The translations under genes and the position numbers were made by a program. Of a DNA stretch of 64,000 nt, positions 1-64,000 are shown one piece after another. The stretch spans positions 1 through 64,000 of the forward strand of contig JAAEQF010000591.1 of assembly GCA_024231695.1 (NCBI GenBank), given 5' to 3'. Positions within the stretch are counted from its first letter, which is position 1, and every line of letters starts with the position of its first letter. The notes under the pieces were generated by a model. It saw nothing but the letters and a program-made list of their open reading frames with translations. It had not been told where the DNA came from and ran no database searches. Source of the DNA: FCB group bacterium. Its GTDB lineage: Bacteria > Zixibacteria > MSB-5A5 > GN15 > JAAZOE01.

Positions 1-349
1 CCCCCCTTCGGTTGATTTTCAACTCCATTTTCTTCGCTGCATTCAAAACCGACATCTGGCTGCATTTCAGAAGGTCCGCGAGGTCGGTGCTCGGCATTGC
101 GCCGTACAAAGTCTGGACGGCGTGACCGAAATTAAAAAAGCCTTCCTTTTGGGCGTTCAAATCGAGCCTGGACGGCAGCACGATGCCGCGTTTTTTCATC
201 ATCACGCAGAGCGTACTATGCGGGATTCCAGTATATTGCCCTATAAGTTTTAAGTTGGGGCTGGCATAATAGAGCGCCCCGATTAGCTCTGTGAAGTTTC
301 GGTATTCTGTCCCGTTTTCGCGGTTATGTGCGCCCAAATCAAAGCTCAT
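1..349 (-). CDS. HTH-like putative regulator, truncated at window edge (MSFDLGAHNRENGTEYRNFTELIGALYYASPNLKLIGQYTGIPHSTLCVMMKKRG...)
   Basis: Open - strand frame from ATG at 349 to the window edge (not in ORF track because no stop); helix-turn-helix-like segments; divergent to the + operon. Confidence 0.5.
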   Translation of the reverse strand, partial: MSFDLGAHNRENGTEYRNFTELIGALYYASPNLKLIGQYTGIPHSTLCVMMKKRGIVLPSRLDLNAQKEGFFNFGHAVQTLYGAMPSTDLADLLKCSQMSVLNAAKKMELKINRRG

Positions 350-378
350 GAAACCGTTCTATCATATCAGCCCCCCCC

Positions 379-425
379 TTGTCAACCCCCCTACCGATTT
401 TTTTTTGCAGGGGGGGGGTTGACAA
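379..425. promoter_or_regulatory. Divergent promoter/operator: 13-bp perfect inverted repeat TTGTCAACCCCCC (379-391) / GGGGGGTTGACAA (413-425), each arm with an outward TTGACA
   Basis: Read directly; + strand TTGACA, 18-bp spacer, TATAAG, then AAAGGAG and ATG at 478. Confidence 0.6.
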
Positions 426-477
426 CGGATACCGGGATATGCTATAAGGGTGTAAGGGTGTAAGAAAGGAGAAAAAA

Positions 478-654
478 ATGGCTGAGACAGGGAAACAGGG
501 CGGGAAGAAAATCGGGCGGTCGATGAGAAGCCCGTCCCACCAGCGATACAATCAGACCCACAGGCGCGAAATCAACAAGCGCAACCGGCTACGGCGGCAC
601 CTGAAACGGCACCCTAAGGACGGGGTGGCGGTTGAGGCGTTGGAAAATCTGTAG
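478..654 (+). CDS. small basic hypothetical protein (58 aa, MAETGKQGGKKIGRSMRSPSHQRYNQTHRR...)
   Basis: AAGGAG SD, ATG, clean ORF. Confidence 0.55.
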   Translation: MAETGKQGGKKIGRSMRSPSHQRYNQTHRREINKRNRLRRHLKRHPKDGVAVEALENL

Positions 655-664
655 GGGGCAAATC

Positions 665-1144
665 ATGGGTTTGAGCAAGGCTCGGATAAAAGGGGAAATC
701 GCGGAGGTTTTAAAAACCGGCAAATGGATGCTTCGGCGTTCTAACAACGGTAAGTCCTATGGGGGGTTCCAGTGGGCGGGGCTTGGTTGTTGGACGGAAG
801 CACCAGATTGGAACCCGGAACCCGAGTGTGGGGGGGGGTTGCACGGATGCGGACCCGCTTCGTCGGGGTTTTGGACAAGTGGTTGTTCTATCGACTTCTG
901 CAAAATTGACGGGGAAGTGGTTGAAATCGACGGGACGAAACTGAAATGCCATCGAGCAATGATTTTACTCCGAGACACCCTTCCCGACAACCTCACAGTC
1001 GGCGGTGGGTTGGATCTCTTCGGCACCGGCATAACCGAACTTCCCGACAACCTCACGGTCGGCGATTGGTTGAATCTTGGGGGCACCGGCATAACCGAAC
1101 TTCCCGACAACGCGATAATAAATGGTGACATTTACTGGCAATAA
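665..1144 (+). CDS. hypothetical protein with [17 protein letters not shown] repeats
   Basis: ORF with 20-aa tandem repeats (60-bp DNA period). Confidence 0.6.
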
Positions 1145-1163
1145 AAACGAAAGGGGAAACGCG

Positions 1164-1568
1164 GTGGTCAACAAAGTAATAATAGTCGGCAATCTCGGGA
1201 AAGACCCGGAGATCCGCTACACCCAGAGCGGAACAGCGGTGGCGAATTTTACCGTAGCCACGTCCGAACGCTGGAAAGACAAGAACACCGGGGAAATGCA
1301 GGAGAGTACCGAGTGGCATCGCATCGTCGCTTGGGGACGGCTGGGGGAAGTCTGTGGGGAATACCTGTCGAAAGGTCGGCAAGTCTACATCGAAGGGAAA
1401 CTCCAGACGAAATCGTGGGAGAAGGACGGCGTGACCCGCTACACCACCGAAGTCGTCGCCCGCGAGATGAAGATGTTGGGCAACAAGGACGACCGGCCAG
1501 CGAAAACCGAATATGACGGACCTACAGTCGTCCCCGCACCGGATGACGGGGATGATGTTCCGTTCTAG
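1164..1568 (+). CDS. ssb: single-stranded DNA-binding protein
   Basis: [32 protein letters not shown]...; acidic C-tail [11 protein letters not shown] start after AAAGGGG. Confidence 0.95.
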
Positions 1569-1577
1569 GGGGTGAAA

Positions 1578-1685
1578 ATGAGATATTTTCAAGAGTTTGC
1601 GGTTGCCGTGGCGATAATTTTCATTATCGCAGAAGTCTTGTTTCGGTCTGCCGGGACATCTTTCTGGACGGCGCTCGGGGGGTGA
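1578..1685 (+). CDS. 35-aa single-TM peptide
   Basis: MRYFQEFAVAVAIIFIIAEVLF...; SD GGGGGTG. Confidence 0.4.
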   Translation: MRYFQEFAVAVAIIFIIAEVLFRSAGTSFWTALGG

Positions 1686-1686
1686 T

Positions 1687-1995
1687 ATGCCAATCGGAAC
1701 ATTGAGTTTCCACGAGCATTTCGAAGTCCTGTGGGACATCGAGTTCGACTATGAACCAAAAGAAAAGGCGATAGCAGATTACCGCCGGGACGTATACTAT
1801 CCGGGTTGCGAAGAAACTGTAACCGTGACGCAAATCGGTCTTGTGTCTGACTCAGGAGATGGCGAGTTGGTTCTCAACCAAGACCAATTCAACGCCGTCA
1901 TGGGGCAGATTGGGGACCAAATTACTGAAGCGTGCATCGAACACGCGCATTATTTCGGGTATGCGGGACGGTATCGTATGCAACAAACAATGTAA
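1687..1995 (+). CDS. hypothetical protein (102 aa)
   Basis: ORF collinear with operon. Confidence 0.55.
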   Translation: MPIGTLSFHEHFEVLWDIEFDYEPKEKAIADYRRDVYYPGCEETVTVTQIGLVSDSGDGELVLNQDQFNAVMGQIGDQITEACIEHAHYFGYAGRYRMQQTM

Positions 1996-2012
1996 TAATA
2001 TAAGGAGAGATA

Positions 2013-2918
2013 ATGTTAAAAATTCTGAGAGCGTCTGACCCGTTGGTTATCGACCAATTAGTCGTTTGCATTTACTCCAACCCCGGCCTGGGCAAGACAA
2101 CCCTCGGATTCTCCGCAAATGCCCCCCTGCTGCTCGATTTTGACAAAGGCGCAGGGCGGGCCGCATCCAGGGGGGACAGCGTACAGATCGACACCTGGCC
2201 GGAGGTGACGGGCATCACCAAGGATGACTTGGCACCCTACCAAACCATAGTGGTTGATACAGTTGGCCGCGCCCTCGACATTCTCACCACAGACATCATC
2301 CGGCGATACCCCAAGAAAGGCTACGGTGGGGCACTCTCACTTCAGGGGTACGGCACCCTAAAAGCTGAGTTTACCGCATGGTTGAAGGCTATCCGGCAGT
2401 TGGGAAAGGACGTTGTTTTGATTGCTCACTCTTCGGAGGACAAATCCGGTGATGAAATCATCGAGCGCCTGGATGTCCAGGGCGGGTCCAAAGGGGAAAT
2501 CTACAAAAGCGCCGATGCCATGGGTAGGTTATCCCTAGTGAACGGGCAGAGAGTTCTGAATTTTTCCCCGACCGATACGACTTTCGGTAAAAACCCCGCT
2601 GGAACGCAGCCCTTAAACGTACCGGACGCTGACATCGCCCCGGTATTTCTCGGCGGGGTGGTTGACGGCATCAAGGAAAAAATAAACGCATTAACCGACG
2701 AGCAGCAGAACCGCCAGAACATGATCGCTGATTGGGCCGCGAGTGTGGAAGTCGCCACTACGGCAGACGATTTCAATGAACTTGTGAAACAGGTCAAGAA
2801 GGCAGACAAGTCTGTCCAAAAAACGGTGAAGGGTCTGCTGCACAAATCTGCCATCTCGCTTGGACTCGTTTACGATAAGGGCAAGGGCGGCTACGCAACG
2901 GAAAAAGTCGAAGGATGA
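2013..2918 (+). CDS. P-loop ATPase, Sak4/AAA_24-like phage recombination protein
   Basis: YSNPGLGKTTLGFSANAPLLLDFDKG Walker A and typical AAA_24 layout; SD AGGAGAG. Confidence 0.8.
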   Translation: MLKILRASDPLVIDQLVVCIYSNPGLGKTTLGFSANAPLLLDFDKGAGRAASRGDSVQIDTWPEVTGITKDDLAPYQTIVVDTVGRALDILTTDIIRRYPKKGYGGALSLQGYGTLKAEFTAWLKAIRQLGKDVVLIAHSSEDKSGDEIIERLDVQGGSKGEIYKSADAMGRLSLVNGQRVLNFSPTDTTFGKNPAGTQPLNVPDADIAPVFLGGVVDGIKEKINALTDEQQNRQNMIADWAASVEVATTADDFNELVKQVKKADKSVQKTVKGLLHKSAISLGLVYDKGKGGYATEKVEG

Positions 2919-3514
2919 AAATCACCCTGCACGTTACAGACATCGACAGCTACGTTTGGTTCAGGCGCATCGAATCCATGACCGTTGAAGAAATGCGGGG
3001 CCGGTTACTCCGCACAGCGCCAGCCAATGACCAAATGCGGATGGGGACCGCTTGGCATTCGATTCTTGAAGACCCGCCGGAAGAAATAGACGAAATTGAA
3101 CGGGACGGTTTCACGTTCAACGTAGCCTGTGACGCTGAGATTGTCCTGCCTCAGATCCGAGAAGTCAGAGCTTGCGAGAACTATTTTATTGACGGGGTTG
3201 AAATCAGACTCACCGGGAAATGTGACGGAGCCAGCGGGAACAAAATCACTGACCATAAGCTCACGTTCAAGCCAAACCCCACCACCTACACGACCGCATA
3301 CCAGTGGCGGGCATATCTGGACATCTTCAACGCCGATGTTTTCGAGTACATTATTTATTCGGCCCGAAAGAAAAAAGACATCGTCACAATCCACGATGTT
3401 TCCACCATGAGAATGTATCGGTATCCGGGGATGGAAAGCGATTTGAAAGTAGGCATATTCGAACTGCTGCAATTCATTAAAGCGTATGTGCCGGAGAAAC
3501 TGGAAACGGCATGA
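2915..3514 (+). CDS. PD-(D/E)XK superfamily nuclease (phage exonuclease-like)
   Basis: MGTAWHSILE...GKCDG...ITDHKLTF motifs; ATGA overlap with Sak4-like gene. Confidence 0.65.
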   Translation: MKITLHVTDIDSYVWFRRIESMTVEEMRGRLLRTAPANDQMRMGTAWHSILEDPPEEIDEIERDGFTFNVACDAEIVLPQIREVRACENYFIDGVEIRLTGKCDGASGNKITDHKLTFKPNPTTYTTAYQWRAYLDIFNADVFEYIIYSARKKKDIVTIHDVSTMRMYRYPGMESDLKVGIFELLQFIKAYVPEKLETA

Positions 3515-3924
3515 ACTTCCCAGCGTACTCAGACGAGCAACGCAAACTCCAGGTGAACTGGGAATTGGTCGCTACCCATGTGGCCCGCTGGAAACCCAAG
3601 ACATTTTTTGACATTTCCATCACCCGAAAACAGAAACGGGATAGCGATCCGCTGCGGGGATATTATTTCTCCACGGTCCTGCGGATATTCGCGGAAAACC
3701 AGGGGTACGACCGGCATGATGAAAAACTGTTTCACCATCAACTCAAAGCAATATTTTTTCAGATTAAACCGGATAAACTCGGCGTTTACCGGGACGTCCC
3801 GCACGTTTTCCATAAGGAGAAATCCGAACTGGATGTACCGAGAAAACGGCAGTTTGTCTCTTGGGTGAAACGATTCGCCGCTGAACAAGGCTGCTACATT
3901 CCGGACCCCGGAGAACCGGCATGA
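3511..3924 (+). CDS. phage hypothetical protein (recombination block)
   Basis: ORF translationally coupled with neighbours. Confidence 0.5.
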   Translation: MNFPAYSDEQRKLQVNWELVATHVARWKPKTFFDISITRKQKRDSDPLRGYYFSTVLRIFAENQGYDRHDEKLFHHQLKAIFFQIKPDKLGVYRDVPHVFHKEKSELDVPRKRQFVSWVKRFAAEQGCYIPDPGEPA

Positions 3925-4223
3925 CCCCGATGCCAAAAATCAAAATGTACCGCAACCCCCGCTATTTAAAATGGCTCCGAACTCAGCCTTGTGCTGCCTG
4001 CGGGGCCATGCGGTCGGATAACATGGATATTGTAGCGGCGCATCAACGGGATTTACCGGGGCATGGGGGTGGAACCGGCATTAAACCGCACGATACATAT
4101 TGTCTCCCGCTCTGCGATGCCTGTCATAAATTGAGCCACCAAGGATATGCCGTTTTCGCGGACACAGCAGAGAGTTGTCTTGACCATTTCACCCGGTTTC
4201 TGGCGCAGGGAGGGAAACCTTAA
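3921..4223 (+). CDS. HNH/YbcO-DUF968-like putative endonuclease
   Basis: YLKWLRTQPCAACGA...AAHQR...GTGIKPHDTYCLPLCDACHKLSHQ. Confidence 0.7.
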   Translation: MTPMPKIKMYRNPRYLKWLRTQPCAACGAMRSDNMDIVAAHQRDLPGHGGGTGIKPHDTYCLPLCDACHKLSHQGYAVFADTAESCLDHFTRFLAQGGKP

Positions 4224-4411
4224 TGCCAAAATATACACCTACTCCCGATGATTTGTATGAAACGAAACCCTGTTTTGTTTGTGGCAGAGATGTCCTGGAC
4301 GAAGGGGCAGAAACGTGCAGCCATCTATGCGAACAGCTAAAGCAAAACTTTGACGACGATTGGGAATGGTTCTTGTGGAAAGACTACGAAGGAGAAGAAG
4401 ACGATTTTTAA
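4223..4411 (+). CDS. small Cys-rich (zinc-binding) protein
   Basis: CFVCGRD...CSHLCE. Confidence 0.5.
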   Translation: MPKYTPTPDDLYETKPCFVCGRDVLDEGAETCSHLCEQLKQNFDDDWEWFLWKDYEGEEDDF

Positions 4412-4428
4412 ACCGTTAGGAGGAACCA

Positions 4429-4644
4429 ATGAAACGAAGAGTCGAATATTTCGAATGGCAGAAACAGGCCGGGGAAATAACGCTGAAAAAGGTCAAGAAA
4501 GGGGAGGCCACGTTTCACCAGTTCGGCATTGACTTTATGGAAGTCGATACCGGATGCGGGCAGTTTACCACAGCCGTCATCGAGTTGGACGATGGGACCG
4601 TTTTAAATGTCGCAGCGGAAACAATTCGGTTTTTGGAGGGATAG
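4429..4644 (+). CDS. hypothetical protein (71 aa)
   Basis: AGGAGG SD, ATG. Confidence 0.5.
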   Translation: MKRRVEYFEWQKQAGEITLKKVKKGEATFHQFGIDFMEVDTGCGQFTTAVIELDDGTVLNVAAETIRFLEG

Positions 4645-4646
4645 CG

Positions 4647-4877
4647 ATGCAATGCCCAAATTGCGGCGAAGACCGCATTAAAAAGCAAACGTGGCAAGAC
4701 GATATCTGGGGCGCTTGGACAACCGTAGAGACATTTCTGCAATGCTCAGATTGCGGGTGGACGTATCATAACTCCTACGGGCATACGGCAATCAACGGTG
4801 TGCCGGAAACGCCGGATGAGATTGACGAGTATGGTATCGACGGGGTTGAGTACCCGGCATCACGGGAGGCGGGATAG
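4647..4877 (+). CDS. zinc-ribbon protein
   Basis: MQCPNCGED...LQCSDCGWTY. Confidence 0.55.
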   Translation: MQCPNCGEDRIKKQTWQDDIWGAWTTVETFLQCSDCGWTYHNSYGHTAINGVPETPDEIDEYGIDGVEYPASREAG

Positions 4878-5537
4878 ATGAAAACCAGACCGATTTTATT
4901 CTCAGGCCCGATGGTACGGGCGATTTTGGAAGGGCGGAAAACTCAAACGCGTAGGGTGGTGAAAACACCACAACCATCAAATGAAGTCGGAGAGTTTTTG
5001 CGCCAACTATGGCCGTGCCGCCGGGGGAAATACGATTATATGGGCGATCCGGAAAAGGGGCATGAAGTTTCGCTAAAACCGTATGCGTTCCCCGGAGAAA
5101 GGCTGTGGGTTCGGGAAACTTGGGCAGATGTAAATAATTTCGGCGTAGAGGCCATAGCCTACCGGGCGGACGGGGATGTCATCAATGTGCCGAAAGATGA
5201 TGATTTCAAGTTCATCCCTCCCGTACCAGAAAAATGGTGGTTTGCGGTATGGGCTGGTGACCTGATTGCTGGGCATGAAAAAGGTTGGCATCCCTCCATC
5301 CACATGCCCCGCTGGGCCTCGCGCATCACCCTTGAGGTTACAGGTATCCGGGTGGAGAGGGTGCAGGATATTTCGGAGGCAGACGCACGGGCAGAGGGTG
5401 TTGTCCCCGATGAAGACAACCCAACAGGTGTACCCTATAGAGATACATTCGCCTTTGTGTGGGATTTCATCAACGGCAAAAAACACCCGTGGGATAGCAA
5501 CCCCTGGGTTTGGGTAGTGGATTTTCGGAGCGCATAG
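4878..5537 (+). CDS. ASCH-domain-like phage protein
   Basis: MKTRPILFSGPMVRAILEGRKTQTRRVVK... hallmark N-terminus. Confidence 0.75.
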   Translation: MKTRPILFSGPMVRAILEGRKTQTRRVVKTPQPSNEVGEFLRQLWPCRRGKYDYMGDPEKGHEVSLKPYAFPGERLWVRETWADVNNFGVEAIAYRADGDVINVPKDDDFKFIPPVPEKWWFAVWAGDLIAGHEKGWHPSIHMPRWASRITLEVTGIRVERVQDISEADARAEGVVPDEDNPTGVPYRDTFAFVWDFINGKKHPWDSNPWVWVVDFRSA

Positions 5538-5540
5538 CCC

Positions 5541-5654
5541 ATGAACCGCCCCACGGGGCTAACGCCGATGCCCGACTATGGAGAGTTGCTGGGGAAGGAT
5601 GGATGTAGGAGTACCGGGCCATGGACCGGGAAGAACGAAACCCATCTGGAGTGA
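5541..5654 (+). CDS. small hypothetical protein (37 aa)
   Basis: short ORF in the gap between larger ORFs. Confidence 0.3.
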   Translation: MNRPTGLTPMPDYGELLGKDGCRSTGPWTGKNETHLE

Positions 5655-5748
5655 AAAAACCGGTCGACCCCGTGCCAGCAGGGCGGACTCTCCACCAGTT
5701 GCCCACAGTACCCGGTACACGCGCCCGACGAGAAAGATGGAGGATGTG

Positions 5749-6294
5749 ATGAAAAGAGAAAAATTAGCAGAAGCATTGGACGGGCAGGAATACCCCGGAG
5801 TTATTACACCTTATGCCAACGAGATCATGGAGGGCACAGACCTTGTGGTGGTCTTCGGTGGGTCTGACGATCTAATGGAATTTTGGGGAGCCATCAATGA
5901 CGAACTCGGGTGCTACGAAGGCGGCCGAGCCTTTTTGACGAACCGGGGGTTGCTGGAAAACGAATGTGAAGAGGATGGATGCCCGTATTTCCAGCGGGAG
6001 ATTGACAGAGCGCAAAGAATCGATGCGATTTGGTGTCCCAAAGATAAAAACGGCCAGATCATCGCATCATGGACGTATGAAACAAGCATCCCCCATTCCA
6101 CCTTCCGCGCCATGGAAGACGGGGACATTTATTGTATCGGCATCGTTTTCAATTTGAGTGATGCACTTCCCCCTACCAAATCCCATACTGAGCATTCCGA
6201 AGCGGAGACTTGCACCTGCAACCGGTCAGATCCGATACCGTATATGCCGATCATGGGATGGAAATGCAGACAATGCGGTGGGCATGTTGATTAG
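5749..6294 (+). CDS. hypothetical protein with C-terminal Cys cluster
   Basis: ATG at 5749 after GGAGG; CTCNR...WKCRQCGG. Confidence 0.5.
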   Translation: MKREKLAEALDGQEYPGVITPYANEIMEGTDLVVVFGGSDDLMEFWGAINDELGCYEGGRAFLTNRGLLENECEEDGCPYFQREIDRAQRIDAIWCPKDKNGQIIASWTYETSIPHSTFRAMEDGDIYCIGIVFNLSDALPPTKSHTEHSEAETCTCNRSDPIPYMPIMGWKCRQCGGHVD

Positions 6295-6329
6295 CCTTAA
6301 CCATCGGTGAAACGCGATAAATGCCGAGA

Positions 6330-6350
6330 GGCAGACAAGGAGGGGTGATG
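6330..6350 (+). repeat. 21-bp direct repeat copy 1 GGCAGACAAGGAGGGGTGATG
   Basis: identical to 6801-6821. Confidence 0.85.
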
Positions 6351-6626
6351 CCGACAAACTGCACCAGATGCGAGGGGACCGGGTTCCTGAATGTCAACCA
6401 ATACACAGAAATAACCGGCATAGATTTTTATGAACTTGCCGACCCCCATGCCACTATTCTGGAGTGGATGAAGGGGGATTTTTGGGACCACGATGTTCAG
6501 GTTTGTGATTGCTGCGGAGATGGGGAGGATTGGTACGGGACACCCGGTGAACACTACAATGAATCAGATCCCTACGGATCGGGTGGTCCATATGCCTACA
6601 ACGGCGGTCTGTGCGAGTGTCATTGA
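6348..6626 (+). CDS. DnaJ-type Cys-rich small protein
   Basis: MPTNCTRCEGTGFLN...CDCCGDGEDW... Confidence 0.5.
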   Translation: MPTNCTRCEGTGFLNVNQYTEITGIDFYELADPHATILEWMKGDFWDHDVQVCDCCGDGEDWYGTPGEHYNESDPYGSGGPYAYNGGLCECH

Positions 6627-6660
6627 AACACATGGGGCGGTGAACTGAAAGGAGGGGTGA

Positions 6661-6819
6661 GTGGACTGGACAGATGAAATAAAGTGGTACAGGAAATGGC
6701 TAAAACGCATCGACATGGACGGCCCCGTGACCGCCGAAAATGCGGAGGACATGCGCCGCTGGGCAAGAATCGCACTGATGAAGCGGACGCCCATCTCGGG
6801 GGCAGACAAGGAGGGGTGA
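6661..6819 (+). CDS. small hypothetical protein (52 aa, GTG start)
   Basis: GGAGGGG SD; TGATG overlap with next ORF. Confidence 0.45.
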   Translation: MDWTDEIKWYRKWLKRIDMDGPVTAENAEDMRRWARIALMKRTPISGADKEG

Positions 6820-6821
6820 TG
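6801..6821 (+). repeat. 21-bp direct repeat copy 2
   Basis: identical to 6330-6350. Confidence 0.85.
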
Positions 6822-7055
6822 GACTTCGAAAAAGAGTTAGAAAATTTAATCAACCGGCACAGCATCGAAAACGACAGCAATACACCGGATTATATTCTGG
6901 CACAGTACATATCCGGGTGTCTTGCCGCCTTCACAACCGCAGTTCAACAACGGGAAGGGTGGTACGGAAGAGATCCCCGACCGTCTTTCACCGAGGATCA
7001 TACTCCCGCGCCGGGTCGGGAATCGAAAACTGACGGCTCCAGGCAACCAAAATAG
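6819..7055 (+). CDS. hypothetical protein (78 aa)
   Basis: coupled start; last gene of + block. Confidence 0.45.
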   Translation: MDFEKELENLINRHSIENDSNTPDYILAQYISGCLAAFTTAVQQREGWYGRDPRPSFTEDHTPAPGRESKTDGSRQPK

Positions 7056-7542
7056 TCGGCTTGGGCAAATCCTTACCCTTGATTTGAAAGCGGTAGACCG
7101 CACCACCGTCAAACTCCCGGCATCCCTCGCAGGGGCCGGTGTGATTCCCCTGGGCCACTAGCATTCCGTCACTATCCCGTAGGACCGCTCCCGGTGTTCC
7201 CCACTCTTTGGGATATACCAAGGCCGCTGTGTCTGTCTCAGACGTTCCCCTCCACAGAATATGGGCCGTTTCGATGGACGGGGGGCCGGGTTGGTCGTCT
7301 GGTTTTTCTGCCAGTTTCGCCCAGCCAAGTTCCGGCCCCACCTTTGCGATATTCAGCGTCACAATTTGTTCGATAATCTGGTCTATCGTTTTCCCCTTGC
7401 GGTACCGGGTTAGAATCGCCCGTACAAAGCGGGGAATGTCTTCTGGTTGCTGAATCCCCTGGATGGACGGTGATGCACCCGCGTTTCTCCGGTTTGCCAG
7501 AATCGCCGCTATGATCGCTTCGCTACTCATTGTTTCCTCCAA
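6988..7542 (-). CDS. hypothetical phage protein (184 aa)
   Basis: long ORF, convergent with + block. Confidence 0.6.
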   Translation of the reverse strand: MEETMSSEAIIAAILANRRNAGASPSIQGIQQPEDIPRFVRAILTRYRKGKTIDQIIEQIVTLNIAKVGPELGWAKLAEKPDDQPGPPSIETAHILWRGTSETDTAALVYPKEWGTPGAVLRDSDGMLVAQGNHTGPCEGCREFDGGAVYRFQIKGKDLPKPTILVAWSRQFSIPDPAREYDPR

Positions 7543-7873
7543 TCGTCAGCGCATCATCCACTTCCCCGGCAGGTAGGTTACCGACCTGGACGTTGACAAC
7601 CGGCGGGTCTGAACTACCGAAGACGGCATCCAGAACGGTTTTCAGGACTTTGGAAAGGCCGTCAAAAACGCCGACATTAAATTTCTGAGCGATTTTAAAA
7701 ACGCCTTTCGACTCGGAGACTGTGGCTTCACCGAACCCCCCGGTGACGGTTTTCTCTGTGATTCTTTCAATCACCGTCCCGTCTAACCCAAATTTGTCAG
7801 TGATTTTGACTGTGCCACCAGCACACCCGGTCATCATAATAACGCAAATTGCTATTGCGAAATACCTACTCAT
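7523..7873 (-). CDS. putative lipoprotein
   Basis: MSRYFAIAICVIMMTGCAGG signal peptide with lipobox. Confidence 0.55.
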   Translation of the reverse strand: MSRYFAIAICVIMMTGCAGGTVKITDKFGLDGTVIERITEKTVTGGFGEATVSESKGVFKIAQKFNVGVFDGLSKVLKTVLDAVFGSSDPPVVNVQVGNLPAGEVDDALTIGGNNE

Positions 7874-8210
7874 CGTCTTCTCCTATGAACTCCTTGGGGA
7901 GCCAACCGTTGTCCAGAAGCACATTCAGGATGCCGCAACTTAGCCCGTGGATGGCCGAAGTATCTTCTTCATCATCGAACATCCTATGCCCGGTCTGGTG
8001 GTCGATGGCGTGAAGTAGTTCATGAATGAACGTGGTCATCACAGCGTACCCCGGTATTTCTTCGCCACCGTCCATAATGTTGCCGACGTTAATTCTTCTC
8101 ATCGTGGATTGGCTCAACCCTAAAACATCCGTTCTTTCACGGAACGTGTAGGGGTACTCGACTTCCACCCAACCGCCACCAATCTTGACCCTTTTCGGCA
8201 ATTTAATCAT
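7866..8210 (-). CDS. zinc metalloprotease-like protein (HELLH)
   Basis: TFIHELLHAIDHQTGH. Confidence 0.65.
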   Translation of the reverse strand: MIKLPKRVKIGGGWVEVEYPYTFRERTDVLGLSQSTMRRINVGNIMDGGEEIPGYAVMTTFIHELLHAIDHQTGHRMFDDEEDTSAIHGLSCGILNVLLDNGWLPKEFIGEDDE

Positions 8211-8437
8211 GAGTAAATGTCCTCCAGGTCTATGTGATTCTCTTCAAGTATTTCGCAAAACTTTTCCCTCAGTTCATCGAACCCTAAACCCCACCTGTTC
8301 TCATATTTTGTTTGGTCGCGCATCCAATTCTGGAAGTCCCATATACACCCGCATAGATTATCGGACGCATTGTCGCGCCGGAACTTCTCTGTATCGTCGG
8401 GGTCATTAAGGTCGTATTTTTTATAGACTATCGGCAC
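8207..8437 (-). CDS. hypothetical protein (76 aa)
   Basis: collinear ORF. Confidence 0.45.
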   Translation of the reverse strand: MPIVYKKYDLNDPDDTEKFRRDNASDNLCGCIWDFQNWMRDQTKYENRWGLGFDELREKFCEILEENHIDLEDIYS

Positions 8438-8645
8438 GTTTTTGTTTTCTTAGTTTGCGGTTCATGCTATCGCAACGGCTGCATTTGGAACGCACATTGT
8501 TCCCGTTAGCCGAAAAATCTGTCAAAAGTTTAAATTGACGGCATTGTGTGCAATACCTCTCCCTTGGTTTTTCTTCCGGTAGCGGTATTAGAATTTCAGG
8601 GGTACAACCTTTTGGCTTTCCGCACGATAGATAATGGGTTTCCAA
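8421..8645 (-). CDS. small zinc-finger protein
   Basis: RYCTQCRQFKLLTDF..NGNNVRSKCSRCDS. Confidence 0.5.
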   Translation of the reverse strand: METHYLSCGKPKGCTPEILIPLPEEKPRERYCTQCRQFKLLTDFSANGNNVRSKCSRCDSMNRKLRKQKRADSL

Positions 8646-9376
8646 AAGTATTCTCCATTTTCGTAAATATCAAAATAGACTAACCCCCAATGGATAGTTC
8701 CGCTGCATTGTCTCGCACCAAACTTTGAACCTTGACCCTGTAACGCAGGGGTGGTCATAGCCAACCACGAACCAGGCTCACCACAATAAAAAGCGTAATG
8801 GACATGACTGCGGATTATAATGTCGGATTTGGGTTGTTCTTCATGTTCTGCCCAGATATAATTCCACAACCGTTCCTTGGCAATCGGAGTGGCTTTCCCG
8901 TGGGGTATGGTTGTGTTGCCGACCTTGTGCTTAACGTCGAAAATAACCCCATTGACATTTATCCATTCGTGGTCGCCAATCTTATCGGCTTTTACACCCT
9001 CCCGAATAAAATCTTCGTAGTCGTCATTTGTGCCCGTATGGTAAGGAGTCCCACGAGTAAGCACGATATGCCTTGCTTCCCAAATATTGATGCACTCGAC
9101 AGCCATTTCGACCTGTGCATGTCGAGAAGACGTAATCAATTCTGTGCCGCCAGAGCGTTCGCCCCTGCCGTCTATACAATCCCCGTTTACAATTAACACA
9201 TCTGGTTTTTGTTCGGCTTTGATGCGGTCGGCTAATTTGACATATTCTGCCCAGAGTTCGACTTGAGTGCGGTAGAATTTGTTCCCAAGAGTTTGGGTAG
9301 CGAACTTAGAAGGTGTGAGTCCTACGCGGTGTCCGCAATGGAAATCGGCTATAACGACTACTCGTTTTTTCTTCAC
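8588..9376 (-). CDS. calcineurin-like metallophosphoesterase
   Basis: VVVIADFHCGHR...VNGDCIDGRG...SHVHYAF. Confidence 0.75.
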   Translation of the reverse strand: MKKKRVVVIADFHCGHRVGLTPSKFATQTLGNKFYRTQVELWAEYVKLADRIKAEQKPDVLIVNGDCIDGRGERSGGTELITSSRHAQVEMAVECINIWEARHIVLTRGTPYHTGTNDDYEDFIREGVKADKIGDHEWINVNGVIFDVKHKVGNTTIPHGKATPIAKERLWNYIWAEHEEQPKSDIIIRSHVHYAFYCGEPGSWLAMTTPALQGQGSKFGARQCSGTIHWGLVYFDIYENGEYFWKPIIYRAESQKVVPLKF

Positions 9377-9392
9377 ACACTCTCCAATGCTG

Positions 9393-9905
9393 CTATGGTG
9401 AAAGGTATCTCGCTATTTTTCCACATTTCCGGCACTCGAAATTTCCAGTTTCGTCGCACAAATCCACCCAATCGTGGTCGCATTTTTCCATTGCGTTAAG
9501 TAGGTTCTTGGTAGTCGGCAGGTCGTCCCTTCCCCACCCAGGACGTTCTTCGGGGGTCTTTTTTCCCTGTTTGATATGTTCCTGCCCGTATTTATGCCCC
9601 GGTACAATGCTAATTTGTTCCGCAGCGTCCAAAACCAACTTGCGCTTTACGACCCGCTTGAGAATCAAATACCCAAGCAAGTCTTTCTCAGTATCGTCAC
9701 CGGGGTATTCTTGACCGTGCATCAACCGGCTCAACTTGTCATCAATCCTATTATTGATTTGGTCGATTGCACTACATTTTGAAAAGATGTTTACCGGATG
9801 GATAGCAGAGTTACCATACGCTTTGTTTTTTTCGATTAGCCAATCAGCGAGTTCGTCGCACGAATCCCGAATAGCCTTCTCCATCGCGCCCCCTTTTAAA
9901 TCCAT
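9393..9905 (-). CDS. DUF1599/nucleotide-modification-associated-like protein with C-terminal zinc motif
   Basis: NKAYGNSAIHPVNIFSK...RIDDKLSRL...DTEKDLLGYLIL. Confidence 0.55.
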   Translation of the reverse strand: MDLKGGAMEKAIRDSCDELADWLIEKNKAYGNSAIHPVNIFSKCSAIDQINNRIDDKLSRLMHGQEYPGDDTEKDLLGYLILKRVVKRKLVLDAAEQISIVPGHKYGQEHIKQGKKTPEERPGWGRDDLPTTKNLLNAMEKCDHDWVDLCDETGNFECRKCGKIARYLSP

Positions 9906-9956
9906 AGGCTATCATCCCAGCCGGTAAACCAAATTACAACGTAAAATCAAAACCGT

Positions 9957-10145
9957 TCACCGTATTGGTGCCGACCTTCTGCGGTCCAACCATTCATCGA
10001 CTTCCTCCGGTGTTTCAATTCCGTAAAGCCGGTCTTGTTCATCGGGGGCGTCAAACTCGGGAGCAGGCTTGTCCAGGAACCGGAGGATTAAATCGAGAAA
10101 GCAGGCGAGATAAAAACTGATTATTTTAATCAGTCTTTTCATCAT
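9957..10145 (-). CDS. small membrane protein
   Basis: hydrophobic N-terminus (62 aa). Confidence 0.4.
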   Translation of the reverse strand: MMKRLIKIISFYLACFLDLILRFLDKPAPEFDAPDEQDRLYGIETPEEVDEWLDRRRSAPIR

Positions 10146-10318
10146 TTTCCGTTTCGTTTCGTTAACGCTTCTGCCATACCGGAAATCAAGTCGGCGATTT
10201 TATTATCCCATTCAAAAGGCGTAATTTCGGCAAGACGCTTGATGAATAAAACCACCAGCCCGATAGTGAGCAAGTTGTTTGCTACAAACGCTGTGATGTG
10301 ACTGTCAATCGAAATCAT
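10142..10318 (-). CDS. holin-like single-TM protein (58 aa)
   Basis: MISIDSHITAFVANNLLTIGLVVLFIKRLAEITPFEWDNKIADLISGMAEALTKRNGK, read from sequence; next to SleB-like gene. Confidence 0.5.
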   Translation of the reverse strand: MISIDSHITAFVANNLLTIGLVVLFIKRLAEITPFEWDNKIADLISGMAEALTKRNGK

Positions 10319-10635
10319 GTGTTTTCCTTTTCCGAGTTGTCCGGTTTTTCCGGTGGACTGAAAACGTCCACGCTATGGTACTCTGGAAGCGGGTCGGACT
10401 TCATTCCTTCAGGCTTAATTATCAGCACCGGGTCGTGTTCTCTGGGCATGTTGGCCGGGTCCGGATACTCCCGCGCCCGACCGTGGGCGATTGCAATTTC
10501 GTCTATGCTGCTGACATCCCTGCCGTTTCTGATTTCTTCCGCGACAGCATCCACTATTAGCCAAATTACCGTTTCGGGAACTCTGAGACTGCCCCATCGT
10601 TGCTCCTTTCGCCGGACTCGTATGGTGGGAATCAT
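10315..10635 (-). CDS. hypothetical protein (106 aa)
   Basis: collinear ORF. Confidence 0.45.
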   Translation of the reverse strand: MIPTIRVRRKEQRWGSLRVPETVIWLIVDAVAEEIRNGRDVSSIDEIAIAHGRAREYPDPANMPREHDPVLIIKPEGMKSDPLPEYHSVDVFSPPEKPDNSEKENT

Positions 10636-10644
10636 GGCGTCCCC

Positions 10645-11106
10645 TCATATTTCTCTATAGAATCGGTGCCTTCCTATTTCGTACAGATAGACCATATTGT
10701 TTGCTGACGCCCAGTATGGCGTAACGGATTTGGCATGATAATGGGTCGCGCCGAAAGAATGTTCTTTCTTGGTCGGGTCCAAAATCAAGCCGTCGAGGAT
10801 AAGGCGTGCGACGGTTCTCAGCCGGGTTTGCAGCCGGAAGTCCCTGTCCAGTTTGGGGCGTCCGAAAGTCTTCAGGTACGGGTAGTTAGGGTCGAAAGAA
10901 TTAAAGCATGAGAACTGCTTTTCTTCTATCAAGACGTTGTGCAGGGTGTACCCGTACCGCTTCGGCTGGTCCCGGCGGTTAATCGGCACGCACATGCAAG
11001 CAACCTGGCCTTCCAGCGGTTCCCCCCGCGCTTCCCCCCAGCCCATCCGGGTGAGTATTTCCGGTTCGGACAGGCTGAGAAAAAACTGTCTATCGACAGG
11101 GTTCAC
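10645..11106 (-). CDS. SleB-like cell wall hydrolase (putative endolysin)
   Basis: RMGWGEARGEPLEGQVACMCVPINR...FSCFN...GATHYHA. Confidence 0.8.
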   Translation of the reverse strand: MNPVDRQFFLSLSEPEILTRMGWGEARGEPLEGQVACMCVPINRRDQPKRYGYTLHNVLIEEKQFSCFNSFDPNYPYLKTFGRPKLDRDFRLQTRLRTVARLILDGLILDPTKKEHSFGATHYHAKSVTPYWASANNMVYLYEIGRHRFYREI

Positions 11107-11327
11107 AGAGATTTAACACCGACAGCGAGTAGCAAAATAACGACAGCGAATAGAAACTTCCACGCCCGCTTCACGCTCTGTTCCGTGAGACTCATCCGGG
11201 TTTTTAGGCCATCTTTTCCGTTCCCGTTCAGTGCTTCCAGAATTTTCGTTTGGTCTATCGCCATTCGTTCCATGTTGCTAGCCATTTTGCCCAAGTCAAC
11301 TTCGTGTAGGCAAGAATGTTCGCTCAT
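11103..11327 (-). CDS. C-terminal TM protein (holin/XhlA-like)
   Basis: MSEHSCLHEVDLGKMASNMERMAIDQTK...FLFAVVILLLAVGV. Confidence 0.45.
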   Translation of the reverse strand: MSEHSCLHEVDLGKMASNMERMAIDQTKILEALNGNGKDGLKTRMSLTEQSVKRAWKFLFAVVILLLAVGVKSL

Positions 11328-11623
11328 TCTGCCCCCGTAATGGGCACATCGTCGGTAGTCAATAAATTTTGGTCTTGCCACGTTTTAAGGTTCGTATCAT
11401 TTTCAAATTGCAAGACAATTTGTTTCATCTGCCGTCTGACATGGTAGGCAACCCATTCAGCTTTGGTCATTCCCGCAGCAACGCGCCCGTGGTATGTCCC
11501 GTCGAAAGCATTTGCTGTCCGCTGTACCCATGCATCGGGGATTTTTATTCGCAGGATATAATCGGCACCAAAGGCGGGAACCGCAAATGATAGAATCGCC
11601 AAGGTTAAGACTATTTTTTTCAT
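11324..11623 (-). CDS. secreted hypothetical protein
   Basis: MKKIVLTLAILSFAVPAFGA signal peptide; SD AGGAGG. Confidence 0.5.
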   Translation of the reverse strand: MKKIVLTLAILSFAVPAFGADYILRIKIPDAWVQRTANAFDGTYHGRVAAGMTKAEWVAYHVRRQMKQIVLQFENDTNLKTWQDQNLLTTDDVPITGAE

Positions 11624-11633
11624 GATATGCCTC

Positions 11634-12710
11634 CTATAAATCTTGTCTCGGAACAACCACCACCCATGTACTGCCCGTCCATACCAAAGTGGCAGATTCG
11701 CCCACAGTGTCGAACACAATCGCGGGGCAGTTGGTGCAAGTCGTATCGGTTGAGGTGTCAATGGTGCAGTTGTCTGGACCCGCAGCATCAATGTCCGCTG
11801 CCGCTACAAGTATAACCATCTGCCCGATTGTGGTCCCGTCCTGCAAGTCAATGTCTTCCCCGGTCCCATCGTTGTCCCCGTCCAGCAAAATAACAGTGCC
11901 GGTCAACGGGGTCGTGATGTCTCCGTCTGCCGTGAAGGCATAGGTCATGGTGTCGGCACTAAGCCGCCCCGGCAAAGCGGTCATATTGGCCGACTGAATC
12001 TGCCCGCCCCGGAAAATATAGAAGTCCATATCGGAGACACTACCGGTAAGCGCCCGATCCAATACCAGATTATCGTCGTCGGTGACGGTGCGGATTTCGT
12101 ACAGGCCATAATCGGCAGTCGTGGTGCCCGACCAAAAAAGTACAATGTCGTTCGCCGCAGCAGTTGTGAGAAAATTATCGCCCGTTTTTGTTACAGTCGT
12201 GGTGCCGTTGGTCGTGGCGTCGGTTACGGAGTCCTGTTCGGTGGAACCGGTGAGGGTGTAGATTACGGAATTGGCTTCGATAATGCGCTCGGCCTCGACC
12301 CCTCCTGCGGTTGCAGCCAACTGGTCGGCAGCGGGAGAATAGTCCCCCGTGTTCGCTTCTGATGCGTAGGTATAAACTGGATTCGACGCATCGCCTGCGC
12401 TTGTGCGAATCCGGAAACCATAGGATGTGTCCGACTGGAATTTTAGCGCCTCAAACTGGAATCGATCCGCCCCGGCGATGTATAAATAGACAACATCGTC
12501 ACTGTACTCCTTCCAGTAGGTGTCCGAGTCCGCGTCCAGAATCAGCTTGCCGCCGTCGAGGTCGAGGTCGTCACCGGGGAAACCGAATGTGATGATGCCA
12601 TTCGCTCTAGTCCAAAACTGTTTCCACGCCCCCCCGCTTGCCCAACCCACACAGAACAGCATGGTCACAGACAGTAGGAGCGCAACCAAGTATTGTTTTC
12701 GTGCTTTCAT
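11634..12710 (-). CDS. putative virion/tail-fibre-like protein with signal sequence
   Basis: MKARKQYLVALLLSVTMLFCVGWASG...; Thr/Asp-rich beta repeats. Confidence 0.45.
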   Translation of the reverse strand: MKARKQYLVALLLSVTMLFCVGWASGGAWKQFWTRANGIITFGFPGDDLDLDGGKLILDADSDTYWKEYSDDVVYLYIAGADRFQFEALKFQSDTSYGFRIRTSAGDASNPVYTYASEANTGDYSPAADQLAATAGGVEAERIIEANSVIYTLTGSTEQDSVTDATTNGTTTVTKTGDNFLTTAAANDIVLFWSGTTTADYGLYEIRTVTDDDNLVLDRALTGSVSDMDFYIFRGGQIQSANMTALPGRLSADTMTYAFTADGDITTPLTGTVILLDGDNDGTGEDIDLQDGTTIGQMVILVAAADIDAAGPDNCTIDTSTDTTCTNCPAIVFDTVGESATLVWTGSTWVVVVPRQDL

Positions 12711-13097
12711 TTATTTGACTCCCAGATGCACCGTGGTTACGATTGCGTCAGTCGCCCGGTTGATAGCGCGAATCTTAATCCATTGAGTTGTTTCGGGCGA
12801 AAACGAAAAATACGACATCCCGTCCGTACCCGGCCCACCCGTCACATAGTGGCCCGTAGCGATGGTCCCGCCGCCCGTTGGCACCATAAAATTAGTGTTG
12901 TCAAGAGACACTAAATACTGGTAGTCCACATACCCCGTGGTAGCCGCTGCCGTTGCGCCCATTGTGGCTGTAACCTGAAGGGCAAAGTACCCTTCAGCGT
13001 TCTGGATTGGAACGCCCTTACCGGTCGGATAGGTTTGAGTGGCACCAGCCGATACAGACACAGCCGGGAAGATTTTCCAAGAACCAACGTTACTCAT
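12711..13097 (-). CDS. hypothetical structural protein (128 aa)
   Basis: collinear ORF. Confidence 0.5.
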   Translation of the reverse strand: MSNVGSWKIFPAVSVSAGATQTYPTGKGVPIQNAEGYFALQVTATMGATAAATTGYVDYQYLVSLDNTNFMVPTGGGTIATGHYVTGGPGTDGMSYFSFSPETTQWIKIRAINRATDAIVTTVHLGVK

Positions 13098-13100
13098 GAT

Positions 13101-16100
13101 TTACTCCGTTTTGGATTGTTTATATCGGCTCACCGCTCGCTGGGCGAGTTTGTTCTTTTGTCGTTGGATAGCGTCTATCAAATCGCGTTTTTCTTCCGGG
13201 GGTTTATCGCCGGTCCAGATTGCTCTTGCTCGTTTGTTCAACCCTGTCAGCCGTTTTCGCACCCTGCCGAAATACTTTCTAAACCTAAGCAAGTCGCCTT
13301 TTTTGTCGTAGATGTCCTTGATATCTTCCGGGGACATTGCTTGCTTTAATGCACGTTGGAACCCATCTGCTTCCTGTGCGTATTCGTAAAACATTGTCTG
13401 GAACTTGGTGTATTTAGCCGGGTCGCGGGGGAAAAACCTACGGATTACGGGTGTGTCTCTCCACGTTGTCGGGGGTTCAGGATAATCCCCCGCGAATTTC
13501 ATTGCTTTATCGGTTCCCCACAAGGTCAGCATACCAATAGAAGAAAAGTACCCGCGAATAACGTGTTCGGCTTTCTTGGGCGAAATGCCAAGTTTTCCCG
13601 CCAAACGAGTAGTGGCAGAGTCCCACGGGTCGTACTGTAGTTCGGTCGGTAAGCCTTGTAGCCGGGTTCCCACAATCTGACGCCCGGTGAACATATTCTT
13701 GTTCGTGTACGCTTCGTACAAAGGCTTCATGAGTTGGGGCATGGGATTGAAAGCGAACGTTTCAGATACAACTTGCAGGGTCGTGTCCCAAATATGCTTT
13801 GCTTCGTCGTTTCCCTTGGTGACATTGGCAATCGCTTCAGGAAGGGTGGAAGCAAGCGCACCGATTTCAAACGGTTTGGGGACTCTATAATGCTGGTCCC
13901 CAATCCAGAAGTGATAGTATGCCCAGCGGTCCCAATTCTCCAGTTCCTTGTACCTATCGTCATCTGAAAACATAGCCCACAAGGCAAGTGATGCACCCAT
14001 TAGGTAGGCAGTTTTAAGCCCGACAGACTTCGGGTCTTCCTTTGTCGCTCGACCCAAACGGTAAAGCCCCTGCATACGGGCGTTCGTAAAAGGAACTGTT
14101 GCGGTGATAAACTGTACCACACCCGAAGTGCCTTTCATTTGGAAATCGAGCAAGTCCCGTGCTTCAAACGCTGCGTCACCATGCCCCACGCCTTCCTTGA
14201 GTCTCTTGCTGTACAACCCCACACGAGCGGCATTTTCTGACGCTTCCCCGATACGTTCCCAGAACCTTAGAAGTTTTGCCGGGGAGTCCAAGATACGGTC
14301 CTTCGCACCCTTCCCTTCTTTCTTCATGATTTTCTTAATGTACTTTGCTGCCGATTCAGGGTTGTCGGCTGCAATATAGGAACCGGCGAAAGCATGACCG
14401 GACGCAAGGTAGTTAATGTATTCGGGGTCTTTCTTTAGAATCTTCCAGGCACCCGCGAAGGAATCCACGAACGGTTTGAACGATTTGGAAATAATAGCAA
14501 CGTGTAGAGTATCACGAATAAAGTTGGCAATCTTGAAAGCGGGTCCGAAGGTAGCGCCGTAGGTTAGCCATCTACGCGCACCCGTCATAGCCTTAATGAC
14601 CGGGTTGTTTAGGAACTCTGCGTTCTGTGCGAAGTGAGACATGGCAACGTACATTTCAGGGTCGTTCACTTTGAAAAACACAGGCTTGCCATTTTCTTGG
14701 AAAGACAGTACGGGTTCCCCGGTTTTCTTGGAAGCAAACGTGACTTTCCATTTACGCTTTATTTCCTTTCCATCTTTGTCGTAACGCTTCTTTTTGTAAG
14801 ACGCTTCGAACGGTACGGTCTTGAATATATAAACATCGTTCGGCTTTATTTTCTGTAAAACGGGGACTTCTGCCCCGTCTATTTTGGTCGTGATTTTCCT
14901 GCCCTGCTCAAACGCAACGGCACGGGCTTTGTTTCGCAAAGACTCGGAAATAAGGTGGGTCCAGTTTTTCAGCATATTCGTGAGCGGGTCGCCAATGTCT
15001 TTCTCGCTACCCTTGAGCTTGAATATCTGCGCGGACAGGTTTATCTTTCCACGGTTCGGACCCTTCAGGTATTCCTTCCGGGTAAGTTCGTCTTCAAAAA
15101 TACGGTAGAACGGGACGTACCAATCCTGTTCCCATTTTGCTCTTTCTGACGGGTCTATAAGCCCAGCGTCTTGAGCAACTTGCAGGATGTTTTTGTTCCA
15201 TTGCTGGAAGTCCTTGTTCATGTCTTCCCAAGTATCGTACTTGCTGTGCTGCGGACCGTCCTTCCCCGCGTCAAGACCTTCCTGAATTTGTTTGGGTTTG
15301 AGAGTCGCACGCCAACCCTTGTCGTCGTCGGCTTTCATTATCGCTTCAGCGCGTTTGGCCTGAACGTAATTAAAGAACACATCGGCGTCATCGCCCAAAG
15401 ACTTCACCCAATACATGAAACCCTTACGGTCTGCCATCTTGCCCATGATGTTTCGAGACTGCATCCAAGTGGGAGTGTCTTTATGCACAAGGGAATTATC
15501 CTGCCAAGCGATATACCCGTGTTCCATGAAGGCGTTCATGATACTCTGGATACCGCCCACTCCCCGGTGTAGTTGGTACGCAGCGGTGCCTAACGCTTTT
15601 ACCGGGTCGAAGCGGTCGAAAATCTGTGTGGCGCTTAGATTGGTTGCTATCCAATCCTTGGTCGCTGTTTTGAATTTTGTTAGCGTAGGACTTTTTTCAA
15701 AAAGGTTGTCCATCGCTGTCGCGTCGGCTGTGGTGGAGTACTGCGCCCCGGCCTTAGATGATTTTTCTTCTCCCACATAAACCGGTAGGGATGTTTTCTT
15801 AGCATGTAAATATTTTGGCAAGTCCTCAAGTTCCTTGACCATTCCTTCCATGCCACCCGTCATGTGGAAATCGTAAAGTTCCATCTCTGACCAACCGTTC
15901 TCAATCTCCTCGTGAAAATCTTCCTTAGATATTTCTACTCCGTATTTCTTGAATAAATAGTCAAGTTGTTCTTTCACAAACATTTTTGAAGCTTGGTCAG
16001 CAAAATCGTGGATGCTGTTTTTATCCATTACAGATTTTATGTCTGCTTCTGTGGCAGGAACACCGTGGAAATAATCCCCCGAAAGGCTACGAAGGTTATT

Positions 16101-19100
16101 TGCTTTGGCATATCGCTTTGCAATTTTCGGAGAGCGCCTGTAAAAATCAATCATCCTAATTGTGGCCTTTCTAATAACTTCTTCGTCTACCAAGTCGTCC
16201 ATCAACTCTTGTGTTTCGTCCCAAGTATTCCTTTTCCCAGCAGCCACCTCTTTTATTCTTTTTATGGTGTAACCCTTGATGTTTTCTTCAAAGTCTGAAG
16301 AAAAGAAGGGAGATTGCCGGGGTGCCTGCCCGATTGATAGAACCTTTCGGTTTGCGGTGTCCACGGGGGAGAACTTGGCTTGCTTGGTGGAGTACTGCGC
16401 CCCGGTCCCGAACCGAATGATAGCATCTTCCTTCGCAATCCCTTGGGACTTGTACGGCTTTTGCTGCTTGCGCTGTTCCGGGGTAAGGTCGGCACGGGAA
16501 GCGGTGTCGCGGGCTTCGATTTCACCCATAAACCGTAGATACTGACCCATCGGCGACCATTTTTCCCCTTTGGCAACTCTGTCAGAATACTTTTTGATGG
16601 CAGCATCCAGGTCTATGGGGGGGTTGTCAATGCTGGCAACATCTATATATTTTTCATATCCTTCATAGTTTGCGCTACTTTTCATCTGCTCTACAGCCTT
16701 TTCGGCAGTATAGCCGTGGGCCGACATAAGCTCTCTTCCTATTTTTATGTTTTTTGCCCACCAAAGTTGTGTTTGCGGGTTGCGCAGGCTTTTTAAAGAT
16801 GTTCCCCGCGCAAACCCCTCAATCTCCTGAACGGCGTGTTGGATTTCGTGGAGAAGGGTTTCTTTGGCATCAACCGGATTCTTTGCTTTAACCTTTATAT
16901 GTTGGTATCCATGAAGTTTTGATAAACTCCCGGTCCCTTCTTGGTTGAAAACCTCAGACAACTTGCTGTGCTTGTAGTCTATTTCTACACTAACGTCTTT
17001 CAATTGTGGATAAGCATCGAACAATGTGGGATGTTCAACTACCTCTGTTAATGATTGAATCCGCTTTTCTTCCAACCCTTCAGGTTTTATTTTTATTCTG
17101 CTGTCATCAATCTCAAACCGCCACTTATTGTCCCAACCCAAGAACCAACCGGTAGCCTTGTGTATCTTACTCCCTTCGCTTGCGTCTTCGCCGTCTGATT
17201 CTCTGGTTACAGCAGACGCCATACGAGCGGTTCCGATACCGGAACGCTTGGCTTTCTGCCCGGTGTATGTGTACTGCGCCCCGCCCTTACCGGGAGTTCC
17301 CTGGCGTTTCGTTATCTTCCCCGATTCTACGTCGCGCAGAATCCCCCGTGCGGTGCGGTGGTGCATGTTAACCAATGCGTCAACAAGGTCGCCTATCTTG
17401 CGTAGTATGCGCCCAATGACACCCTTTATGTTCCGGCGGTTGGCAAGGTTTTCCGCTATCCATTGCGCCCGGTCTTCAGCGGTAGGGCGGTTTTTCTCGG
17501 TTTTATAATTCCAGTTTCCGGCTTTCTTTTGTTTCAGTAAGTATCGGTTTAGGACTTCTTGTTCGTAAGGGGTGACGTACCCCATTTTTTCAAACTCATG
17601 GATTTTCTCGTGGTCAAGAGCGACACGACCGGCTTTGTCCTGTCGGAGAAAAATAGTACCCCCGGTAGACACACCGATAATGGTGTCGCCTTTCTTCATC
17701 ATTCGTCCGCGTGTCGCTTCGAAACGGACTGAATTGCCGACTATCTTGGGAACCAGGCTAATGATAATGCCGTTGCCGTCCTTAAACCTTACATATACGG
17801 ACGGGCCCTTTGTTCTGTGGTACAGCATCCCCACCTTGGCACCAGGAAAGGCGTCCTGAAAATCTCTCAGGGTGAGTTCTTCGTTGATTGCGCCGGGGTA
17901 TTCGTTGTCGAGTTGGGTGGTGTATTGCTCGGTGCGCTTCTTATAAAGTTCAGAAACATGGGCGGGGAAATCAGCTCTTACAGGCATAACAACGCCGACC
18001 CGATTATTACCGGACTTGAATACTATCACACCGCCTTCATTGATAAAAGGTTTGGCTTTAGGATGTAATGTTAAAATAGAATCAACATATTTTGCGGCAA
18101 TGTGTACAGCTTCACCCTTATCTGCTATGTTTGTTTCTATGGGGGAAACAATATGGATTAGAGTTTGGTTGGAACCTGAATAAACTGCGCTATAGTACCA
18201 TTCCCCCTCAAATTTCACGGGCGTCAGTTTACCTACCAACACCGCTTTAATGTCGGGTTTATTCTCTGAAATCCCCTTCTTCAGTTTTGGTTTCTTGGCA
18301 ACTTTTACGGCGTAGCTACCGTCGCTAACGTAACCACCAACCCAAAATGTACCTTCGTTGTCTTTTGTCCTTTCAATTATTCCTTGTTTTTGTGGCTTGT
18401 AATCATGGTAATAGAACCCATCAAAATTCGTAATGCGTTTCCCTGAAGGTTTTGTACTTGGCAATCCGCTGCGTTTGGCTGACTCGGGTTTAAGCGGGAA
18501 ACTCTTAGCCTTTTTCTTAAACTCTGCCAAGGCTTCTTTGGAATTAAGTACCGTGAACTCGCCGTCGCCGGGGACTTCAATCGTTACAGTACCAAACCTT
18601 TTTAAGTTTTCTTTCCATGCTTCTTTGGCTTCTTTGTTCAGTTGTTCATCAGAAGCCACCTTGCTTGGTGAATAATATACCCTGCCCCCGCTCTTTGCGC
18701 TACCGATTGCCTTATCGATTTCAGCCAGTAAATACGCTTTTTGCTGTTTCGGTGTAAGCGCGTCGGCTTGGCTTTCAGGCATTTCAACTTTAACGGTTTT
18801 GTCTTTCCCACCCGTGACTTCTATATCTTCAAGTCCCGCCTTTTTCTTTTTAACTTTTTCCGCCGCAGGCTTTTTCCCTTTCGGCGCTTCACCCTTTTTA
18901 GCTTTCTCCGTTGTGGGCTTTTTAGCTTTTGGTGCTTTCACCCCGTTGGTTTCCAGAATATAGGCAAACTGCTTGCGTAGCGTTTCAAGGTCGTTACCGC
19001 TATAAGTGGCGTGGGTCTTGGGGTCTGTGAATTGCCATAGACCGGTGTTGGGTTCTTTCTTGTCGAGTTTTACGCCAAGGGTTTTCGCCCACGATTCGGC

Positions 19101-19412
19101 GGTTGCTTCGTCTACGGCACCTTTCGCTTTTTTCGGCTTCGCCTTCGGGGTTTTGGGGGCGCTTGGTTTAGGCGTTTTCGGTTGTTCAGGAGCAACCTCC
19201 ATCGGTGGCCCAATCGCCTTCTCGATTTGGGCGTTTATGTTAGCAATACGAGAGTCTACACTATCTGCCATTTCTTCTGCCGCGCCACGCTTGGCTTCGG
19301 CAGCAGTATGCTTTTCCCCCAAAAGACGAGCGTGAGACTCCCGCAAAGCGGCAACGTCCCCGGCGCTAAGGTCTTTCCCGTGTTTTTTTATGCAGTAGTC
19401 CAGGCTTTTCAA
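13101..19412 (-). CDS. giant polyvalent protein (2103 aa) with metallopeptidase-like segments and LPD38-like C-terminal region
   Basis: VALDHEKIHEFEKMGY and LLHEIQHAVQEIEGF motifs; C-terminal FMKGTSGVVQFITATVPFTNARMQGLYR...-type region; GAQYS junction motifs. Confidence 0.75.
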   Translation of the reverse strand: MKSLDYCIKKHGKDLSAGDVAALRESHARLLGEKHTAAEAKRGAAEEMADSVDSRIANINAQIEKAIGPPMEVAPEQPKTPKPSAPKTPKAKPKKAKGAVDEATAESWAKTLGVKLDKKEPNTGLWQFTDPKTHATYSGNDLETLRKQFAYILETNGVKAPKAKKPTTEKAKKGEAPKGKKPAAEKVKKKKAGLEDIEVTGGKDKTVKVEMPESQADALTPKQQKAYLLAEIDKAIGSAKSGGRVYYSPSKVASDEQLNKEAKEAWKENLKRFGTVTIEVPGDGEFTVLNSKEALAEFKKKAKSFPLKPESAKRSGLPSTKPSGKRITNFDGFYYHDYKPQKQGIIERTKDNEGTFWVGGYVSDGSYAVKVAKKPKLKKGISENKPDIKAVLVGKLTPVKFEGEWYYSAVYSGSNQTLIHIVSPIETNIADKGEAVHIAAKYVDSILTLHPKAKPFINEGGVIVFKSGNNRVGVVMPVRADFPAHVSELYKKRTEQYTTQLDNEYPGAINEELTLRDFQDAFPGAKVGMLYHRTKGPSVYVRFKDGNGIIISLVPKIVGNSVRFEATRGRMMKKGDTIIGVSTGGTIFLRQDKAGRVALDHEKIHEFEKMGYVTPYEQEVLNRYLLKQKKAGNWNYKTEKNRPTAEDRAQWIAENLANRRNIKGVIGRILRKIGDLVDALVNMHHRTARGILRDVESGKITKRQGTPGKGGAQYTYTGQKAKRSGIGTARMASAVTRESDGEDASEGSKIHKATGWFLGWDNKWRFEIDDSRIKIKPEGLEEKRIQSLTEVVEHPTLFDAYPQLKDVSVEIDYKHSKLSEVFNQEGTGSLSKLHGYQHIKVKAKNPVDAKETLLHEIQHAVQEIEGFARGTSLKSLRNPQTQLWWAKNIKIGRELMSAHGYTAEKAVEQMKSSANYEGYEKYIDVASIDNPPIDLDAAIKKYSDRVAKGEKWSPMGQYLRFMGEIEARDTASRADLTPEQRKQQKPYKSQGIAKEDAIIRFGTGAQYSTKQAKFSPVDTANRKVLSIGQAPRQSPFFSSDFEENIKGYTIKRIKEVAAGKRNTWDETQELMDDLVDEEVIRKATIRMIDFYRRSPKIAKRYAKANNLRSLSGDYFHGVPATEADIKSVMDKNSIHDFADQASKMFVKEQLDYLFKKYGVEISKEDFHEEIENGWSEMELYDFHMTGGMEGMVKELEDLPKYLHAKKTSLPVYVGEEKSSKAGAQYSTTADATAMDNLFEKSPTLTKFKTATKDWIATNLSATQIFDRFDPVKALGTAAYQLHRGVGGIQSIMNAFMEHGYIAWQDNSLVHKDTPTWMQSRNIMGKMADRKGFMYWVKSLGDDADVFFNYVQAKRAEAIMKADDDKGWRATLKPKQIQEGLDAGKDGPQHSKYDTWEDMNKDFQQWNKNILQVAQDAGLIDPSERAKWEQDWYVPFYRIFEDELTRKEYLKGPNRGKINLSAQIFKLKGSEKDIGDPLTNMLKNWTHLISESLRNKARAVAFEQGRKITTKIDGAEVPVLQKIKPNDVYIFKTVPFEASYKKKRYDKDGKEIKRKWKVTFASKKTGEPVLSFQENGKPVFFKVNDPEMYVAMSHFAQNAEFLNNPVIKAMTGARRWLTYGATFGPAFKIANFIRDTLHVAIISKSFKPFVDSFAGAWKILKKDPEYINYLASGHAFAGSYIAADNPESAAKYIKKIMKKEGKGAKDRILDSPAKLLRFWERIGEASENAARVGLYSKRLKEGVGHGDAAFEARDLLDFQMKGTSGVVQFITATVPFTNARMQGLYRLGRATKEDPKSVGLKTAYLMGASLALWAMFSDDDRYKELENWDRWAYYHFWIGDQHYRVPKPFEIGALASTLPEAIANVTKGNDEAKHIWDTTLQVVSETFAFNPMPQLMKPLYEAYTNKNMFTGRQIVGTRLQGLPTELQYDPWDSATTRLAGKLGISPKKAEHVIRGYFSSIGMLTLWGTDKAMKFAGDYPEPPTTWRDTPVIRRFFPRDPAKYTKFQTMFYEYAQEADGFQRALKQAMSPEDIKDIYDKKGDLLRFRKYFGRVRKRLTGLNKRARAIWTGDKPPEEKRDLIDAIQRQKNKLAQRAVSRYKQSKTE

Positions 19413-19600
19413 TTATCCAATATTCCCGAATAGCAAATGATTTGGATGAGTTCCAATATTTCTTCGTCGTCCTGCGGGTACAGTCTTGTCCCGACATGCT
19501 GCATCCAGTTGGCATCGTTGTTCTGGGCCAACCGCCGCACACCGGACTTCACCCGTTCTTCTTCCGGTTCCCAATAACTTGCAAGAAGTAGTATCGGCAT
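19409..19600 (-). CDS. hypothetical protein (63 aa)
   Basis: coupled ORF. Confidence 0.45.
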   Translation of the reverse strand: MPILLLASYWEPEEERVKSGVRRLAQNNDANWMQHVGTRLYPQDDEEILELIQIICYSGILDN

Positions 19601-20238
19601 TATTCAAAACGGTCAAAACCATAAGCGATTGCATCAAATGTATCAGGCATATTCGCCGCTGTTAAGTCATCACAAACACGCAATGTTAGTTTCTGCTTGC
19701 TTCCGGCGTCCAACTTTAACCCGTATGGCGGCATGATTTGGGTAAAGTTCATCACGCAACAGAACGCATCCACCTTCGCGTTTATGTCTTTCGCCGGTTT
19801 TATGTCAACCAGCGGACTTAACATCACCATGCCCATTCGCATAAAATGCCAGGACGTTTTCAGTTCTTCGTGCAGGTACACAGTGTCGTCGGGCCGCTCG
19901 TAGAAAAATTGGCACCCGTTCGTTAGAATATTGGTCGCGCCGAAGAACTTTAGTTTCGACCCGTCGTCCGATATTTCGAAGTTGACCGCTGTTATGTACC
20001 GGTCGTTGTCATTGTCTGCCTGAACCCAAAAATCAACGTTTGTAGTGGACCCGTCCACAAGCATGTCCTCGTCGCCGTCAGACGTACCGTCGTCGGTGAG
20101 GTATTGCCGGTAAATCTTGTTCTTCTGCGGGAGCAGCGGGGGGCAGGTAAACTGGGTTACGAGTAAAGCGTTCTCGTTGTTAACGTGCGCCTGTTTGCCG
20201 CTACCCAACCCGTCTATGATTCTTGCGAATATACCCAT
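19600..20238 (-). CDS. structural protein with DGxGxG...ENxL N-terminal motif
   Basis: MGIFARIIDGLGSGKQAHVNNENALLV. Confidence 0.55.
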   Translation of the reverse strand: MGIFARIIDGLGSGKQAHVNNENALLVTQFTCPPLLPQKNKIYRQYLTDDGTSDGDEDMLVDGSTTNVDFWVQADNDNDRYITAVNFEISDDGSKLKFFGATNILTNGCQFFYERPDDTVYLHEELKTSWHFMRMGMVMLSPLVDIKPAKDINAKVDAFCCVMNFTQIMPPYGLKLDAGSKQKLTLRVCDDLTAANMPDTFDAIAYGFDRFE

Positions 20239-20780
20239 TATTTCGCCGTGTGGTAGTACCCTTTGAAAGTCACTCCCGTATAGCCCGTCGCTACCGTGTC
20301 AACTGCTATAACGTCCTTGTACCCAAGAACGATAGCGCCTTCTATCGGTAGAATCGCCGTCCCGCCAGCAACTATGGACCCGTTGGCGATAATGTTCGCC
20401 TGTGTGCCGGTGGTTTCGTCTTGCCAACACTTGGCAGAAGCGGTTCTCCCCGACTTCCGGTTCAGGTTCGTCCCGGTAATCGCAGTCCCGGTAGCTGCGC
20501 CGCCGTCCGCTGGGGAATGCACCACGAACCGGGTGGTCTTATCGGACATGAAAAGCACCTTGTCGATAACAAGGTTCTCTGTCGTAGAGTCGTTCCGTAG
20601 CCACAAAATCGTATCGTTCGCCGCGCAACTGTACGCAGTTGTCCAAGTGTACGCACGTTCGTTGACTTCCGATTCGTAACTGGATTCTGATTCGGTCGTG
20701 CAATACGCACGAAGTTTGTTCTCGCTCGTTACAGCGGCAGAGTACCCGCCACCTGCGCCATCGCCTATTAGAATACTCAT
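20238..20780 (-). CDS. structural protein with DGxGxG...ENxL N-terminal motif
   Basis: MSILIGDGAGGGYSAAVTSENKLRAY. Confidence 0.55.
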   Translation of the reverse strand: MSILIGDGAGGGYSAAVTSENKLRAYCTTESESSYESEVNERAYTWTTAYSCAANDTILWLRNDSTTENLVIDKVLFMSDKTTRFVVHSPADGGAATGTAITGTNLNRKSGRTASAKCWQDETTGTQANIIANGSIVAGGTAILPIEGAIVLGYKDVIAVDTVATGYTGVTFKGYYHTAK

Positions 20781-21334
20781 TATGCCCCCTCACCGTGATA
20801 GTGGAATACCATCGTACCGGCAACATCGACAGACCCGCTGACAACGTAGATGGTTAACGTCAGATTTTTTGGCAGAACAATGTCCTGTTCGAAATTGAAC
20901 ATCTCGCTTGCAGTAGAAGTAAGCCAGTATTTTTCCACTACGGACCCGCCGCTCAACCCGGTAATGTCCGTGCCGTGTTCGAAAGTCCCCTCCGCAGCGT
21001 TGGAACTCCCGGCGTTGTTGTTCACAGGAGTAATCGTAGTCCCGCTCGCAGGAGTCCCGGTGTCGCCTATTTTAATTTGCACCTGTTCTGCGCTTGCCAC
21101 CCGGAACCAGAAACCTTCCACAATTAGATCGGTATCGCTATCATTTTTCGCGTAAAAAATGCAGTCCCCTGCACCCGTAGCGGTCTTATTGAATAGGACA
21201 TGGTACGCCTGTTTCTCGTCGTGGTTCGAATGATGCTCCACCGATTCGCAAACAGACCAACAATCGAGCATATTTTCGTCGTTAACTTTAGCGAGATACC
21301 CCTTGCCTGTGCCATCCTTAATCGTTTCAGCCAT
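20780..21334 (-). CDS. structural protein with DGxGxG...ENxL N-terminal motif
   Basis: MAETIKDGTGKGYLAKVNDENMLDCW. Confidence 0.55.
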   Translation of the reverse strand: MAETIKDGTGKGYLAKVNDENMLDCWSVCESVEHHSNHDEKQAYHVLFNKTATGAGDCIFYAKNDSDTDLIVEGFWFRVASAEQVQIKIGDTGTPASGTTITPVNNNAGSSNAAEGTFEHGTDITGLSGGSVVEKYWLTSTASEMFNFEQDIVLPKNLTLTIYVVSGSVDVAGTMVFHYHGEGA

Positions 21335-21599
21335 TTATATCTTCCTTGCTAATCATGTTGTCTGTCAAGATAGACAGTTGGAAGTTCATGATTTTTAATT
21401 GTTTGATGATTTCGTCCGCTTGGCCGAAGGAAACGGTTAGGGGGTATCGCCCCGAAACGTCCCCCATTGCTACCCCGTCTTCGCCCAGAGTTAGTTTCAC
21501 ACGCTGGTACGCTACATCGTCTATGTTGTCAGCGGCAATTACAACGCCGTCTGCGGGAGTCGCCGGGGCATCGTCTTGATAGGTTACGTTGTCGCTCAT
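21327..21599 (-). CDS. hypothetical phage protein (90 aa)
   Basis: ...VKLTLGEDGVAMGDVSGRYPLTVSF; collinear. Confidence 0.5.
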   Translation of the reverse strand: MSDNVTYQDDAPATPADGVVIAADNIDDVAYQRVKLTLGEDGVAMGDVSGRYPLTVSFGQADEIIKQLKIMNFQLSILTDNMISKEDING

Positions 21600-21931
21600 T
21601 TCAACCTTTCCGCTGTGACTTCTTTAATTCTGCCGGTACTGTCTCTCTCAATCGAAAATTTCCATTTTGTGGAACCATTATTGTCCACAGTTATGTTCGG
21701 TGTCACGGTCACTTCGGCTGGTTCAATTTTCACTATCGGTTGAAGTTGTTTGTCCCCGGCCCCCATTTTCTTTGCGATACCGTCCAAAGCGTAAGATATA
21801 GAAAGCAAAGCTGTAATGTTTGGGTCGCCCTTTTTCTTGGTGGGCTTTTCTACTTTGGGTTGTGAAATCTTCCCTTCTCGCAGCAGCCGATTTATTTCTT
21901 TTTGAGATAATTCCATTAGCCCGTCACGCAA
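21596..21931 (-). CDS. hypothetical phage protein (111 aa)
   Basis: ends WKFSIERDSTGRIKEVTAERLK. Confidence 0.5.
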   Translation of the reverse strand: MRDGLMELSQKEINRLLREGKISQPKVEKPTKKKGDPNITALLSISYALDGIAKKMGAGDKQLQPIVKIEPAEVTVTPNITVDNNGSTKWKFSIERDSTGRIKEVTAERLK

Positions 21932-24180
21932 TTCATTATTTTTTCAAGTGCCGCTTTTTTCTTTTCCAAGGTTTCAAGCGCCGTGTGCGCGTCAGTCGTT
22001 TCCGGTCCCGTCCGGGGGTAGACCTTGCCGTCCGGTCCCTTCACTTGGGAAGAATCCATCTCGTCCAGTTCTACCGTGACCCCGCTGAGTTGTTCTTTGG
22101 TGTACCCAGGTGCCGTTTCTGAGCCTTTAACCTCCGGGGTAATGGTAGGGGTAGGGGTAGGCTCTGCGGTGCGCTTCTGGGCGCTCCTGGGGGGCTTCTC
22201 GCCCAATACTTCCCGTGTTTCAGCTTCGGTCAGAGTCACAGACGGTAGTTCGGTCAGACCTTCCTTCTGTGCCTTGGCAAGCCGGTGGTGCCCGTCGATG
22301 ATGAAAGATTCCCCGCCATACGTTCCGCGAATTACGGGAATAGACGTATCGGCTTTCTCCCTGCCCTTCTTTAGAACTGTAATCCCCACTTTACCCGGCG
22401 GGGGTAGCTTTGAAATGTCTTGCTGCTCAACATCCCGTGGAGCCGCGTTTAGAATCTTCTTGGCTTTCTGGATGTCGAACTGACGACCCCCGTATTCGAA
22501 TGTCTCCGGGTACGATTCATCAAAGGTGAACTGTTTTTGTTGTGGCGTAGTTGGTTCTTTGGTTTTAGCGAGAGCGGTATCTCTCTTTATGGCGGCGAGA
22601 ATCTCAGCGTCCTGAGAAACGTCTCCTTCGTCTAACCCCCACTCTTTGCGGACTTTCTTCCAACCGGGGTCAGTAACTTTTATGTCTTCTGCGCGTTGGG
22701 TTTTATCGAAAAGACCATGTTTTCTTGCGACTTCGTTCCAATCGGCTTGGTTTTCCGCAGCATAGGCTTTGGCATCTAAATCAACACGTTTCTTGCGCTT
22801 TGCTTCGTCTACCTTCCCCTGCGCTTCTTCACCGCGCTTTTGACGAGCCGTTGTTTCTTTTTCGACCTGTTCCCGTTCCTGTGCAATGTCCCGGTCGATT
22901 TCTTCTACAATGTCCCGCCGTCCCTGTTCGTCTTCTTGCTCGGCTAACAGGGCTTTACCCTTGCGCGATACAGACTCGTCCCGGCGCTCCCGGTCGAGTT
23001 CCTTCCGTAGAGCAATTTCCTTTTCGACAGCCGCATCAACCGCAGGTATCGGACCACCCGGCGGTGTCGCTTCAACGTCCGAAACTTCACGGTCTATTTC
23101 TTTCTGGGCGTGTCTTTTTCGTATATTCTCCCGCGCTGCACCTACCGGGGTCGGGGTTATAGTTCTCTCGGGAGCAGCACGTTCCCCACGGTCAGCGCCA
23201 AGAACGGATTCCATTACTGCCGCAATTTTGTCCTTGTTCTCAGCCATTTGCCGGGAAATTTCGTCCACGAAACGGTCAGTTTCTACCGGGTCTAAACCGT
23301 TTCTTTCCGCTCTCTCTTTGACTTCCCTTAGCTTCTTGGCTACAAGTTCCCTTTGTCGTTTTTCCGCATTGTTGAGCGCACCCCTTCCAGCACCCGCCAT
23401 GCCGCCCATGCCCGCGCCACCGATGATGCTTTCGATAATACCTTCGGTGAGTTCACGGGTGTTGTCGTAACCGTACTTGGCGATCATGTTCTGAGCAACA
23501 GTCTGGGACGCTTCTGTAACACCTTCACCAGCCCCGCCGATTAGAGCGCCCAAGCCAATGCCGCTTTTACCGCCCTTCAAAAAATACGATATGGGCAGAT
23601 ATTCAAGTGCAGCAGTCGCAACAGTTGAAAGCGCCCCGTAGGTACTCGCTTCCCCTATGCTTTTCCCTTCTTCACGCGCTTCTTCGTATTGCGGTGCGCC
23701 TTCTAAAAGTCCCAAAGCTCCTGCGCCCACAGCGGCCCCGGCCCGAACACCCAACGCCGCTGCACCAACACCACCGGCAACAAGAGAAGCCGCCAAGGAG
23801 GGGGCCGCTTCTGCTACAATACCGACCGCACGTTTGAATGAAGGGTTCTCCATGAACGTCCCGGCGAAAAGTTCTTCATCACCGGCGAACATCCCTTCCT
23901 GTGCGGCTTTATCCCAATAGTCGCTTGCTACGTCACCGGCTTCAGCCAGGGTTTCAGAACCAACAACTTCCCCCGCCCACCGAGCGGCAGAACCGACCCC
24001 ACTAGCTAAACCTTCGGCACCACGGACAACGCCCTTGCCGATTACTTCCGCGTACCCCGGTTCAGTGTCTTCGGGTTCCGGCAGTTGTTCGTCACGAAGG
24101 CGCTCGAACTCGTCGTACCACGCAGCACGTTTTTCGTAACCTTCAGACAAGTTTTCAAATGCTTCGTACCAATTAGTCAT
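21916..24180 (-). CDS. internal virion-type protein with Gly/Ala-rich hydrophobic N-half and ParB-like nuclease-fold C-half
   Basis: VIRGTYGGESFIIDGHHRLAKAQKEGLTELP (ParB-like). Confidence 0.6.
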   Translation of the reverse strand: MTNWYEAFENLSEGYEKRAAWYDEFERLRDEQLPEPEDTEPGYAEVIGKGVVRGAEGLASGVGSAARWAGEVVGSETLAEAGDVASDYWDKAAQEGMFAGDEELFAGTFMENPSFKRAVGIVAEAAPSLAASLVAGGVGAAALGVRAGAAVGAGALGLLEGAPQYEEAREEGKSIGEASTYGALSTVATAALEYLPISYFLKGGKSGIGLGALIGGAGEGVTEASQTVAQNMIAKYGYDNTRELTEGIIESIIGGAGMGGMAGAGRGALNNAEKRQRELVAKKLREVKERAERNGLDPVETDRFVDEISRQMAENKDKIAAVMESVLGADRGERAAPERTITPTPVGAARENIRKRHAQKEIDREVSDVEATPPGGPIPAVDAAVEKEIALRKELDRERRDESVSRKGKALLAEQEDEQGRRDIVEEIDRDIAQEREQVEKETTARQKRGEEAQGKVDEAKRKKRVDLDAKAYAAENQADWNEVARKHGLFDKTQRAEDIKVTDPGWKKVRKEWGLDEGDVSQDAEILAAIKRDTALAKTKEPTTPQQKQFTFDESYPETFEYGGRQFDIQKAKKILNAAPRDVEQQDISKLPPPGKVGITVLKKGREKADTSIPVIRGTYGGESFIIDGHHRLAKAQKEGLTELPSVTLTEAETREVLGEKPPRSAQKRTAEPTPTPTITPEVKGSETAPGYTKEQLSGVTVELDEMDSSQVKGPDGKVYPRTGPETTDAHTALETLEKKKAALEKIMNCVTG

Positions 24181-25543
24181 TGCGATATCTTAACTTCAGC
24201 TGTTCGCGGCGATAAAAACCGTCCCGTGCTGCTTCTTGAACCCCAGGTGCAAACTGTGTGCCTGTTTTTGTCTTCAAGGATACACCAGAAGACGGTTCGG
24301 CTTTTGGCGCGAAGTAGTCGTTCCCCTTTATTTGTTTTACAAGTCTCACAGCTTTTTTCGCTGTGCCTCTCGGCCAACCCTTCTCTATTGATGCTAAAGA
24401 ACCTTCCCCCCTCCAATCGTGATTCATAATATATGAGGCTAAACCAACATAGGTTTCAGGTTTATCACCGGGGGTACGCTTTAATGATTCGTCAACTTCT
24501 TTTTTAACTTTTGTATCAAACCAACCAGTATTTCCACCACCGGCGAAAAACCTTGCTGCGTTAGCGGTGTAGTCTGCCATATAGGTTTCGTACAGTTTTT
24601 GCGCCTTTACTTCATCTATCCCGATTGCGTTGCCGTCTGCGTCATATTTTGTCGCAGCTTCATTGGCCCGTTCTCGGTTTTCCTTACTCCCCTTTTGCAT
24701 ATAATCGAGATAAGTCTTGGCGTCCATCCCCCCATCTGACTTAGCACCTTTCCCGCCACCAGACTTAGTATCTTTCGGGACAGGTCTGTTATATTTCGGA
24801 TTCAAACTAGCAAGAATTTTCTGCCCAAATTCTTCCCGACTTCCCGTACCTTCCACGCCGTTCACCCGTGCGCGAACCCCACCATCCGGTAAATATTCTA
24901 TTTCCTCAATACCAAAACCATCGGGTCCAAGAACCTTGTCGATTACACCGTTTACCCGTTTTTCAGTTTGTTTGGGGTCATCGGATAGCCTTGCTTCTTT
25001 GGCTTTATATAACTTAGCCATATCCCCACCTAACATACCAAACAAACCCTCCCTCAACTTTCTTACATTTCCAAGGGAATTGCCACGATTAGCTTTTTCA
25101 TAATGTTCCAACATTTCTTCTGCGCGGATTTCTTCGGCTCGCTGGTCTTTCCCCAAACGGTATTCATCTAAGTCGTCTGCGTATTTCTTGTCTGCTTCTT
25201 GTTCGATAGCACTGCTTTTCGCATCTGAAAGTCTTATTTTGGCATCGGATTCTTTTCTTGCTTGTCCAACTTTGCGCTCTGCAAGAACGTCTTCCATCGT
25301 AGTGCTTCTGCCACCGGAAGGACCGATAGCGCGGGTATCACGCGGGCCACTTTTTGACAGCCCCCCCGAAGTCCCACGGGAACGCCCACGGGACGAGCGG
25401 ACAGTATTCTTGGGAAGGGCGGGAAAACCCGGTCCCCGTAAATATTCTGGCTGAGATTTCTCCCGCATTAGCCGTTCTTTTAAACCTGCGTTATACCCAC
25501 TTGTAAAATCGCTGCCAAGACTCATGTTTTTATCCCAATCCAC
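24173..25543 (-). CDS. putative internal virion protein (456 aa)
   Basis: lytic-type SAXYIMNH/Lys-rich coiled region; position between internal virion ORFs. Confidence 0.45.
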   Translation of the reverse strand: MDWDKNMSLGSDFTSGYNAGLKERLMREKSQPEYLRGPGFPALPKNTVRSSRGRSRGTSGGLSKSGPRDTRAIGPSGGRSTTMEDVLAERKVGQARKESDAKIRLSDAKSSAIEQEADKKYADDLDEYRLGKDQRAEEIRAEEMLEHYEKANRGNSLGNVRKLREGLFGMLGGDMAKLYKAKEARLSDDPKQTEKRVNGVIDKVLGPDGFGIEEIEYLPDGGVRARVNGVEGTGSREEFGQKILASLNPKYNRPVPKDTKSGGGKGAKSDGGMDAKTYLDYMQKGSKENRERANEAATKYDADGNAIGIDEVKAQKLYETYMADYTANAARFFAGGGNTGWFDTKVKKEVDESLKRTPGDKPETYVGLASYIMNHDWRGEGSLASIEKGWPRGTAKKAVRLVKQIKGNDYFAPKAEPSSGVSLKTKTGTQFAPGVQEAARDGFYRREQLKLRYRND

Positions 25544-26747
25544 CGGGGGCTTTCGCCGTCCCGATTGGTGGTTTTAGGCTGTTGATGTCGTCCAATTTAT
25601 ACCCGGAACCTTCCGGGGTGTTGCGCCGTATCGTCGTGTTAGTCGGAGCAGCCGCCCAACCGCCGGGGCTTTGCAGGTAGGACTGAGCCAAGGACATGGG
25701 TTGCTGCATCCCGCCCTGAGACAGAGACATGCCTACCAAACTCGATGCCAAACTACCGTAGGGTGCCGCCATCGTGTTCCCGTAGCCTAAAGCAAGTTGC
25801 CCTTGGTTCTGTGCTATCTGCGCCCGTAGCGCGTCATTTCTGGCGCGGTTCGCGGTTCCCAAAGCGATAACGTCTGCGGCAGACTGCCGGTACTGATTTT
25901 CGCCCCCGGCGATATTCCCCGCAATACTTGCGCCCAAGGACGGGTCGGCCATGCCGTGTAGTTGGGTTAGGTCGGCTTTGTACCGGTCTGACGCCAAGCG
26001 TTCGGCTTCGTTCCCCGCCCAAACACGGTTAAGCGCCATGCCTTGGTCTTGCATTAGGTGCTGATAGTTTGTCGGGTCCAAGCCGTAGGAAGACAGCCGC
26101 CGGTTGATTTCGTCCTGCTGTAACGCCTGTTGCCGCTTAACAGTACCTATCGCCCTTGCTCTCGCTTCGCCTTCATTGTACTGAATAGAGTCCTTGAACT
26201 TCCCATACGCTTCGGCACGTTCTGCCATAGACCTCTGTGCGTCGGCGAGAGAAGACTCTTTCAGACCTGAGAAGTCGGACTTGTACTGTTCGTAGTCCCC
26301 CTGAATTTGGTCGTACAACTGCTGCATTTCGGGGGTCATACGATCACCGGAACCGACAGCCGCATATGCGTCCTGCGAGTTTTGAATGGCGGTATTGAAT
26401 ATCCCCTGAGTGTTCCCCATCTGGGTTTGCCAAGCGCCGAGAAACGTGTTGGCTAGGGCGTCAAGATTACTTGAACCGCCACCCCGCCAAGCGTTCTGAC
26501 CGTACATGGAAGCGGATTGACCTGCGGTACGGCGTGCGGAGTCAAGGTTGAACTGGGCAGTTTCAGCAGCTAAAGTCCCTTGCAGTTGCCGTTGCAGACC
26601 CGGTGTCATGACAGGCTGCACTAGCTTAGCCATCTCCGTGTTGCCACGGCTTAGATGCCCTTGGTATCGGTTCCAGTTGTTCAGTTCCCGCTGGTTCTTT
26701 GCGTATCGTTCGTCAGCGGCTCGTTGTAGCACAGTCGCTACACCCAT
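25530..26747 (-). CDS. putative internal virion protein (405 aa, Gln/Ala-rich)
   Basis: position and composition. Confidence 0.5.
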   Translation of the reverse strand: MGVATVLQRAADERYAKNQRELNNWNRYQGHLSRGNTEMAKLVQPVMTPGLQRQLQGTLAAETAQFNLDSARRTAGQSASMYGQNAWRGGGSSNLDALANTFLGAWQTQMGNTQGIFNTAIQNSQDAYAAVGSGDRMTPEMQQLYDQIQGDYEQYKSDFSGLKESSLADAQRSMAERAEAYGKFKDSIQYNEGEARARAIGTVKRQQALQQDEINRRLSSYGLDPTNYQHLMQDQGMALNRVWAGNEAERLASDRYKADLTQLHGMADPSLGASIAGNIAGGENQYRQSAADVIALGTANRARNDALRAQIAQNQGQLALGYGNTMAAPYGSLASSLVGMSLSQGGMQQPMSLAQSYLQSPGGWAAAPTNTTIRRNTPEGSGYKLDDINSLKPPIGTAKAPGGLG

Positions 26748-27262
26748 TATTTACCCCCCATCAACTCCCGCATAGTACTTGCAACGTCCACTTTTTTTAT
26801 TTCCACGTTGCTTTCTATCTGTATTTCCCAGGTCTTGGCCCGATACCCTGTTTCAAACCGGAACGGCTTTTCGTTGTAGACCGTTACCGTGTCTTTCAAT
26901 TCGCCGTCACCGTACAATTTTAATGAGAGACTTTGGCTTCCGCTGTAGGTAGGTTCGTCCGGTACGACTTCCAGGATATCCCCGGCGATAGCGAAAGTAG
27001 CAAAGCAGAACCCACCGCCTAACGCACCCCCGCAATCGTCTACAAGTCCGGAACTTATCTTGTCCCGGTTTCTCGCAAGCGTGTCGTTACGGGTGTCCAG
27101 CAGGGTTTGGTGAGCAGCGAAATCGCCTTCCACAAACGTTACCTGCCCGACAGCGATAGTGCTTCGGGAGTTCCCAATGAACTTTCCGGACTCCCAAACC
27201 GCATTTGCAAATTTAGAATCCGAATCGCCTTCCCATTCGTAGATGTAATTGTAACGGCTCAT
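26747..27262 (-). CDS. hypothetical structural protein (171 aa)
   Basis: collinear ORF. Confidence 0.5.
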   Translation of the reverse strand: MSRYNYIYEWEGDSDSKFANAVWESGKFIGNSRSTIAVGQVTFVEGDFAAHQTLLDTRNDTLARNRDKISSGLVDDCGGALGGGFCFATFAIAGDILEVVPDEPTYSGSQSLSLKLYGDGELKDTVTVYNEKPFRFETGYRAKTWEIQIESNVEIKKVDVASTMRELMGGK

Positions 27263-27633
27263 TAGGCTTCAAAGCCGAATAGACGCACCCGACAAGTAGC
27301 TACTTCGTCTGTAGCACCCGTTTGCACCCCGAACACAGAACCGGCGGTAGGCATAACAAACACGGAGTTATTGTTTGTCAAGACTACGTTCATTGATGTG
27401 GCCGTGATACCGGTTGCAGACTTTCCAGTAGCCCAAGAAGTGCAACTATCTCCAACCCCGAAGTCCAATTTTGCCGTTGCAGCAGCAGCAGAAAAACTGT
27501 CCGCAATAGCGAAAACCGGGTACATCTCTTTGCCAGTACTCACGGTGTATAGCGTGTTTTTTGCTGTGGCCGACAAGGTAACAGCCGTAATCGTACCTAA
27601 CAGTTGTATTCCTTTTTCTTTTAATAGCGACAT
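27262..27633 (-). CDS. hypothetical structural protein (MSLLKEKGIQLLG...)
   Basis: ATG at 27633 preferred over the longer listed start, which overlaps 27635-27826. Confidence 0.5.
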   Translation of the reverse strand: MSLLKEKGIQLLGTITAVTLSATAKNTLYTVSTGKEMYPVFAIADSFSAAAATAKLDFGVGDSCTSWATGKSATGITATSMNVVLTNNNSVFVMPTAGSVFGVQTGATDEVATCRVRLFGFEA

Positions 27634-27634
27634 A

Positions 27635-27826
27635 CTAACTCCAAATTGGGTAGCCGTTGGCTGTGACGATACAACCGCCTTCGTCAACGACAAGGTTGTT
27701 AAGATACTCCATGAAATTTGAAACCGTGATACTCTTACTTGTCGCGGACGAAACAATGTATAAAACGTCCGTAGCGGAAGGGGCATCACCCACGGCAGTC
27801 AAGTCGGAAACTTTTGAATCAGCCAT
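27635..27826 (-). CDS. short virion-associated protein (MADSKVSDLTAVGDAPSATDVLYIV...)
   Basis: phage 'KVSDLTA...DVLYIV..SKSITVSN' pattern. Confidence 0.6.
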   Translation of the reverse strand: MADSKVSDLTAVGDAPSATDVLYIVSSATSKSITVSNFMEYLNNLVVDEGGCIVTANGYPIWS

Positions 27827-29476
27827 TTATTCCATCCACAAATAGTTGCCGTCTTCAGCCAGGATTAGATTGGTTCTGGACGAGTGCGGGGTTCCAGATT
27901 CCTGTAGAAGAACGGATTCGAAAAAATACACCCGGTACAGTTTACCGGATGTCGGCTCCACATAGGCGGCACTCGTGCGGGTGGTAAGCCTTGTAATCAC
28001 CCCTGTTAGAAGGTCTATGTTTAAACCGCCGTAAGTCCCAGACAATACACCCTTTTCGCTTGTCGGACTCGATTCGTAAAATAGAATGTATTTGTCGTCG
28101 TAAACAACGCCCTGCATGGAACTGGGAAGCAAGGCGCTCCACGCTTCCTTGTCGTAGTAGCCGTCTGTAATCAGCGCGGTTTCCCCCGAACTCGCAATCC
28201 GCACAACGCCGTTAGTCGTAGCGTATAAAGCCGTTTCCCGCCAAGTAGCCATTGAACGCTTACTCACGCACGGGTAGGGTTCGGGTAGTTCTTGCGGGGC
28301 AGACATTGACCCCGGATGCGAACCGTAGATTAAATAGGGGAAGTCGTTTGTGGCAACAACTAGCGTATGCCCTATCCCCGCCATTGCTACCGGTGTACCG
28401 CCGATGGTCGTCCGGTACTTTACCGGCCATGCATGAGGCAAGTTCGGTTCGCAGAAATAGATGTCTTTTTTTGAAGTCCCCGCGAAAAAGTTGCCAAGGG
28501 AAGTAATGTTCGCCAAGTCAACCGGGGGTGCGGCGTAGTCGCTACTTGGTAACACTGTGGATAGGTCTTCATCAACTACATCGTCTGTTATGGTGTTCGA
28601 ACTCCCTTCTTTAACAAATTGGTACGCCGCAGAATCAGAACTTGTGTTCGAACGATATAACCGTATTGTTACAGACGGAGATGCGACAGCTATAATGTCC
28701 CATTCCACGCATTCCCAAGTTACCGTACCGTCAACGCGGGTTGTCCCGACTTCGCTGTAATCTGACCAACTTCCCGGGTCGCCCGCTGACGACGTACCGG
28801 CGACAATGCACTTGTACACTCCGTTCCCGTCACCAGCACCACCCCAGCCGCCGGGTACAATCCAGTTGTCGGTAGTGTAAGCGAAACTATTTTGCCGGTC
28901 CATTTTCAGGCTTTCCATAACTACTTCATCGCCATCTTGGTGGTCTATGGCGGCAGACACAGGGCTTGGACCGGACTCTTCCCCCCATGATGTGACTATT
29001 GTGTAAACGTACACAACTTGTCTTACATCTCCACTCCCGCCGCCGTTATTTGCGTTCAGCGTAGGTGTCCAGGTAGGAGTGAACGATTCAATAGGGTAAG
29101 ACTTTTTGGGCATTTCGTCAGCGCCGGAAGTGGTCCCTTCAGTGGAACCCACCCCGGTTGTTGCATCGCTGTACCGGGTTTTTTTAGGGTAGCCGTCACC
29201 AGTAAAATATAGTTTATAAGTGGTATCACCGGCTACCGGGCCTTCCACAACGTCAACGTCATCGCCCCATTGCAGCCAATGCCCAGACCGGTAATAAAAA
29301 ATAGTGTCTACGTCCGCACCGCCGGTTAGAGCGTAAACGTTGTCTTCAGCATCAAACGCACGAAGGCTACCCCGGTGCAGTTTGCAATCATCGGCAGTCT
29401 GCGCTTCGTCCGGGTTCAACAGGTGCGGGGACCGGGCGGGGCGAAGACCTTTAAAATCTGTAAAAGAAAGTTTCAT
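27827..29476 (-). CDS. tail/stabilisation protein
   Basis: KLSFTDFKGLRPARSPHLLNPDEAQTADDCKLHRGSLRAF...; size and position. Confidence 0.6.
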   Translation of the reverse strand: MKLSFTDFKGLRPARSPHLLNPDEAQTADDCKLHRGSLRAFDAEDNVYALTGGADVDTIFYYRSGHWLQWGDDVDVVEGPVAGDTTYKLYFTGDGYPKKTRYSDATTGVGSTEGTTSGADEMPKKSYPIESFTPTWTPTLNANNGGGSGDVRQVVYVYTIVTSWGEESGPSPVSAAIDHQDGDEVVMESLKMDRQNSFAYTTDNWIVPGGWGGAGDGNGVYKCIVAGTSSAGDPGSWSDYSEVGTTRVDGTVTWECVEWDIIAVASPSVTIRLYRSNTSSDSAAYQFVKEGSSNTITDDVVDEDLSTVLPSSDYAAPPVDLANITSLGNFFAGTSKKDIYFCEPNLPHAWPVKYRTTIGGTPVAMAGIGHTLVVATNDFPYLIYGSHPGSMSAPQELPEPYPCVSKRSMATWRETALYATTNGVVRIASSGETALITDGYYDKEAWSALLPSSMQGVVYDDKYILFYESSPTSEKGVLSGTYGGLNIDLLTGVITRLTTRTSAAYVEPTSGKLYRVYFFESVLLQESGTPHSSRTNLILAEDGNYLWME

Positions 29477-29920
29477 TTAGGTGCAGGTCGCCACCCAGGT
29501 TGTCCCGGTGGCAGACGTAGATTTGTACCATTTAGTCGCAGTGCTGTCGTACCGGTTCTCTCCGAAATAAGTCGATGCGTCCGTAGTGGAAGCAAGTGCC
29601 GTGTAATCCCCCATCTGATAAAATGCTTCCCAGTTTGTAGCCGTTATCGCTTGATAAATTACAGACCCCCGTGGGAACGTCGTTGCGGTAGAACCGTCCT
29701 GCCCCCGCTGAACGTCCAGACCATCGGCAGCACTACTGTTCGTAATGCTCACCTTGATAATTTCACGCGAATTTGCGTTACGCAAAACAGCGAACATATC
29801 ACCGGTAGCGGCAGCAAGAAAATCCCCGTAGTCCCCTTCGTCAATCGAGACAGTCGTGGCGGCAGAAGTAACTGCTGCTGATAATCGACTCCGAGCGTTG
29901 TTTGTGTATTTAATCGCCAT
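29477..29920 (-). CDS. structural protein, paralog pair member 1
   Basis: C-terminus YFGENRYDSTATKWYKSTSATGTTWVATCT. Confidence 0.6.
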   Translation of the reverse strand: MAIKYTNNARSRLSAAVTSAATTVSIDEGDYGDFLAAATGDMFAVLRNANSREIIKVSITNSSAADGLDVQRGQDGSTATTFPRGSVIYQAITATNWEAFYQMGDYTALASTTDASTYFGENRYDSTATKWYKSTSATGTTWVATCT

Positions 29921-30372
29921 TATGTACAGAGTACCACCCAAGTGGTCCCGGTGGCGCTTGTGGATTTATACCATTTGGTTGCAGAACTATCGTACCGTTC
30001 TTCTCCGAAATAAGTTGCGTTCCCGGTAGGGGTTGTAGTGCAAGTGATGTAACTCCCTTTTTGAAGGAAAACGTCCATCACAGTCGCAGGTAGCAGGAGT
30101 TTGGCGTAAGCGGAAGTCGAAAATGCCTGGGCGCTTGTGCTTTCCTGCCCGCGAGTGAGCGAACCGATAGAAGTCGCACTTGCAGCGTGACTCGCGCAAA
30201 CTACCCATTCGTAATCGCTGCCTTCCGAGATATGAACGTAGAACGCTTCGGAAGCACTCAGGGCCGGGAATTCTTCCGCGTCAGCGGTAGCCAATGTGAA
30301 CGTAGTCGCAACGGCGGTAATACTCGCCGCTAAGTACCCTTCCGCGTTGTTGGCGAATTTGTATACCGTCAT
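29920..30372 (-). CDS. structural protein, paralog pair member 2
   Basis: C-terminus YFGEERYDSSATKWYKSTSATGTTWVVLCT. Confidence 0.6.
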   Translation of the reverse strand: MTVYKFANNAEGYLAASITAVATTFTLATADAEEFPALSASEAFYVHISEGSDYEWVVCASHAASATSIGSLTRGQESTSAQAFSTSAYAKLLLPATVMDVFLQKGSYITCTTTPTGNATYFGEERYDSSATKWYKSTSATGTTWVVLCT

Positions 30373-31013
30373 TTGCTATCTTCTTCCTTTGTCACGCCCA
30401 GGATTTGCAGAAATCTCTTATAGTGAATCTCAGCCTTGGCGGCGTTCCCAGACAGATCGGTATCGTCATCGAACGCCATGTACAGTATCCCGTCCACAAT
30501 CGCACTCGCGTACCTATCGGACAACGGGATAGTCTCCACTTCCCAATCACCGGCAGCATCGTAAGCGGGAAGCGGGGGTACTTTGCTCATCTCCACTTCT
30601 ATCTGCTGCGTACCGTCGTTCGGCGGGTAGACGTAGAATCGCCCCTGTTCGTCCGCTCTCATGACGTTCTGGACTACCCCCGTGGAAGTGTCTGAAGCAA
30701 AATCCGGGTAGCATTGCCGCATAACGTCCAAGTCCCCGAAAGTAATCGCGGACGAAGCGGTTGTGCCGGTAGTCGCCATATTCCGAATAGGCCGGACTAT
30801 ATCGATACAGTCGGCAGGAACCATTTGCTTGGTTCCAGAAATCAGCCGGATGTTTTCGACAATTATGTACGATTCAGGCACCAGAGCGATTATCTTGCGT
30901 AGGGTCTGAGCGCCCAATCGTAACAATTCGGCTTGGCTCCATTGGTCGTTGCCTTCATCGGAAAGTTTTTTCTCGGCTATATCGAGAACTGTACCCCAGG
31001 TTAGATTGCTCAT
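30369..31013 (-). CDS. head-tail adaptor-like protein
   Basis: DIAEKKLSDEGNDQWSQAELLRLGAQTLRKIIALVPE... typical phage adaptor N-terminus. Confidence 0.6.
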   Translation of the reverse strand: MSNLTWGTVLDIAEKKLSDEGNDQWSQAELLRLGAQTLRKIIALVPESYIIVENIRLISGTKQMVPADCIDIVRPIRNMATTGTTASSAITFGDLDVMRQCYPDFASDTSTGVVQNVMRADEQGRFYVYPPNDGTQQIEVEMSKVPPLPAYDAAGDWEVETIPLSDRYASAIVDGILYMAFDDDTDLSGNAAKAEIHYKRFLQILGVTKEEDSK

Positions 31014-31020
31014 TTATAAC

Positions 31021-31671
31021 CTACGTTGTTTGGTTGAAATGGCCGAATATGCAAATAGTGCCACCAGCACGGTTGTTGTGGATGTTGACCGCACCGCTGG
31101 AATAAATAACGCAAATACTGTTTGCTACTGCGCTGTTGTTCGCCGAAACGTTGGGGGATGTTAAGTCGGTACAGGCAGACAGCATGATTTCAGTCCCCGG
31201 CACTAGCCATCCACCAGTACCGGGACAGCGCCAATGCCCGTATTCGAATGTCGTGTTACCGTTCCCGTAGATAAACGAACCCCAGTTCGGCGCTCCCGTG
31301 GGGAGCTCTATTTGGTCAGTACCATCTGTGGCAGCGTTCGACCCAATTTGCCCAGAGTAAATATAGGTGGGCGTACTCCACGATTTGTTCGTGCCCGAAA
31401 ACGCTTCTACCGAAAGGGCGGGGTCTTCTCGCTTTACCCGGAAAGAGCCGTCCTTGGTTTGGTCGCCGAAACAAATCTTTCCCGTCGCGCCCACATTGAT
31501 TATTTTGTATTTGTTCGGGTCTTTCAGGTCGTCGTCTATATCTGTGTAACTTTGGTGGGCGTCATCGGAATCGTAATAACCCTGAGAAATCTCGTACCCT
31601 TCTTTTAACGCTTTTTGTACGTTAAGGGTGGATTTCTTGGTAACGTCCGGTATGGCAGGGTAAGTGGGCAT
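31021..31671 (-). CDS. structural protein, tandem paralog A
   Basis: MPTYPAIPDVTKKSTLNVQKALKEGYEISQGYYDSDDAHQSYTDIDDDL. Confidence 0.65.
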   Translation of the reverse strand: MPTYPAIPDVTKKSTLNVQKALKEGYEISQGYYDSDDAHQSYTDIDDDLKDPNKYKIINVGATGKICFGDQTKDGSFRVKREDPALSVEAFSGTNKSWSTPTYIYSGQIGSNAATDGTDQIELPTGAPNWGSFIYGNGNTTFEYGHWRCPGTGGWLVPGTEIMLSACTDLTSPNVSANNSAVANSICVIYSSGAVNIHNNRAGGTICIFGHFNQTT

Positions 31672-31674
31672 CGT

Positions 31675-32355
31675 TTACGTTGTTTGGTTGAAATGTCCTT
31701 GTATATAAATGGTTCCACCCGTAGGGTATCCGTTACGGAATCTAACAGAGCCGTCAACCCAATAAACGTGTATATACCCCGTTGCAATCCCTATTGGGCG
31801 GAAAAAAGCGCCAGAGTTCCAAGCTACGCCCGTGCTTGTTAGGTCTGTGCATGTCGCCATGTGAATTTCTTCCCCAGCCCAACCCCAACCTCCAGTACCC
31901 GGAGTATGCCAATACCCGTACTCCCAAGAAGTCGCGCCGTTACCCCATGTGAAAGAACCCCAGTTCGGCGCGCCCGTGGGTGTTTGAAATTCTTCCGACC
32001 CGTCCGTAACGCTGTTACCACCAAGATACCCGGTGTATTGCCAGAGAACATCGTCCCAATCCGCGAACCGTTTCTTTTGTATGGTAAACGATTCTCCAAA
32101 AGTATGGGTTTCTCTTTTTATGCGCCAGGGCTGTGTGCTGCTCTCGGCAGCGAAACGGACTCTCCCGCCCTTCCCGATATTGACAACCGTGTGTTTGGTC
32201 GGGTCTTGCAGGTCTTCGTCAACGTTCGTAAAGCTTTGATGAGTATCGTCCGAATCGTAGTACCCCCGCGAAATCTCGTATCCTTCCTTCAACGCTCTGT
32301 GAACGTTTAGGACAGACTTATTGGTAACGTCTGGGATAGCAGGGTAGGTCGGCAT
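31675..32355 (-). CDS. structural protein, tandem paralog B
   Basis: MPTYPAIPDVTNKSVLNVHRALKEGYEISRGYYDSDDTHQSFTNVDEDL. Confidence 0.65.
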   Translation of the reverse strand: MPTYPAIPDVTNKSVLNVHRALKEGYEISRGYYDSDDTHQSFTNVDEDLQDPTKHTVVNIGKGGRVRFAAESSTQPWRIKRETHTFGESFTIQKKRFADWDDVLWQYTGYLGGNSVTDGSEEFQTPTGAPNWGSFTWGNGATSWEYGYWHTPGTGGWGWAGEEIHMATCTDLTSTGVAWNSGAFFRPIGIATGYIHVYWVDGSVRFRNGYPTGGTIYIQGHFNQTT

Positions 32356-32984
32356 TATCTGGGCCTTAGAAGAAACGAGCTTTGCATAACGCTGTAATCA
32401 GTCTCTTTAATGGTCGCAGCCTTGTCCCGACCGTCTTCGTACTTTTCCCGGTAGTGTTCGGATAGGTTAGGGTCGAACCAAGGGGCAGAAGGTATATCGT
32501 ACAATTTCTCTCTCGCGCCCCAGGTAATTACCTGCCAATGGTCGTCCCAAAGGAAATCTTCTACAGTCGTCGCCGATTCGGTCGGCATAATAACCGGCCA
32601 AACAGCCAGAGCGCTAGCGTCATCGGCAGCAGGAGTGGGATAGGTGTTAAGATTGCGGCTGCTATCAACGTAGTAATGGGTCGGTTCGCTTTCACCTTCC
32701 CCCCGCCAACCGTAACGGTTTTCGTTTAGGTATTCTACGGACGTAGGGTCCAAAGGGTTGTTGTTCAGTTCCACATGGTCTACCCCCGCGATGTCCCCCT
32801 GAGTGGCAGTCAGAGCGTACTCACTCGTACCGTCCACAAGGGAAATAGCGGTTATCGCCACCGTCCAAAGCCCGGTTTCCCGGCAAAAGTCCCGTAGCGT
32901 TTCGATTAACGCTTCCTTCATGACGGGGTAGGGAACGTCGGCAATCCCGATTTTTCTATACCATTCCGATATGTTAGTTGCCAT
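32355..32984 (-). CDS. phage adaptor-like protein
   Basis: ALIETLRDFCRETGLW...; position. Confidence 0.55.
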   Translation of the reverse strand: MATNISEWYRKIGIADVPYPVMKEALIETLRDFCRETGLWTVAITAISLVDGTSEYALTATQGDIAGVDHVELNNNPLDPTSVEYLNENRYGWRGEGESEPTHYYVDSSRNLNTYPTPAADDASALAVWPVIMPTESATTVEDFLWDDHWQVITWGAREKLYDIPSAPWFDPNLSEHYREKYEDGRDKAATIKETDYSVMQSSFLLRPR

Positions 32985-33370
32985 TAGACCTCTACAGTAC
33001 GGTATTCCCTTTCAGAGTTCTTGTCGTTCCAGAACGCTGGTCCCCCGCCCCATGAAACCGCGTAGAAATATAGCCACGCTGCGGCAGAACGCATACTACG
33101 GAGAATACCTGAACGGGTTCGCGCCCGAACAATTCTGAGCATGTTATTGCGGAAGGTTTCGTCAGCTTCGCGCCGGTCGTCTTCCGTTTCGCCAAAATGG
33201 TACATTACATCATGGATTTCGCACGCAGGGCGCACTGACACCCAGAGAAGGAAATCCGGTACGACCTTTTCTGCCCACCCGCTACCGGGGCCGCACCCGT
33301 GAGCGATTTTCTCTATTTCTTCGCGGGTCATGCGCCAGTATGCTGCCGGTGCCCAAAGTTTGATTTTCAT
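32984..33370 (-). CDS. phospholipase A2-like protein
   Basis: CGPGSGWAEKVVPDFLLWVSVRPACEIHDVMYHFGETEDDRREADETFRNNM; Ca-loop-like and CxxHDxxY motif. Confidence 0.55.
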   Translation of the reverse strand: MKIKLWAPAAYWRMTREEIEKIAHGCGPGSGWAEKVVPDFLLWVSVRPACEIHDVMYHFGETEDDRREADETFRNNMLRIVRARTRSGILRSMRSAAAWLYFYAVSWGGGPAFWNDKNSEREYRTVEV

Positions 33371-34048
33371 CTATGATTCCAGTACTGCACGGTCAAAGTA
33401 AACCAAACTACTTAAAGAATCCGGTCCGATAAGATACACCCAAATTTTTTCGCACCCTGGCGGGGTGGTAAAGGCTGTGATAGTGTTAGTCCAACTGTAA
33501 TCGGTGATGTTTTTCGTTGCTTGTTCCGACACTATTACCGCAAGATTGGTAGCGTCCCAAACTGCGTACCTGGCGGGTACTATGAACCCGCCTGGAAGTC
33601 CAGAAATAAGCGTGTTACTCGCCCGTGAGTAAAACGAAAATGTGTAAACGTCCCCCGCAGTTACGCTTACTTCTTGATAGATATTGTAGTTGCCATAGAT
33701 TTTAGCGGATTGACTACCCTGAAAATATATCGAAGTGCTTGCGTAACTTCCGTAGACGACATTCGAATCCACCCAACTATCGAACGTGTAGGTGCTGCCG
33801 TCAGTCTCGAAATCGCCGTTGGTCAAATCGCCAACAACGACAAACGTGTCAGTAGGTTCAGGCTTTCCATCAGGATGCTTTATCCTGTCGGCAGGTCGGT
33901 TAGGGCGTTCGCTCTGCGGGTGGTTTGGCTCCCAGCAGGTGTCCTTGCAAACCATAGACCCGTTCCAGTTTTTACGGAGTTGGGACATGCGTTTGGTGAA
34001 CCCGCAAATGTCACAATCCCGGTAGGTGTCCCCAGCCCTGAAAGTCAT
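33371..34048 (-). CDS. Zn-finger + jelly-roll-like virion protein, tandem paralog A
   Basis: CDICGFTKRMSQLRKNWNGSMVCKDTCWEPNHPQ... Confidence 0.6.
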   Translation of the reverse strand: MTFRAGDTYRDCDICGFTKRMSQLRKNWNGSMVCKDTCWEPNHPQSERPNRPADRIKHPDGKPEPTDTFVVVGDLTNGDFETDGSTYTFDSWVDSNVVYGSYASTSIYFQGSQSAKIYGNYNIYQEVSVTAGDVYTFSFYSRASNTLISGLPGGFIVPARYAVWDATNLAVIVSEQATKNITDYSWTNTITAFTTPPGCEKIWVYLIGPDSLSSLVYFDRAVLES

Positions 34049-34728
34049 ACTTTACGCACTTCTACGTTGTCGTAGTAAAGCGGCACCCCTGTTGCTATCG
34101 CCCCATGAAACCGGATGTATATCTGGGTACAACTGGTAGGGACTACAATCTGGTCTGCCGTTTGGTGCCAGAAGGAATCGGGGTTTCCTACAACTTTCCC
34201 GGTAGCACTGTAGCCAGAAACCCAGTTCCAATTAGAATGGTCGAAGAGAGAATACCGTGCTGCGACCCCGCTAGCCCAAGAGAAAAACGAAATTCTTAGC
34301 GTTTCCCCTTCTGTCGGGTAAATGTACCTTCCGACATAAATGTTGTCTAACGGCGATGTCCGTAGTATCTTACAGGAGTAATACCCTTCGCTCTTGTGGG
34401 TGGTACTCTGGGATGCCGTGCCAAACCTACTATGGCCCACGTTCTCCCACCCTGAAAATACTTCCCCCGCAGCAGACCCAGTAACTTCAAAACCGCCGTT
34501 TGTAAGCATGTTCTCGGTAGCGTACCGGAAAACATAATCCGCTTTGGGTTTCCCGTTCGGGTGCTTTATCTCGTCGGCTTTATGGGAAGGACGGTCCCGT
34601 TGGGGATGCTTCGGTTCCCAACAAGTTTTGGCGCAAACCATGAACCCCTTCCAATTCCTTCTCAGTTCGGACATGCGCCTTTTAAACCCGCAGATGTCGC
34701 ATAACCGATAGGGGTCGGAACTACGCAT
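34045..34728 (-). CDS. Zn-finger + jelly-roll-like virion protein, tandem paralog B
   Basis: CDICGFKRRMSELRRNWKGFMVCAKTCWEPKHPQ... Confidence 0.6.
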   Translation of the reverse strand: MRSSDPYRLCDICGFKRRMSELRRNWKGFMVCAKTCWEPKHPQRDRPSHKADEIKHPNGKPKADYVFRYATENMLTNGGFEVTGSAAGEVFSGWENVGHSRFGTASQSTTHKSEGYYSCKILRTSPLDNIYVGRYIYPTEGETLRISFFSWASGVAARYSLFDHSNWNWVSGYSATGKVVGNPDSFWHQTADQIVVPTSCTQIYIRFHGAIATGVPLYYDNVEVRKV

Positions 34729-35698
34729 TACCGAACTTCCTGAACAGGATGTCGCGTTTCCCCTGCTGGGCGATTTTCTCCACCGAGCCGAACTTACGGA
34801 ACTTGAGCGGTACGTCCCGTTTCGGAGTGTCAGTTTCCAAGTTCGGAAGCATCCCGCTACCGTGGCATCGCCAGCAAGTCATTTCGCCATCGGGGGTTCT
34901 CACCCGCTTCCCACCCTTGCACAGAGTACAAGGGACAGGGTTCAACGGCTCAAACTTACGGAATAACAAGTCGTTGTGCCATTGCCAGGACATCCCCTTG
35001 CCTTCCCCTACGCCCACTACCGCCGGGGGAGACTTGTAACCGTACAGACGTTCTGGAACAGGAACGTTGGTGTCCATCAGATTGCTGTTCCGAGCGATGC
35101 TAACTTTCGTTCCCTGCCGTTCAGCTTGCCCCAGTAAGAACTCCACGTTGCCCCTGCCCTGCTCCCCCACATGACTGTTGGGGTAGGTAAAGTCGGCACC
35201 GTAAAGCAAAATATGGTCAAACTTATGGTACATAGCCAACCCTACGGCATACGCAACGGAGTTGTTAAAGTAGGGGACGCCCACCGCGTTGATAACTTCA
35301 GGCAGCGGGTAGGGAAAACTCATCGGCCATTCGGGATAATGCTGTGTGGTAATGATGGGAATGCCCATCGTTTTCAGGTCGTGATGGAACTTAACCGCCA
35401 AGGGAACGTCCTTGCTCCGGTCCAATGATTCGTATAAATCGTCCATCATGATACAGGCATCACAACGGAGAACACCGGCAGCAAAATTTATCCCCCACGT
35501 TTCGGTAGCTTCCAAGCCGCCAAAAGGCATTGCGGCACTTACATAGTCATACGCACTCATACCCATCGCTACTATAGCAACGGACTTCTCTGTTTCATCG
35601 TCTATCTCGATGTATCCCTTGCCACCGCAACTCATGCAATGACCCCAGCCCACTATGGGTTGTCCGTGACATTCTATACACTCCACCCTTTTCTTCAA
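34721..35698 (-). CDS. Rossmann-like (DUF115/MptE-type?) protein with two flanking zinc motifs and FRKF repeats
   Basis: CIECHG..CMSCGGKG; VAIVAMGMSAYDY; CTLCKGGKR..CWRCHGSG; three FRKF at C-terminus. Confidence 0.45.
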   Translation of the reverse strand: MKKRVECIECHGQPIVGWGHCMSCGGKGYIEIDDETEKSVAIVAMGMSAYDYVSAAMPFGGLEATETWGINFAAGVLRCDACIMMDDLYESLDRSKDVPLAVKFHHDLKTMGIPIITTQHYPEWPMSFPYPLPEVINAVGVPYFNNSVAYAVGLAMYHKFDHILLYGADFTYPNSHVGEQGRGNVEFLLGQAERQGTKVSIARNSNLMDTNVPVPERLYGYKSPPAVVGVGEGKGMSWQWHNDLLFRKFEPLNPVPCTLCKGGKRVRTPDGEMTCWRCHGSGMLPNLETDTPKRDVPLKFRKFGSVEKIAQQGKRDILFRKFGNA

Positions 35699-35708
35699 TT
35701 CGCTTCTC

Positions 35709-36296
35709 CTATGTCAAAAATCCTGAAATTGAGTAGTCTCTCGGGTACATTTTTACCCGCCTGAAACCGTATGTTTCGTACAAGTTGAAAGCAGCGTAAG
35801 GCGAAATGTCGTACATAACCCTTGCGGTCATCTTATTAAACCAGCGCCTAAGCTGCAAACCCCCGTTATCTAGAATGTATCCCTTGTCCGTATCCAGTAT
35901 CGCATACGCCGAAGCATGGCCCGGTGTGATTAGTATACCGGTGTGCAGCGGGGATAAAATCCTTGATAACAGCCAGCACTTACCTGCCGCGATATCCTCA
36001 CAATCCCCTTCCTTGTCCCGCAACATTTCCGGCCCGGTTTTCCAGTGGTCGCCTTTTTCTGCCTTGTAGGTCCAGTTCCTACGAGCGTAGTCCTGTACTT
36101 CGTGCAAGGCGTTTTCGTCAGCGTTTAACCCGGAAAGTTTGGTTGGAAAATCTGCGGTGCCGCCAATGAGCGATTTCTCTTGCCATTCACGAATTTTAAA
36201 AGGCAAGAACATCTTGTTTTTCAGGTCGGATTTTTCGGCTATGTATGTGGGGATTTTGGTCAGCCCGAAAAAATCGAAGTAGAAACTCATTGGCAA
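35709..36296 (-). CDS. transglutaminase-like cysteine peptidase (BTLCP-like)
   Basis: DKEGDCEDIAAGKCWLL...HASAYAILDTDKGYILDN. Confidence 0.6.
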   Translation of the reverse strand: MPMSFYFDFFGLTKIPTYIAEKSDLKNKMFLPFKIREWQEKSLIGGTADFPTKLSGLNADENALHEVQDYARRNWTYKAEKGDHWKTGPEMLRDKEGDCEDIAAGKCWLLSRILSPLHTGILITPGHASAYAILDTDKGYILDNGGLQLRRWFNKMTARVMYDISPYAAFNLYETYGFRRVKMYPRDYSISGFLT

Positions 36297-36308
36297 CCTT
36301 TATATAAT

Positions 36309-36335
36309 CGGGGGGACCACTAGTATGCCCCCCCG
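36309..36335 (-). terminator. putative terminator: CGGGGGG/CCCCCCG hairpin
   Basis: inverted repeat 36309-36315 / 36329-36335 downstream of 36347-37138. Confidence 0.45.
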
Positions 36336-36346
36336 TTGTTCGGGGT

Positions 36347-37138
36347 TTAGGATGTTGCGCTGTTGTTTGCTACACCGTACAGCGCGGTCTTGTCAGAAGT
36401 GGAGCAGATAACACCAAAGGTGTATTTGCCGCCAGTAGATGCTTTGTTGAACTGGACAGTCCCACGAATGTCGTTGCTCGTAGCCGTCTGAGTCGCCGTG
36501 CCCGGCGTGACCGTGACAAGGACAAACCCAGTAGCCACACCGGTAGACACCGGGGGCGCACCGTTCATCAACGGACTGAGAACCTTCCCCTTGTCGGAAA
36601 TTCGCACCGGACTTCCGAACTTGTCGGACTCGCCGAAGTTAAACTTACCGGTGACATTGGAGTCCGTACCGGAAATAGTGTTAATCCCAGTAACATACTG
36701 GAACGACTTTTGACCCCAACCCGTGACACCGGAAGCGAACCCGGTAGAACAAACATGGTCAATAACAACCTTGTTGTCCTCGTCCCGTCCACGAACTTCA
36801 AACCCGAACGTAGCCGAAACGGTAGCCGTCCCGCCCCAGAGTTTGACGGCGCACGGGCGCGTGTGAGTGTACCCGATATACGGAGTAGTAGCGTACAGAG
36901 CGCCACTAGAACAAACAGATACTAAACCGGTCGTAGCCGTCGCGCTAAGTCCAGCACTAGTGCAGTACCCTTCGGTAGCAGCCGCGCTGCAAGTCCCGAT
37001 TTCTGCCCAATAAACGTTCTTTCTTTCGATTCCACGCCGATTCGCAGGAGCAGCAACACGGTTGGTCGTCGCACTAGGCGTAATGCGTGCGTTGCCGCTG
37101 TAAAGAGTATCGGCGTGAGAAACAGTATGAGTTCCCAT
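36347..37138 (-). CDS. structural/decoration-like protein
   Basis: Thr/Ala/Gly-rich, directly downstream of MCP. Confidence 0.5.
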   Translation of the reverse strand: MGTHTVSHADTLYSGNARITPSATTNRVAAPANRRGIERKNVYWAEIGTCSAAATEGYCTSAGLSATATTGLVSVCSSGALYATTPYIGYTHTRPCAVKLWGGTATVSATFGFEVRGRDEDNKVVIDHVCSTGFASGVTGWGQKSFQYVTGINTISGTDSNVTGKFNFGESDKFGSPVRISDKGKVLSPLMNGAPPVSTGVATGFVLVTVTPGTATQTATSNDIRGTVQFNKASTGGKYTFGVICSTSDKTALYGVANNSATS

Positions 37139-37158
37139 GTTTCCTCACGTTCCCTTCT

Positions 37159-37187
37159 AAAAACGCGGGGGCAATCAAGCCCCCGCG
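37159..37187 (-). terminator. Rho-independent terminator after MCP
   Basis: - strand CGCGGGGGC-TTGATT-GCCCCCGCG-TTTTTA. Confidence 0.8.
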
Positions 37188-37200
37188 TGAGGGTTAAGGT

Positions 37201-38115
37201 TTAACTCGCGCCAACCACGCCGTAGATTCCGCGCTTGTCGGTACAACCGTAAGACGACCGAAAGGTAGCCTTGAACTTCGAATTTTCCGTATCGAAGTCG
37301 TCGTCTATCTTAAACTCGGGCTTACGACGGCTGTAGTGTTTCATCCCGTTCGGACAGTCGGTGATAATCCACCAAGAATCAACGTCCGAAGTGAAATGGC
37401 TTCCGAACACGCCTTCGGGGAACATCCCCGAATCCTTCGTCCAGTTCGGGTCGTTATCCGAAGTAGTAGGACGGAGCTTGGCGTGCAGCAGTCGGTGAGC
37501 GTTCGGCAGGCCGCTGTAATGGACAATCAGCTTCTTCGCGTTGACCGGAATCTGCAAACCACGGTCATCCTTGAACAGGCCAATATCCGTGAAAGCCTGC
37601 TCAATCGCGGCTTCCGAAAGATCGGAAGCAGTAGCGGCTTCGTTAGACCACGTTCCACCCGCCTGGTTGGGATGATCGGTGGCGCACAGTTCCTTGCCGT
37701 CACCGTAGGAGTAAGTGCTGGTGAACGACCTGTCGAGAACCAGGGAACCCAGAGTTTCCTCAGTGTTCCGCATGGAATGACCAAGAGCGGTAGCCTTGTT
37801 GATGGCCTTGCCCGGTCCTACCCAATCCTCGATATTCTCACGAGTTACAATAAACCCAAGACCGTAGGTGACATGGGTGTATCGGTCCACGAACGCCTGA
37901 GTAGCATCGTCGTAAGTGATAGCCGTTCCTTCGGGCTTTTCAATAGCCTGCCCGAAACCCGACAGTCCCTGGTCTTCCTCGTAGTTCTTGGTGGAGTTGT
38001 AGGTTTTGAAGAAATTGGGATATTCCAAGGGGTATTCCTTGTAGGACATCCCGTAAGCACTGTTCACGCCCGGCCACATAAACTTGGCGAAGGCGGCAGT
38101 AGTCATGACAGCCAT
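37201..38115 (-). CDS. major capsid protein (Mu gpT-like HK97-fold family)
   Basis: MAVMTTAAFAKFMWPGVNSAYGMSYKEYPLEYPNFF...SGFGQAIEKPEGTAITYDD. Confidence 0.8.
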   Translation of the reverse strand: MAVMTTAAFAKFMWPGVNSAYGMSYKEYPLEYPNFFKTYNSTKNYEEDQGLSGFGQAIEKPEGTAITYDDATQAFVDRYTHVTYGLGFIVTRENIEDWVGPGKAINKATALGHSMRNTEETLGSLVLDRSFTSTYSYGDGKELCATDHPNQAGGTWSNEAATASDLSEAAIEQAFTDIGLFKDDRGLQIPVNAKKLIVHYSGLPNAHRLLHAKLRPTTSDNDPNWTKDSGMFPEGVFGSHFTSDVDSWWIITDCPNGMKHYSRRKPEFKIDDDFDTENSKFKATFRSSYGCTDKRGIYGVVGAS

Positions 38116-38126
38116 TTGCTACCTCC

Positions 38127-38726
38127 TTATTTTGCGCCAGCCAAAATCTGGGTGGACGAGGTGAGTTCGTGATTTGCAATAACAACCAGCAAATCGCTAT
38201 TGTCGGTGGCGAAAGTGTTGCTCGGACGCTTGACAGGGCCAAGCATACGACACTCGGCGGCAGTAGCGGAAACGACAGAACTGTCAAGTTCCATCGCGCT
38301 AATGCCGGAAGTGGTATCGCCAGAACCGTGTCCGACTACTTCCGCGTTCAGGCCGATAGCAGTAGCAGCCATCGTGCCGTCTTCCTGAACCTCAAAGATG
38401 GTGTCGGGAACGTCAGCAACGAAAACGTAACAGGTGATGTTCGCCTGGGTTTTGTACTTCAGTTCGTGGTTGGTCGCGGTCATGGCGCTTCCCGGTCGAG
38501 AACCGGAGAAAGCCAACGCCACTCCACGGAAAGTGCCGCTATCAGTAGCGGCAATGGTAATGCCGGGGTTCCCGTAGGAATCGGCAGTACCGTCCGAAAT
38601 CACAAGGTCGCCCTTAAAAATCAACTCCGTGCTGACAGCGTAGTACCACCGTCCAGCACCGTTATAAGGGGAACCGTTAAGATGACCCACAGGGATAAAC
38701 CCACGCGGGTTGTCAGTATTAGCCAA
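38127..38726 (-). CDS. structural cement/decoration protein
   Basis: MANTDNPRGFIPVGHLNGSPYNGAGRWYY... upstream of MCP. Confidence 0.65.
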   Translation of the reverse strand: MANTDNPRGFIPVGHLNGSPYNGAGRWYYAVSTELIFKGDLVISDGTADSYGNPGITIAATDSGTFRGVALAFSGSRPGSAMTATNHELKYKTQANITCYVFVADVPDTIFEVQEDGTMAATAIGLNAEVVGHGSGDTTSGISAMELDSSVVSATAAECRMLGPVKRPSNTFATDNSDLLVVIANHELTSSTQILAGAK

Positions 38727-38740
38727 AACTATACCTCCGT

Positions 38741-39310
38741 TTAAAACTCAGGTTCACGGGTCAACCCGGAAGCAATCTCAGCCTTCCCGTAGTTGCCCGG
38801 TTTTTTTGGTTTTCTTCGCATCCCATGTTCTTTCTCCTGCAACCTTAATTCCTTCTCTGCTTGGTCTTGCTCCCAAATTTCTCTTTTAATCCGCATGACC
38901 ACGCCCCGGACACCGCCCCCCGCAGGAAACGTAGCGTCAGAGCCAAGGTCAGTACCAACGTCAGTGCGGTTGTCTGCCATGCCCTTGATTGAAGACCTGG
39001 GAACCTTTTCCCACCAAGCGTTTAGAAAATCCTGCACCCGACCGGGCGCTTTGGGATCGTCGCTTACGATGTGATAGTGATATGCAGGGTCTTTGTCCTG
39101 CTCTCTGATTAACATTCTGTTTCTACGACTTAGTGGCACCCTTTGCCGGCGTTCTTCTGCAACCCGGCTTTCTTCCCTTTCGAGCGCGAATCCTCCGTCA
39201 AATTCTACTATCTTGACTATTGAACCGGACTTCTCCAAAGTCTTCTTGCGAATTTCTGCTACTTGTCTCGTTTTAAAAGGCAACCCTTTGCCTGTAAGAA
39301 TCAAATCCAT
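38741..39310 (-). CDS. hypothetical protein (189 aa)
   Basis: collinear ORF in capsid operon. Confidence 0.5.
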   Translation of the reverse strand: MDLILTGKGLPFKTRQVAEIRKKTLEKSGSIVKIVEFDGGFALEREESRVAEERRQRVPLSRRNRMLIREQDKDPAYHYHIVSDDPKAPGRVQDFLNAWWEKVPRSSIKGMADNRTDVGTDLGSDATFPAGGGVRGVVMRIKREIWEQDQAEKELRLQEKEHGMRRKPKKPGNYGKAEIASGLTREPEF

Positions 39311-39313
39311 GCT

Positions 39314-40147
39314 TTATCCCTCCATGTCTGCTAAGTCTTGCAAGAACTGCTTCCTTGACATCCCCGTCAGATTGCACGTTTCTTCTGCCATTCGTTTCTC
39401 GTCAGTAGACAGGTCGCTCCACGTTTTAGTCTTTTTATTGGACTTTGCGGTGGGCGTAGGGTCGGCAACCGTTTTGGGTTTCTTCACTTCCTTTACTTCG
39501 AACTTGTCGGGATAGAGCGCCTTCATTTGGTTATCTAAAAATTTAAAGAACCGCTTCGGCGGTAGCCCTTTGTTCTTGTTCTCGCTGTAAACAATCTCAG
39601 CGGTGTTGGACATTTCCTTGTCAACGCCGAACCAAGAGTTGGATTCAAGCCAATCGGCTCTTGCTTCGTCCCAAGCAGGGTCGGCAGTCGGTTTGGCTTC
39701 TTCCGGTTCCGCTGTTTTCCGCGCCTGTTCTTCCACCTTCTTGAGTTCGGTGCGGGTCTTGCGGTACTCTTGGGTGTCGCCGTCTTCGACCGCTTCTTCC
39801 ATCTTGGCTTCAAGGTCGGCAATCTTCTTGTCGAACTTCGCCTTGTCAGCATCTCTCAAGTTGCGGAAATGCTTCTCAATGGTTTCGCCAATCTCGGTCT
39901 GCTTGACTTCCATGCGTTCAATCTTGCGGGTAAGCGCCTTGCTGTGCTTACTGGAAGTCTTAAGCATGTCTTGCCCGTGCAGAATGAATTCCCGCGCAGT
40001 CTTGGCACCTTCGCCCTTGAATCCTGGGTTCCAGCCCATTGCTTGGGCAATCTCTTCTACTTCACCCGGCTTATCTTCCGGTGGACTCGACAAGTCCGGC
40101 GGCTGGTCGGGAATTACGAACTCTTCCGTTTCTTTCTCTTCTGGCAT
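39314..40147 (-). CDS. putative scaffold protein
   Basis: charged coiled-coil composition upstream of capsid genes. Confidence 0.55.
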   Translation of the reverse strand: MPEEKETEEFVIPDQPPDLSSPPEDKPGEVEEIAQAMGWNPGFKGEGAKTAREFILHGQDMLKTSSKHSKALTRKIERMEVKQTEIGETIEKHFRNLRDADKAKFDKKIADLEAKMEEAVEDGDTQEYRKTRTELKKVEEQARKTAEPEEAKPTADPAWDEARADWLESNSWFGVDKEMSNTAEIVYSENKNKGLPPKRFFKFLDNQMKALYPDKFEVKEVKKPKTVADPTPTAKSNKKTKTWSDLSTDEKRMAEETCNLTGMSRKQFLQDLADMEG

Positions 40148-40164
40148 CCTTCTCCTCCGAATAG

Positions 40165-40286
40165 AAAAACCTCGGGGGACTTACTCGATAGACCCTGCTC
40201 GGGTGTACCTTTTAGTCCAGCGAGGCTTTGCGTTGCTGGCATCCCTGTTGCCGGTTTAGGCACCGTTGCCCAATCGGGCAACAGGG
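40165..40286 (-). promoter_or_regulatory. Capsid-operon leader: nested hairpins with U-run plus mutually exclusive stems
   Basis: CCTCG/CGAGG (40170-40174/40221-40225), GGACT/AGTCC (40177-40181/40214-40218), ACCC/GGGT (40192-40195/40201-40204); - strand CGAGGTTTTT; competing stems 40243-40252:40277-40286 and 40265-40271:40276-40282. Confidence 0.5.
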
Positions 40287-40301
40287 GTTATGTGGATTTA
40301 G

Positions 40302-40499
40302 TTACATCGGATAGGTATGGAAACAATCCTCGTCAATAGTCGAGATATTCAGCCTTTCCCCGCAATCGGGACAAATCGGTTTCATCCCGATATTCCTTCC
40401 TTGGAAATCGCAGATAGGGCAAAAAACCAAAACGTCACCCTTCCTACAACCGTCGAAGTTTAGTCTGCGAAGACGCTCCGTGTTAGGGGGGAAATACAT
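40302..40499 (-). CDS. zinc-ribbon small protein
   Basis: FCPICDFQGRN..KPICPDCGE. Confidence 0.5.
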   Translation of the reverse strand: MYFPPNTERLRRLNFDGCRKGDVLVFCPICDFQGRNIGMKPICPDCGERLNISTIDEDCFHTYPM

Positions 40500-40526
40500 T
40501 CTATACTTCTTCTTTAATTCCTTCCG

Positions 40527-40712
40527 CTACTTCAATTCAGTGAGCAGATAGCGCCGCACTATTCCTTCTTCGTAAACCCCGTCACCTGCCACAGTATCTT
40601 TGTATTCCTGTAGTTGTGTTAGATACTGTGCATCGGAAAGGCTGAAGGAACCAAAGTCGTCCGGGTGTAACGCGCACCCTTCTTTTCTAATATGGCATAT
40701 TCCGAAACCCAT
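40527..40712 (-). CDS. hypothetical protein (MGFGICHIRKEGC...)
   Basis: ATG at 40712; collinear ORF. Confidence 0.4.
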   Translation of the reverse strand: MGFGICHIRKEGCALHPDDFGSFSLSDAQYLTQLQEYKDTVAGDGVYEEGIVRRYLLTELK

Positions 40713-40897
40713 TAGACTTCTTCCCCGCGTTCCCACTTCTCGATTAGACCTTTTAAAAACCCAAGCGCACGCTTGATAATGTGCGGTAACTTATCGCAAT
40801 TCTCTGGAATGTGTATGTGTATAATAAGGTCAGTTTTCAATCATTACCCCGTTGTTTTTGACACAATTATGTACGCAAATTCATGTCAAAAACAAAA

Positions 40898-41071
40898 TCA
40901 ACCAACCACCACTCGGCATCCACAGCATTGGTACTTGTCGTTCCACATGCCGCACTTTTCGCCCAAACACTTAGCATCCTTGTAATTCGGAATGCACGAA
41001 GCCATATCACGGGGGAGTCCCGTCATAAGTCCAGCATAAATAAACGGACAAATCCTGTCCTTGTCATCCAT
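40898..41071 (-). CDS. small Cys-rich protein (57 aa, MDDKDRICPFIYAGLMTG...)
   Basis: read from sequence; not in ORF track. Confidence 0.45.
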   Translation of the reverse strand: MDDKDRICPFIYAGLMTGLPRDMASCIPNYKDAKCLGEKCGMWNDKYQCCGCRVVVG

Positions 41072-41073
41072 AT

Positions 41074-41307
41074 CTATCCCTCACTATTCTTGATATATTC
41101 CGGTATATATAATCTTACAGCCCCATTTCCTTTTTTACATTCATCGATGTTTTTAATCACCTTATTAAAAACACTTGCTATTTCATCTGCCCCCGATAGT
41201 ATTTGGAATCCCTCGTTATTCGTTTCCCCCATAATTTCTACCAACAAGTTTTCTACCGTTCTTTCCCAGCGGAGACATCTGCACTCCCAATCTTCCTTGT
41301 CATCCAT
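41074..41307 (-). CDS. hypothetical protein (77 aa)
   Basis: collinear ORF. Confidence 0.45.
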   Translation of the reverse strand: MDDKEDWECRCLRWERTVENLLVEIMGETNNEGFQILSGADEIASVFNKVIKNIDECKKGNGAVRLYIPEYIKNSEG

Positions 41308-41491
41308 TGAAAACCCTCAACTTGCAATCGTGGCACACTTGCGCCTTGATGCGCTTAATGTTCTCCCTGTACTGCTCGTAATATTCGTCAGCCACCTTTT
41401 GCAACGCCTTACGGTACAACCCCTTCATGGTGAAGATAGACAGGAGCATACCGAAGATTATCCCCGCTAAAAGGTAAAAGGCCGGGTTCAT
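41300..41491 (-). CDS. small single-TM protein
   Basis: MNPAFYLLAGIIFGMLLSIF. Confidence 0.5.
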   Translation of the reverse strand: MNPAFYLLAGIIFGMLLSIFTMKGLYRKALQKVADEYYEQYRENIKRIKAQVCHDCKLRVFNG

Positions 41492-41778
41492 GCGTAACTT
41501 ATCGAAGTCTGTTGCTGTGAGTCCGTTTTGTTCGACATATAGATTATACCATCGTTAGCAGAGCCTGCCCAAGTCGGACCTGAGTAATAAAACGGCTGGT
41601 AGTAAGGGGGTTGCCTTATCGCATCGTATCTATGCAAAGAATTGTTGATTTTTATGCTTTTATTCGGGAAGGCGTCACAAAGAATTTCTTTCAATTCCTT
41701 CGCTTCGCTAAGGCTGAGTTCAATTTTTTTCCCGTTGACCTCAAGCACAACTTTCTTGATCGCAATTTTCTTATTCAT
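41488..41778 (-). CDS. hypothetical protein (96 aa)
   Basis: coupled ORF. Confidence 0.45.
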   Translation of the reverse strand: MNKKIAIKKVVLEVNGKKIELSLSEAKELKEILCDAFPNKSIKINNSLHRYDAIRQPPYYQPFYYSGPTWAGSANDGIIYMSNKTDSQQQTSISYA

Positions 41779-41793
41779 GCCGAACAGTTCTCC

Positions 41794-41946
41794 TTAAATT
41801 TTTATCGGAAAATACGGGCCGTCCTGCTCTTTTTCGTCCTTCCTGTCTTCGCCCGGCAACTCCTTCTTCCCGAATATACGTTCCCAATTATCCTCGCCGT
41901 CTTTTGACAGCACCCGGTTTCCCTTGGAAACCAAATTCTCCTTCAT
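41794..41946 (-). CDS. small charged protein (50 aa, MKENLVSKGNRVLSKDGEDNWERIFGKKE...)
   Basis: read from sequence; ATGA overlap with GroES-like gene. Confidence 0.45.
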   Translation of the reverse strand: MKENLVSKGNRVLSKDGEDNWERIFGKKELPGEDRKDEKEQDGPYFPIKI

Positions 41947-42305
41947 CGTGATTCTCCCGGTACTTCAATGTCGTCGGAAATACGGGCAAGTACATCGTCG
42001 TGAGCCAACAGCCTGTATTTCACGTTGCGCTCTCCCGCTCTCACCAAAGCAATCCCACCATAACGGGGGTACAAAATCCGGTCGCCAACGTTCAACCCGG
42101 CCTTGGCTTTTTCTTCCTCTGTGGAATCTTCAGTTACTTCGTGGAATTCGCATATCACGGCAGGGCCGATTTTCTCAACAACTCCCGTCTGCCCTGCTTG
42201 CGAATGCCGGTCGCGGATAGGTTCGGGGATAATAATCCCCCCCTTGCTTATGCTTTCTTCGATGTCTGCTCTTACAACAACCTTGGTCCCTTCAGGCTCA
42301 ATCAT
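41943..42305 (-). CDS. GroES-like co-chaperonin
   Basis: PEGTKVVVRADIEESISKGGIIIPE...GDRILYPRYGGI...YRLLAHDDVLARI. Confidence 0.8.
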   Translation of the reverse strand: MIEPEGTKVVVRADIEESISKGGIIIPEPIRDRHSQAGQTGVVEKIGPAVICEFHEVTEDSTEEEKAKAGLNVGDRILYPRYGGIALVRAGERNVKYRLLAHDDVLARISDDIEVPGESR

Positions 42306-42490
42306 TCGCGCTCCTCTTCACTGAAATTCTGTTCGACAAATCTGTCGATTGCGCTTTGCATTTTCTCACTTATATCACCGCTATCTTCTCCGTCACTAAT
42401 ACTACGGTCGAGTTTTTTTATCTCTCGGAGAAGCGCCCTGCCCGCACGGGTTTCTTTTAAATCTGCGCGTGATAACACTAATCCTTTCAT
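42302..42490 (-). CDS. hypothetical protein (62 aa)
   Basis: coupled ORF. Confidence 0.45.
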   Translation of the reverse strand: MKGLVLSRADLKETRAGRALLREIKKLDRSISDGEDSGDISEKMQSAIDRFVEQNFSEEERE

Positions 42491-42723
42491 TCGTTCTCCT
42501 CAAAATCTAACGTTTTCTTGGCAAACCGCACCTTCTCTTCAAGTGCGTCTATTTCCGACTTCAGCGCAACCGCCCTACATTGCGTCAAGTGGGGGTTCTC
42601 CAGGTCCAGGTAAAACAGCCCCCGTGCTTCCCCCTTCAGGTATCGGAGGTGCTGGCAAATCTGCGCCCTGTACCATCTCCCCACCGGGTGGTTCCACCAT
42701 CCCGCGAACTCCTTCTTCGTCAT
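42487..42723 (-). CDS. hypothetical protein (78 aa) overlapping portal 3' end by 149 nt
   Basis: MTKKEFAGWWNHPVGRWYRAQICQHLRYLKGEARGLFYLDLENP... Confidence 0.5.
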   Translation of the reverse strand: MTKKEFAGWWNHPVGRWYRAQICQHLRYLKGEARGLFYLDLENPHLTQCRAVALKSEIDALEEKVRFAKKTLDFEENE

Positions 42724-44731
42724 TTGACACTTCCTTTTGGTACGCCGGTAGCATCTCTACCGCTTCGTCCACCTTATCGATGTATTCGTCAACTTTCCCT
42801 GCACCCTTGCCTTCCGTGCCGCCCTTGTCGGCATCAGCGTAAGACTTCGCAGTAGCAGCATAGTTTTTAACAGCATTGGACACAATTTCTATCAAACGGT
42901 CTTCAAGTTCCTTCCCTTTTAGCATCGCATCGGCAATATTCTTGTCCAAATTCTGCTGCAAACGCTTTTCCTCAATAACAAGCCGCTTTTCTTCAATTTC
43001 TAGACGCTTCATTTCTATCTCTGTTTTCGGGTCTTGCGGGGGTTGAAACTGGCCTATCAGCTTGTCAATGTCCGAAACTCGTAACGCTTCTAAATACCGC
43101 CGGTAAATTTCTTTTTCCGGTAGGCCGCTACCGCGTAATTCCATCAGTGCTTGGGCCTTAGTTAGCTTCTGAACGTCAGTAATGTCCGCTTCGTCGGAAA
43201 TCGGTACGATATCGTGGTCGGCAGCAGAAAATTCTCTCTGACAAATTATCTGCGGGTTCGTTTCTTCCGGTGCGCCAAGCTCCGGGTCGTCCAAAATCCG
43301 GAGATAATCTTCGTCCAGCATGTACAAAGAGTTCAGTCGGCGCAGTTTTTTTAGTTCAGATTTAATCGACTTGTGTATGCGCTTATAAACAGCGGAAAAA
43401 ACCTTTAGCCCCTGCTCAATTAGGGCCATTGTGGTGGTCGCGGGAACGTCCCGACCGGGATTTTGCCCCGCGAGAACATCGCTCATGGACGCCAACTCCT
43501 TACTGGAGTCTATCATTAGCCCCAAGAGTTGGAATAAAACCGTTGACGGCTCTCTTGTCGGCATTGGGACGATACTGTCGGCTAATTTCTGCCCCCGGAA
43601 CTTTACCCGCTTCCATTCGTTCATCCGGAAATACAGGCTACCGGACCTGCCGAATTTCACGTTGTCCCCGATGAACCCACCACCCCGCGTGTACATGGTC
43701 CCAGACTCTATCAGTTGGTTCAGGGTGCTGTTTATGGCCCTTGTGATAGGGGACAGTAGGCTCCCGAACCCCATGCCGTACAGCGGAATACCAGACCCTT
43801 CGTCGGGGCGGTCCAAAGACGGCATGAACCAGTAGTGAGTGAAATGGTCTATCGGGGGAATACGGTAAATTTCGCCCTTATCGTTCGTTAGAACCGAGTC
43901 GATATCAAACCGCTCAATAATCTGGACAACTTTCTCGCTATCCTTATGTACAGTAATAATATACGGTTCTTCGTACCCGTCCCCGTCCAAATCCCACCAG
44001 CGGTGCTGTTCAAGGTACTTACGGGGCCGGTCGTCGTCGTTGTTGTTGTGTTTGTCGTCCGTGTCATCACTCAGATATTCGTGCTTCAGCCAAACCCCCG
44101 AGCGAATTCTCTCTTCAATTTCGTTAGGGCGGTAGGACAAAACGTGCGTGATTCTGTTGGCGTCTTCCAGTTTGGTAGTCCAGTAATTAACAACCAAATC
44201 TTCGGCCAATACCAGTGGGGATTTGTTCTTATCGTCCAGCGGGCAGCGGTAGGTCTTTTTGAAAATCGACCCGGTTAGGCCAAGGATATGCAACCCCTTG
44301 TCCATGTCTTCTTCCCAGCCGTCCATTTCTTCGGTCAACTGGTAGTTCATTACCGTAGAAACCCGGCTCCCCCGCTTGGATTTCTTCCCGTCTGGGTCGT
44401 TGCCGATAATCGCGCACTTGGCTACTTCCCTACCCTTGATAATGGCAGGGTAAGCCCGCGCATGAAACTGGATGATAGCCGTGGCAATGGAAGGGAACTT
44501 AATGTTGGAAACAATTTCCCCACCTTCGCAAGTCTTGCTCTCGTTTAACTGCCGGGCAAGCTCGTTTACTTCCTTGTTGGTTTCGTGCCAACCGGCTTCT
44601 TCCCGGCTTTTCCAATCAATATTAAAATCTTCGCAAACCCGCCGGCCAATATCGTCCCGCACATCTTCTTTCAATGCGTCGGCGATGTTCTTCTCTTTAA
44701 TTAGGTCGCGGAGTTTTTTTATAGAATCCAT
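42575..44731 (-). CDS. portal protein
   Basis: 718 aa; ...SNIKFPSIATAIIQFHARAYPAII...; next to terminase. Confidence 0.75.
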   Translation of the reverse strand: MDSIKKLRDLIKEKNIADALKEDVRDDIGRRVCEDFNIDWKSREEAGWHETNKEVNELARQLNESKTCEGGEIVSNIKFPSIATAIIQFHARAYPAIIKGREVAKCAIIGNDPDGKKSKRGSRVSTVMNYQLTEEMDGWEEDMDKGLHILGLTGSIFKKTYRCPLDDKNKSPLVLAEDLVVNYWTTKLEDANRITHVLSYRPNEIEERIRSGVWLKHEYLSDDTDDKHNNNDDDRPRKYLEQHRWWDLDGDGYEEPYIITVHKDSEKVVQIIERFDIDSVLTNDKGEIYRIPPIDHFTHYWFMPSLDRPDEGSGIPLYGMGFGSLLSPITRAINSTLNQLIESGTMYTRGGGFIGDNVKFGRSGSLYFRMNEWKRVKFRGQKLADSIVPMPTREPSTVLFQLLGLMIDSSKELASMSDVLAGQNPGRDVPATTTMALIEQGLKVFSAVYKRIHKSIKSELKKLRRLNSLYMLDEDYLRILDDPELGAPEETNPQIICQREFSAADHDIVPISDEADITDVQKLTKAQALMELRGSGLPEKEIYRRYLEALRVSDIDKLIGQFQPPQDPKTEIEMKRLEIEEKRLVIEEKRLQQNLDKNIADAMLKGKELEDRLIEIVSNAVKNYAATAKSYADADKGGTEGKGAGKVDEYIDKVDEAVEMLPAYQKEVSNDEEGVRGMVEPPGGEMVQGADLPAPPIPEGGSTGAVLPGPGEPPLDAM

Positions 44732-44739
44732 TTATGTTC

Positions 44740-45132
44740 CTACTGCCAAGAAAAACAGCAACTTGCCGCAAAACGTTGCCGTAGAGAAGCGAAATCCTGT
44801 TGCATTTCTATTTCAGGCGTTCTGCGCCAGTATAGTTTTTTTGCCTTTCTTCGTTTCATTTCCGCTACCATTTTTTCTAAGTTCCGGTATAAATAGAAAA
44901 TGTGGCATGAAGGATAGTGTTGTTTTCGATTTCTGGTTGAGAACGTGAAATGATTATACGCTACATCCGGTTCCTTTATCGAAGCGGAAACAGCCCCTAC
45001 TGCCGCTTGGTATCCGGTGTTGAAAACAAAACTATCGTCGTAAACGCGGGCGGGGTAAATAACTTCTTCGACCGCACCTTCCAAAAGGTCTTGGCATTCT
45101 TTTAACGCCGCTCTGATTTTATTCATTACCAT
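44740..45132 (-). CDS. hypothetical protein (130 aa)
   Basis: between portal and terminase. Confidence 0.5.
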   Translation of the reverse strand: MVMNKIRAALKECQDLLEGAVEEVIYPARVYDDSFVFNTGYQAAVGAVSASIKEPDVAYNHFTFSTRNRKQHYPSCHIFYLYRNLEKMVAEMKRRKAKKLYWRRTPEIEMQQDFASLRQRFAASCCFSWQ

Positions 45133-46640
45133 CCAGTAATCGGGTCTACGTTCGTCGCCCGAACAGGTTGTTCGTTATAGTCGTCTGCTTCTTCGTATTC
45201 GGTATCCAAAAGTAACAGCCGGTACAGGTTTTCACAGAAATCGTCGTCCACTTTGCTCGGTTTCCCTAATTTGTCGTACATCCATTTTTCAATGTGTTCG
45301 ATAGTTTTCCGCATGTCATGGAAAAACCATAACGAAGGTTCGTTATTTAGCCCCTTCAAGTGGTTGTTTATCTCGATTATCCCGCTGGTCTTATCCTTGC
45401 ACGCTGTCTCCAAAACGTGTCCATGCCGGTTCAGTACCCGGTCTATTTTGTCGAATGTCGTGTTGTCGTTGTTCTTGTCACCCTTTGCCAGTGGATCGCA
45501 TATAAAACGATTAGCCCGCAGAGCGTACCGAGAAATAAGACGAATAACATGCTCCGCAATGCTTGTACCGTCGCCATGCTCCCAGATTTCAAAGCACGCA
45601 ACCCTTTCGTTCTTAGAGTTCGTAGCGACGGCCAATACCGCTTGCTCTTTGCGGGGGTGTATGTCAAACGCGAAGTCTACCAGCCAATCGGACGGGATTG
45701 GGTACCGGTCTTTTATATGTATGTGCCGGTCGAAATCAGAACAAACCAAACCTTCTAAATAAGCCGGTTTCCCGTCTACACGAGCCTTGATTTCAGCCGG
45801 GGTAAGTTTGGATTTAAAATCGTTGACATTATCTTCTGTAATCCCAAAACCGACATTGACGTACATATCACCGTCAACTGCGAAAATCCTTCTGTCTGGC
45901 CGTCCATCTTCATCTAATTTCTTAATAATATCAGTGTGTATCCAGGGTTGCTCTAACAAAGTGGCAGCAATGAACTCCCGGCCACCCCTGTCGATTAAAC
46001 CACGCGAGTTGGCAACATAAACGTCACGCTTCGGCGGTTCGTCAAACGCAATCAAATCCCCATGCCACCCTTCGTGAAGCATGGATTCCTGCTTGTTACT
46101 CATCAACTCAAGAGTGGAGCCGCTTTCTTCGTCAGTAAAAAACGCTTCGACGCCCAGACTATTCTTTTTTACCGCCAACTTCCGCGATTGGGGCCACCAT
46201 TCCTTGAACGCCGGTACCACAACCGTCTTTATCTCCTTCTCCCAATCCTGTCCTACCAACCGAACCTTGCGCGGCTTGTTGTGGGGAAAAAGATAGCTTA
46301 AATCAGTCCCGTCCCACAAATACTTCGCTGTCATCGTGGAAATGCACAACCAAATAAGAGTGGTTGTTTTCCCTATTCGGTTCCCACCCGTATAAGCAAA
46401 CGTCTTTAGTTGCGGTTTCAGCCATGCTTGCAACAGCCGCTCCTGCAACGGGTTGAAACCAGGATTAGGGGGCTTGGTAACATAGTAAATCGGGTTGGCG
46501 TCCCGATGAGTCTGGACAACAGCAGCAGCCTTCGCTCTCGCAGCGTTCTCGCGCTCTAACTCAGCTATTATCTGGGCTTCGGTTAGCCCGAGTGTCGGGT
46601 CAGTCTCTATCAGCCCCCCTATGTTACGCTTCCTACTCAC
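45126..46640 (-). CDS. terL: terminase large subunit
   Basis: FAYTGGNRIGKTTTLIWL Walker A; LIAFDEPPKRDVY Walker B; FAFDIHPRKEQAVLAVA nuclease motif; GTG start. Confidence 0.85.
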   Translation of the reverse strand: MSRKRNIGGLIETDPTLGLTEAQIIAELERENAARAKAAAVVQTHRDANPIYYVTKPPNPGFNPLQERLLQAWLKPQLKTFAYTGGNRIGKTTTLIWLCISTMTAKYLWDGTDLSYLFPHNKPRKVRLVGQDWEKEIKTVVVPAFKEWWPQSRKLAVKKNSLGVEAFFTDEESGSTLELMSNKQESMLHEGWHGDLIAFDEPPKRDVYVANSRGLIDRGGREFIAATLLEQPWIHTDIIKKLDEDGRPDRRIFAVDGDMYVNVGFGITEDNVNDFKSKLTPAEIKARVDGKPAYLEGLVCSDFDRHIHIKDRYPIPSDWLVDFAFDIHPRKEQAVLAVATNSKNERVACFEIWEHGDGTSIAEHVIRLISRYALRANRFICDPLAKGDKNNDNTTFDKIDRVLNRHGHVLETACKDKTSGIIEINNHLKGLNNEPSLWFFHDMRKTIEHIEKWMYDKLGKPSKVDDDFCENLYRLLLLDTEYEEADDYNEQPVRATNVDPITGW

Positions 46641-46659
46641 TTCCCTATAAGTGAGTAGG
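46632..46659 (-). promoter_or_regulatory. 11-bp perfect hairpin enclosing the terL GTG start codon
   Basis: CCTACTCACTT (46632-46642) / AAGTGAGTAGG (46649-46659), loop CCCTAT on + strand. Confidence 0.6.
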
Positions 46660-46833
46660 CCATGATATCTCTACGGTTAAAGACCACCACCAAAACTTTA
46701 ATAGAAAATACACATCTTCCCAGTGTTCCCACTCCCCACGCTCTGCCTTCCACCCTACCCCACGGTTCAACATTCGCTGGAAACTTAAGAGAACAAAGTA
46801 ACCAAACAAGCTGAAAGAATATCGCCGGTCCCG
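46645..46833 (-). CDS. possible 62-63 aa ORF upstream of terL (VRDRRYSFSLFGYFVLLSFQ...)
   Basis: GTG after AAGGGAG; stop TAG lies in the terL hairpin loop; exact start uncertain. Confidence 0.35.
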   Translation of the reverse strand, partial: RDRRYSFSLFGYFVLLSFQRMLNRGVGWKAERGEWEHWEDVYFLLKFWWWSLTVEISWPTHL

Positions 46834-47133
46834 CACTACTGCTCCCTTAGTTGAATGCCCTCCCAAACGGGAAGCCTACAAAGTTCCGGTTGATAAACAG
46901 AAGAAAACGTAACTTCTTGTAGGTCGTTTTAGTTCTACCTTGCCGCCTTCCAACTTACGCACTTCACAGAGCTTAATTCTTGCTGCCTTCAACCCTGAAC
47001 CTTGCGGACGTTAGAATTGGTTTGTAGCCTGCTTTACCGGCAGGTTGCCTGTTGGCGGTTTAGTCGACTTTGCGAAAAGCCGGAACGCTTCTGTTTTACC
47101 GGTTTTTATCTCCGCTCGTAGGGCTTGCTTGTC

Positions 47134-47643
47134 TCACTCGATTAAATCTGTAACAGCGTTCGCAATCTCTAACTTCCCGTCAATCAAGGACGGTTCCTCA
47201 GAATATAAACTCTGCCGAACGTCCCGTGTTTCAGCATCGTAAAAACGGCGCACCTTAATCTCTATCTGCGTCCCACCCGGTCCTTCCACAAACCCTTCCC
47301 GGATGTTCCGATCACCCACACCGTCCCACATAGCAAATTCCTTCCCTGCTAAATCCCTGCGGCGGTGAACCCATTCTGCAATCGTCTTTGTTACCGCTTC
47401 GTCACCAAACATCACAGTAACTTCAGTCGCTAAGTTCGTGCGCTGAATCGCTATCCGTAAACGTAGAATCTCCTTTAAAACGTCGCTGTGGGCTTGCAAC
47501 CAACTTATAACCTTGGCCCCCTGGTTCTCGTACTGCGGTGTCTCTAATGAAGAAATCGCGCAATGTTTCGATACCATCACCCGTAGTTCTTCCGCTTTCC
47601 GGTCCAAATCCTTTACCTTCTTCAACGCTTCGATCAGTTTCAT
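47134..47643 (-). CDS. DIP1984-like hypothetical protein
   Basis: MKLIEALKKVKDLDRKAEELR...LRLRIAIQRTNLAT... Confidence 0.45.
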   Translation of the reverse strand: MKLIEALKKVKDLDRKAEELRVMVSKHCAISSLETPQYENQGAKVISWLQAHSDVLKEILRLRIAIQRTNLATEVTVMFGDEAVTKTIAEWVHRRRDLAGKEFAMWDGVGDRNIREGFVEGPGGTQIEIKVRRFYDAETRDVRQSLYSEEPSLIDGKLEIANAVTDLIE

Positions 47644-48078
47644 GCTTTCTCCCTTAATTGGTAATCCTTGGCTGATTAACCCCGCTTGCTACCGCTTGTC
47701 GGTAATGTGTTGCCGGTTGAAACCCTTTTTGTGGATTTTTTTAAATTCGAAAACCCTTTTTGTGCTTTCGTGGTCAGACATGGACCCTATGTAGTAGATA
47801 CCGGGGTGCCTGGGGGGCTCCCCCCTACCCTACCGCTCCCCCCCCTTGACTTTCTGCGGGTGAGCCATTACCATCCCGGTGGTGCCGCTCTGTGCTGGCC
47901 TGGTGCCTTGTGCGACCCCTATCCGTTACGATCTAACGTTGCCATCTCATGCGACGGCCACACAGGGAGTAAGGAGCGCAACCAGTATGGGTTGTGATAC
48001 CAGCCACTTAGCCGGTTGAGTCTGATAAGATACATTATGTAAACTTTCTTGCCCCGTCGTACACTATCAACAAGGAAG

Positions 48079-48600
48079 TCAGCTAGTTGCACCGCTCCGG
48101 ACTGCTACCAGGGCCGCTTCAAGTTGGCGTATCCGGCCCGAACTGCGGAGGAATTCGTCTTCAGCCGAAGCCACGGCTAGATTCTCGGTTGATTCGCCCT
48201 TGAGCAAGCGTACCTTGTCCTGTTGGATACCGCCGGCCACGGTCAAGGAGTGAACTCCCGATACCTTTTGGTTGGGCGACAGTGCATCTAAGTCGGTTTC
48301 ATCCGTCCTAAGAATCGAATCGGTGAACCGCTCCCGAGCAATCTGGATACGCATTAGGGCCGCCTCGTTGATATCGACTTGATATTCTCGATAACGGTCT
48401 AAATACTGGTATTCAGGGCGATTTTTATCGGCATACTTCCAAATGGCTGATGTTGTAACTCCCTGGTGTTGGGCGATGTCCGGCATAGACACACCGGCAT
48501 CAAGCAGCTCATCAACTTTAACCGGGTCAATTTTCCTTGGTTTCCCAAGGCACCGTCTATCCGGTTGGCCGTCCTTACGCAGTCGAATAGCTTCAGTCAT
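48079..48600 (-). CDS. terminase small subunit-like (HTH) protein
   Basis: DELLDAGVSMPDIAQHQGVTTSAIWKYADKN; upstream of terL. Confidence 0.55.
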   Translation of the reverse strand: MTEAIRLRKDGQPDRRCLGKPRKIDPVKVDELLDAGVSMPDIAQHQGVTTSAIWKYADKNRPEYQYLDRYREYQVDINEAALMRIQIARERFTDSILRTDETDLDALSPNQKVSGVHSLTVAGGIQQDKVRLLKGESTENLAVASAEDEFLRSSGRIRQLEAALVAVRSGATS

Positions 48601-48751
48601 CCCGAAGTTGCACCCCCGAAATCATCCAACGAAACGCAATCCAGTAATTATATGCGGCGGCACTATCAGAGTGTTGGCCGTCGTCTGTGAGCCACATTCC
48701 GTACTGTGATAGTGGATAAGCTCCTGCTGGTTTTGTTCCCCGTTTGGTCAT
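48593..48751 (-). CDS. small protein (52 aa, MTKRGTKPAGAYPLSQYGMWLTDDGQ...)
   Basis: read from sequence; overlaps terS start. Confidence 0.4.
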   Translation of the reverse strand: MTKRGTKPAGAYPLSQYGMWLTDDGQHSDSAAAYNYWIAFRWMISGVQLRDD

Positions 48752-48790
48752 GATTGCACCCGATTCGGGTCGGATTTGGCCTGTTTCACC

Positions 48791-48814
48791 TTCAAAATAG
48801 GCCGATATTTTGAA
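48791..48814. promoter_or_regulatory. 9-bp perfect dyad TTCAAAATA-GGCCGA-TATTTTGAA between divergent ORFs
   Basis: read directly. Confidence 0.45.
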
Positions 48815-49130
48815 ATCTGGGCGTGTTGTGCGGGCGAAGGTGCTGGAATTGCGTCAGATTTTATGTTTGGTGCTGAAAGATACACAACTATCCCCCAAAG
48901 CCCTGCGTGATAACGATCTATGTAGTGTTGAAATTATTGCGTCCCGTCTATTGTCAGCCGGATTAAACAATGTGGCTCCGGTCCAGCTTGCACACATTAC
49001 CAACGGGTTCCGACCCCGAGGATTTAAAATCGCCTGTGTTATGCTTACACGGCGACCAGGCTATTTTGTCGATATCCCAGGATCGAGGCCGGGAATTTCG
49101 GGGGCCGGATTATCAGCCCTGACAGGATAA
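48810..49130 (+). CDS. hypothetical protein (start uncertain)
   Basis: isolated + strand ORF; alternative GTG starts. Confidence 0.4.
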   Translation: MKSGRVVRAKVLELRQILCLVLKDTQLSPKALRDNDLCSVEIIASRLLSAGLNNVAPVQLAHITNGFRPRGFKIACVMLTRRPGYFVDIPGSRPGISGAGLSALTG

Positions 49131-49207
49131 TTTCGATTGTGTTGCTCACTCCCTCCCGTGAGCGTTGCTGCGTTGCAGCCCTCTCCCCATATAAGGGAGC
49201 ACTTTAC

Positions 49208-49621
49208 CTAATTAGTAGTTGTCCAACTGTGGAACTTGGCTGTTGGTTTGGGTTTGCGTTTAATCCGAGTGCGAACTCTTGTCATAAGTTGCCAATAGTT
49301 TACCTGAGAAATCCCCATTTCGGAGCAAACTTCGTCCTGTTCTAACCCCCGTAAAAGATATGAAGTGAACTCCGCTTCGCGTTCTGACATATTCACCGAA
49401 CGGCGGAGGATAGGTGGGAGGGGGGAAGAATAAACAATCGGTTTAGACGGTATTAGTTCACGTTTAGAAACATGGTCTTGCGATATATATAACTCAACCT
49501 CCGGGCATGGTGTAGAACACACCGCACGAGATGGACAACTACCGCAAAAATCTTGCATTTCTTTTTCGTCCAAGTCTTTCCCCTCTATATATAGTAAATT
49601 TCCTGACAAACTTGGCATCAA
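49208..49621 (-). CDS. Cys-rich + sigma-region-4-like HTH protein
   Basis: CGSCPSRAVCSTPC; MSEREAEFTSYLLRGLEQDEVCSEMGISQVNYWQLMTRVRTRI. Confidence 0.5.
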   Translation of the reverse strand: MMPSLSGNLLYIEGKDLDEKEMQDFCGSCPSRAVCSTPCPEVELYISQDHVSKRELIPSKPIVYSSPLPPILRRSVNMSEREAEFTSYLLRGLEQDEVCSEMGISQVNYWQLMTRVRTRIKRKPKPTAKFHSWTTTN

Positions 49622-49687
49622 CCTTGCTTACACCATACCATCTATGCCACAGGATATCAATGCGAAATCGATGCCATTTCCCCCTGA

Positions 49688-49794
49688 GTGACAAATTTTG
49701 TCACCCCATGACAAAAATAAGCACACTATGATTTCAGACACTTACAGGTGATTTGCCCGTAACCCATTGATTTCATTGGTGACAATTTTTGTCC
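49688..49794. promoter_or_regulatory. operator cluster of GTGACAAA-type sites
   Basis: GTGACAAATTTTGTCAC (49688-49704), TGACAAAAA (49709-49717), GTGACAATTTTTGTCC (49779-49794). Confidence 0.6.
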
Positions 49795-49906
49795 TTGGGG
49801 TCTGTTCCCGCTTGGCCGTGCTTCATTGTATTTTACGGGCAACATACTGATTTGATACGGATATATTTTTTTGGGTTGGTGTGGTGTGTTGGCACGGTGT
49901 TTGCTC

Positions 49907-49912
49907 TATAAT
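49907..49912 (+). promoter_or_regulatory. candidate -10 box TATAAT for + operon
   Basis: TATAAT about 40 nt upstream of ATG 49951; -35 weak. Confidence 0.4.
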
Positions 49913-49950
49913 GGGGTAAACTCGAACCGAACCGGAAAGGGGAAAGAAAA

Positions 49951-50559
49951 ATGGTAAACAAAGAGAGACTAATCGGAAGGATCATTAAATACGCAGACAA
50001 CCACAATCTCTGTATTGATTTTTATCCCGGTTGCGCCGAAGCGGGATACGACGACAACCCAGTTCTCGCAGCTGATTGGAATCCGACCAACATGGAAAGG
50101 ATCGGGCACCTAATTGAACGGATGGAAACGGTATCCTTGGAATGGTCCAACGAATGGACTGGATGCAGCAATTGCTACAAAGCAGTCAGAATCGTTCCCG
50201 ATAGTTATGGATGGGAAGCGTCTTACGTTTGGGCCTCTGATTGTGAAACCGTTTGCAGGGAATGCTGGGAAGATTCCATCTACGATATCATCGAATTTTA
50301 TAAGAATGATACAAGCAAGGTACTGCCGTCCGATATGTACCCCTTGCTGGAATCCGAAGGGTTCGTCTGTTACTCTCCCGATGAATACTGCGAACGGTTC
50401 AAGACGGGCCTTCATCCTGGCGATAACGACATGCCAGAAGATATAGCAAAAGACATTGAAAAAAACCTTCCAGATTATGATTACTTGTTCAAGATTGATT
50501 CAGCAGAGCAATTTACTCTTAACTGGAGCGTCCTTATTCGCAGGAAGGAAGAGGTTTAA
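49951..50559 (+). CDS. hypothetical protein (202 aa)
   Basis: GGAAAGGGGAAAG SD. Confidence 0.6.
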   Translation: MVNKERLIGRIIKYADNHNLCIDFYPGCAEAGYDDNPVLAADWNPTNMERIGHLIERMETVSLEWSNEWTGCSNCYKAVRIVPDSYGWEASYVWASDCETVCRECWEDSIYDIIEFYKNDTSKVLPSDMYPLLESEGFVCYSPDEYCERFKTGLHPGDNDMPEDIAKDIEKNLPDYDYLFKIDSAEQFTLNWSVLIRRKEEV

Positions 50560-50592
50560 CCACAGGCCCGAGGGGCCGGAAAGGGGGAACAA

Positions 50593-50760
50593 ATGGATTA
50601 CAGCAAAATGACTGATGAAGATTTTGACCGGATTCTGGCGGCAATCATGGACGAACACACCGGAGAAATGATCCTGTCCATCCCCGGCGTGTATGAGGCC
50701 GTAAGCGAATTTTTCAATAACGACGTTTTGGACCAATGGGAAGCGGAGCAATACGAGTAA
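50593..50760 (+). CDS. small acidic protein (55 aa)
   Basis: MDYSKMTDEDFDRILAAIMDEHTGEM...; SD AAGGGGG. Confidence 0.5.
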   Translation: MDYSKMTDEDFDRILAAIMDEHTGEMILSIPGVYEAVSEFFNNDVLDQWEAEQYE

Positions 50761-50807
50761 ACCGCGAGCCAAGCCTGCCGATCACTCGGCCCCGCAGGTG
50801 GGCGGTT
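50760..50807 (+). repeat. nested-hairpin intergenic element copy A
   Basis: AACCGC...GCCGATCACTCGGC...GCGGTT. Confidence 0.6.
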
Positions 50808-50831
50808 AACCTAAACAGGGGAGGGGAAAAA

Positions 50832-51125
50832 ATGGGACCATATTATCCAAACAAAGACGACTGGAAAGAGGATTTTTGGGGCAGAAAATTCAAAATTTGG
50901 GTCGGAGTGGAGGGGTTCGAATTCCGGGTATCGGCAGACTGTCTGCAATCCGCGTTTGACGAGGTAATCGACTATTGTGTTGACCATCTTCCGGGGCTGG
51001 TGTTGACCCTGGAAGAAGAAGATGAATTATTGGCCGAAGGGGAGGAGTTTCTGGACCAACATATCCAGGGCGGGAATGAAGGCCGGTACCTGAGTACCTA
51101 CAACATCCACACTGAGGAGGTTTAA
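50832..51125 (+). CDS. hypothetical protein (97 aa)
   Basis: ATG 50832 after GGGGAGGGG. Confidence 0.55.
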   Translation: MGPYYPNKDDWKEDFWGRKFKIWVGVEGFEFRVSADCLQSAFDEVIDYCVDHLPGLVLTLEEEDELLAEGEEFLDQHIQGGNEGRYLSTYNIHTEEV

Positions 51126-51173
51126 CCGCAAACTTGAGGGGCCGATCACTCGGCCCCTGCGGAGTGCGGTTAA
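51122..51173 (+). repeat. nested-hairpin intergenic element copy B
   Basis: TTAACCGCA...AGGGGCCGA-TCAC-TCGGCCCCT...TGCGGTTAA. Confidence 0.65.
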
Positions 51174-51206
51174 CTCGAACACAAAACCGATGGAAAAGGG
51201 GGGGAC

Positions 51207-51575
51207 ATGAAAGCTGAACTTGTTAAAACATATAAAGAGTTCAGGCAGGCAGGGTATAGAGCAGAACACGCCAAATATGCCACTGATGCGCTGATCGCAT
51301 TCGAAGACAGGGAAGACCTCCGGATCGTAGCTTACCCAGAAGAAGGGAGCTATTTTGATGTGTACGGGGAGCCGGACACAGAAAAGGAAAAGGAGCAAAT
51401 TCTGCATTATTTGGAACTGTGGGGTTGCTGGTGTGTAGCTTCCGAAAAACAATGCCCGGAATGCGGGGAGTGGGAAATCGTAGATTGCGTGGGCTGGTGT
51501 TGTTACGCTGATCCGACTGATCCGCTTGATAACTTGTATGTGCCCGATTTGATGCATTCAGCTTTGAACCAGTAA
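51207..51575 (+). CDS. hypothetical protein (122 aa)
   Basis: SD AAGGGGGGG. Confidence 0.55.
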   Translation: MKAELVKTYKEFRQAGYRAEHAKYATDALIAFEDREDLRIVAYPEEGSYFDVYGEPDTEKEKEQILHYLELWGCWCVASEKQCPECGEWEIVDCVGWCCYADPTDPLDNLYVPDLMHSALNQ

Positions 51576-51595
51576 CCGATGTGAAAGGGGGAATC

Positions 51596-51829
51596 ATGAT
51601 TTCCGATGCGTATGTTGATGTGATGTGCGACAATCCCGATTGCACAGAATCTATCCAGATCGAGTTGAGCTATCGATACCGGAACATGCTGCCGAGCAGC
51701 GGGTACTACGATAGTAGCGACGACAGCATCGAAAAAGAACTGATGGGGGAGTCCTGGGTTGTACTACACGGCAACGGACACGATTTACGGCATTTTTGCT
51801 GTAAGAATTGTGCTAACCAAGCCAAGTAA
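51596..51829 (+). CDS. hypothetical Cys-containing protein
   Basis: MISDAYVDVMCDNPDCTESI...FCCKNCANQAK. Confidence 0.55.
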   Translation: MISDAYVDVMCDNPDCTESIQIELSYRYRNMLPSSGYYDSSDDSIEKELMGESWVVLHGNGHDLRHFCCKNCANQAK

Positions 51830-51851
51830 AACCGATGCGAAAGGAGGGGAC

Positions 51852-51986
51852 ATGCGACGATTAAGCATACCAATTAGCGTCAAACTCTTGCGGGCAGTGC
51901 ATGGCTACGCCCGACAGCGGGGGATGGGGATAAATCGAGCGTGTGAGTTATTACTTGCTTATGCGCTAAACCGATGTTACAAGTAA
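51852..51986 (+). CDS. small ribbon-helix-helix-like protein (44 aa)
   Basis: MRRLSIPISVKLLRAVHGYARQRGMGINRACELLLAYALNRCYK. Confidence 0.4.
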   Translation: MRRLSIPISVKLLRAVHGYARQRGMGINRACELLLAYALNRCYK

Positions 51987-52046
51987 CCGATGCTATAGGT
52001 AAACGATGCAACAAGTAACCGATGCAACTATACGGAAGGCGGGGCC

Positions 52047-52268
52047 ATGAAAGAACATTTTATCGAAGGAATCGGGTATGTTTATTACGGGTCCGAACTC
52101 AGACAAATCTATGGGTCTGGGATCTGCCCCAGGCGCGGCTGGTATCTCCGCAAAACGCCGGACGGGAAACCGGGAAGCGGCTTCTCCCCGGAATATCTGG
52201 GCCGGAACCGGGATGAGGCTGGAATCAATGCGAGGGATAGGAAAGTTCAGATGTTTTTCGAGGGCTAA
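52047..52268 (+). CDS. hypothetical protein (73 aa)
   Basis: SD and ATG; last + gene before terminator. Confidence 0.5.
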   Translation: MKEHFIEGIGYVYYGSELRQIYGSGICPRRGWYLRKTPDGKPGSGFSPEYLGRNRDEAGINARDRKVQMFFEG

Positions 52269-52288
52269 CACAACCCATAACCGATGCA

Positions 52289-52320
52289 ACGGGGCCGGGA
52301 ATCATCCGGCCCCGTTTCTT
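52289..52320 (+). terminator. terminator ACGGGGCCGG-GAATCAT-CCGGCCCCGT-TTCTTT between convergent operons
   Basis: 10-bp perfect stem with T-rich tail. Confidence 0.75.
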
Positions 52321-53159
52321 TATGCGTACCGCTGGCTCTCCGAATGCCAACGGTCGAAAAACGATGCAACAGCCTGCGGGTTGTCGCCCTTTAGACTCCC
52401 GACCTCCAAAAGGTTAACGTATGGTTCTTTTCTCGCTATAACTACGAGATAGTCTGTGTCGATGAACCTATTTTGATCCACAGTGGTAAAGTTATTCTTC
52501 CACAACATAGCCACAAGAGTTTTAAAGCTAAAACGAAAGCAATGCGTATCCGCTGGATTTGTCGAGAAATAATCCTGAAGTGGCTTCTTGAAAGGTACCA
52601 AGATTCGACTGCCAGTTGCGACAACGATATGCCCGCCCGGCTTCAGCAGTTCCCACGCCTTTGACAGCATCGCGTTGCAGTCTTGGCAGTTTTCAAGGGT
52701 CCACAAAACCGATGCAACATCGAACCGCTGCGAAGTCGCCACGCTTTCAATGGTCCCCTGAAAGCAATCGAATCCGCACCCGATAATTTGCTGGACGTTA
52801 TTCCGCGACGGCTCTATCCCGGTGCATTTCGCGCCCTGCCAGCTCGCTTCCAGCATGAAATTACCTTCGCCTGCACCGATGTCAATAAGTTTTTTGTCGT
52901 TCAAACCGATGCAATTTTCGACAAACTCAGCAACATACAAATGCCGCGCCTTAACTGCCGGTATCGCGCTCGTGTAGCCTTCACCATAGATATCGTCGGA
53001 CCAACTGCCGGCAATCTCGTCTGCGGTTCTGCGGTATTGAACATAAACAAAACCACACCGAGAGCAAATATGAATGGCCTGCCCCCCTGTGTATTCGCGG
53101 CAGCGGGGTACTTCAATCGGGTCGTCTGCCCCGCACAAATCGCACGAAAAGAATTTCAT
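52320..53159 (-). CDS. class I SAM methyltransferase with N-terminal zinc motif (sugar C-methyltransferase-like)
   Basis: CDLCG..CRCGFV; LIDIGAGEGNFM...GIEPSRNN...LKPGGHIVVAT. Confidence 0.7.
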   Translation of the reverse strand: MKFFSCDLCGADDPIEVPRCREYTGGQAIHICSRCGFVYVQYRRTADEIAGSWSDDIYGEGYTSAIPAVKARHLYVAEFVENCIGLNDKKLIDIGAGEGNFMLEASWQGAKCTGIEPSRNNVQQIIGCGFDCFQGTIESVATSQRFDVASVLWTLENCQDCNAMLSKAWELLKPGGHIVVATGSRILVPFKKPLQDYFSTNPADTHCFRFSFKTLVAMLWKNNFTTVDQNRFIDTDYLVVIARKEPYVNLLEVGSLKGDNPQAVASFFDRWHSESQRYA

Positions 53160-53173
53160 TATCTGTATCTCCT

Positions 53174-53245
53174 TTATTTTGCGACTAGAACCCCAACAAT
53201 AAAACACAACACCCAGAAAATTGCCCAAAGCTCAAAGTTTTTCAT
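53174..53245 (-). CDS. 23-aa single-TM peptide MKNFELWAIFWVLCFIVGVLVAK
   Basis: AAAGGAGAAACAA SD-ATG; read from sequence. Confidence 0.45.
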   Translation of the reverse strand: MKNFELWAIFWVLCFIVGVLVAK

Positions 53246-53267
53246 TTGTTTCTCCTTTCCGATGGTT

Positions 53268-54359
53268 TTACCCTTTCGGTAGCGGGTTTCGTAGCACCCA
53301 ATCGCGCTTTACGAACAGGTCTTTGTTCCGATGGGATTCTATCATTTGGCGCACATCTGGCATACCAAGATATTCGCAGACTTCTTCAAAATCAGTTTCA
53401 GGAAACTCGCTGTCGTTCCGCTCAATTAAGCCGAGCGCCTTACGCCGGCCCATGTACCCGCCCTGTATCATCCGCGCAGCATCGCGCAGAGCCTTACCGA
53501 ATCCGTACTTGACATATTGCATGTGGTAATACAGCGGGTCCATTTTGTCGTCAATCGAGTCCCATCCGTTCCATGTTCCGTCTACTGTCGTAGCTTCCCG
53601 AAAATCCCAATGGTCTTTGGCAAATTTGTAATTTTCGCACATATGCCACTTTTCAAACCAGGCATAGTAGTATGCTTTAATACCCCGACCGAGCATCCCG
53701 TCCACCGGGTATAGGTACGGGTTCAAATCGTTCTTCTGGACAGTATCGTCTGACCAATCGCGGGGGTCATCGCCTAATTGTATCTGGTAAACTTCTTCGG
53801 CGTCCCGCGTTTTGGAACTGTCCTTGTGCAGAATTTCGCCACCGTACTCGGACTCCCCGTGTTCCGCGTAAAACACCAATTTTATATTATTCTGCACCGC
53901 GACTTGCGCCGGGAAGGAATTAACCTGGGCGTCCCAAGCCGCCTTTGGGTTCCCCCGCTCAATGAAAAACTTCCGCGCAAGATACCGATGTACCTTCTGG
54001 TTTGGCCTGCTTAAAACATAATCGAAACCGAGATTTAAGAATGTCTCCCGATTTGCGTTACCCACAGCCGTTGGTAGCATCGGAGACACACAGGCTAAGA
54101 GTGGGTTCATACCGTACTTAGTTTTTAATTTATAAGCGATAGTGGACGAATCTTTTCCCCCACTCCACGGGACTACGCAATCATACTCGCCGTTGTTAGA
54201 CCGATGCAAATCGCATAGAGTTATCAGTTCGCGGGCGCGTGCGGCCCAATCGATTTTTTCCTTACTCTCTTGGTATCTACAAGCGTTGCAGACCCCTTCG
54301 GGATCGAATGTAATTCTGGGGCGAGTATTGGGCATTAGGCATTTTTTACAGTATTTCAT
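53268..54359 (-). CDS. N-acetyl sugar amidotransferase (WbpG/PseA family)
   Basis: MKYCKKCLMPNTRPRITFDPEGVCNACRYQ...VVPWSGGKDSSTIAYKLK; SD AGGAGGG. Confidence 0.85.
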   Translation of the reverse strand: MKYCKKCLMPNTRPRITFDPEGVCNACRYQESKEKIDWAARARELITLCDLHRSNNGEYDCVVPWSGGKDSSTIAYKLKTKYGMNPLLACVSPMLPTAVGNANRETFLNLGFDYVLSRPNQKVHRYLARKFFIERGNPKAAWDAQVNSFPAQVAVQNNIKLVFYAEHGESEYGGEILHKDSSKTRDAEEVYQIQLGDDPRDWSDDTVQKNDLNPYLYPVDGMLGRGIKAYYYAWFEKWHMCENYKFAKDHWDFREATTVDGTWNGWDSIDDKMDPLYYHMQYVKYGFGKALRDAARMIQGGYMGRRKALGLIERNDSEFPETDFEEVCEYLGMPDVRQMIESHRNKDLFVKRDWVLRNPLPKG

Positions 54360-54489
54360 CGGTTTCCCTCCTGAGTATTTCCAACCGCCGCTTTTCGGTA
54401 GCCCATTGCTCCCACGCGCTAATGACAAAAACAAAAAGAGCGCAACCGAGCATTATAAACAACCCGTAAGATAAAATAAAATCTTTCAT
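54346..54489 (-). CDS. 47-aa TM peptide MKDFILSYGLFIMLGCALFVFVISAWEQWATEKRRLEILRRETDEIL
   Basis: overlaps neighbouring ORF ends; read from sequence. Confidence 0.5.
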   Translation of the reverse strand: MKDFILSYGLFIMLGCALFVFVISAWEQWATEKRRLEILRRETDEIL

Positions 54490-54514
54490 TTTCCAAACTC
54501 CTCCCGAAACATTT
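54483..54514. repeat. 32-bp direct repeat 1, copy A
   Basis: CTTTCATTTTCCAAACTCCTCCCGAAACATTT; 31/32 with 55295-55326. Confidence 0.9.
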
Positions 54515-55301
54515 GGGTTTGTTTTTCTTTCGATTCCCTTTTCTTCTTCCCGAACCCCCGGTAGTACGCTTCCATGTACTTTTCAAAACTTCCGTGGGGG
54601 CAATCAACCATTTGCTTTCTGTCGTACCACTTTTTGACTGCTCTTTCGAATGCCCTGAATTTCCCCGGCCAGCGTTCCTTGTGAATGTTAAGTTTTGCTT
54701 GGTTTGGTTGGAAAATCATGGGACAGGTTACGCATCCTATTCTTTCGAACCCTTCATCGTACAAAGAGCAATACGGGAGTTTGTGTTTTTCTATAAAATC
54801 CCAAATATGCCATTCTCTCCAATGGAAAATTGGTTTTATCGTTACAACACCCATACGGCGCGTTATTTCTACCTTCTGAGTTCGTGCCCTCTTGCCAGAT
54901 TCCTCCGCTCTTACGCCTGTAATGTGAACAGGGTAGAACCTCTTCAAGTCTATCCCAACACGTTCTTTAATCTCTTCGCAACACCATCGCCGACCCGGTA
55001 ACGGCGGACACTTGCGAGAAACAAGGCTATAAAAATTCTCTTTAGGGCGCAACAAAACCGTTTCCGGATGGTTGTGTTTTATAAAAGAAACAACTTCCGG
55101 GGGATCTATACCGGTATTCGAATACCCAGCGAAGTATTTTACTTCCGCCATTTTGCACAACTCACGGGCAACAGATGAATCTTTCCCACCGGAATCTGCA
55201 AGAAAATACCCCCGTACTGGTTCATATTTTTGTAGAAATTCTGTTGCTTTTTTTACCAGCCTATCGGTTGGCACAGTAGAGGCCCGGCAAGCGCCTTTCA
55301 T
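54486..55301 (-). CDS. PAPS reductase-like adenine nucleotide alpha-hydrolase enzyme
   Basis: ADSGGKDSSVARELC...GYSNTGIDPPEVV...RRWCCEEIKE...GCVTCPM. Confidence 0.75.
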   Translation of the reverse strand: MKGACRASTVPTDRLVKKATEFLQKYEPVRGYFLADSGGKDSSVARELCKMAEVKYFAGYSNTGIDPPEVVSFIKHNHPETVLLRPKENFYSLVSRKCPPLPGRRWCCEEIKERVGIDLKRFYPVHITGVRAEESGKRARTQKVEITRRMGVVTIKPIFHWREWHIWDFIEKHKLPYCSLYDEGFERIGCVTCPMIFQPNQAKLNIHKERWPGKFRAFERAVKKWYDRKQMVDCPHGSFEKYMEAYYRGFGKKKRESKEKQTQMFREEFGK

Positions 55302-55326
55302 TTTCCAAACTTCTCCCGAAACATTT
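55295..55326. repeat. 32-bp direct repeat 1, copy B
   Basis: CTTTCATTTTCCAAACTTCTCCCGAAACATTT. Confidence 0.9.
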
Positions 55327-56971
55327 TGACGGAAAGTTTGCGAAACATTTCCTTGGACGTTTCGTTGTCCAAATATGGCGATAGCCCCATGAGTTCGCCG
55401 ATTGAACAGTTGAAACCCATTTTTTTCCGGTTATCCAGAATTTTATCCGGAACGATTCCCCGCATAGCGTCACGCAACACCGCTTTGTTGTACCCGTTGC
55501 GAATTAAACGCGGGGTCGGGATAGTATAGCAGAATTCCATCAGTTCCCGGTCCAGAAACGGACTCCGGTTTTCGATGCCAAACGACATTGCGTTTAGGTC
55601 GTCTTCGTGGAGTATCATCGGAACCGACTCGCAGAACATTTCGTTTTGCATCCGGTTTCGAAGCAAATCGTCGGTGTAGTGAGTTTCGGTGAACCCGTCT
55701 TCGTAAATATGGTCCCGAAAGCCGGGGTTTTGAATAAACAGCGACGGATTACGCAGGTATGCGTTACGCACATTAGGTTTGACATGCTCGTCCCACGCCA
55801 TATATTCTTTAGCGCCCACTCCATGAGTTGCCAAATGCATGAGATAGTGGTCATAGTACCCGCTAAATAGTTCATCCGCTCCGGTTCCGCTCAGTACGAC
55901 CTTATACCCGAAATTGTTAATAAAACCCATGAGTTGATGGTGGATATAGTACGATATTGTGGCAACAGGCGCATCATGCTGCACGACAAGTTCCCCGAGT
56001 CTCTGCTCAAAATCGTTTGTGTCCAGGTAGAAAAAGTTGTGTCTGATGCCCAGTTCCCTGACTGCGTACTCAACAAGTGGCTGCTCATTGTATCGCTCGT
56101 CCTGTGGCAAAATCGTGAACCCGTGAACATCGTAGTCAAACAATCGTTTAGCAATCGCAACTATAGTATTACTATCCACACCGCCGCTCATGCAAAACGC
56201 AAGCGGAACGTCTGACCTTAGCCGCCGCTCGACGGCTTTAACAATCCGGGTACGAGCGAGATTGACGAGTTCCGGATAGGTCGAAACCGTGTCGATTTTA
56301 TCTATAGTCGGACGCCAATACGGATTTGGCTTGAAATTATACCAAGCGTTGCCCCCGTCGATTTTCGCATAATGCGCCGCTGGAATTTCCTTCGCGCCGT
56401 GCCAGAAGGTTTCCTTGTCCTTGTAAATTGATTTGTACCCGCTCTTGAGAAATGTCTTTACCTTCTTTTCGTTTGGAAATATGTCGCAACCCATTTTCCG
56501 GAGCGTTTTAATCTCAGACGCAAAATACACCCCGTGTCGGCACTGGTGATAGTACAGGGGCTTTTCCCCGAATCGGTCCCTACAGAGCGTCAGAGCCCCC
56601 GTATTTTCGTCGTAGAGCGCAAACGCGCCCATGAACTCGCATCTGTCGAGATGTGCCAGGGAATCGTCCATTAGGCGCATGAAAACTTCTGTATCGGACT
56701 CCGTGATGAGACTGTACCCCTTGCCCAGTTCCCGGTAGTTATATAACTCCCCGTTGAATACAAAATGTTTGCCTTTGTAGTGCATTGGCTGGTCGGCGCG
56801 GGGATCTAAATCAACAATGGCTAAACGGGTGTGAAACAGGTAGCAATGCCGACCGTTAACTGAATGCCGATAGATACCGCTACCGTCCGGTCCACGATGT
56901 TGCATGGACTCTAAGATAGCCGAAGCGTTATCCAGTGTTTTAGTGCCTATGTATCCTGCTATTCCGCACAT
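55298..56971 (-). CDS. asnB: asparagine synthetase (glutamine-hydrolysing) family
   Basis: MCGIAGYIG...MQHRGPDGSG...FNGELYNYRE...SGGVDSNTIVAIA...SGTGADELFSGY. Confidence 0.9.
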   Translation of the reverse strand: MCGIAGYIGTKTLDNASAILESMQHRGPDGSGIYRHSVNGRHCYLFHTRLAIVDLDPRADQPMHYKGKHFVFNGELYNYRELGKGYSLITESDTEVFMRLMDDSLAHLDRCEFMGAFALYDENTGALTLCRDRFGEKPLYYHQCRHGVYFASEIKTLRKMGCDIFPNEKKVKTFLKSGYKSIYKDKETFWHGAKEIPAAHYAKIDGGNAWYNFKPNPYWRPTIDKIDTVSTYPELVNLARTRIVKAVERRLRSDVPLAFCMSGGVDSNTIVAIAKRLFDYDVHGFTILPQDERYNEQPLVEYAVRELGIRHNFFYLDTNDFEQRLGELVVQHDAPVATISYYIHHQLMGFINNFGYKVVLSGTGADELFSGYYDHYLMHLATHGVGAKEYMAWDEHVKPNVRNAYLRNPSLFIQNPGFRDHIYEDGFTETHYTDDLLRNRMQNEMFCESVPMILHEDDLNAMSFGIENRSPFLDRELMEFCYTIPTPRLIRNGYNKAVLRDAMRGIVPDKILDNRKKMGFNCSIGELMGLSPYLDNETSKEMFRKLSVKMFREKFGK

Positions 56972-57177
56972 TTTTTATCCCTCAACAACGCAATCGGGAC
57001 ATCAGCCATAGAATTGCCCGTAGAAAAGGCAATTCTTGCTTCCACTGGATTAGCGCCATCTTTGATGGCTTGGGCGATACGGTAATCTATATGCATATTA
57101 CAAGAAACAACTCCAAGCGAAAAAATAGTCGCAAACGTCATCGCCCACACACATAGTTTGAAAAATTTATTGCTCAT
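56959..57177 (-). CDS. small TM protein
   Basis: MSNKFFKLCVWAMTFATIFSLGVVSC... Confidence 0.5.
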   Translation of the reverse strand: MSNKFFKLCVWAMTFATIFSLGVVSCNMHIDYRIAQAIKDGANPVEARIAFSTGNSMADVPIALLRDKKCAE

Positions 57178-57193
57178 CTCGTCCATCCCCCCC

Positions 57194-57373
57194 TTATTTC
57201 GCGCATCTGTTTATCCTATCTGTCGGCCAAATCTCCATCCAATACCAACATCCCGCATTGGACCCCCAGCGAAACGCAGCGTATGATTGCCCCGCCCACG
57301 GCTCTGCCATGTATCGGTAACAGGTATCCCGTGCGGGGCAACTATTGTTTTCGCACATCGAAATGTCGGGCAT
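57194..57373 (-). CDS. 59-aa Cys-rich protein (MPDISMCENNSCPARDTCYRYMAEP...)
   Basis: read from sequence; GGAAGGAG SD. Confidence 0.5.
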   Translation of the reverse strand: MPDISMCENNSCPARDTCYRYMAEPWAGQSYAAFRWGSNAGCWYWMEIWPTDRINRCAK

Positions 57374-57374
57374 T

Positions 57375-57402
57375 ATTCTACATCTCCTTCCGTTATCGTT
57401 GC
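57375..57402. repeat. 28-bp direct repeat 2, copy A
   Basis: ATTCTACATCTCCTTCCGTTATCGTTGC; 27/28 with 57781-57808. Confidence 0.9.
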
Positions 57403-57782
57403 GTGATAATGTCGTGGGAAGGTAGCCCCTCCCCCCGGAGTTCTGTCAACTTTTTTTCCACCAACCTTGCTTCCCGAAATGCCCACTCACTTTCTTCTCC
57501 GGTTCTTGTTTGGTAAATATAGTCCATAGTCCCTTGAACTTCGCACATTTCGTTTACCCATTTAGAACGAATTTCTCCCCCCCGGATAAAAATATATAGA
57601 ATCACAACCGCACATAGGGCGGCAGGGGCAAGAAAAAGTTTGATGCCCAATAGCAAGGCTATTACCGAACAAGGCACCCCAACGGCAAGAGATGCAAACG
57701 TTACGGTACGCGCAAGTTTAAATTCGTTCTCTCTTCGCTCTATCCACCCCTTGCATAAATTGTAATGATTTTCGTAATTCAT
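57393..57782 (-). CDS. two-TM hypothetical protein (MNYENHYNLCKGWIERRENEFKLARTV...)
   Basis: ATG overlaps NeuB stop (ATGA). Confidence 0.55.
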   Translation of the reverse strand: MNYENHYNLCKGWIERRENEFKLARTVTFASLAVGVPCSVIALLLGIKLFLAPAALCAVVILYIFIRGGEIRSKWVNEMCEVQGTMDYIYQTRTGEESEWAFREARLVEKKLTELRGEGLPSHDIITQR

Positions 57783-58762
57783 TCTACATCCCCTTCCGTT
57801 ATCGTTGCATTTTTCCGAATGGCCCATTTAGTCCTAACCCCGACAATCCTGTCTTCTTCGCCGGGTGGTAATCCATCGGCGGGCCGGGTCCATGTCAAAT
57901 CTGACATTTTAATCTCATGACCTTCAGGCAGGTTTCCCTTCGCACGAATAGATCGGTGCATGTGAAAGAGAACCGGTTCTTCGCACGGCATGATGCGCTT
58001 TTCGCCGTCCCCGAGCATTTTCTCCACCCGGCGAATTTGATGAACCATTTCAGCGAATTCGGACGGTTCAAGAGATACGGCAGCATCAACCCCCTTGCTG
58101 TTAATTGTGAAATGCTTTTCGATAATTCTTGCGCCAAGTGCCACGGCGGCAATCGGGGCCGTAATGCCTTCGGTGTGGTCGGAGTAGCCAACTTCCCCGT
58201 TCCCGACTGTGGCTTCACACCATTCCCTTATATCATGCAAAAGCGCATCTCCATCGGGAACAGGATAACCGGAAATACAATGCAAGAAGGCAAGATTTTC
58301 CCCGTCATAATCGCCCACCCATTCCCCCAATTCACTCTCAGTCTGCCCCCCCGTTGAAACAATCGTAGGAATTTTATACGAAAGTATCTTGTCAACAAAA
58401 TCCCCCCAACCGCAATCCCCGCTCGAAATCTTGAAAGCGTCCACAATCGGTGCGAGTTTTTCGGCTGATTCCAGGTCGAACGGGGTGCAAATAAACGCTA
58501 CGCCGCAAATATGTGCGTATTTTGCTAAATACTCCCAATCCCCATCGTCGAAACACCACCTTTTGAGTTTTTCGATCCGTTCCGGTCGAGAATCGTACAA
58601 TTCCGGTATGAACCGCTGGAACTTTACAGCATCAGCACCCGCTTGGGCAGCGGCGCATATCATCATCAGAGCAGTTAGGTATCCGCCTTCATGCGCGTTG
58701 CCAATCTCTGCGATAACCAATACCTTGTCATTAGTGTCGTGATTCCGAATTAACATTGGCAA
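57779..58762 (-). CDS. neuB: NeuB/SpsE-like N-acetylneuraminate (nonulosonate) synthase with C-terminal SAF domain
   Basis: VIAEIGNAHEGGYLTALMMICAAAQAGADAVKFQRF...KISSGD...STGGQTE...GYSDHTEGI...EKHFTI; SAF-like RSIRAKGNLPEGHEIKMSDLTWTRPADGLPP. Confidence 0.9.
   Translation of the reverse strand: MPMLIRNHDTNDKVLVIAEIGNAHEGGYLTALMMICAAAQAGADAVKFQRFIPELYDSRPERIEKLKRWCFDDGDWEYLAKYAHICGVAFICTPFDLESAEKLAPIVDAFKISSGDCGWGDFVDKILSYKIPTIVSTGGQTESELGEWVGDYDGENLAFLHCISGYPVPDGDALLHDIREWCEATVGNGEVGYSDHTEGITAPIAAVALGARIIEKHFTINSKGVDAAVSLEPSEFAEMVHQIRRVEKMLGDGEKRIMPCEEPVLFHMHRSIRAKGNLPEGHEIKMSDLTWTRPADGLPPGEEDRIVGVRTKWAIRKNATITEGDVE
57781..57808. repeat. 28-bp direct repeat 2, copy B
   Basis: ATTCTACATCCCCTTCCGTTATCGTTGC. 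Confidence 0.9.
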
Positions 58763-59492
58763 GCCTCCTTAGTATTCTGTTGTGTTTTCGCATTATTTCT
58801 AAATCGCGGTAATATTCCAGAGTTAGATGCACATCGCGGGGAACCAGACACAAAACATAGTTCAAAACCGCATATCCCGTAAAATCCGGCTCGTTGTGCA
58901 AATCCTTCCACGTTCCTTCCGAAATCGTGGTCCCGGTCAAATGTATTTCTACAATTTTGTCGAGCGGGAGAGCATCTATGTATTTCGTGAATACAACCCC
59001 CGCGTTGTGCGCGGTAATCATGGCGTGAGCGATATCGAAAACTAACCCCAACCGGTTCTCTTCGACTATTTCTGTGATAAAATCGGGTTCGCAGATATGC
59101 GTGTACGCCGGGAATGGAAAATAGCTCCCGTTTTCAACCGCAAGCGGAACGTCCGTGAGTTCACGCAAACGGGCCACCCTGTCTTTCACGATACTTTTAA
59201 TTATTTCGCGGTCCAGAACAGGGCTCTCCGCAATATGATAGTAACTCTCCTTTTTCACTCGCCGGCAAGCGGGTCCGAGATGGAACGAAAACAACTCACA
59301 CCCAGTCCAATCTATATTGCGAATCTGCCGCATGAACAGGTCGTTGACTATCCCGACATCAAAATGGAACACCCACGGGGGATTGAAACGGTGGATGTCC
59401 TTTAAGAACTTGACTTCAACAATATCAAAATCAAACGCATTTATGCTTACTTCGTTTACCAGATGGCTGATTGGCATAGTTATTTTATGCAT
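58731..59492 (-). CDS. TIM-barrel protein, DUF692 (MNIO)-like or sugar-isomerase-like
   Basis: FSFHLGPACRR...LAVENGSYFPF...LGLVFDIAHAMITAHNAG...YIDALPLDKIVEIHLTG. Confidence 0.5.
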   Translation of the reverse strand: MHKITMPISHLVNEVSINAFDFDIVEVKFLKDIHRFNPPWVFHFDVGIVNDLFMRQIRNIDWTGCELFSFHLGPACRRVKKESYYHIAESPVLDREIIKSIVKDRVARLRELTDVPLAVENGSYFPFPAYTHICEPDFITEIVEENRLGLVFDIAHAMITAHNAGVVFTKYIDALPLDKIVEIHLTGTTISEGTWKDLHNEPDFTGYAVLNYVLCLVPRDVHLTLEYYRDLEIMRKHNRILRRLANVNSESRH

Positions 59493-60322
59493 TATTTCAC
59501 TCCAATCCGCTTCAAGCGGAATAAATCCGTTTCGTGCGTGTTCACCCCGTGAATCGCAGTCGGGCAGCACACCACCCCGGCGCTTTTCAACAGAGAGATT
59601 GTTTCATCATCGAAATCGTCTTCTTTGCCTTCCGGGTAGGAAAAATGCTTCGGAACGATGCCGTGCTGGTGTAGCATCCAGAGCGGTCGGAATATCTCGC
59701 CTTCTTTTTCGCGCTTGTTGAGCATCGGTAAAATCGCATGGGTATGGGTGTGAGCGCCGATTGTGAATAGGGAAGTCCACGATAGTTGCACAACCTGTTC
59801 CCAGGTCATTTTGTCGGTGAGTTCCAGACCATCTATTTCACCGCGCAATACATCCGTGGTGGGAATGCACGGTGATTTCATCGCCCTGCGGTTAATTATT
59901 TCAGGGTCTTTATCTAAAACTTCATATGCATATTCGACATAATCAATATACGCCGATGTATTCTGGGCGATAAACTCCGTTGCAACATAAAACGTAGTGG
60001 GAATCCCGAATTTTTCCAGTACATCCACGGCGTAGTCGAAATTGTTCCGATACCCGTCATCGAAAGTCACCGCGAACGATTTATCCGGTAACGGCTCGTT
60101 GTGATTATGATGCCAAACAATTTCGTCCATTGAAACCGGATTCCCGGCGTTGTACAACGACTTAATGACAGATGTAAAATAGTCCAATTCCAGATGTTTT
60201 CTGTTCCGATTGCGGACGTTCCACTTTTGTTTTCGGATTACCCCGTGGAATAGGAAGATTGGGAAAGAATCGCACCCAAGAACGTCACCGTCGAGATAAC
60301 TAGTGTAGTCCATGTTTTTCAC
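59492..60322 (-). CDS. NodB-type polysaccharide deacetylase
   Basis: FAVTFDDGYRNNFDYAVDVLEKFGIPTTFYVATEF; THTHAILPML. Confidence 0.85.
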   Translation of the reverse strand: MKNMDYTSYLDGDVLGCDSFPIFLFHGVIRKQKWNVRNRNRKHLELDYFTSVIKSLYNAGNPVSMDEIVWHHNHNEPLPDKSFAVTFDDGYRNNFDYAVDVLEKFGIPTTFYVATEFIAQNTSAYIDYVEYAYEVLDKDPEIINRRAMKSPCIPTTDVLRGEIDGLELTDKMTWEQVVQLSWTSLFTIGAHTHTHAILPMLNKREKEGEIFRPLWMLHQHGIVPKHFSYPEGKEDDFDDETISLLKSAGVVCCPTAIHGVNTHETDLFRLKRIGVK

Positions 60323-61062
60323 CTAAACATTTTGAGTTGCTTGTTTTCCGCTTCAATCCGTTTCGCTGCAATTTCACAATATTTTTCTTCTATCTCTATG
60401 CCTATCCATTTGCGCCCCAAACGCTCGCAGGCGACGGCGGTTGTGCCGGAACCAAGGAACGGGTCAAGAACAACCTGCCCTACTGCCGTGGTCAATATCC
60501 TATGAGGCAGTTCTTGTGGGAACGGGGCCGGGTGGCTGTTCTTTGTGTCCGGGGAAAATCCCCAAACGTCACCGTCCTTCGAAGCGGAGCGGTTTACAAG
60601 TCGAAAACCTGGACCAGCGATAACCACGATCCACTCACATGATGGAGCGTAATGTGAGGGAGAGAAATTGATACAGCCTCCGCGATGCCATATAATTATT
60701 TGTCTCAACGGGTGCTTCCCTATAAGCGATAGAGGAGTCCATAAGATTTTATTTCTCAGCCTCGGCTTATGATTATAAAATATCGCTCCGTTGGCCCTTA
60801 ACGTTCCCCACATGCAGGAAATTATTTTCTTCTGCCATTTTTCATATTTATCCCACGGCATTTTGTCGTTGCACACGCCATAACCCTTCGAAATCGGCGG
60901 CGACTTCCAGATACTCCAATCCCCGAACCCGCCCCCCGTTGTATTGCCAAGATTGTAAGGCGGTGACGTAATAACCAAATCCACCGGCTGTAGTTGCGGC
61001 ATAATCTCCAAACAATCCCCGTGGTAAAGTTTGCCCAAATCTGTCTCAAAGTATGGTTTCAT
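60319..61062 (-). CDS. DNA methyltransferase (N4-C/N6-A type)
   Basis: LVITSPPYNLG; LDPFLGSGTTAVACERLGRKWIGIE. Confidence 0.9.
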   Translation of the reverse strand: MKPYFETDLGKLYHGDCLEIMPQLQPVDLVITSPPYNLGNTTGGGFGDWSIWKSPPISKGYGVCNDKMPWDKYEKWQKKIISCMWGTLRANGAIFYNHKPRLRNKILWTPLSLIGKHPLRQIIIWHRGGCINFSPSHYAPSCEWIVVIAGPGFRLVNRSASKDGDVWGFSPDTKNSHPAPFPQELPHRILTTAVGQVVLDPFLGSGTTAVACERLGRKWIGIEIEEKYCEIAAKRIEAENKQLKMFR

Positions 61063-61772
61063 AATTTACCCGTATATCTCTCAAATTTCTCCGCGCAGAT
61101 TGTAATCAACTGCGGGGGCATGGACGAGTAGTAGCGGCCTTCGCACATTTGCGGGGAACTTAGCGGCATTCTTGCAAAATATTTTGAAAATGCTTGACGG
61201 CGGGAGTACATAATCAACCTTTTTGCTTGGGATAAGCACACATCCACAACAGCCTTTCGCATCTCAAATAGTTTCATCTCCGAACCAATCGGCACCCTGT
61301 CCTGGTACAAAATATTCCCGGTATCCAGTTTCGGTGCTACGAAATGGCAAGTCACTTTCAGGGCGTCCCAATCGTCGTGATAAATCGACCACCACAACGC
61401 GTCCTTTCCCCTGTATTTCTGTGAGTCCCCGCCGTGAAAATTGACAAGGTTGTAGTTATGGCAAACGTCTGCCGGAATCTTCCGCGCACCGTACACGAAG
61501 ATAATGTTCGGTTTGCCTGCGTCGAAACTCCTTGTGAACTGCTCAAGTGTCGCGTATGGGATTTTTTCTGTCGGGATGTACTCTGATATGTCCCGGTCGA
61601 CAAAAGGCGCTTCCAGGGCGCTCTGACGGTCGTGGATAGGGTGAGAAGTGTCGAACTTCTGGGGTAGTTTTTCGGTCCCGAATATCACCCTGGAAATCGG
61701 GTGAAATTTATGCAGTTCTTGGCAGAATAATTGGTGGTGGGTCGTGTCTGTTGTCAGTACGGCTATTTTCAT
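61059..61772 (-). CDS. formyltransferase-like protein
   Basis: NLVNFHGGDSQKYRGKDALWWSIYHDD...KLDTGNILYQ. Confidence 0.75.
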   Translation of the reverse strand: MKIAVLTTDTTHHQLFCQELHKFHPISRVIFGTEKLPQKFDTSHPIHDRQSALEAPFVDRDISEYIPTEKIPYATLEQFTRSFDAGKPNIIFVYGARKIPADVCHNYNLVNFHGGDSQKYRGKDALWWSIYHDDWDALKVTCHFVAPKLDTGNILYQDRVPIGSEMKLFEMRKAVVDVCLSQAKRLIMYSRRQAFSKYFARMPLSSPQMCEGRYYSSMPPQLITICAEKFERYTGKL

Positions 61773-62032
61773 TTTTCCCCCCATTCAGGCAAATCGCAAT
61801 CGTCGGGGTTTTCGATAAATCCAACCACGAAAATTAAATTCTGCCCTGCGGCGTCCTTGGCCCGCATGGCAGCCATCAGAGCCGTCCCCCATTTTGCCAG
61901 ATGCGAAAATTGTTCGTCTTCTACCCATTTTTTTACCCACGGGATTTCTTTCAACTCTTCGACCGTTGAAAACTCAACATTTTCAGCCTTGAACCCTTCG
62001 AAAAAAGACGGGAAATACTGTTGGATGTTCAT
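61769..62032 (-). CDS. hypothetical protein (87 aa)
   Basis: ends LPEWGEK; coupled. Confidence 0.5.
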   Translation of the reverse strand: MNIQQYFPSFFEGFKAENVEFSTVEELKEIPWVKKWVEDEQFSHLAKWGTALMAAMRAKDAAGQNLIFVVGFIENPDDCDLPEWGEK

Positions 62033-62742
62033 TTTTCCCCCCCATGAAAATGTAAAACGTAGGATGCCCCCGTGTACTGCATACCCAATTTGCTGTAAAA
62101 ATCAACCGCGCCGATATTGGAAACCTGCGTGCTGGCTTGCACGATAGGTTTCTGGTTATTCCAACAACCGGTACACATAACAACGTACTCTATCATCGCC
62201 CGAGCAAACCCGCGCCGTTTAAAGGGCAGGATTGTAGTAATATGGTCGATTACGATTGTTTTATGCCGCGACTCGTAAATCAGCATCCCGGCTAAACACC
62301 CACTCCGCGACTTCGCCACGATAACGGACTTACCGTTTTTGTCGGTAAGCGAGTCCCAGATATTTCGCTTCTTGATTTTATACGCCATCTCGTTGGGAAT
62401 TTTTGGGTCTTCGTGGAACCTGTCATGGCTGAATTGCGCTGCCATCCTGTCCCAAGCCATCACCGAAAAAACACTGTTAGATTCCAACCTTTCGACCCAG
62501 CATCCCCACTCGCTACTCGGCGAAAAATTGTCATCGGAAGAAAATGTAACGGAGTTCGACATCGAATCAAACCCGAAATCCAGCAAACCCCGTACAGTCT
62601 CTATTTCCCCCACCCGCGCCCAGGCGAAGCACTTCCCGTGGCGCTTGCATTTCAGGAACGCGGGCGGTTCGCCTTCTCCGGTGAGTTGATAACAGGGATA
62701 GCCGAATATTTCCGACAGCCATTTGTCTGTTAGTGCGTTCAT
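62029..62742 (-). CDS. GNAT acetyltransferase (WecD-like)
   Basis: IDHITTILPFKRRGFARAMIEYVV...VSNIGAVDFYSKLGM. Confidence 0.7.
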   Translation of the reverse strand: MNALTDKWLSEIFGYPCYQLTGEGEPPAFLKCKRHGKCFAWARVGEIETVRGLLDFGFDSMSNSVTFSSDDNFSPSSEWGCWVERLESNSVFSVMAWDRMAAQFSHDRFHEDPKIPNEMAYKIKKRNIWDSLTDKNGKSVIVAKSRSGCLAGMLIYESRHKTIVIDHITTILPFKRRGFARAMIEYVVMCTGCWNNQKPIVQASTQVSNIGAVDFYSKLGMQYTGASYVLHFHGGEK

Positions 62743-63632
62743 TAGAATAACTCCGGTCTGAGTTCCTTTACCTTCATAATAGATAAAGTATTCAGTTTCT
62801 TGAAATCTATCGTCGGGTTCTTATGCTTCTTGACTATGTTCCACGTTTCTTCGTTCACCAAGTCATAAAACACCGTCCCAAGCAATCTCGGAATATATTT
62901 ACTGTTCCAACCTTCCTGTTCGTTCACAATCTTGGCGTAAACTTTATCAACCAAATGCTGCGTGACATATCCGTCACAAATTGCTGACTCGACCAAAGCC
63001 TTCATATTTTTAACTGTCGGCTCATTTCTCTTGTGCTTGTCCTTGAACTCGTTAGTACAGATTTTGGCCCAAACCACCCGTCGATATTTGTTAAGAAAAT
63101 CGTAATTCTTAATGACAATCCCTTCACCGGAACCCTTACCTTGTCCAATTAAGTATTCGTTGTTTTTTAATTCTATAAGAAGATTGTCATGGGTTGCGTT
63201 CCGCATAATGCAGAGCGGGGGGATAATATCCAGTTCATGGACAAAACACAGTTCGGAATAAACGTTGTACGGTAGATACACACCGTTCATATCATCAAAC
63301 ACATCAAACACATAAAACTTACGCCAAGCGTCTTCCCTGTACGTCTTTAGCGTATGGGGTACAAGCCATTCGCCATACAGCCGCAGCCCTTCATTATCAG
63401 CAAAAAAAGCCGCAAGTTCGGCAGACGATTTGGCCCACGCATAAAACCCGGCGTTGTCGGCGTCCAGGGATAAGTGCCGCTTGCGACTACCCGCTTGTAT
63501 TCCGTCAAGATTCCACCAAACAGAAGCGTTCGTTCCATCCAGTTTCGGGAAGACGTAGCATTCGCCTAATTCTATGCCCTGCACTTCGTCGTTCCCGAAT
63601 CGCTCCACATGCATGTAAGGTCTAAACGGCAT
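62742..63632 (-). CDS. RNA ligase
   Basis: YVFPKLDGTNASVWW (KxDG), GEGIVIKNYDF, RVVWAKI. Confidence 0.8.
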   Translation of the reverse strand: MPFRPYMHVERFGNDEVQGIELGECYVFPKLDGTNASVWWNLDGIQAGSRKRHLSLDADNAGFYAWAKSSAELAAFFADNEGLRLYGEWLVPHTLKTYREDAWRKFYVFDVFDDMNGVYLPYNVYSELCFVHELDIIPPLCIMRNATHDNLLIELKNNEYLIGQGKGSGEGIVIKNYDFLNKYRRVVWAKICTNEFKDKHKRNEPTVKNMKALVESAICDGYVTQHLVDKVYAKIVNEQEGWNSKYIPRLLGTVFYDLVNEETWNIVKKHKNPTIDFKKLNTLSIMKVKELRPELF

Positions 63633-63641
63633 CAGTTTCCC

Positions 63642-63672
63642 CCTATCCCATTTGTATAAGGTTTTTGGGCAC
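63642..63672. repeat. 31-bp direct repeat 4, copy A (19-bp core GTATAAGGTTTTTGGGCAC 63654-63672)
   Basis: 28/31 with 63949-63979, core identical. Confidence 0.85.
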
Positions 63673-63743
63673 GCCCCGAAGGAATCGAACCTTCCACAAC
63701 GAGTTTTGGAGACTCATTCGCCAGCCTTGGAACATGGGGACGT
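63670..63743 (-). tRNA. tRNA-Trp (anticodon CCA)
   Basis: Acceptor ACGTCCC/GGGGCGT, anticodon arm TGAGT-CTCCAAA-ACTCG, T arm GAAGG-TTCGATT-CCTTC, discriminator G; D arm weak, no encoded CCA. Confidence 0.75.
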
Positions 63744-63752
63744 ACAATAATT

Positions 63753-63941
63753 TTAGCATACCTCTTCTACCGTCACCCTGTATGTCTTTCCCGGTTTTAG
63801 TCGATACGCAACATATTCTCCAACATCTTCAGAAAACAACCCGATTCCGTCTGTCCATACCCCAATCTCAGCGACAATTTCTCCGTCGGGTATGCCCCGC
63901 CCTATCTTTCTTGCTTTCGACTGGAATTCGAAACGCTTCAT
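63753..63941 (-). CDS. hypothetical protein (MKRFEFQSKARKIGRGIPDGEIVAEIGVWTDG...)
   Basis: ATG at 63941 with GGGGTAGG SD. Confidence 0.5.
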   Translation of the reverse strand: MKRFEFQSKARKIGRGIPDGEIVAEIGVWTDGIGLFSEDVGEYVAYRLKPGKTYRVTVEEVC

Positions 63942-63948
63942 GCCCACA

Positions 63949-63979
63949 CCTACCCCTTTCGTATAAGGTTTTTGGGCAC
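63949..63979. repeat. 31-bp direct repeat 4, copy B (core 63961-63979)
   Basis: see copy A. Confidence 0.85.
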
Positions 63980-64000
63980 ATCTTCCCGATACCAACGAAT

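Follow-up and report, generated by a model that had tools for sequence, protein, structure and literature searches.

Contig JAAEQF010000591.1, from the assembly of an FCB group bacterium, carries a minus-strand run of genes for a sialic-acid-type sugar, which raises the question of what a phage does with them and where the sugar would end up. Phages alter host O-antigen and glycosylate virions. We analyzed the first 64,000 nucleotides of the contig (the window) and the region past the window end (locus L006, contig 60000–72727). An earlier note on the window had read 52320–62742 as a phage-borne nonulosonate-type sugar island serving either remodeling of a host glycan or decoration of the virion.

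The contig and the genes of the island

At about 72.6 kb, the contig represents a complete circular phage genome: an exact 141-bp repeat is common to both contig ends, and phage replication and head genes are found on either side of the island. The source MAG is fragmented (1001 contigs, 7.9% contamination) and the operon is bacterial in origin according to the tree, as would be expected if bacterial DNA had been picked up by chance or joined in assembly and had no role for the phage. However, the circular end overlap is exact, all reading frames of the island are open, phage-type genes are located inside the operon and the cassette recurs at a fixed position in independent phages. We regard this explanation as very improbable. 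A chimeric join, which the earlier note had named as refuting its reading, was dropped because of the circular end overlap and the phage-type genes within the operon; together with the flanking phage genes these rule it out as far as sequence allows.

Pfam and TIGRFAM profile searches recovered all named genes on the minus strand of 52320–62742, and the reported linkage is visible as start-stop overlaps in the ORF coordinates. The island is larger than first noted, as the run extends to contig 67,053, with an RNA ligase followed by SDR, DegT and CTP_transf_3 genes past 62742:

52288..52316, no strand: 12-bp GC-rich hairpin directly after the last stop codon of the island (terminator scan and sequence)
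52320..53228, minus: SAM-dependent methyltransferase (PF13489, 63.5 bits)
53268..54434, minus: WbuX/PseA-type N-acetyl-sugar amidotransferase (TIGR03573, 299.7 bits, cut-off 203.2)
54486..55301, minus: PAPS-reductase-like protein (PF01507, 86 bits; phrog_424, 106.7 bits)
55298..56971, minus: AsnB-family glutamine amidotransferase (PF00733, 187.5 bits; TIGR01536, 351.5 bits, over cut-off)
57393..57827, minus: small ORF without family
57779..58762, minus: NeuB/PseI-type synthase with SAF-like tail (PF03102, 187 bits, over cut-off)
58731..59570, minus: MNIO/DUF692-like TIM-barrel protein (PF05114, 66.7 bits, over cut-off)
59492..60322, minus: NodB-type polysaccharide deacetylase (PF01522, 61.5 bits)
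60319..61062, minus: phage-type N4/N6 DNA methylase (PF01555, 118 bits; phrog_67, 213.7 bits)
61059..61784, minus: formyltransferase (PF00551, 25.4 bits, just under the 26.1 cut-off; NxH...D motif visible)
61769..62032, minus: 87-aa ORF without family
62029..62742, minus: GNAT acetyltransferase (PF00583, 27 bits)
62742..63632, minus: phage-type RNA ligase inserted in the operon (PF09414, 69.9 bits)
contig 63950–65020, minus: SDR dehydratase/epimerase, 3' end in the window at 63950..64000 (PF01370, 119.8 bits)
contig 65309–66385, minus: DegT-family, PseC/LegC-like aminotransferase (PF01041, 317.2 bits)
contig 66376–67053, minus: CTP_transf_3/SpsF-like cytidylyltransferase (PF02348, 94.2 bits)

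With PF03102 and TIGR03573 over cut-off, the synthase and the amidotransferase fall into nonulosonate or sugar families as the earlier note had called them, and the PP-loop SGGKDS of WbuX is intact in the alignment. Against TIGR03569 NeuB scored 229 bits, under the cut-off of 399.65. Its PEP-aldol catalytic core (Glu/Lys/Lys/His/Asp) is conserved in alignments, the catalytic residues being retained in all NeuBs aligned, and the proposed SAF-like tail was confirmed by a full-length alignment to NmNeuB in which the tail arginine is kept. In AsnB the N-terminal Cys2 and SGGVDS are visible. Identity to bacterial operon copies is at most 51% for AsnB, 35–40% for NodB, 34% for the formyltransferase (copy in L201) and 23–31% for GNAT; the formyltransferase matches ArnA, PseJ and LgrA weakly. 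The methyltransferase, which adjoins WbuX in bacterial and phage cassettes, shares 36–55% identity with its counterparts in both.

Past the window end, the aminotransferase reached 238.8 bits against PseC (TIGR03588) and the LegB profile gave 58.7 bits, both under cut-off. The cytidylyltransferase matches PF02348 and does not reach the PseF and KdsB cut-offs. Since it lies in the same minus-strand run just past the window end, the CMP-transferase reported as missing does exist. With this gene, the aminotransferase and the SDR all encoded by the phage, a necessary dependence on a host pathway is not supported, and L190, the bacterial operon examined from end to end, likewise lists no NeuC. A captured biosynthetic operon is a more fitting description of the island than a collection of modification genes. 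Two other gaps persisted at contig scale: PF02350 (NeuC-like UDP-sugar hydrolase/2-epimerase) and PF00977 (HisF-like) are absent from the contig, and no HisH-like ORF was seen in it (the profile search covered HisF). AsnB is present where HisF/HisH partners were not found.

The PAPS-reductase-like gene and the DNA methylase gene within the run had gone unmentioned before. One MNIO-like relative was found beside NeuB in a viral contig (L065). For the PAPS-reductase-like, MNIO-like and RNA ligase genes the bacterial WbuX loci gave no match, and a single bacterial locus contained the DNA methylase, so these four interleaved genes seem to be phage additions. The interleaving would suit an operon that serves another end product (a small molecule, a soluble CMP-sugar, or a modified nucleotide or DNA sugar), but the apparent addition of the genes by phages speaks against that explanation.

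Bacterial source operons and cassettes in other phages

A synteny search, as suggested by the earlier note, found the gene set in bacterial operons and a good part of it in other phage cassettes, and the match to bacterial operons supports, along with the gene families, the reading as a phage-borne nonulosonate-type sugar island. In bacteria the genes form a surface-polysaccharide operon of the order SpsF-DegT-SDR-GNAT-NeuB-FormylT-NodB-AsnB-MTase-WbuX plus HisH-HisF. The closest legionaminic/pseudaminic-type operons, those of Desulfobacterales (L201), Azospirillum cavernae (L190) and Betaproteobacteria (L184), contain the same ten genes as the phage in mostly the same order, with identities of 55% or less, and the phage WbuX nests among bacterial operon sequences in the tree. 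Compared with these operons, neither HisF nor NeuC was found in the phage, HisH and Gfo/Idh genes were not observed, and the four interleaved genes named above are inserted.

In phages from IMG/VR (L128, L129/L295, L130, L153/L382, L177 and G095), a HisF-WbuX-MTase-NeuB-SpsF-DegT-SDR cassette immediately precedes TerL-portal-MCP. The order before TerL-portal-scaffold-MCP is fixed and a GT42-like gene comes next. These cassettes share with our phage WbuX, MTase, NeuB, SpsF, DegT, SDR and sometimes GNAT, as well as the location upstream of TerL and the DUF115/GT42-like gene after MCP. They differ in that capsid and portal are unrelated, HisF is present, NeuB is short and without SAF tail, and AsnB, NodB and FormylT were not found. 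In the WbuX tree the starred branches force 2 changes, which requires that phages captured the cassette independently at least twice. A single origin of all phage cassettes is thereby ruled out for WbuX, whereas SDR is still compatible with it.

Among about 50,700 phage records the WbuX query found no match and the NeuB query matched only two viral records and one bacterial contig. A Moritella "phage" match turned out to be a bacterial capsule locus and was left out. Scanning viral contigs with a single NeuB sequence gave no relatives; alignment queries were needed to find them. The titles and abstracts of the literature searched describe no phage nonulosonate, NeuB or sialic operon.

A DUF115/GT42-like gene beside the capsid gene

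The late block downstream of the island, separated from it by six plus-strand genes and the hairpin, whose T-run is on the plus-strand side, includes:

34721..35698, minus: DUF115/GT42-superfamily-like protein, candidate sugar transferase, between capsid and tail genes
37201..38115, minus: major capsid protein (phrog_371)
42575..44731, minus: portal protein (phrog_1216)
45126..46640, minus: terminase large subunit-like protein (GNRIGKTT motif)

The portal protein is 38.8% identical to that of Alcaligenes phage vB_Af_QDWS535. The terminase-like protein is without PHROG match and weakly matches the TerL of L129 (24.8%, 8.7e-7).

In our phage and in the IMG/VR phages alike, the capsid gene is followed by a DUF115/GT42-like gene, and a homologue stands after MCP in all cassette phages (6/6 cassette records). 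Within the IMG/VR lineage sharing a capsid protein it was found in cassette carriers only, a link that may reflect one co-gain. The gene occurs in 16/50 NeuB-bearing viral records versus 0/50 control phage records (Fisher p 7e-6). As the family is common in phages without NeuB, among them relatives whose portal and capsid are homologous, the gene was rejected as a cassette hallmark in all phages.

The AF2 model of the protein has a core pLDDT of 87. In Foldseek searches the CMP-sialyltransferase CstII was the best match of the full-length model (3.9e-4) and among the best matches of the core (1.8e-3), where SteA and the archaeal pterin kinase Mj HPPK were comparable. The predicted fold resembles CstII (GT42) and DUF115/MptE-like proteins, with an identity of 13–16%. 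None of the Pfam GT families reached its cut-off, and neither PF06002 nor PF01973 reached the gathering score for the protein; PF01973 was matched by a single homologue (E 0.01), both were without match in host relatives, and the A5 profile had no meaningful match among PDB sequences.

Returning to another end product, for which the DUF115/GT42-like gene would be a general morphogenesis gene, its wide occurrence in phages without NeuB agrees with that role, but within the capsid-sharing lineage it tracks the cassette exactly. We consider this explanation distinctly improbable. A stronger competitor, though still unlikely in our estimate, assumes the same CMP-sugar with a host surface glycan as acceptor (LPS, capsule, flagellin), so that a changed receptor blocks superinfection or evades other phages. 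Phage glycan genes often alter host O-antigen, the bacterial source operons have flippase and GT genes as neighbors within polysaccharide loci, and the host MAG contains its own WbuX-HisH-HisF, NeuB and NeuC-like genes. On the other hand, no integrase was detected among the larger ORFs scanned with Pfam/PHROG, no flippase, Wzy or polysaccharide GT was recognized in the phage, and in other phages the cassette heads the structural block, with the linked transferase-like gene after the capsid gene. Between the two uses put forward in the earlier note, decoration gains from the DUF115/GT42-like gene in the head block, which in related phages is linked to the cassette; host remodeling is kept as the rival.

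Proposed pathway and meaning

Sugar biosynthesis by the phage operon is well supported at the level of gene content. Our preferred reading, which we hold slightly more probable than not, is that the phage produces a nonulosonate-type sugar, CMP-activated and amidinated/methylated, for attachment to its own virion; the virion as acceptor, the exact sugar, the substrate of each enzyme and the transferase activity are what we infer within this proposal. Against it count the NeuC and HisF genes not found and the HisH gene not seen, the NeuB, PseC and LegB scores under cut-off, the frequency of the DUF115/GT42-like family in phages without NeuB, the comparable SteA and Mj HPPK matches of its core, the possible single co-gain, and the six plus-strand genes plus hairpin between the island and the late block. 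SDR and DegT would make an amino-deoxy sugar precursor, which GNAT would acylate before NeuB condenses it with PEP. WbuX would convert the N-acetyl to an acetamidino group, AsnB possibly acting in place of HisH/HisF, and methyltransferase, NodB and formyltransferase would alter N-substituents. The SpsF-like enzyme would form the CMP-sugar. Its transfer to a virion protein would most likely fall to the DUF115/GT42-like protein, whose gene comes directly behind that of the capsid.

In Legionella-type acetimidoyl/N-methyl legionaminic acid a WbuX-type amidotransferase and a methyltransferase act on the nonulosonic acid. The phage encodes the same pair of enzyme types. Mycobacteriophage virions are reported to be glycosylated on capsid and a tail protein (Freeman et al. 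2023, as cited in PMC12619734), a phage-associated glycan similar to the one proposed here. In our case most of the CMP-sugar pathway would be phage-encoded, beyond a transferase alone.

More tentatively, at least two captures of near-complete operons upstream of terminase could have given rise to a virion-sialylation system that is largely self-sufficient and uses a phage transferase of the DUF115/GT42 type. The data suggest that certain phages cover their particles with sialic-acid-like sugars of their own making. If true, bacterial viruses would make their own sialic-acid-type coat, with near-complete pathways acquired in separate captures and placed similarly by the capsid genes. The very common, nameless DUF115/GT42-like phage family would gain a testable role, and such phages would be a source of enzymes for unusual ulosonic acids.

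Gene content of the phage island

The window was taken from a fragmented genome assembly and represents bases 1–64000 of contig C591. The contig comprises 72,727 bases, and an exact 141-bp repeat common to both ends shows that the genome is circular, with a length of about 72.6 kb. That this is a phage is clear from its genes for portal, capsid, Sak4 and a DnaD-like helicase loader; related portals occur in Alcaligenes phage vB_Af_QDWS535, Pelagibacter phages HTVC023P/027P and Roseobacter phages CRP-901/902. A 2103-aa protein (13101–19412) matches only PHROGs of unknown function; near it, a 754-aa protein (21916–24180) shows a weak match to virion RNA polymerase. Away from the head genes, a ClpP-related protein (8807–9766 of L006, the segment from contig base 60000; contig 68806–69765) has a CxxCH motif and what looks like a signal peptide.

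Profile searches recovered, each in its place, all genes that the earlier note had named in the minus-strand sugar operon (52320–62742), as well as two phage-type genes absent from that note, PAPS-reductase-like and DNA methylase. Beyond the GNAT the minus-strand run goes on with an RNA ligase; outside the window it takes in an SDR, a DegT/PseC-like aminotransferase and a CTP_transf_3 protein and stops at contig 67053. The claim that a CMP-transferase is missing thus does not hold, since the CTP_transf_3 protein sits in the same run; NeuC-like (PF02350) and HisF-like (PF00977) proteins are indeed absent from the contig. The whole island spans about 14.7 kb, one fifth of the phage genome. Motifs visible in the sequence, partly by direct reading (NeuB lysines, SGGKDS, SGGVDS, NxH...D of the formyltransferase, TFDDG of NodB), suggest active enzymes. 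The operon also contains an MNIO/DUF692-like TIM-barrel enzyme (58731–59570), possibly sugar isomerase-like or an oxidase of the RiPP type; viral contig L065 has a relative adjoining NeuB.

Bacterial counterparts and capture by phages

In a scan of the WbuX subfamily (PseA-type amidotransferases) covering one genome per prokaryote species, bacterial polysaccharide loci carried the same gene set as the phage island. The order in a Desulfobacterales operon (L201) is SpsF, Gfo/Idh, DegT, SDR, GNAT, NeuB, FormylT, NodB, AsnB, MTase, WbuX, HisH and HisF, followed by a flippase-like gene and then glycosyltransferases (Gfo/Idh, HisH, HisF, flippase and glycosyltransferases assigned by reading the sequence). 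Identity between phage and bacterial operons reaches 55% for WbuX, 54% for SDR and 51% for AsnB. Gene order is similar, but in the phage WbuX and MTase are swapped, NeuB lies later and phage genes are inserted; the window phage showed no gene for HisH, HisF or Gfo/Idh. An enzyme for the NeuC/PseG step is not among the listed genes of the Azospirillum cavernae operon (L190) either. Polysaccharide loci of the bacterial assembly G000 (contigs C384 and C665) hold a separate WbuX-HisH-HisF and NeuB, which differ from the phage copies.

When viral contigs were searched with alignments of NeuB and WbuX, five to six distinct phages emerged that carry HisF, WbuX, MTase, NeuB, SpsF, DegT and SDR as a cassette immediately before terminase large subunit (TerL), portal, scaffold and capsid. 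Neither capsid nor portal of these phages matched its counterpart in the window phage, and their NeuBs keep the catalytic core and end before the SAF domain. In the WbuX tree the cassette phages form one clade and the window phage falls among bacterial sequences, with well-supported branches that require at least two acquisitions; the SDR tree favours two, a single one being less likely. TerL of the cassette-related contig G095 (L549 3953–6931) is broken directly after the Walker A motif (GNRVGK-CVSRETLI) by what looks like an intein, and TerL of L128 is likewise split, in two ORFs.

Among about 50,700 phage records, neither WbuX nor the DUF115/GT42-like protein described below had a match, and the NeuB hits were two viral records and one bacterial contig listed as phage. 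No report of such a phage operon was found in the literature covered, which includes only a minority of subscription papers, and priority is not claimed.

A candidate transferase next to the capsid gene

34721–35698, minus strand: DUF115/GT42-like gene, candidate sugar transferase, between capsid and tail genes; homologue in all six cassette records

The homologue lies just 3' of the capsid gene in 6/6 cassette records. For the full-length model (pLDDT 68) the first six structural matches are all CstII, a CMP-sialic acid transferase. With a better core model (pLDDT 87) SteA, CstII and Methanocaldococcus HPPK (MptE-like) score alike (E ~0.002–0.01), and the predicted fold fits the DUF115/GT42 superfamily. 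At both ends the protein carries DnaJ-like zinc motifs (CxxC/CxxCxGxG), which the aligned homologues lack. A small transglutaminase-like protein (35709–36296, weak match) is encoded between it and the capsid gene.

A DUF115/GT42-like gene was present in 16 of 50 NeuB-bearing viral records versus none of 50 control phage records (Fisher p 7e-6), the controls having been picked by an unrelated SSB query with unmatched habitat and some NeuB records possibly being bacterial. In the lineage sharing the capsid protein of the 44-kb cassette phages, every gene-bearing phage has the cassette or a visible remainder of it (in G095 SDR, MTase and a GNAT-like ORF from contig start to TerL, NeuB absent), and none of the evaluable cassette-less relatives has the gene; the capsid tree is compatible with one joint gain. 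The family is abundant among viral contigs (at least 581 matches), and NeuB is absent from 31 of 32 other records with the gene, three of them 40–56 kb, which speaks against a strict link. Both patterns would fit if cassette phages supplied their own donor through the cassette and cassette-less phages took one from the host, e.g. CMP-Kdo or host CMP-NulO.

Proposed sugar product and acceptor

Since the cassette precedes the terminase and the transferase-like gene follows the capsid gene, gene arrangement argues for the virion as the probable sugar acceptor. In the window phage a plus-strand gene block and a hairpin separate the island from the late genes, so that the layout of this phage does not imply joint transcription of the two. 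The main rival to virion decoration is remodelling of the host surface. As to the product, the evidence best fits a pathway, encoded by the phage, to a nonulosonate-type sugar that is CMP-activated and carries N-acyl, acetamidino and methyl modifications.
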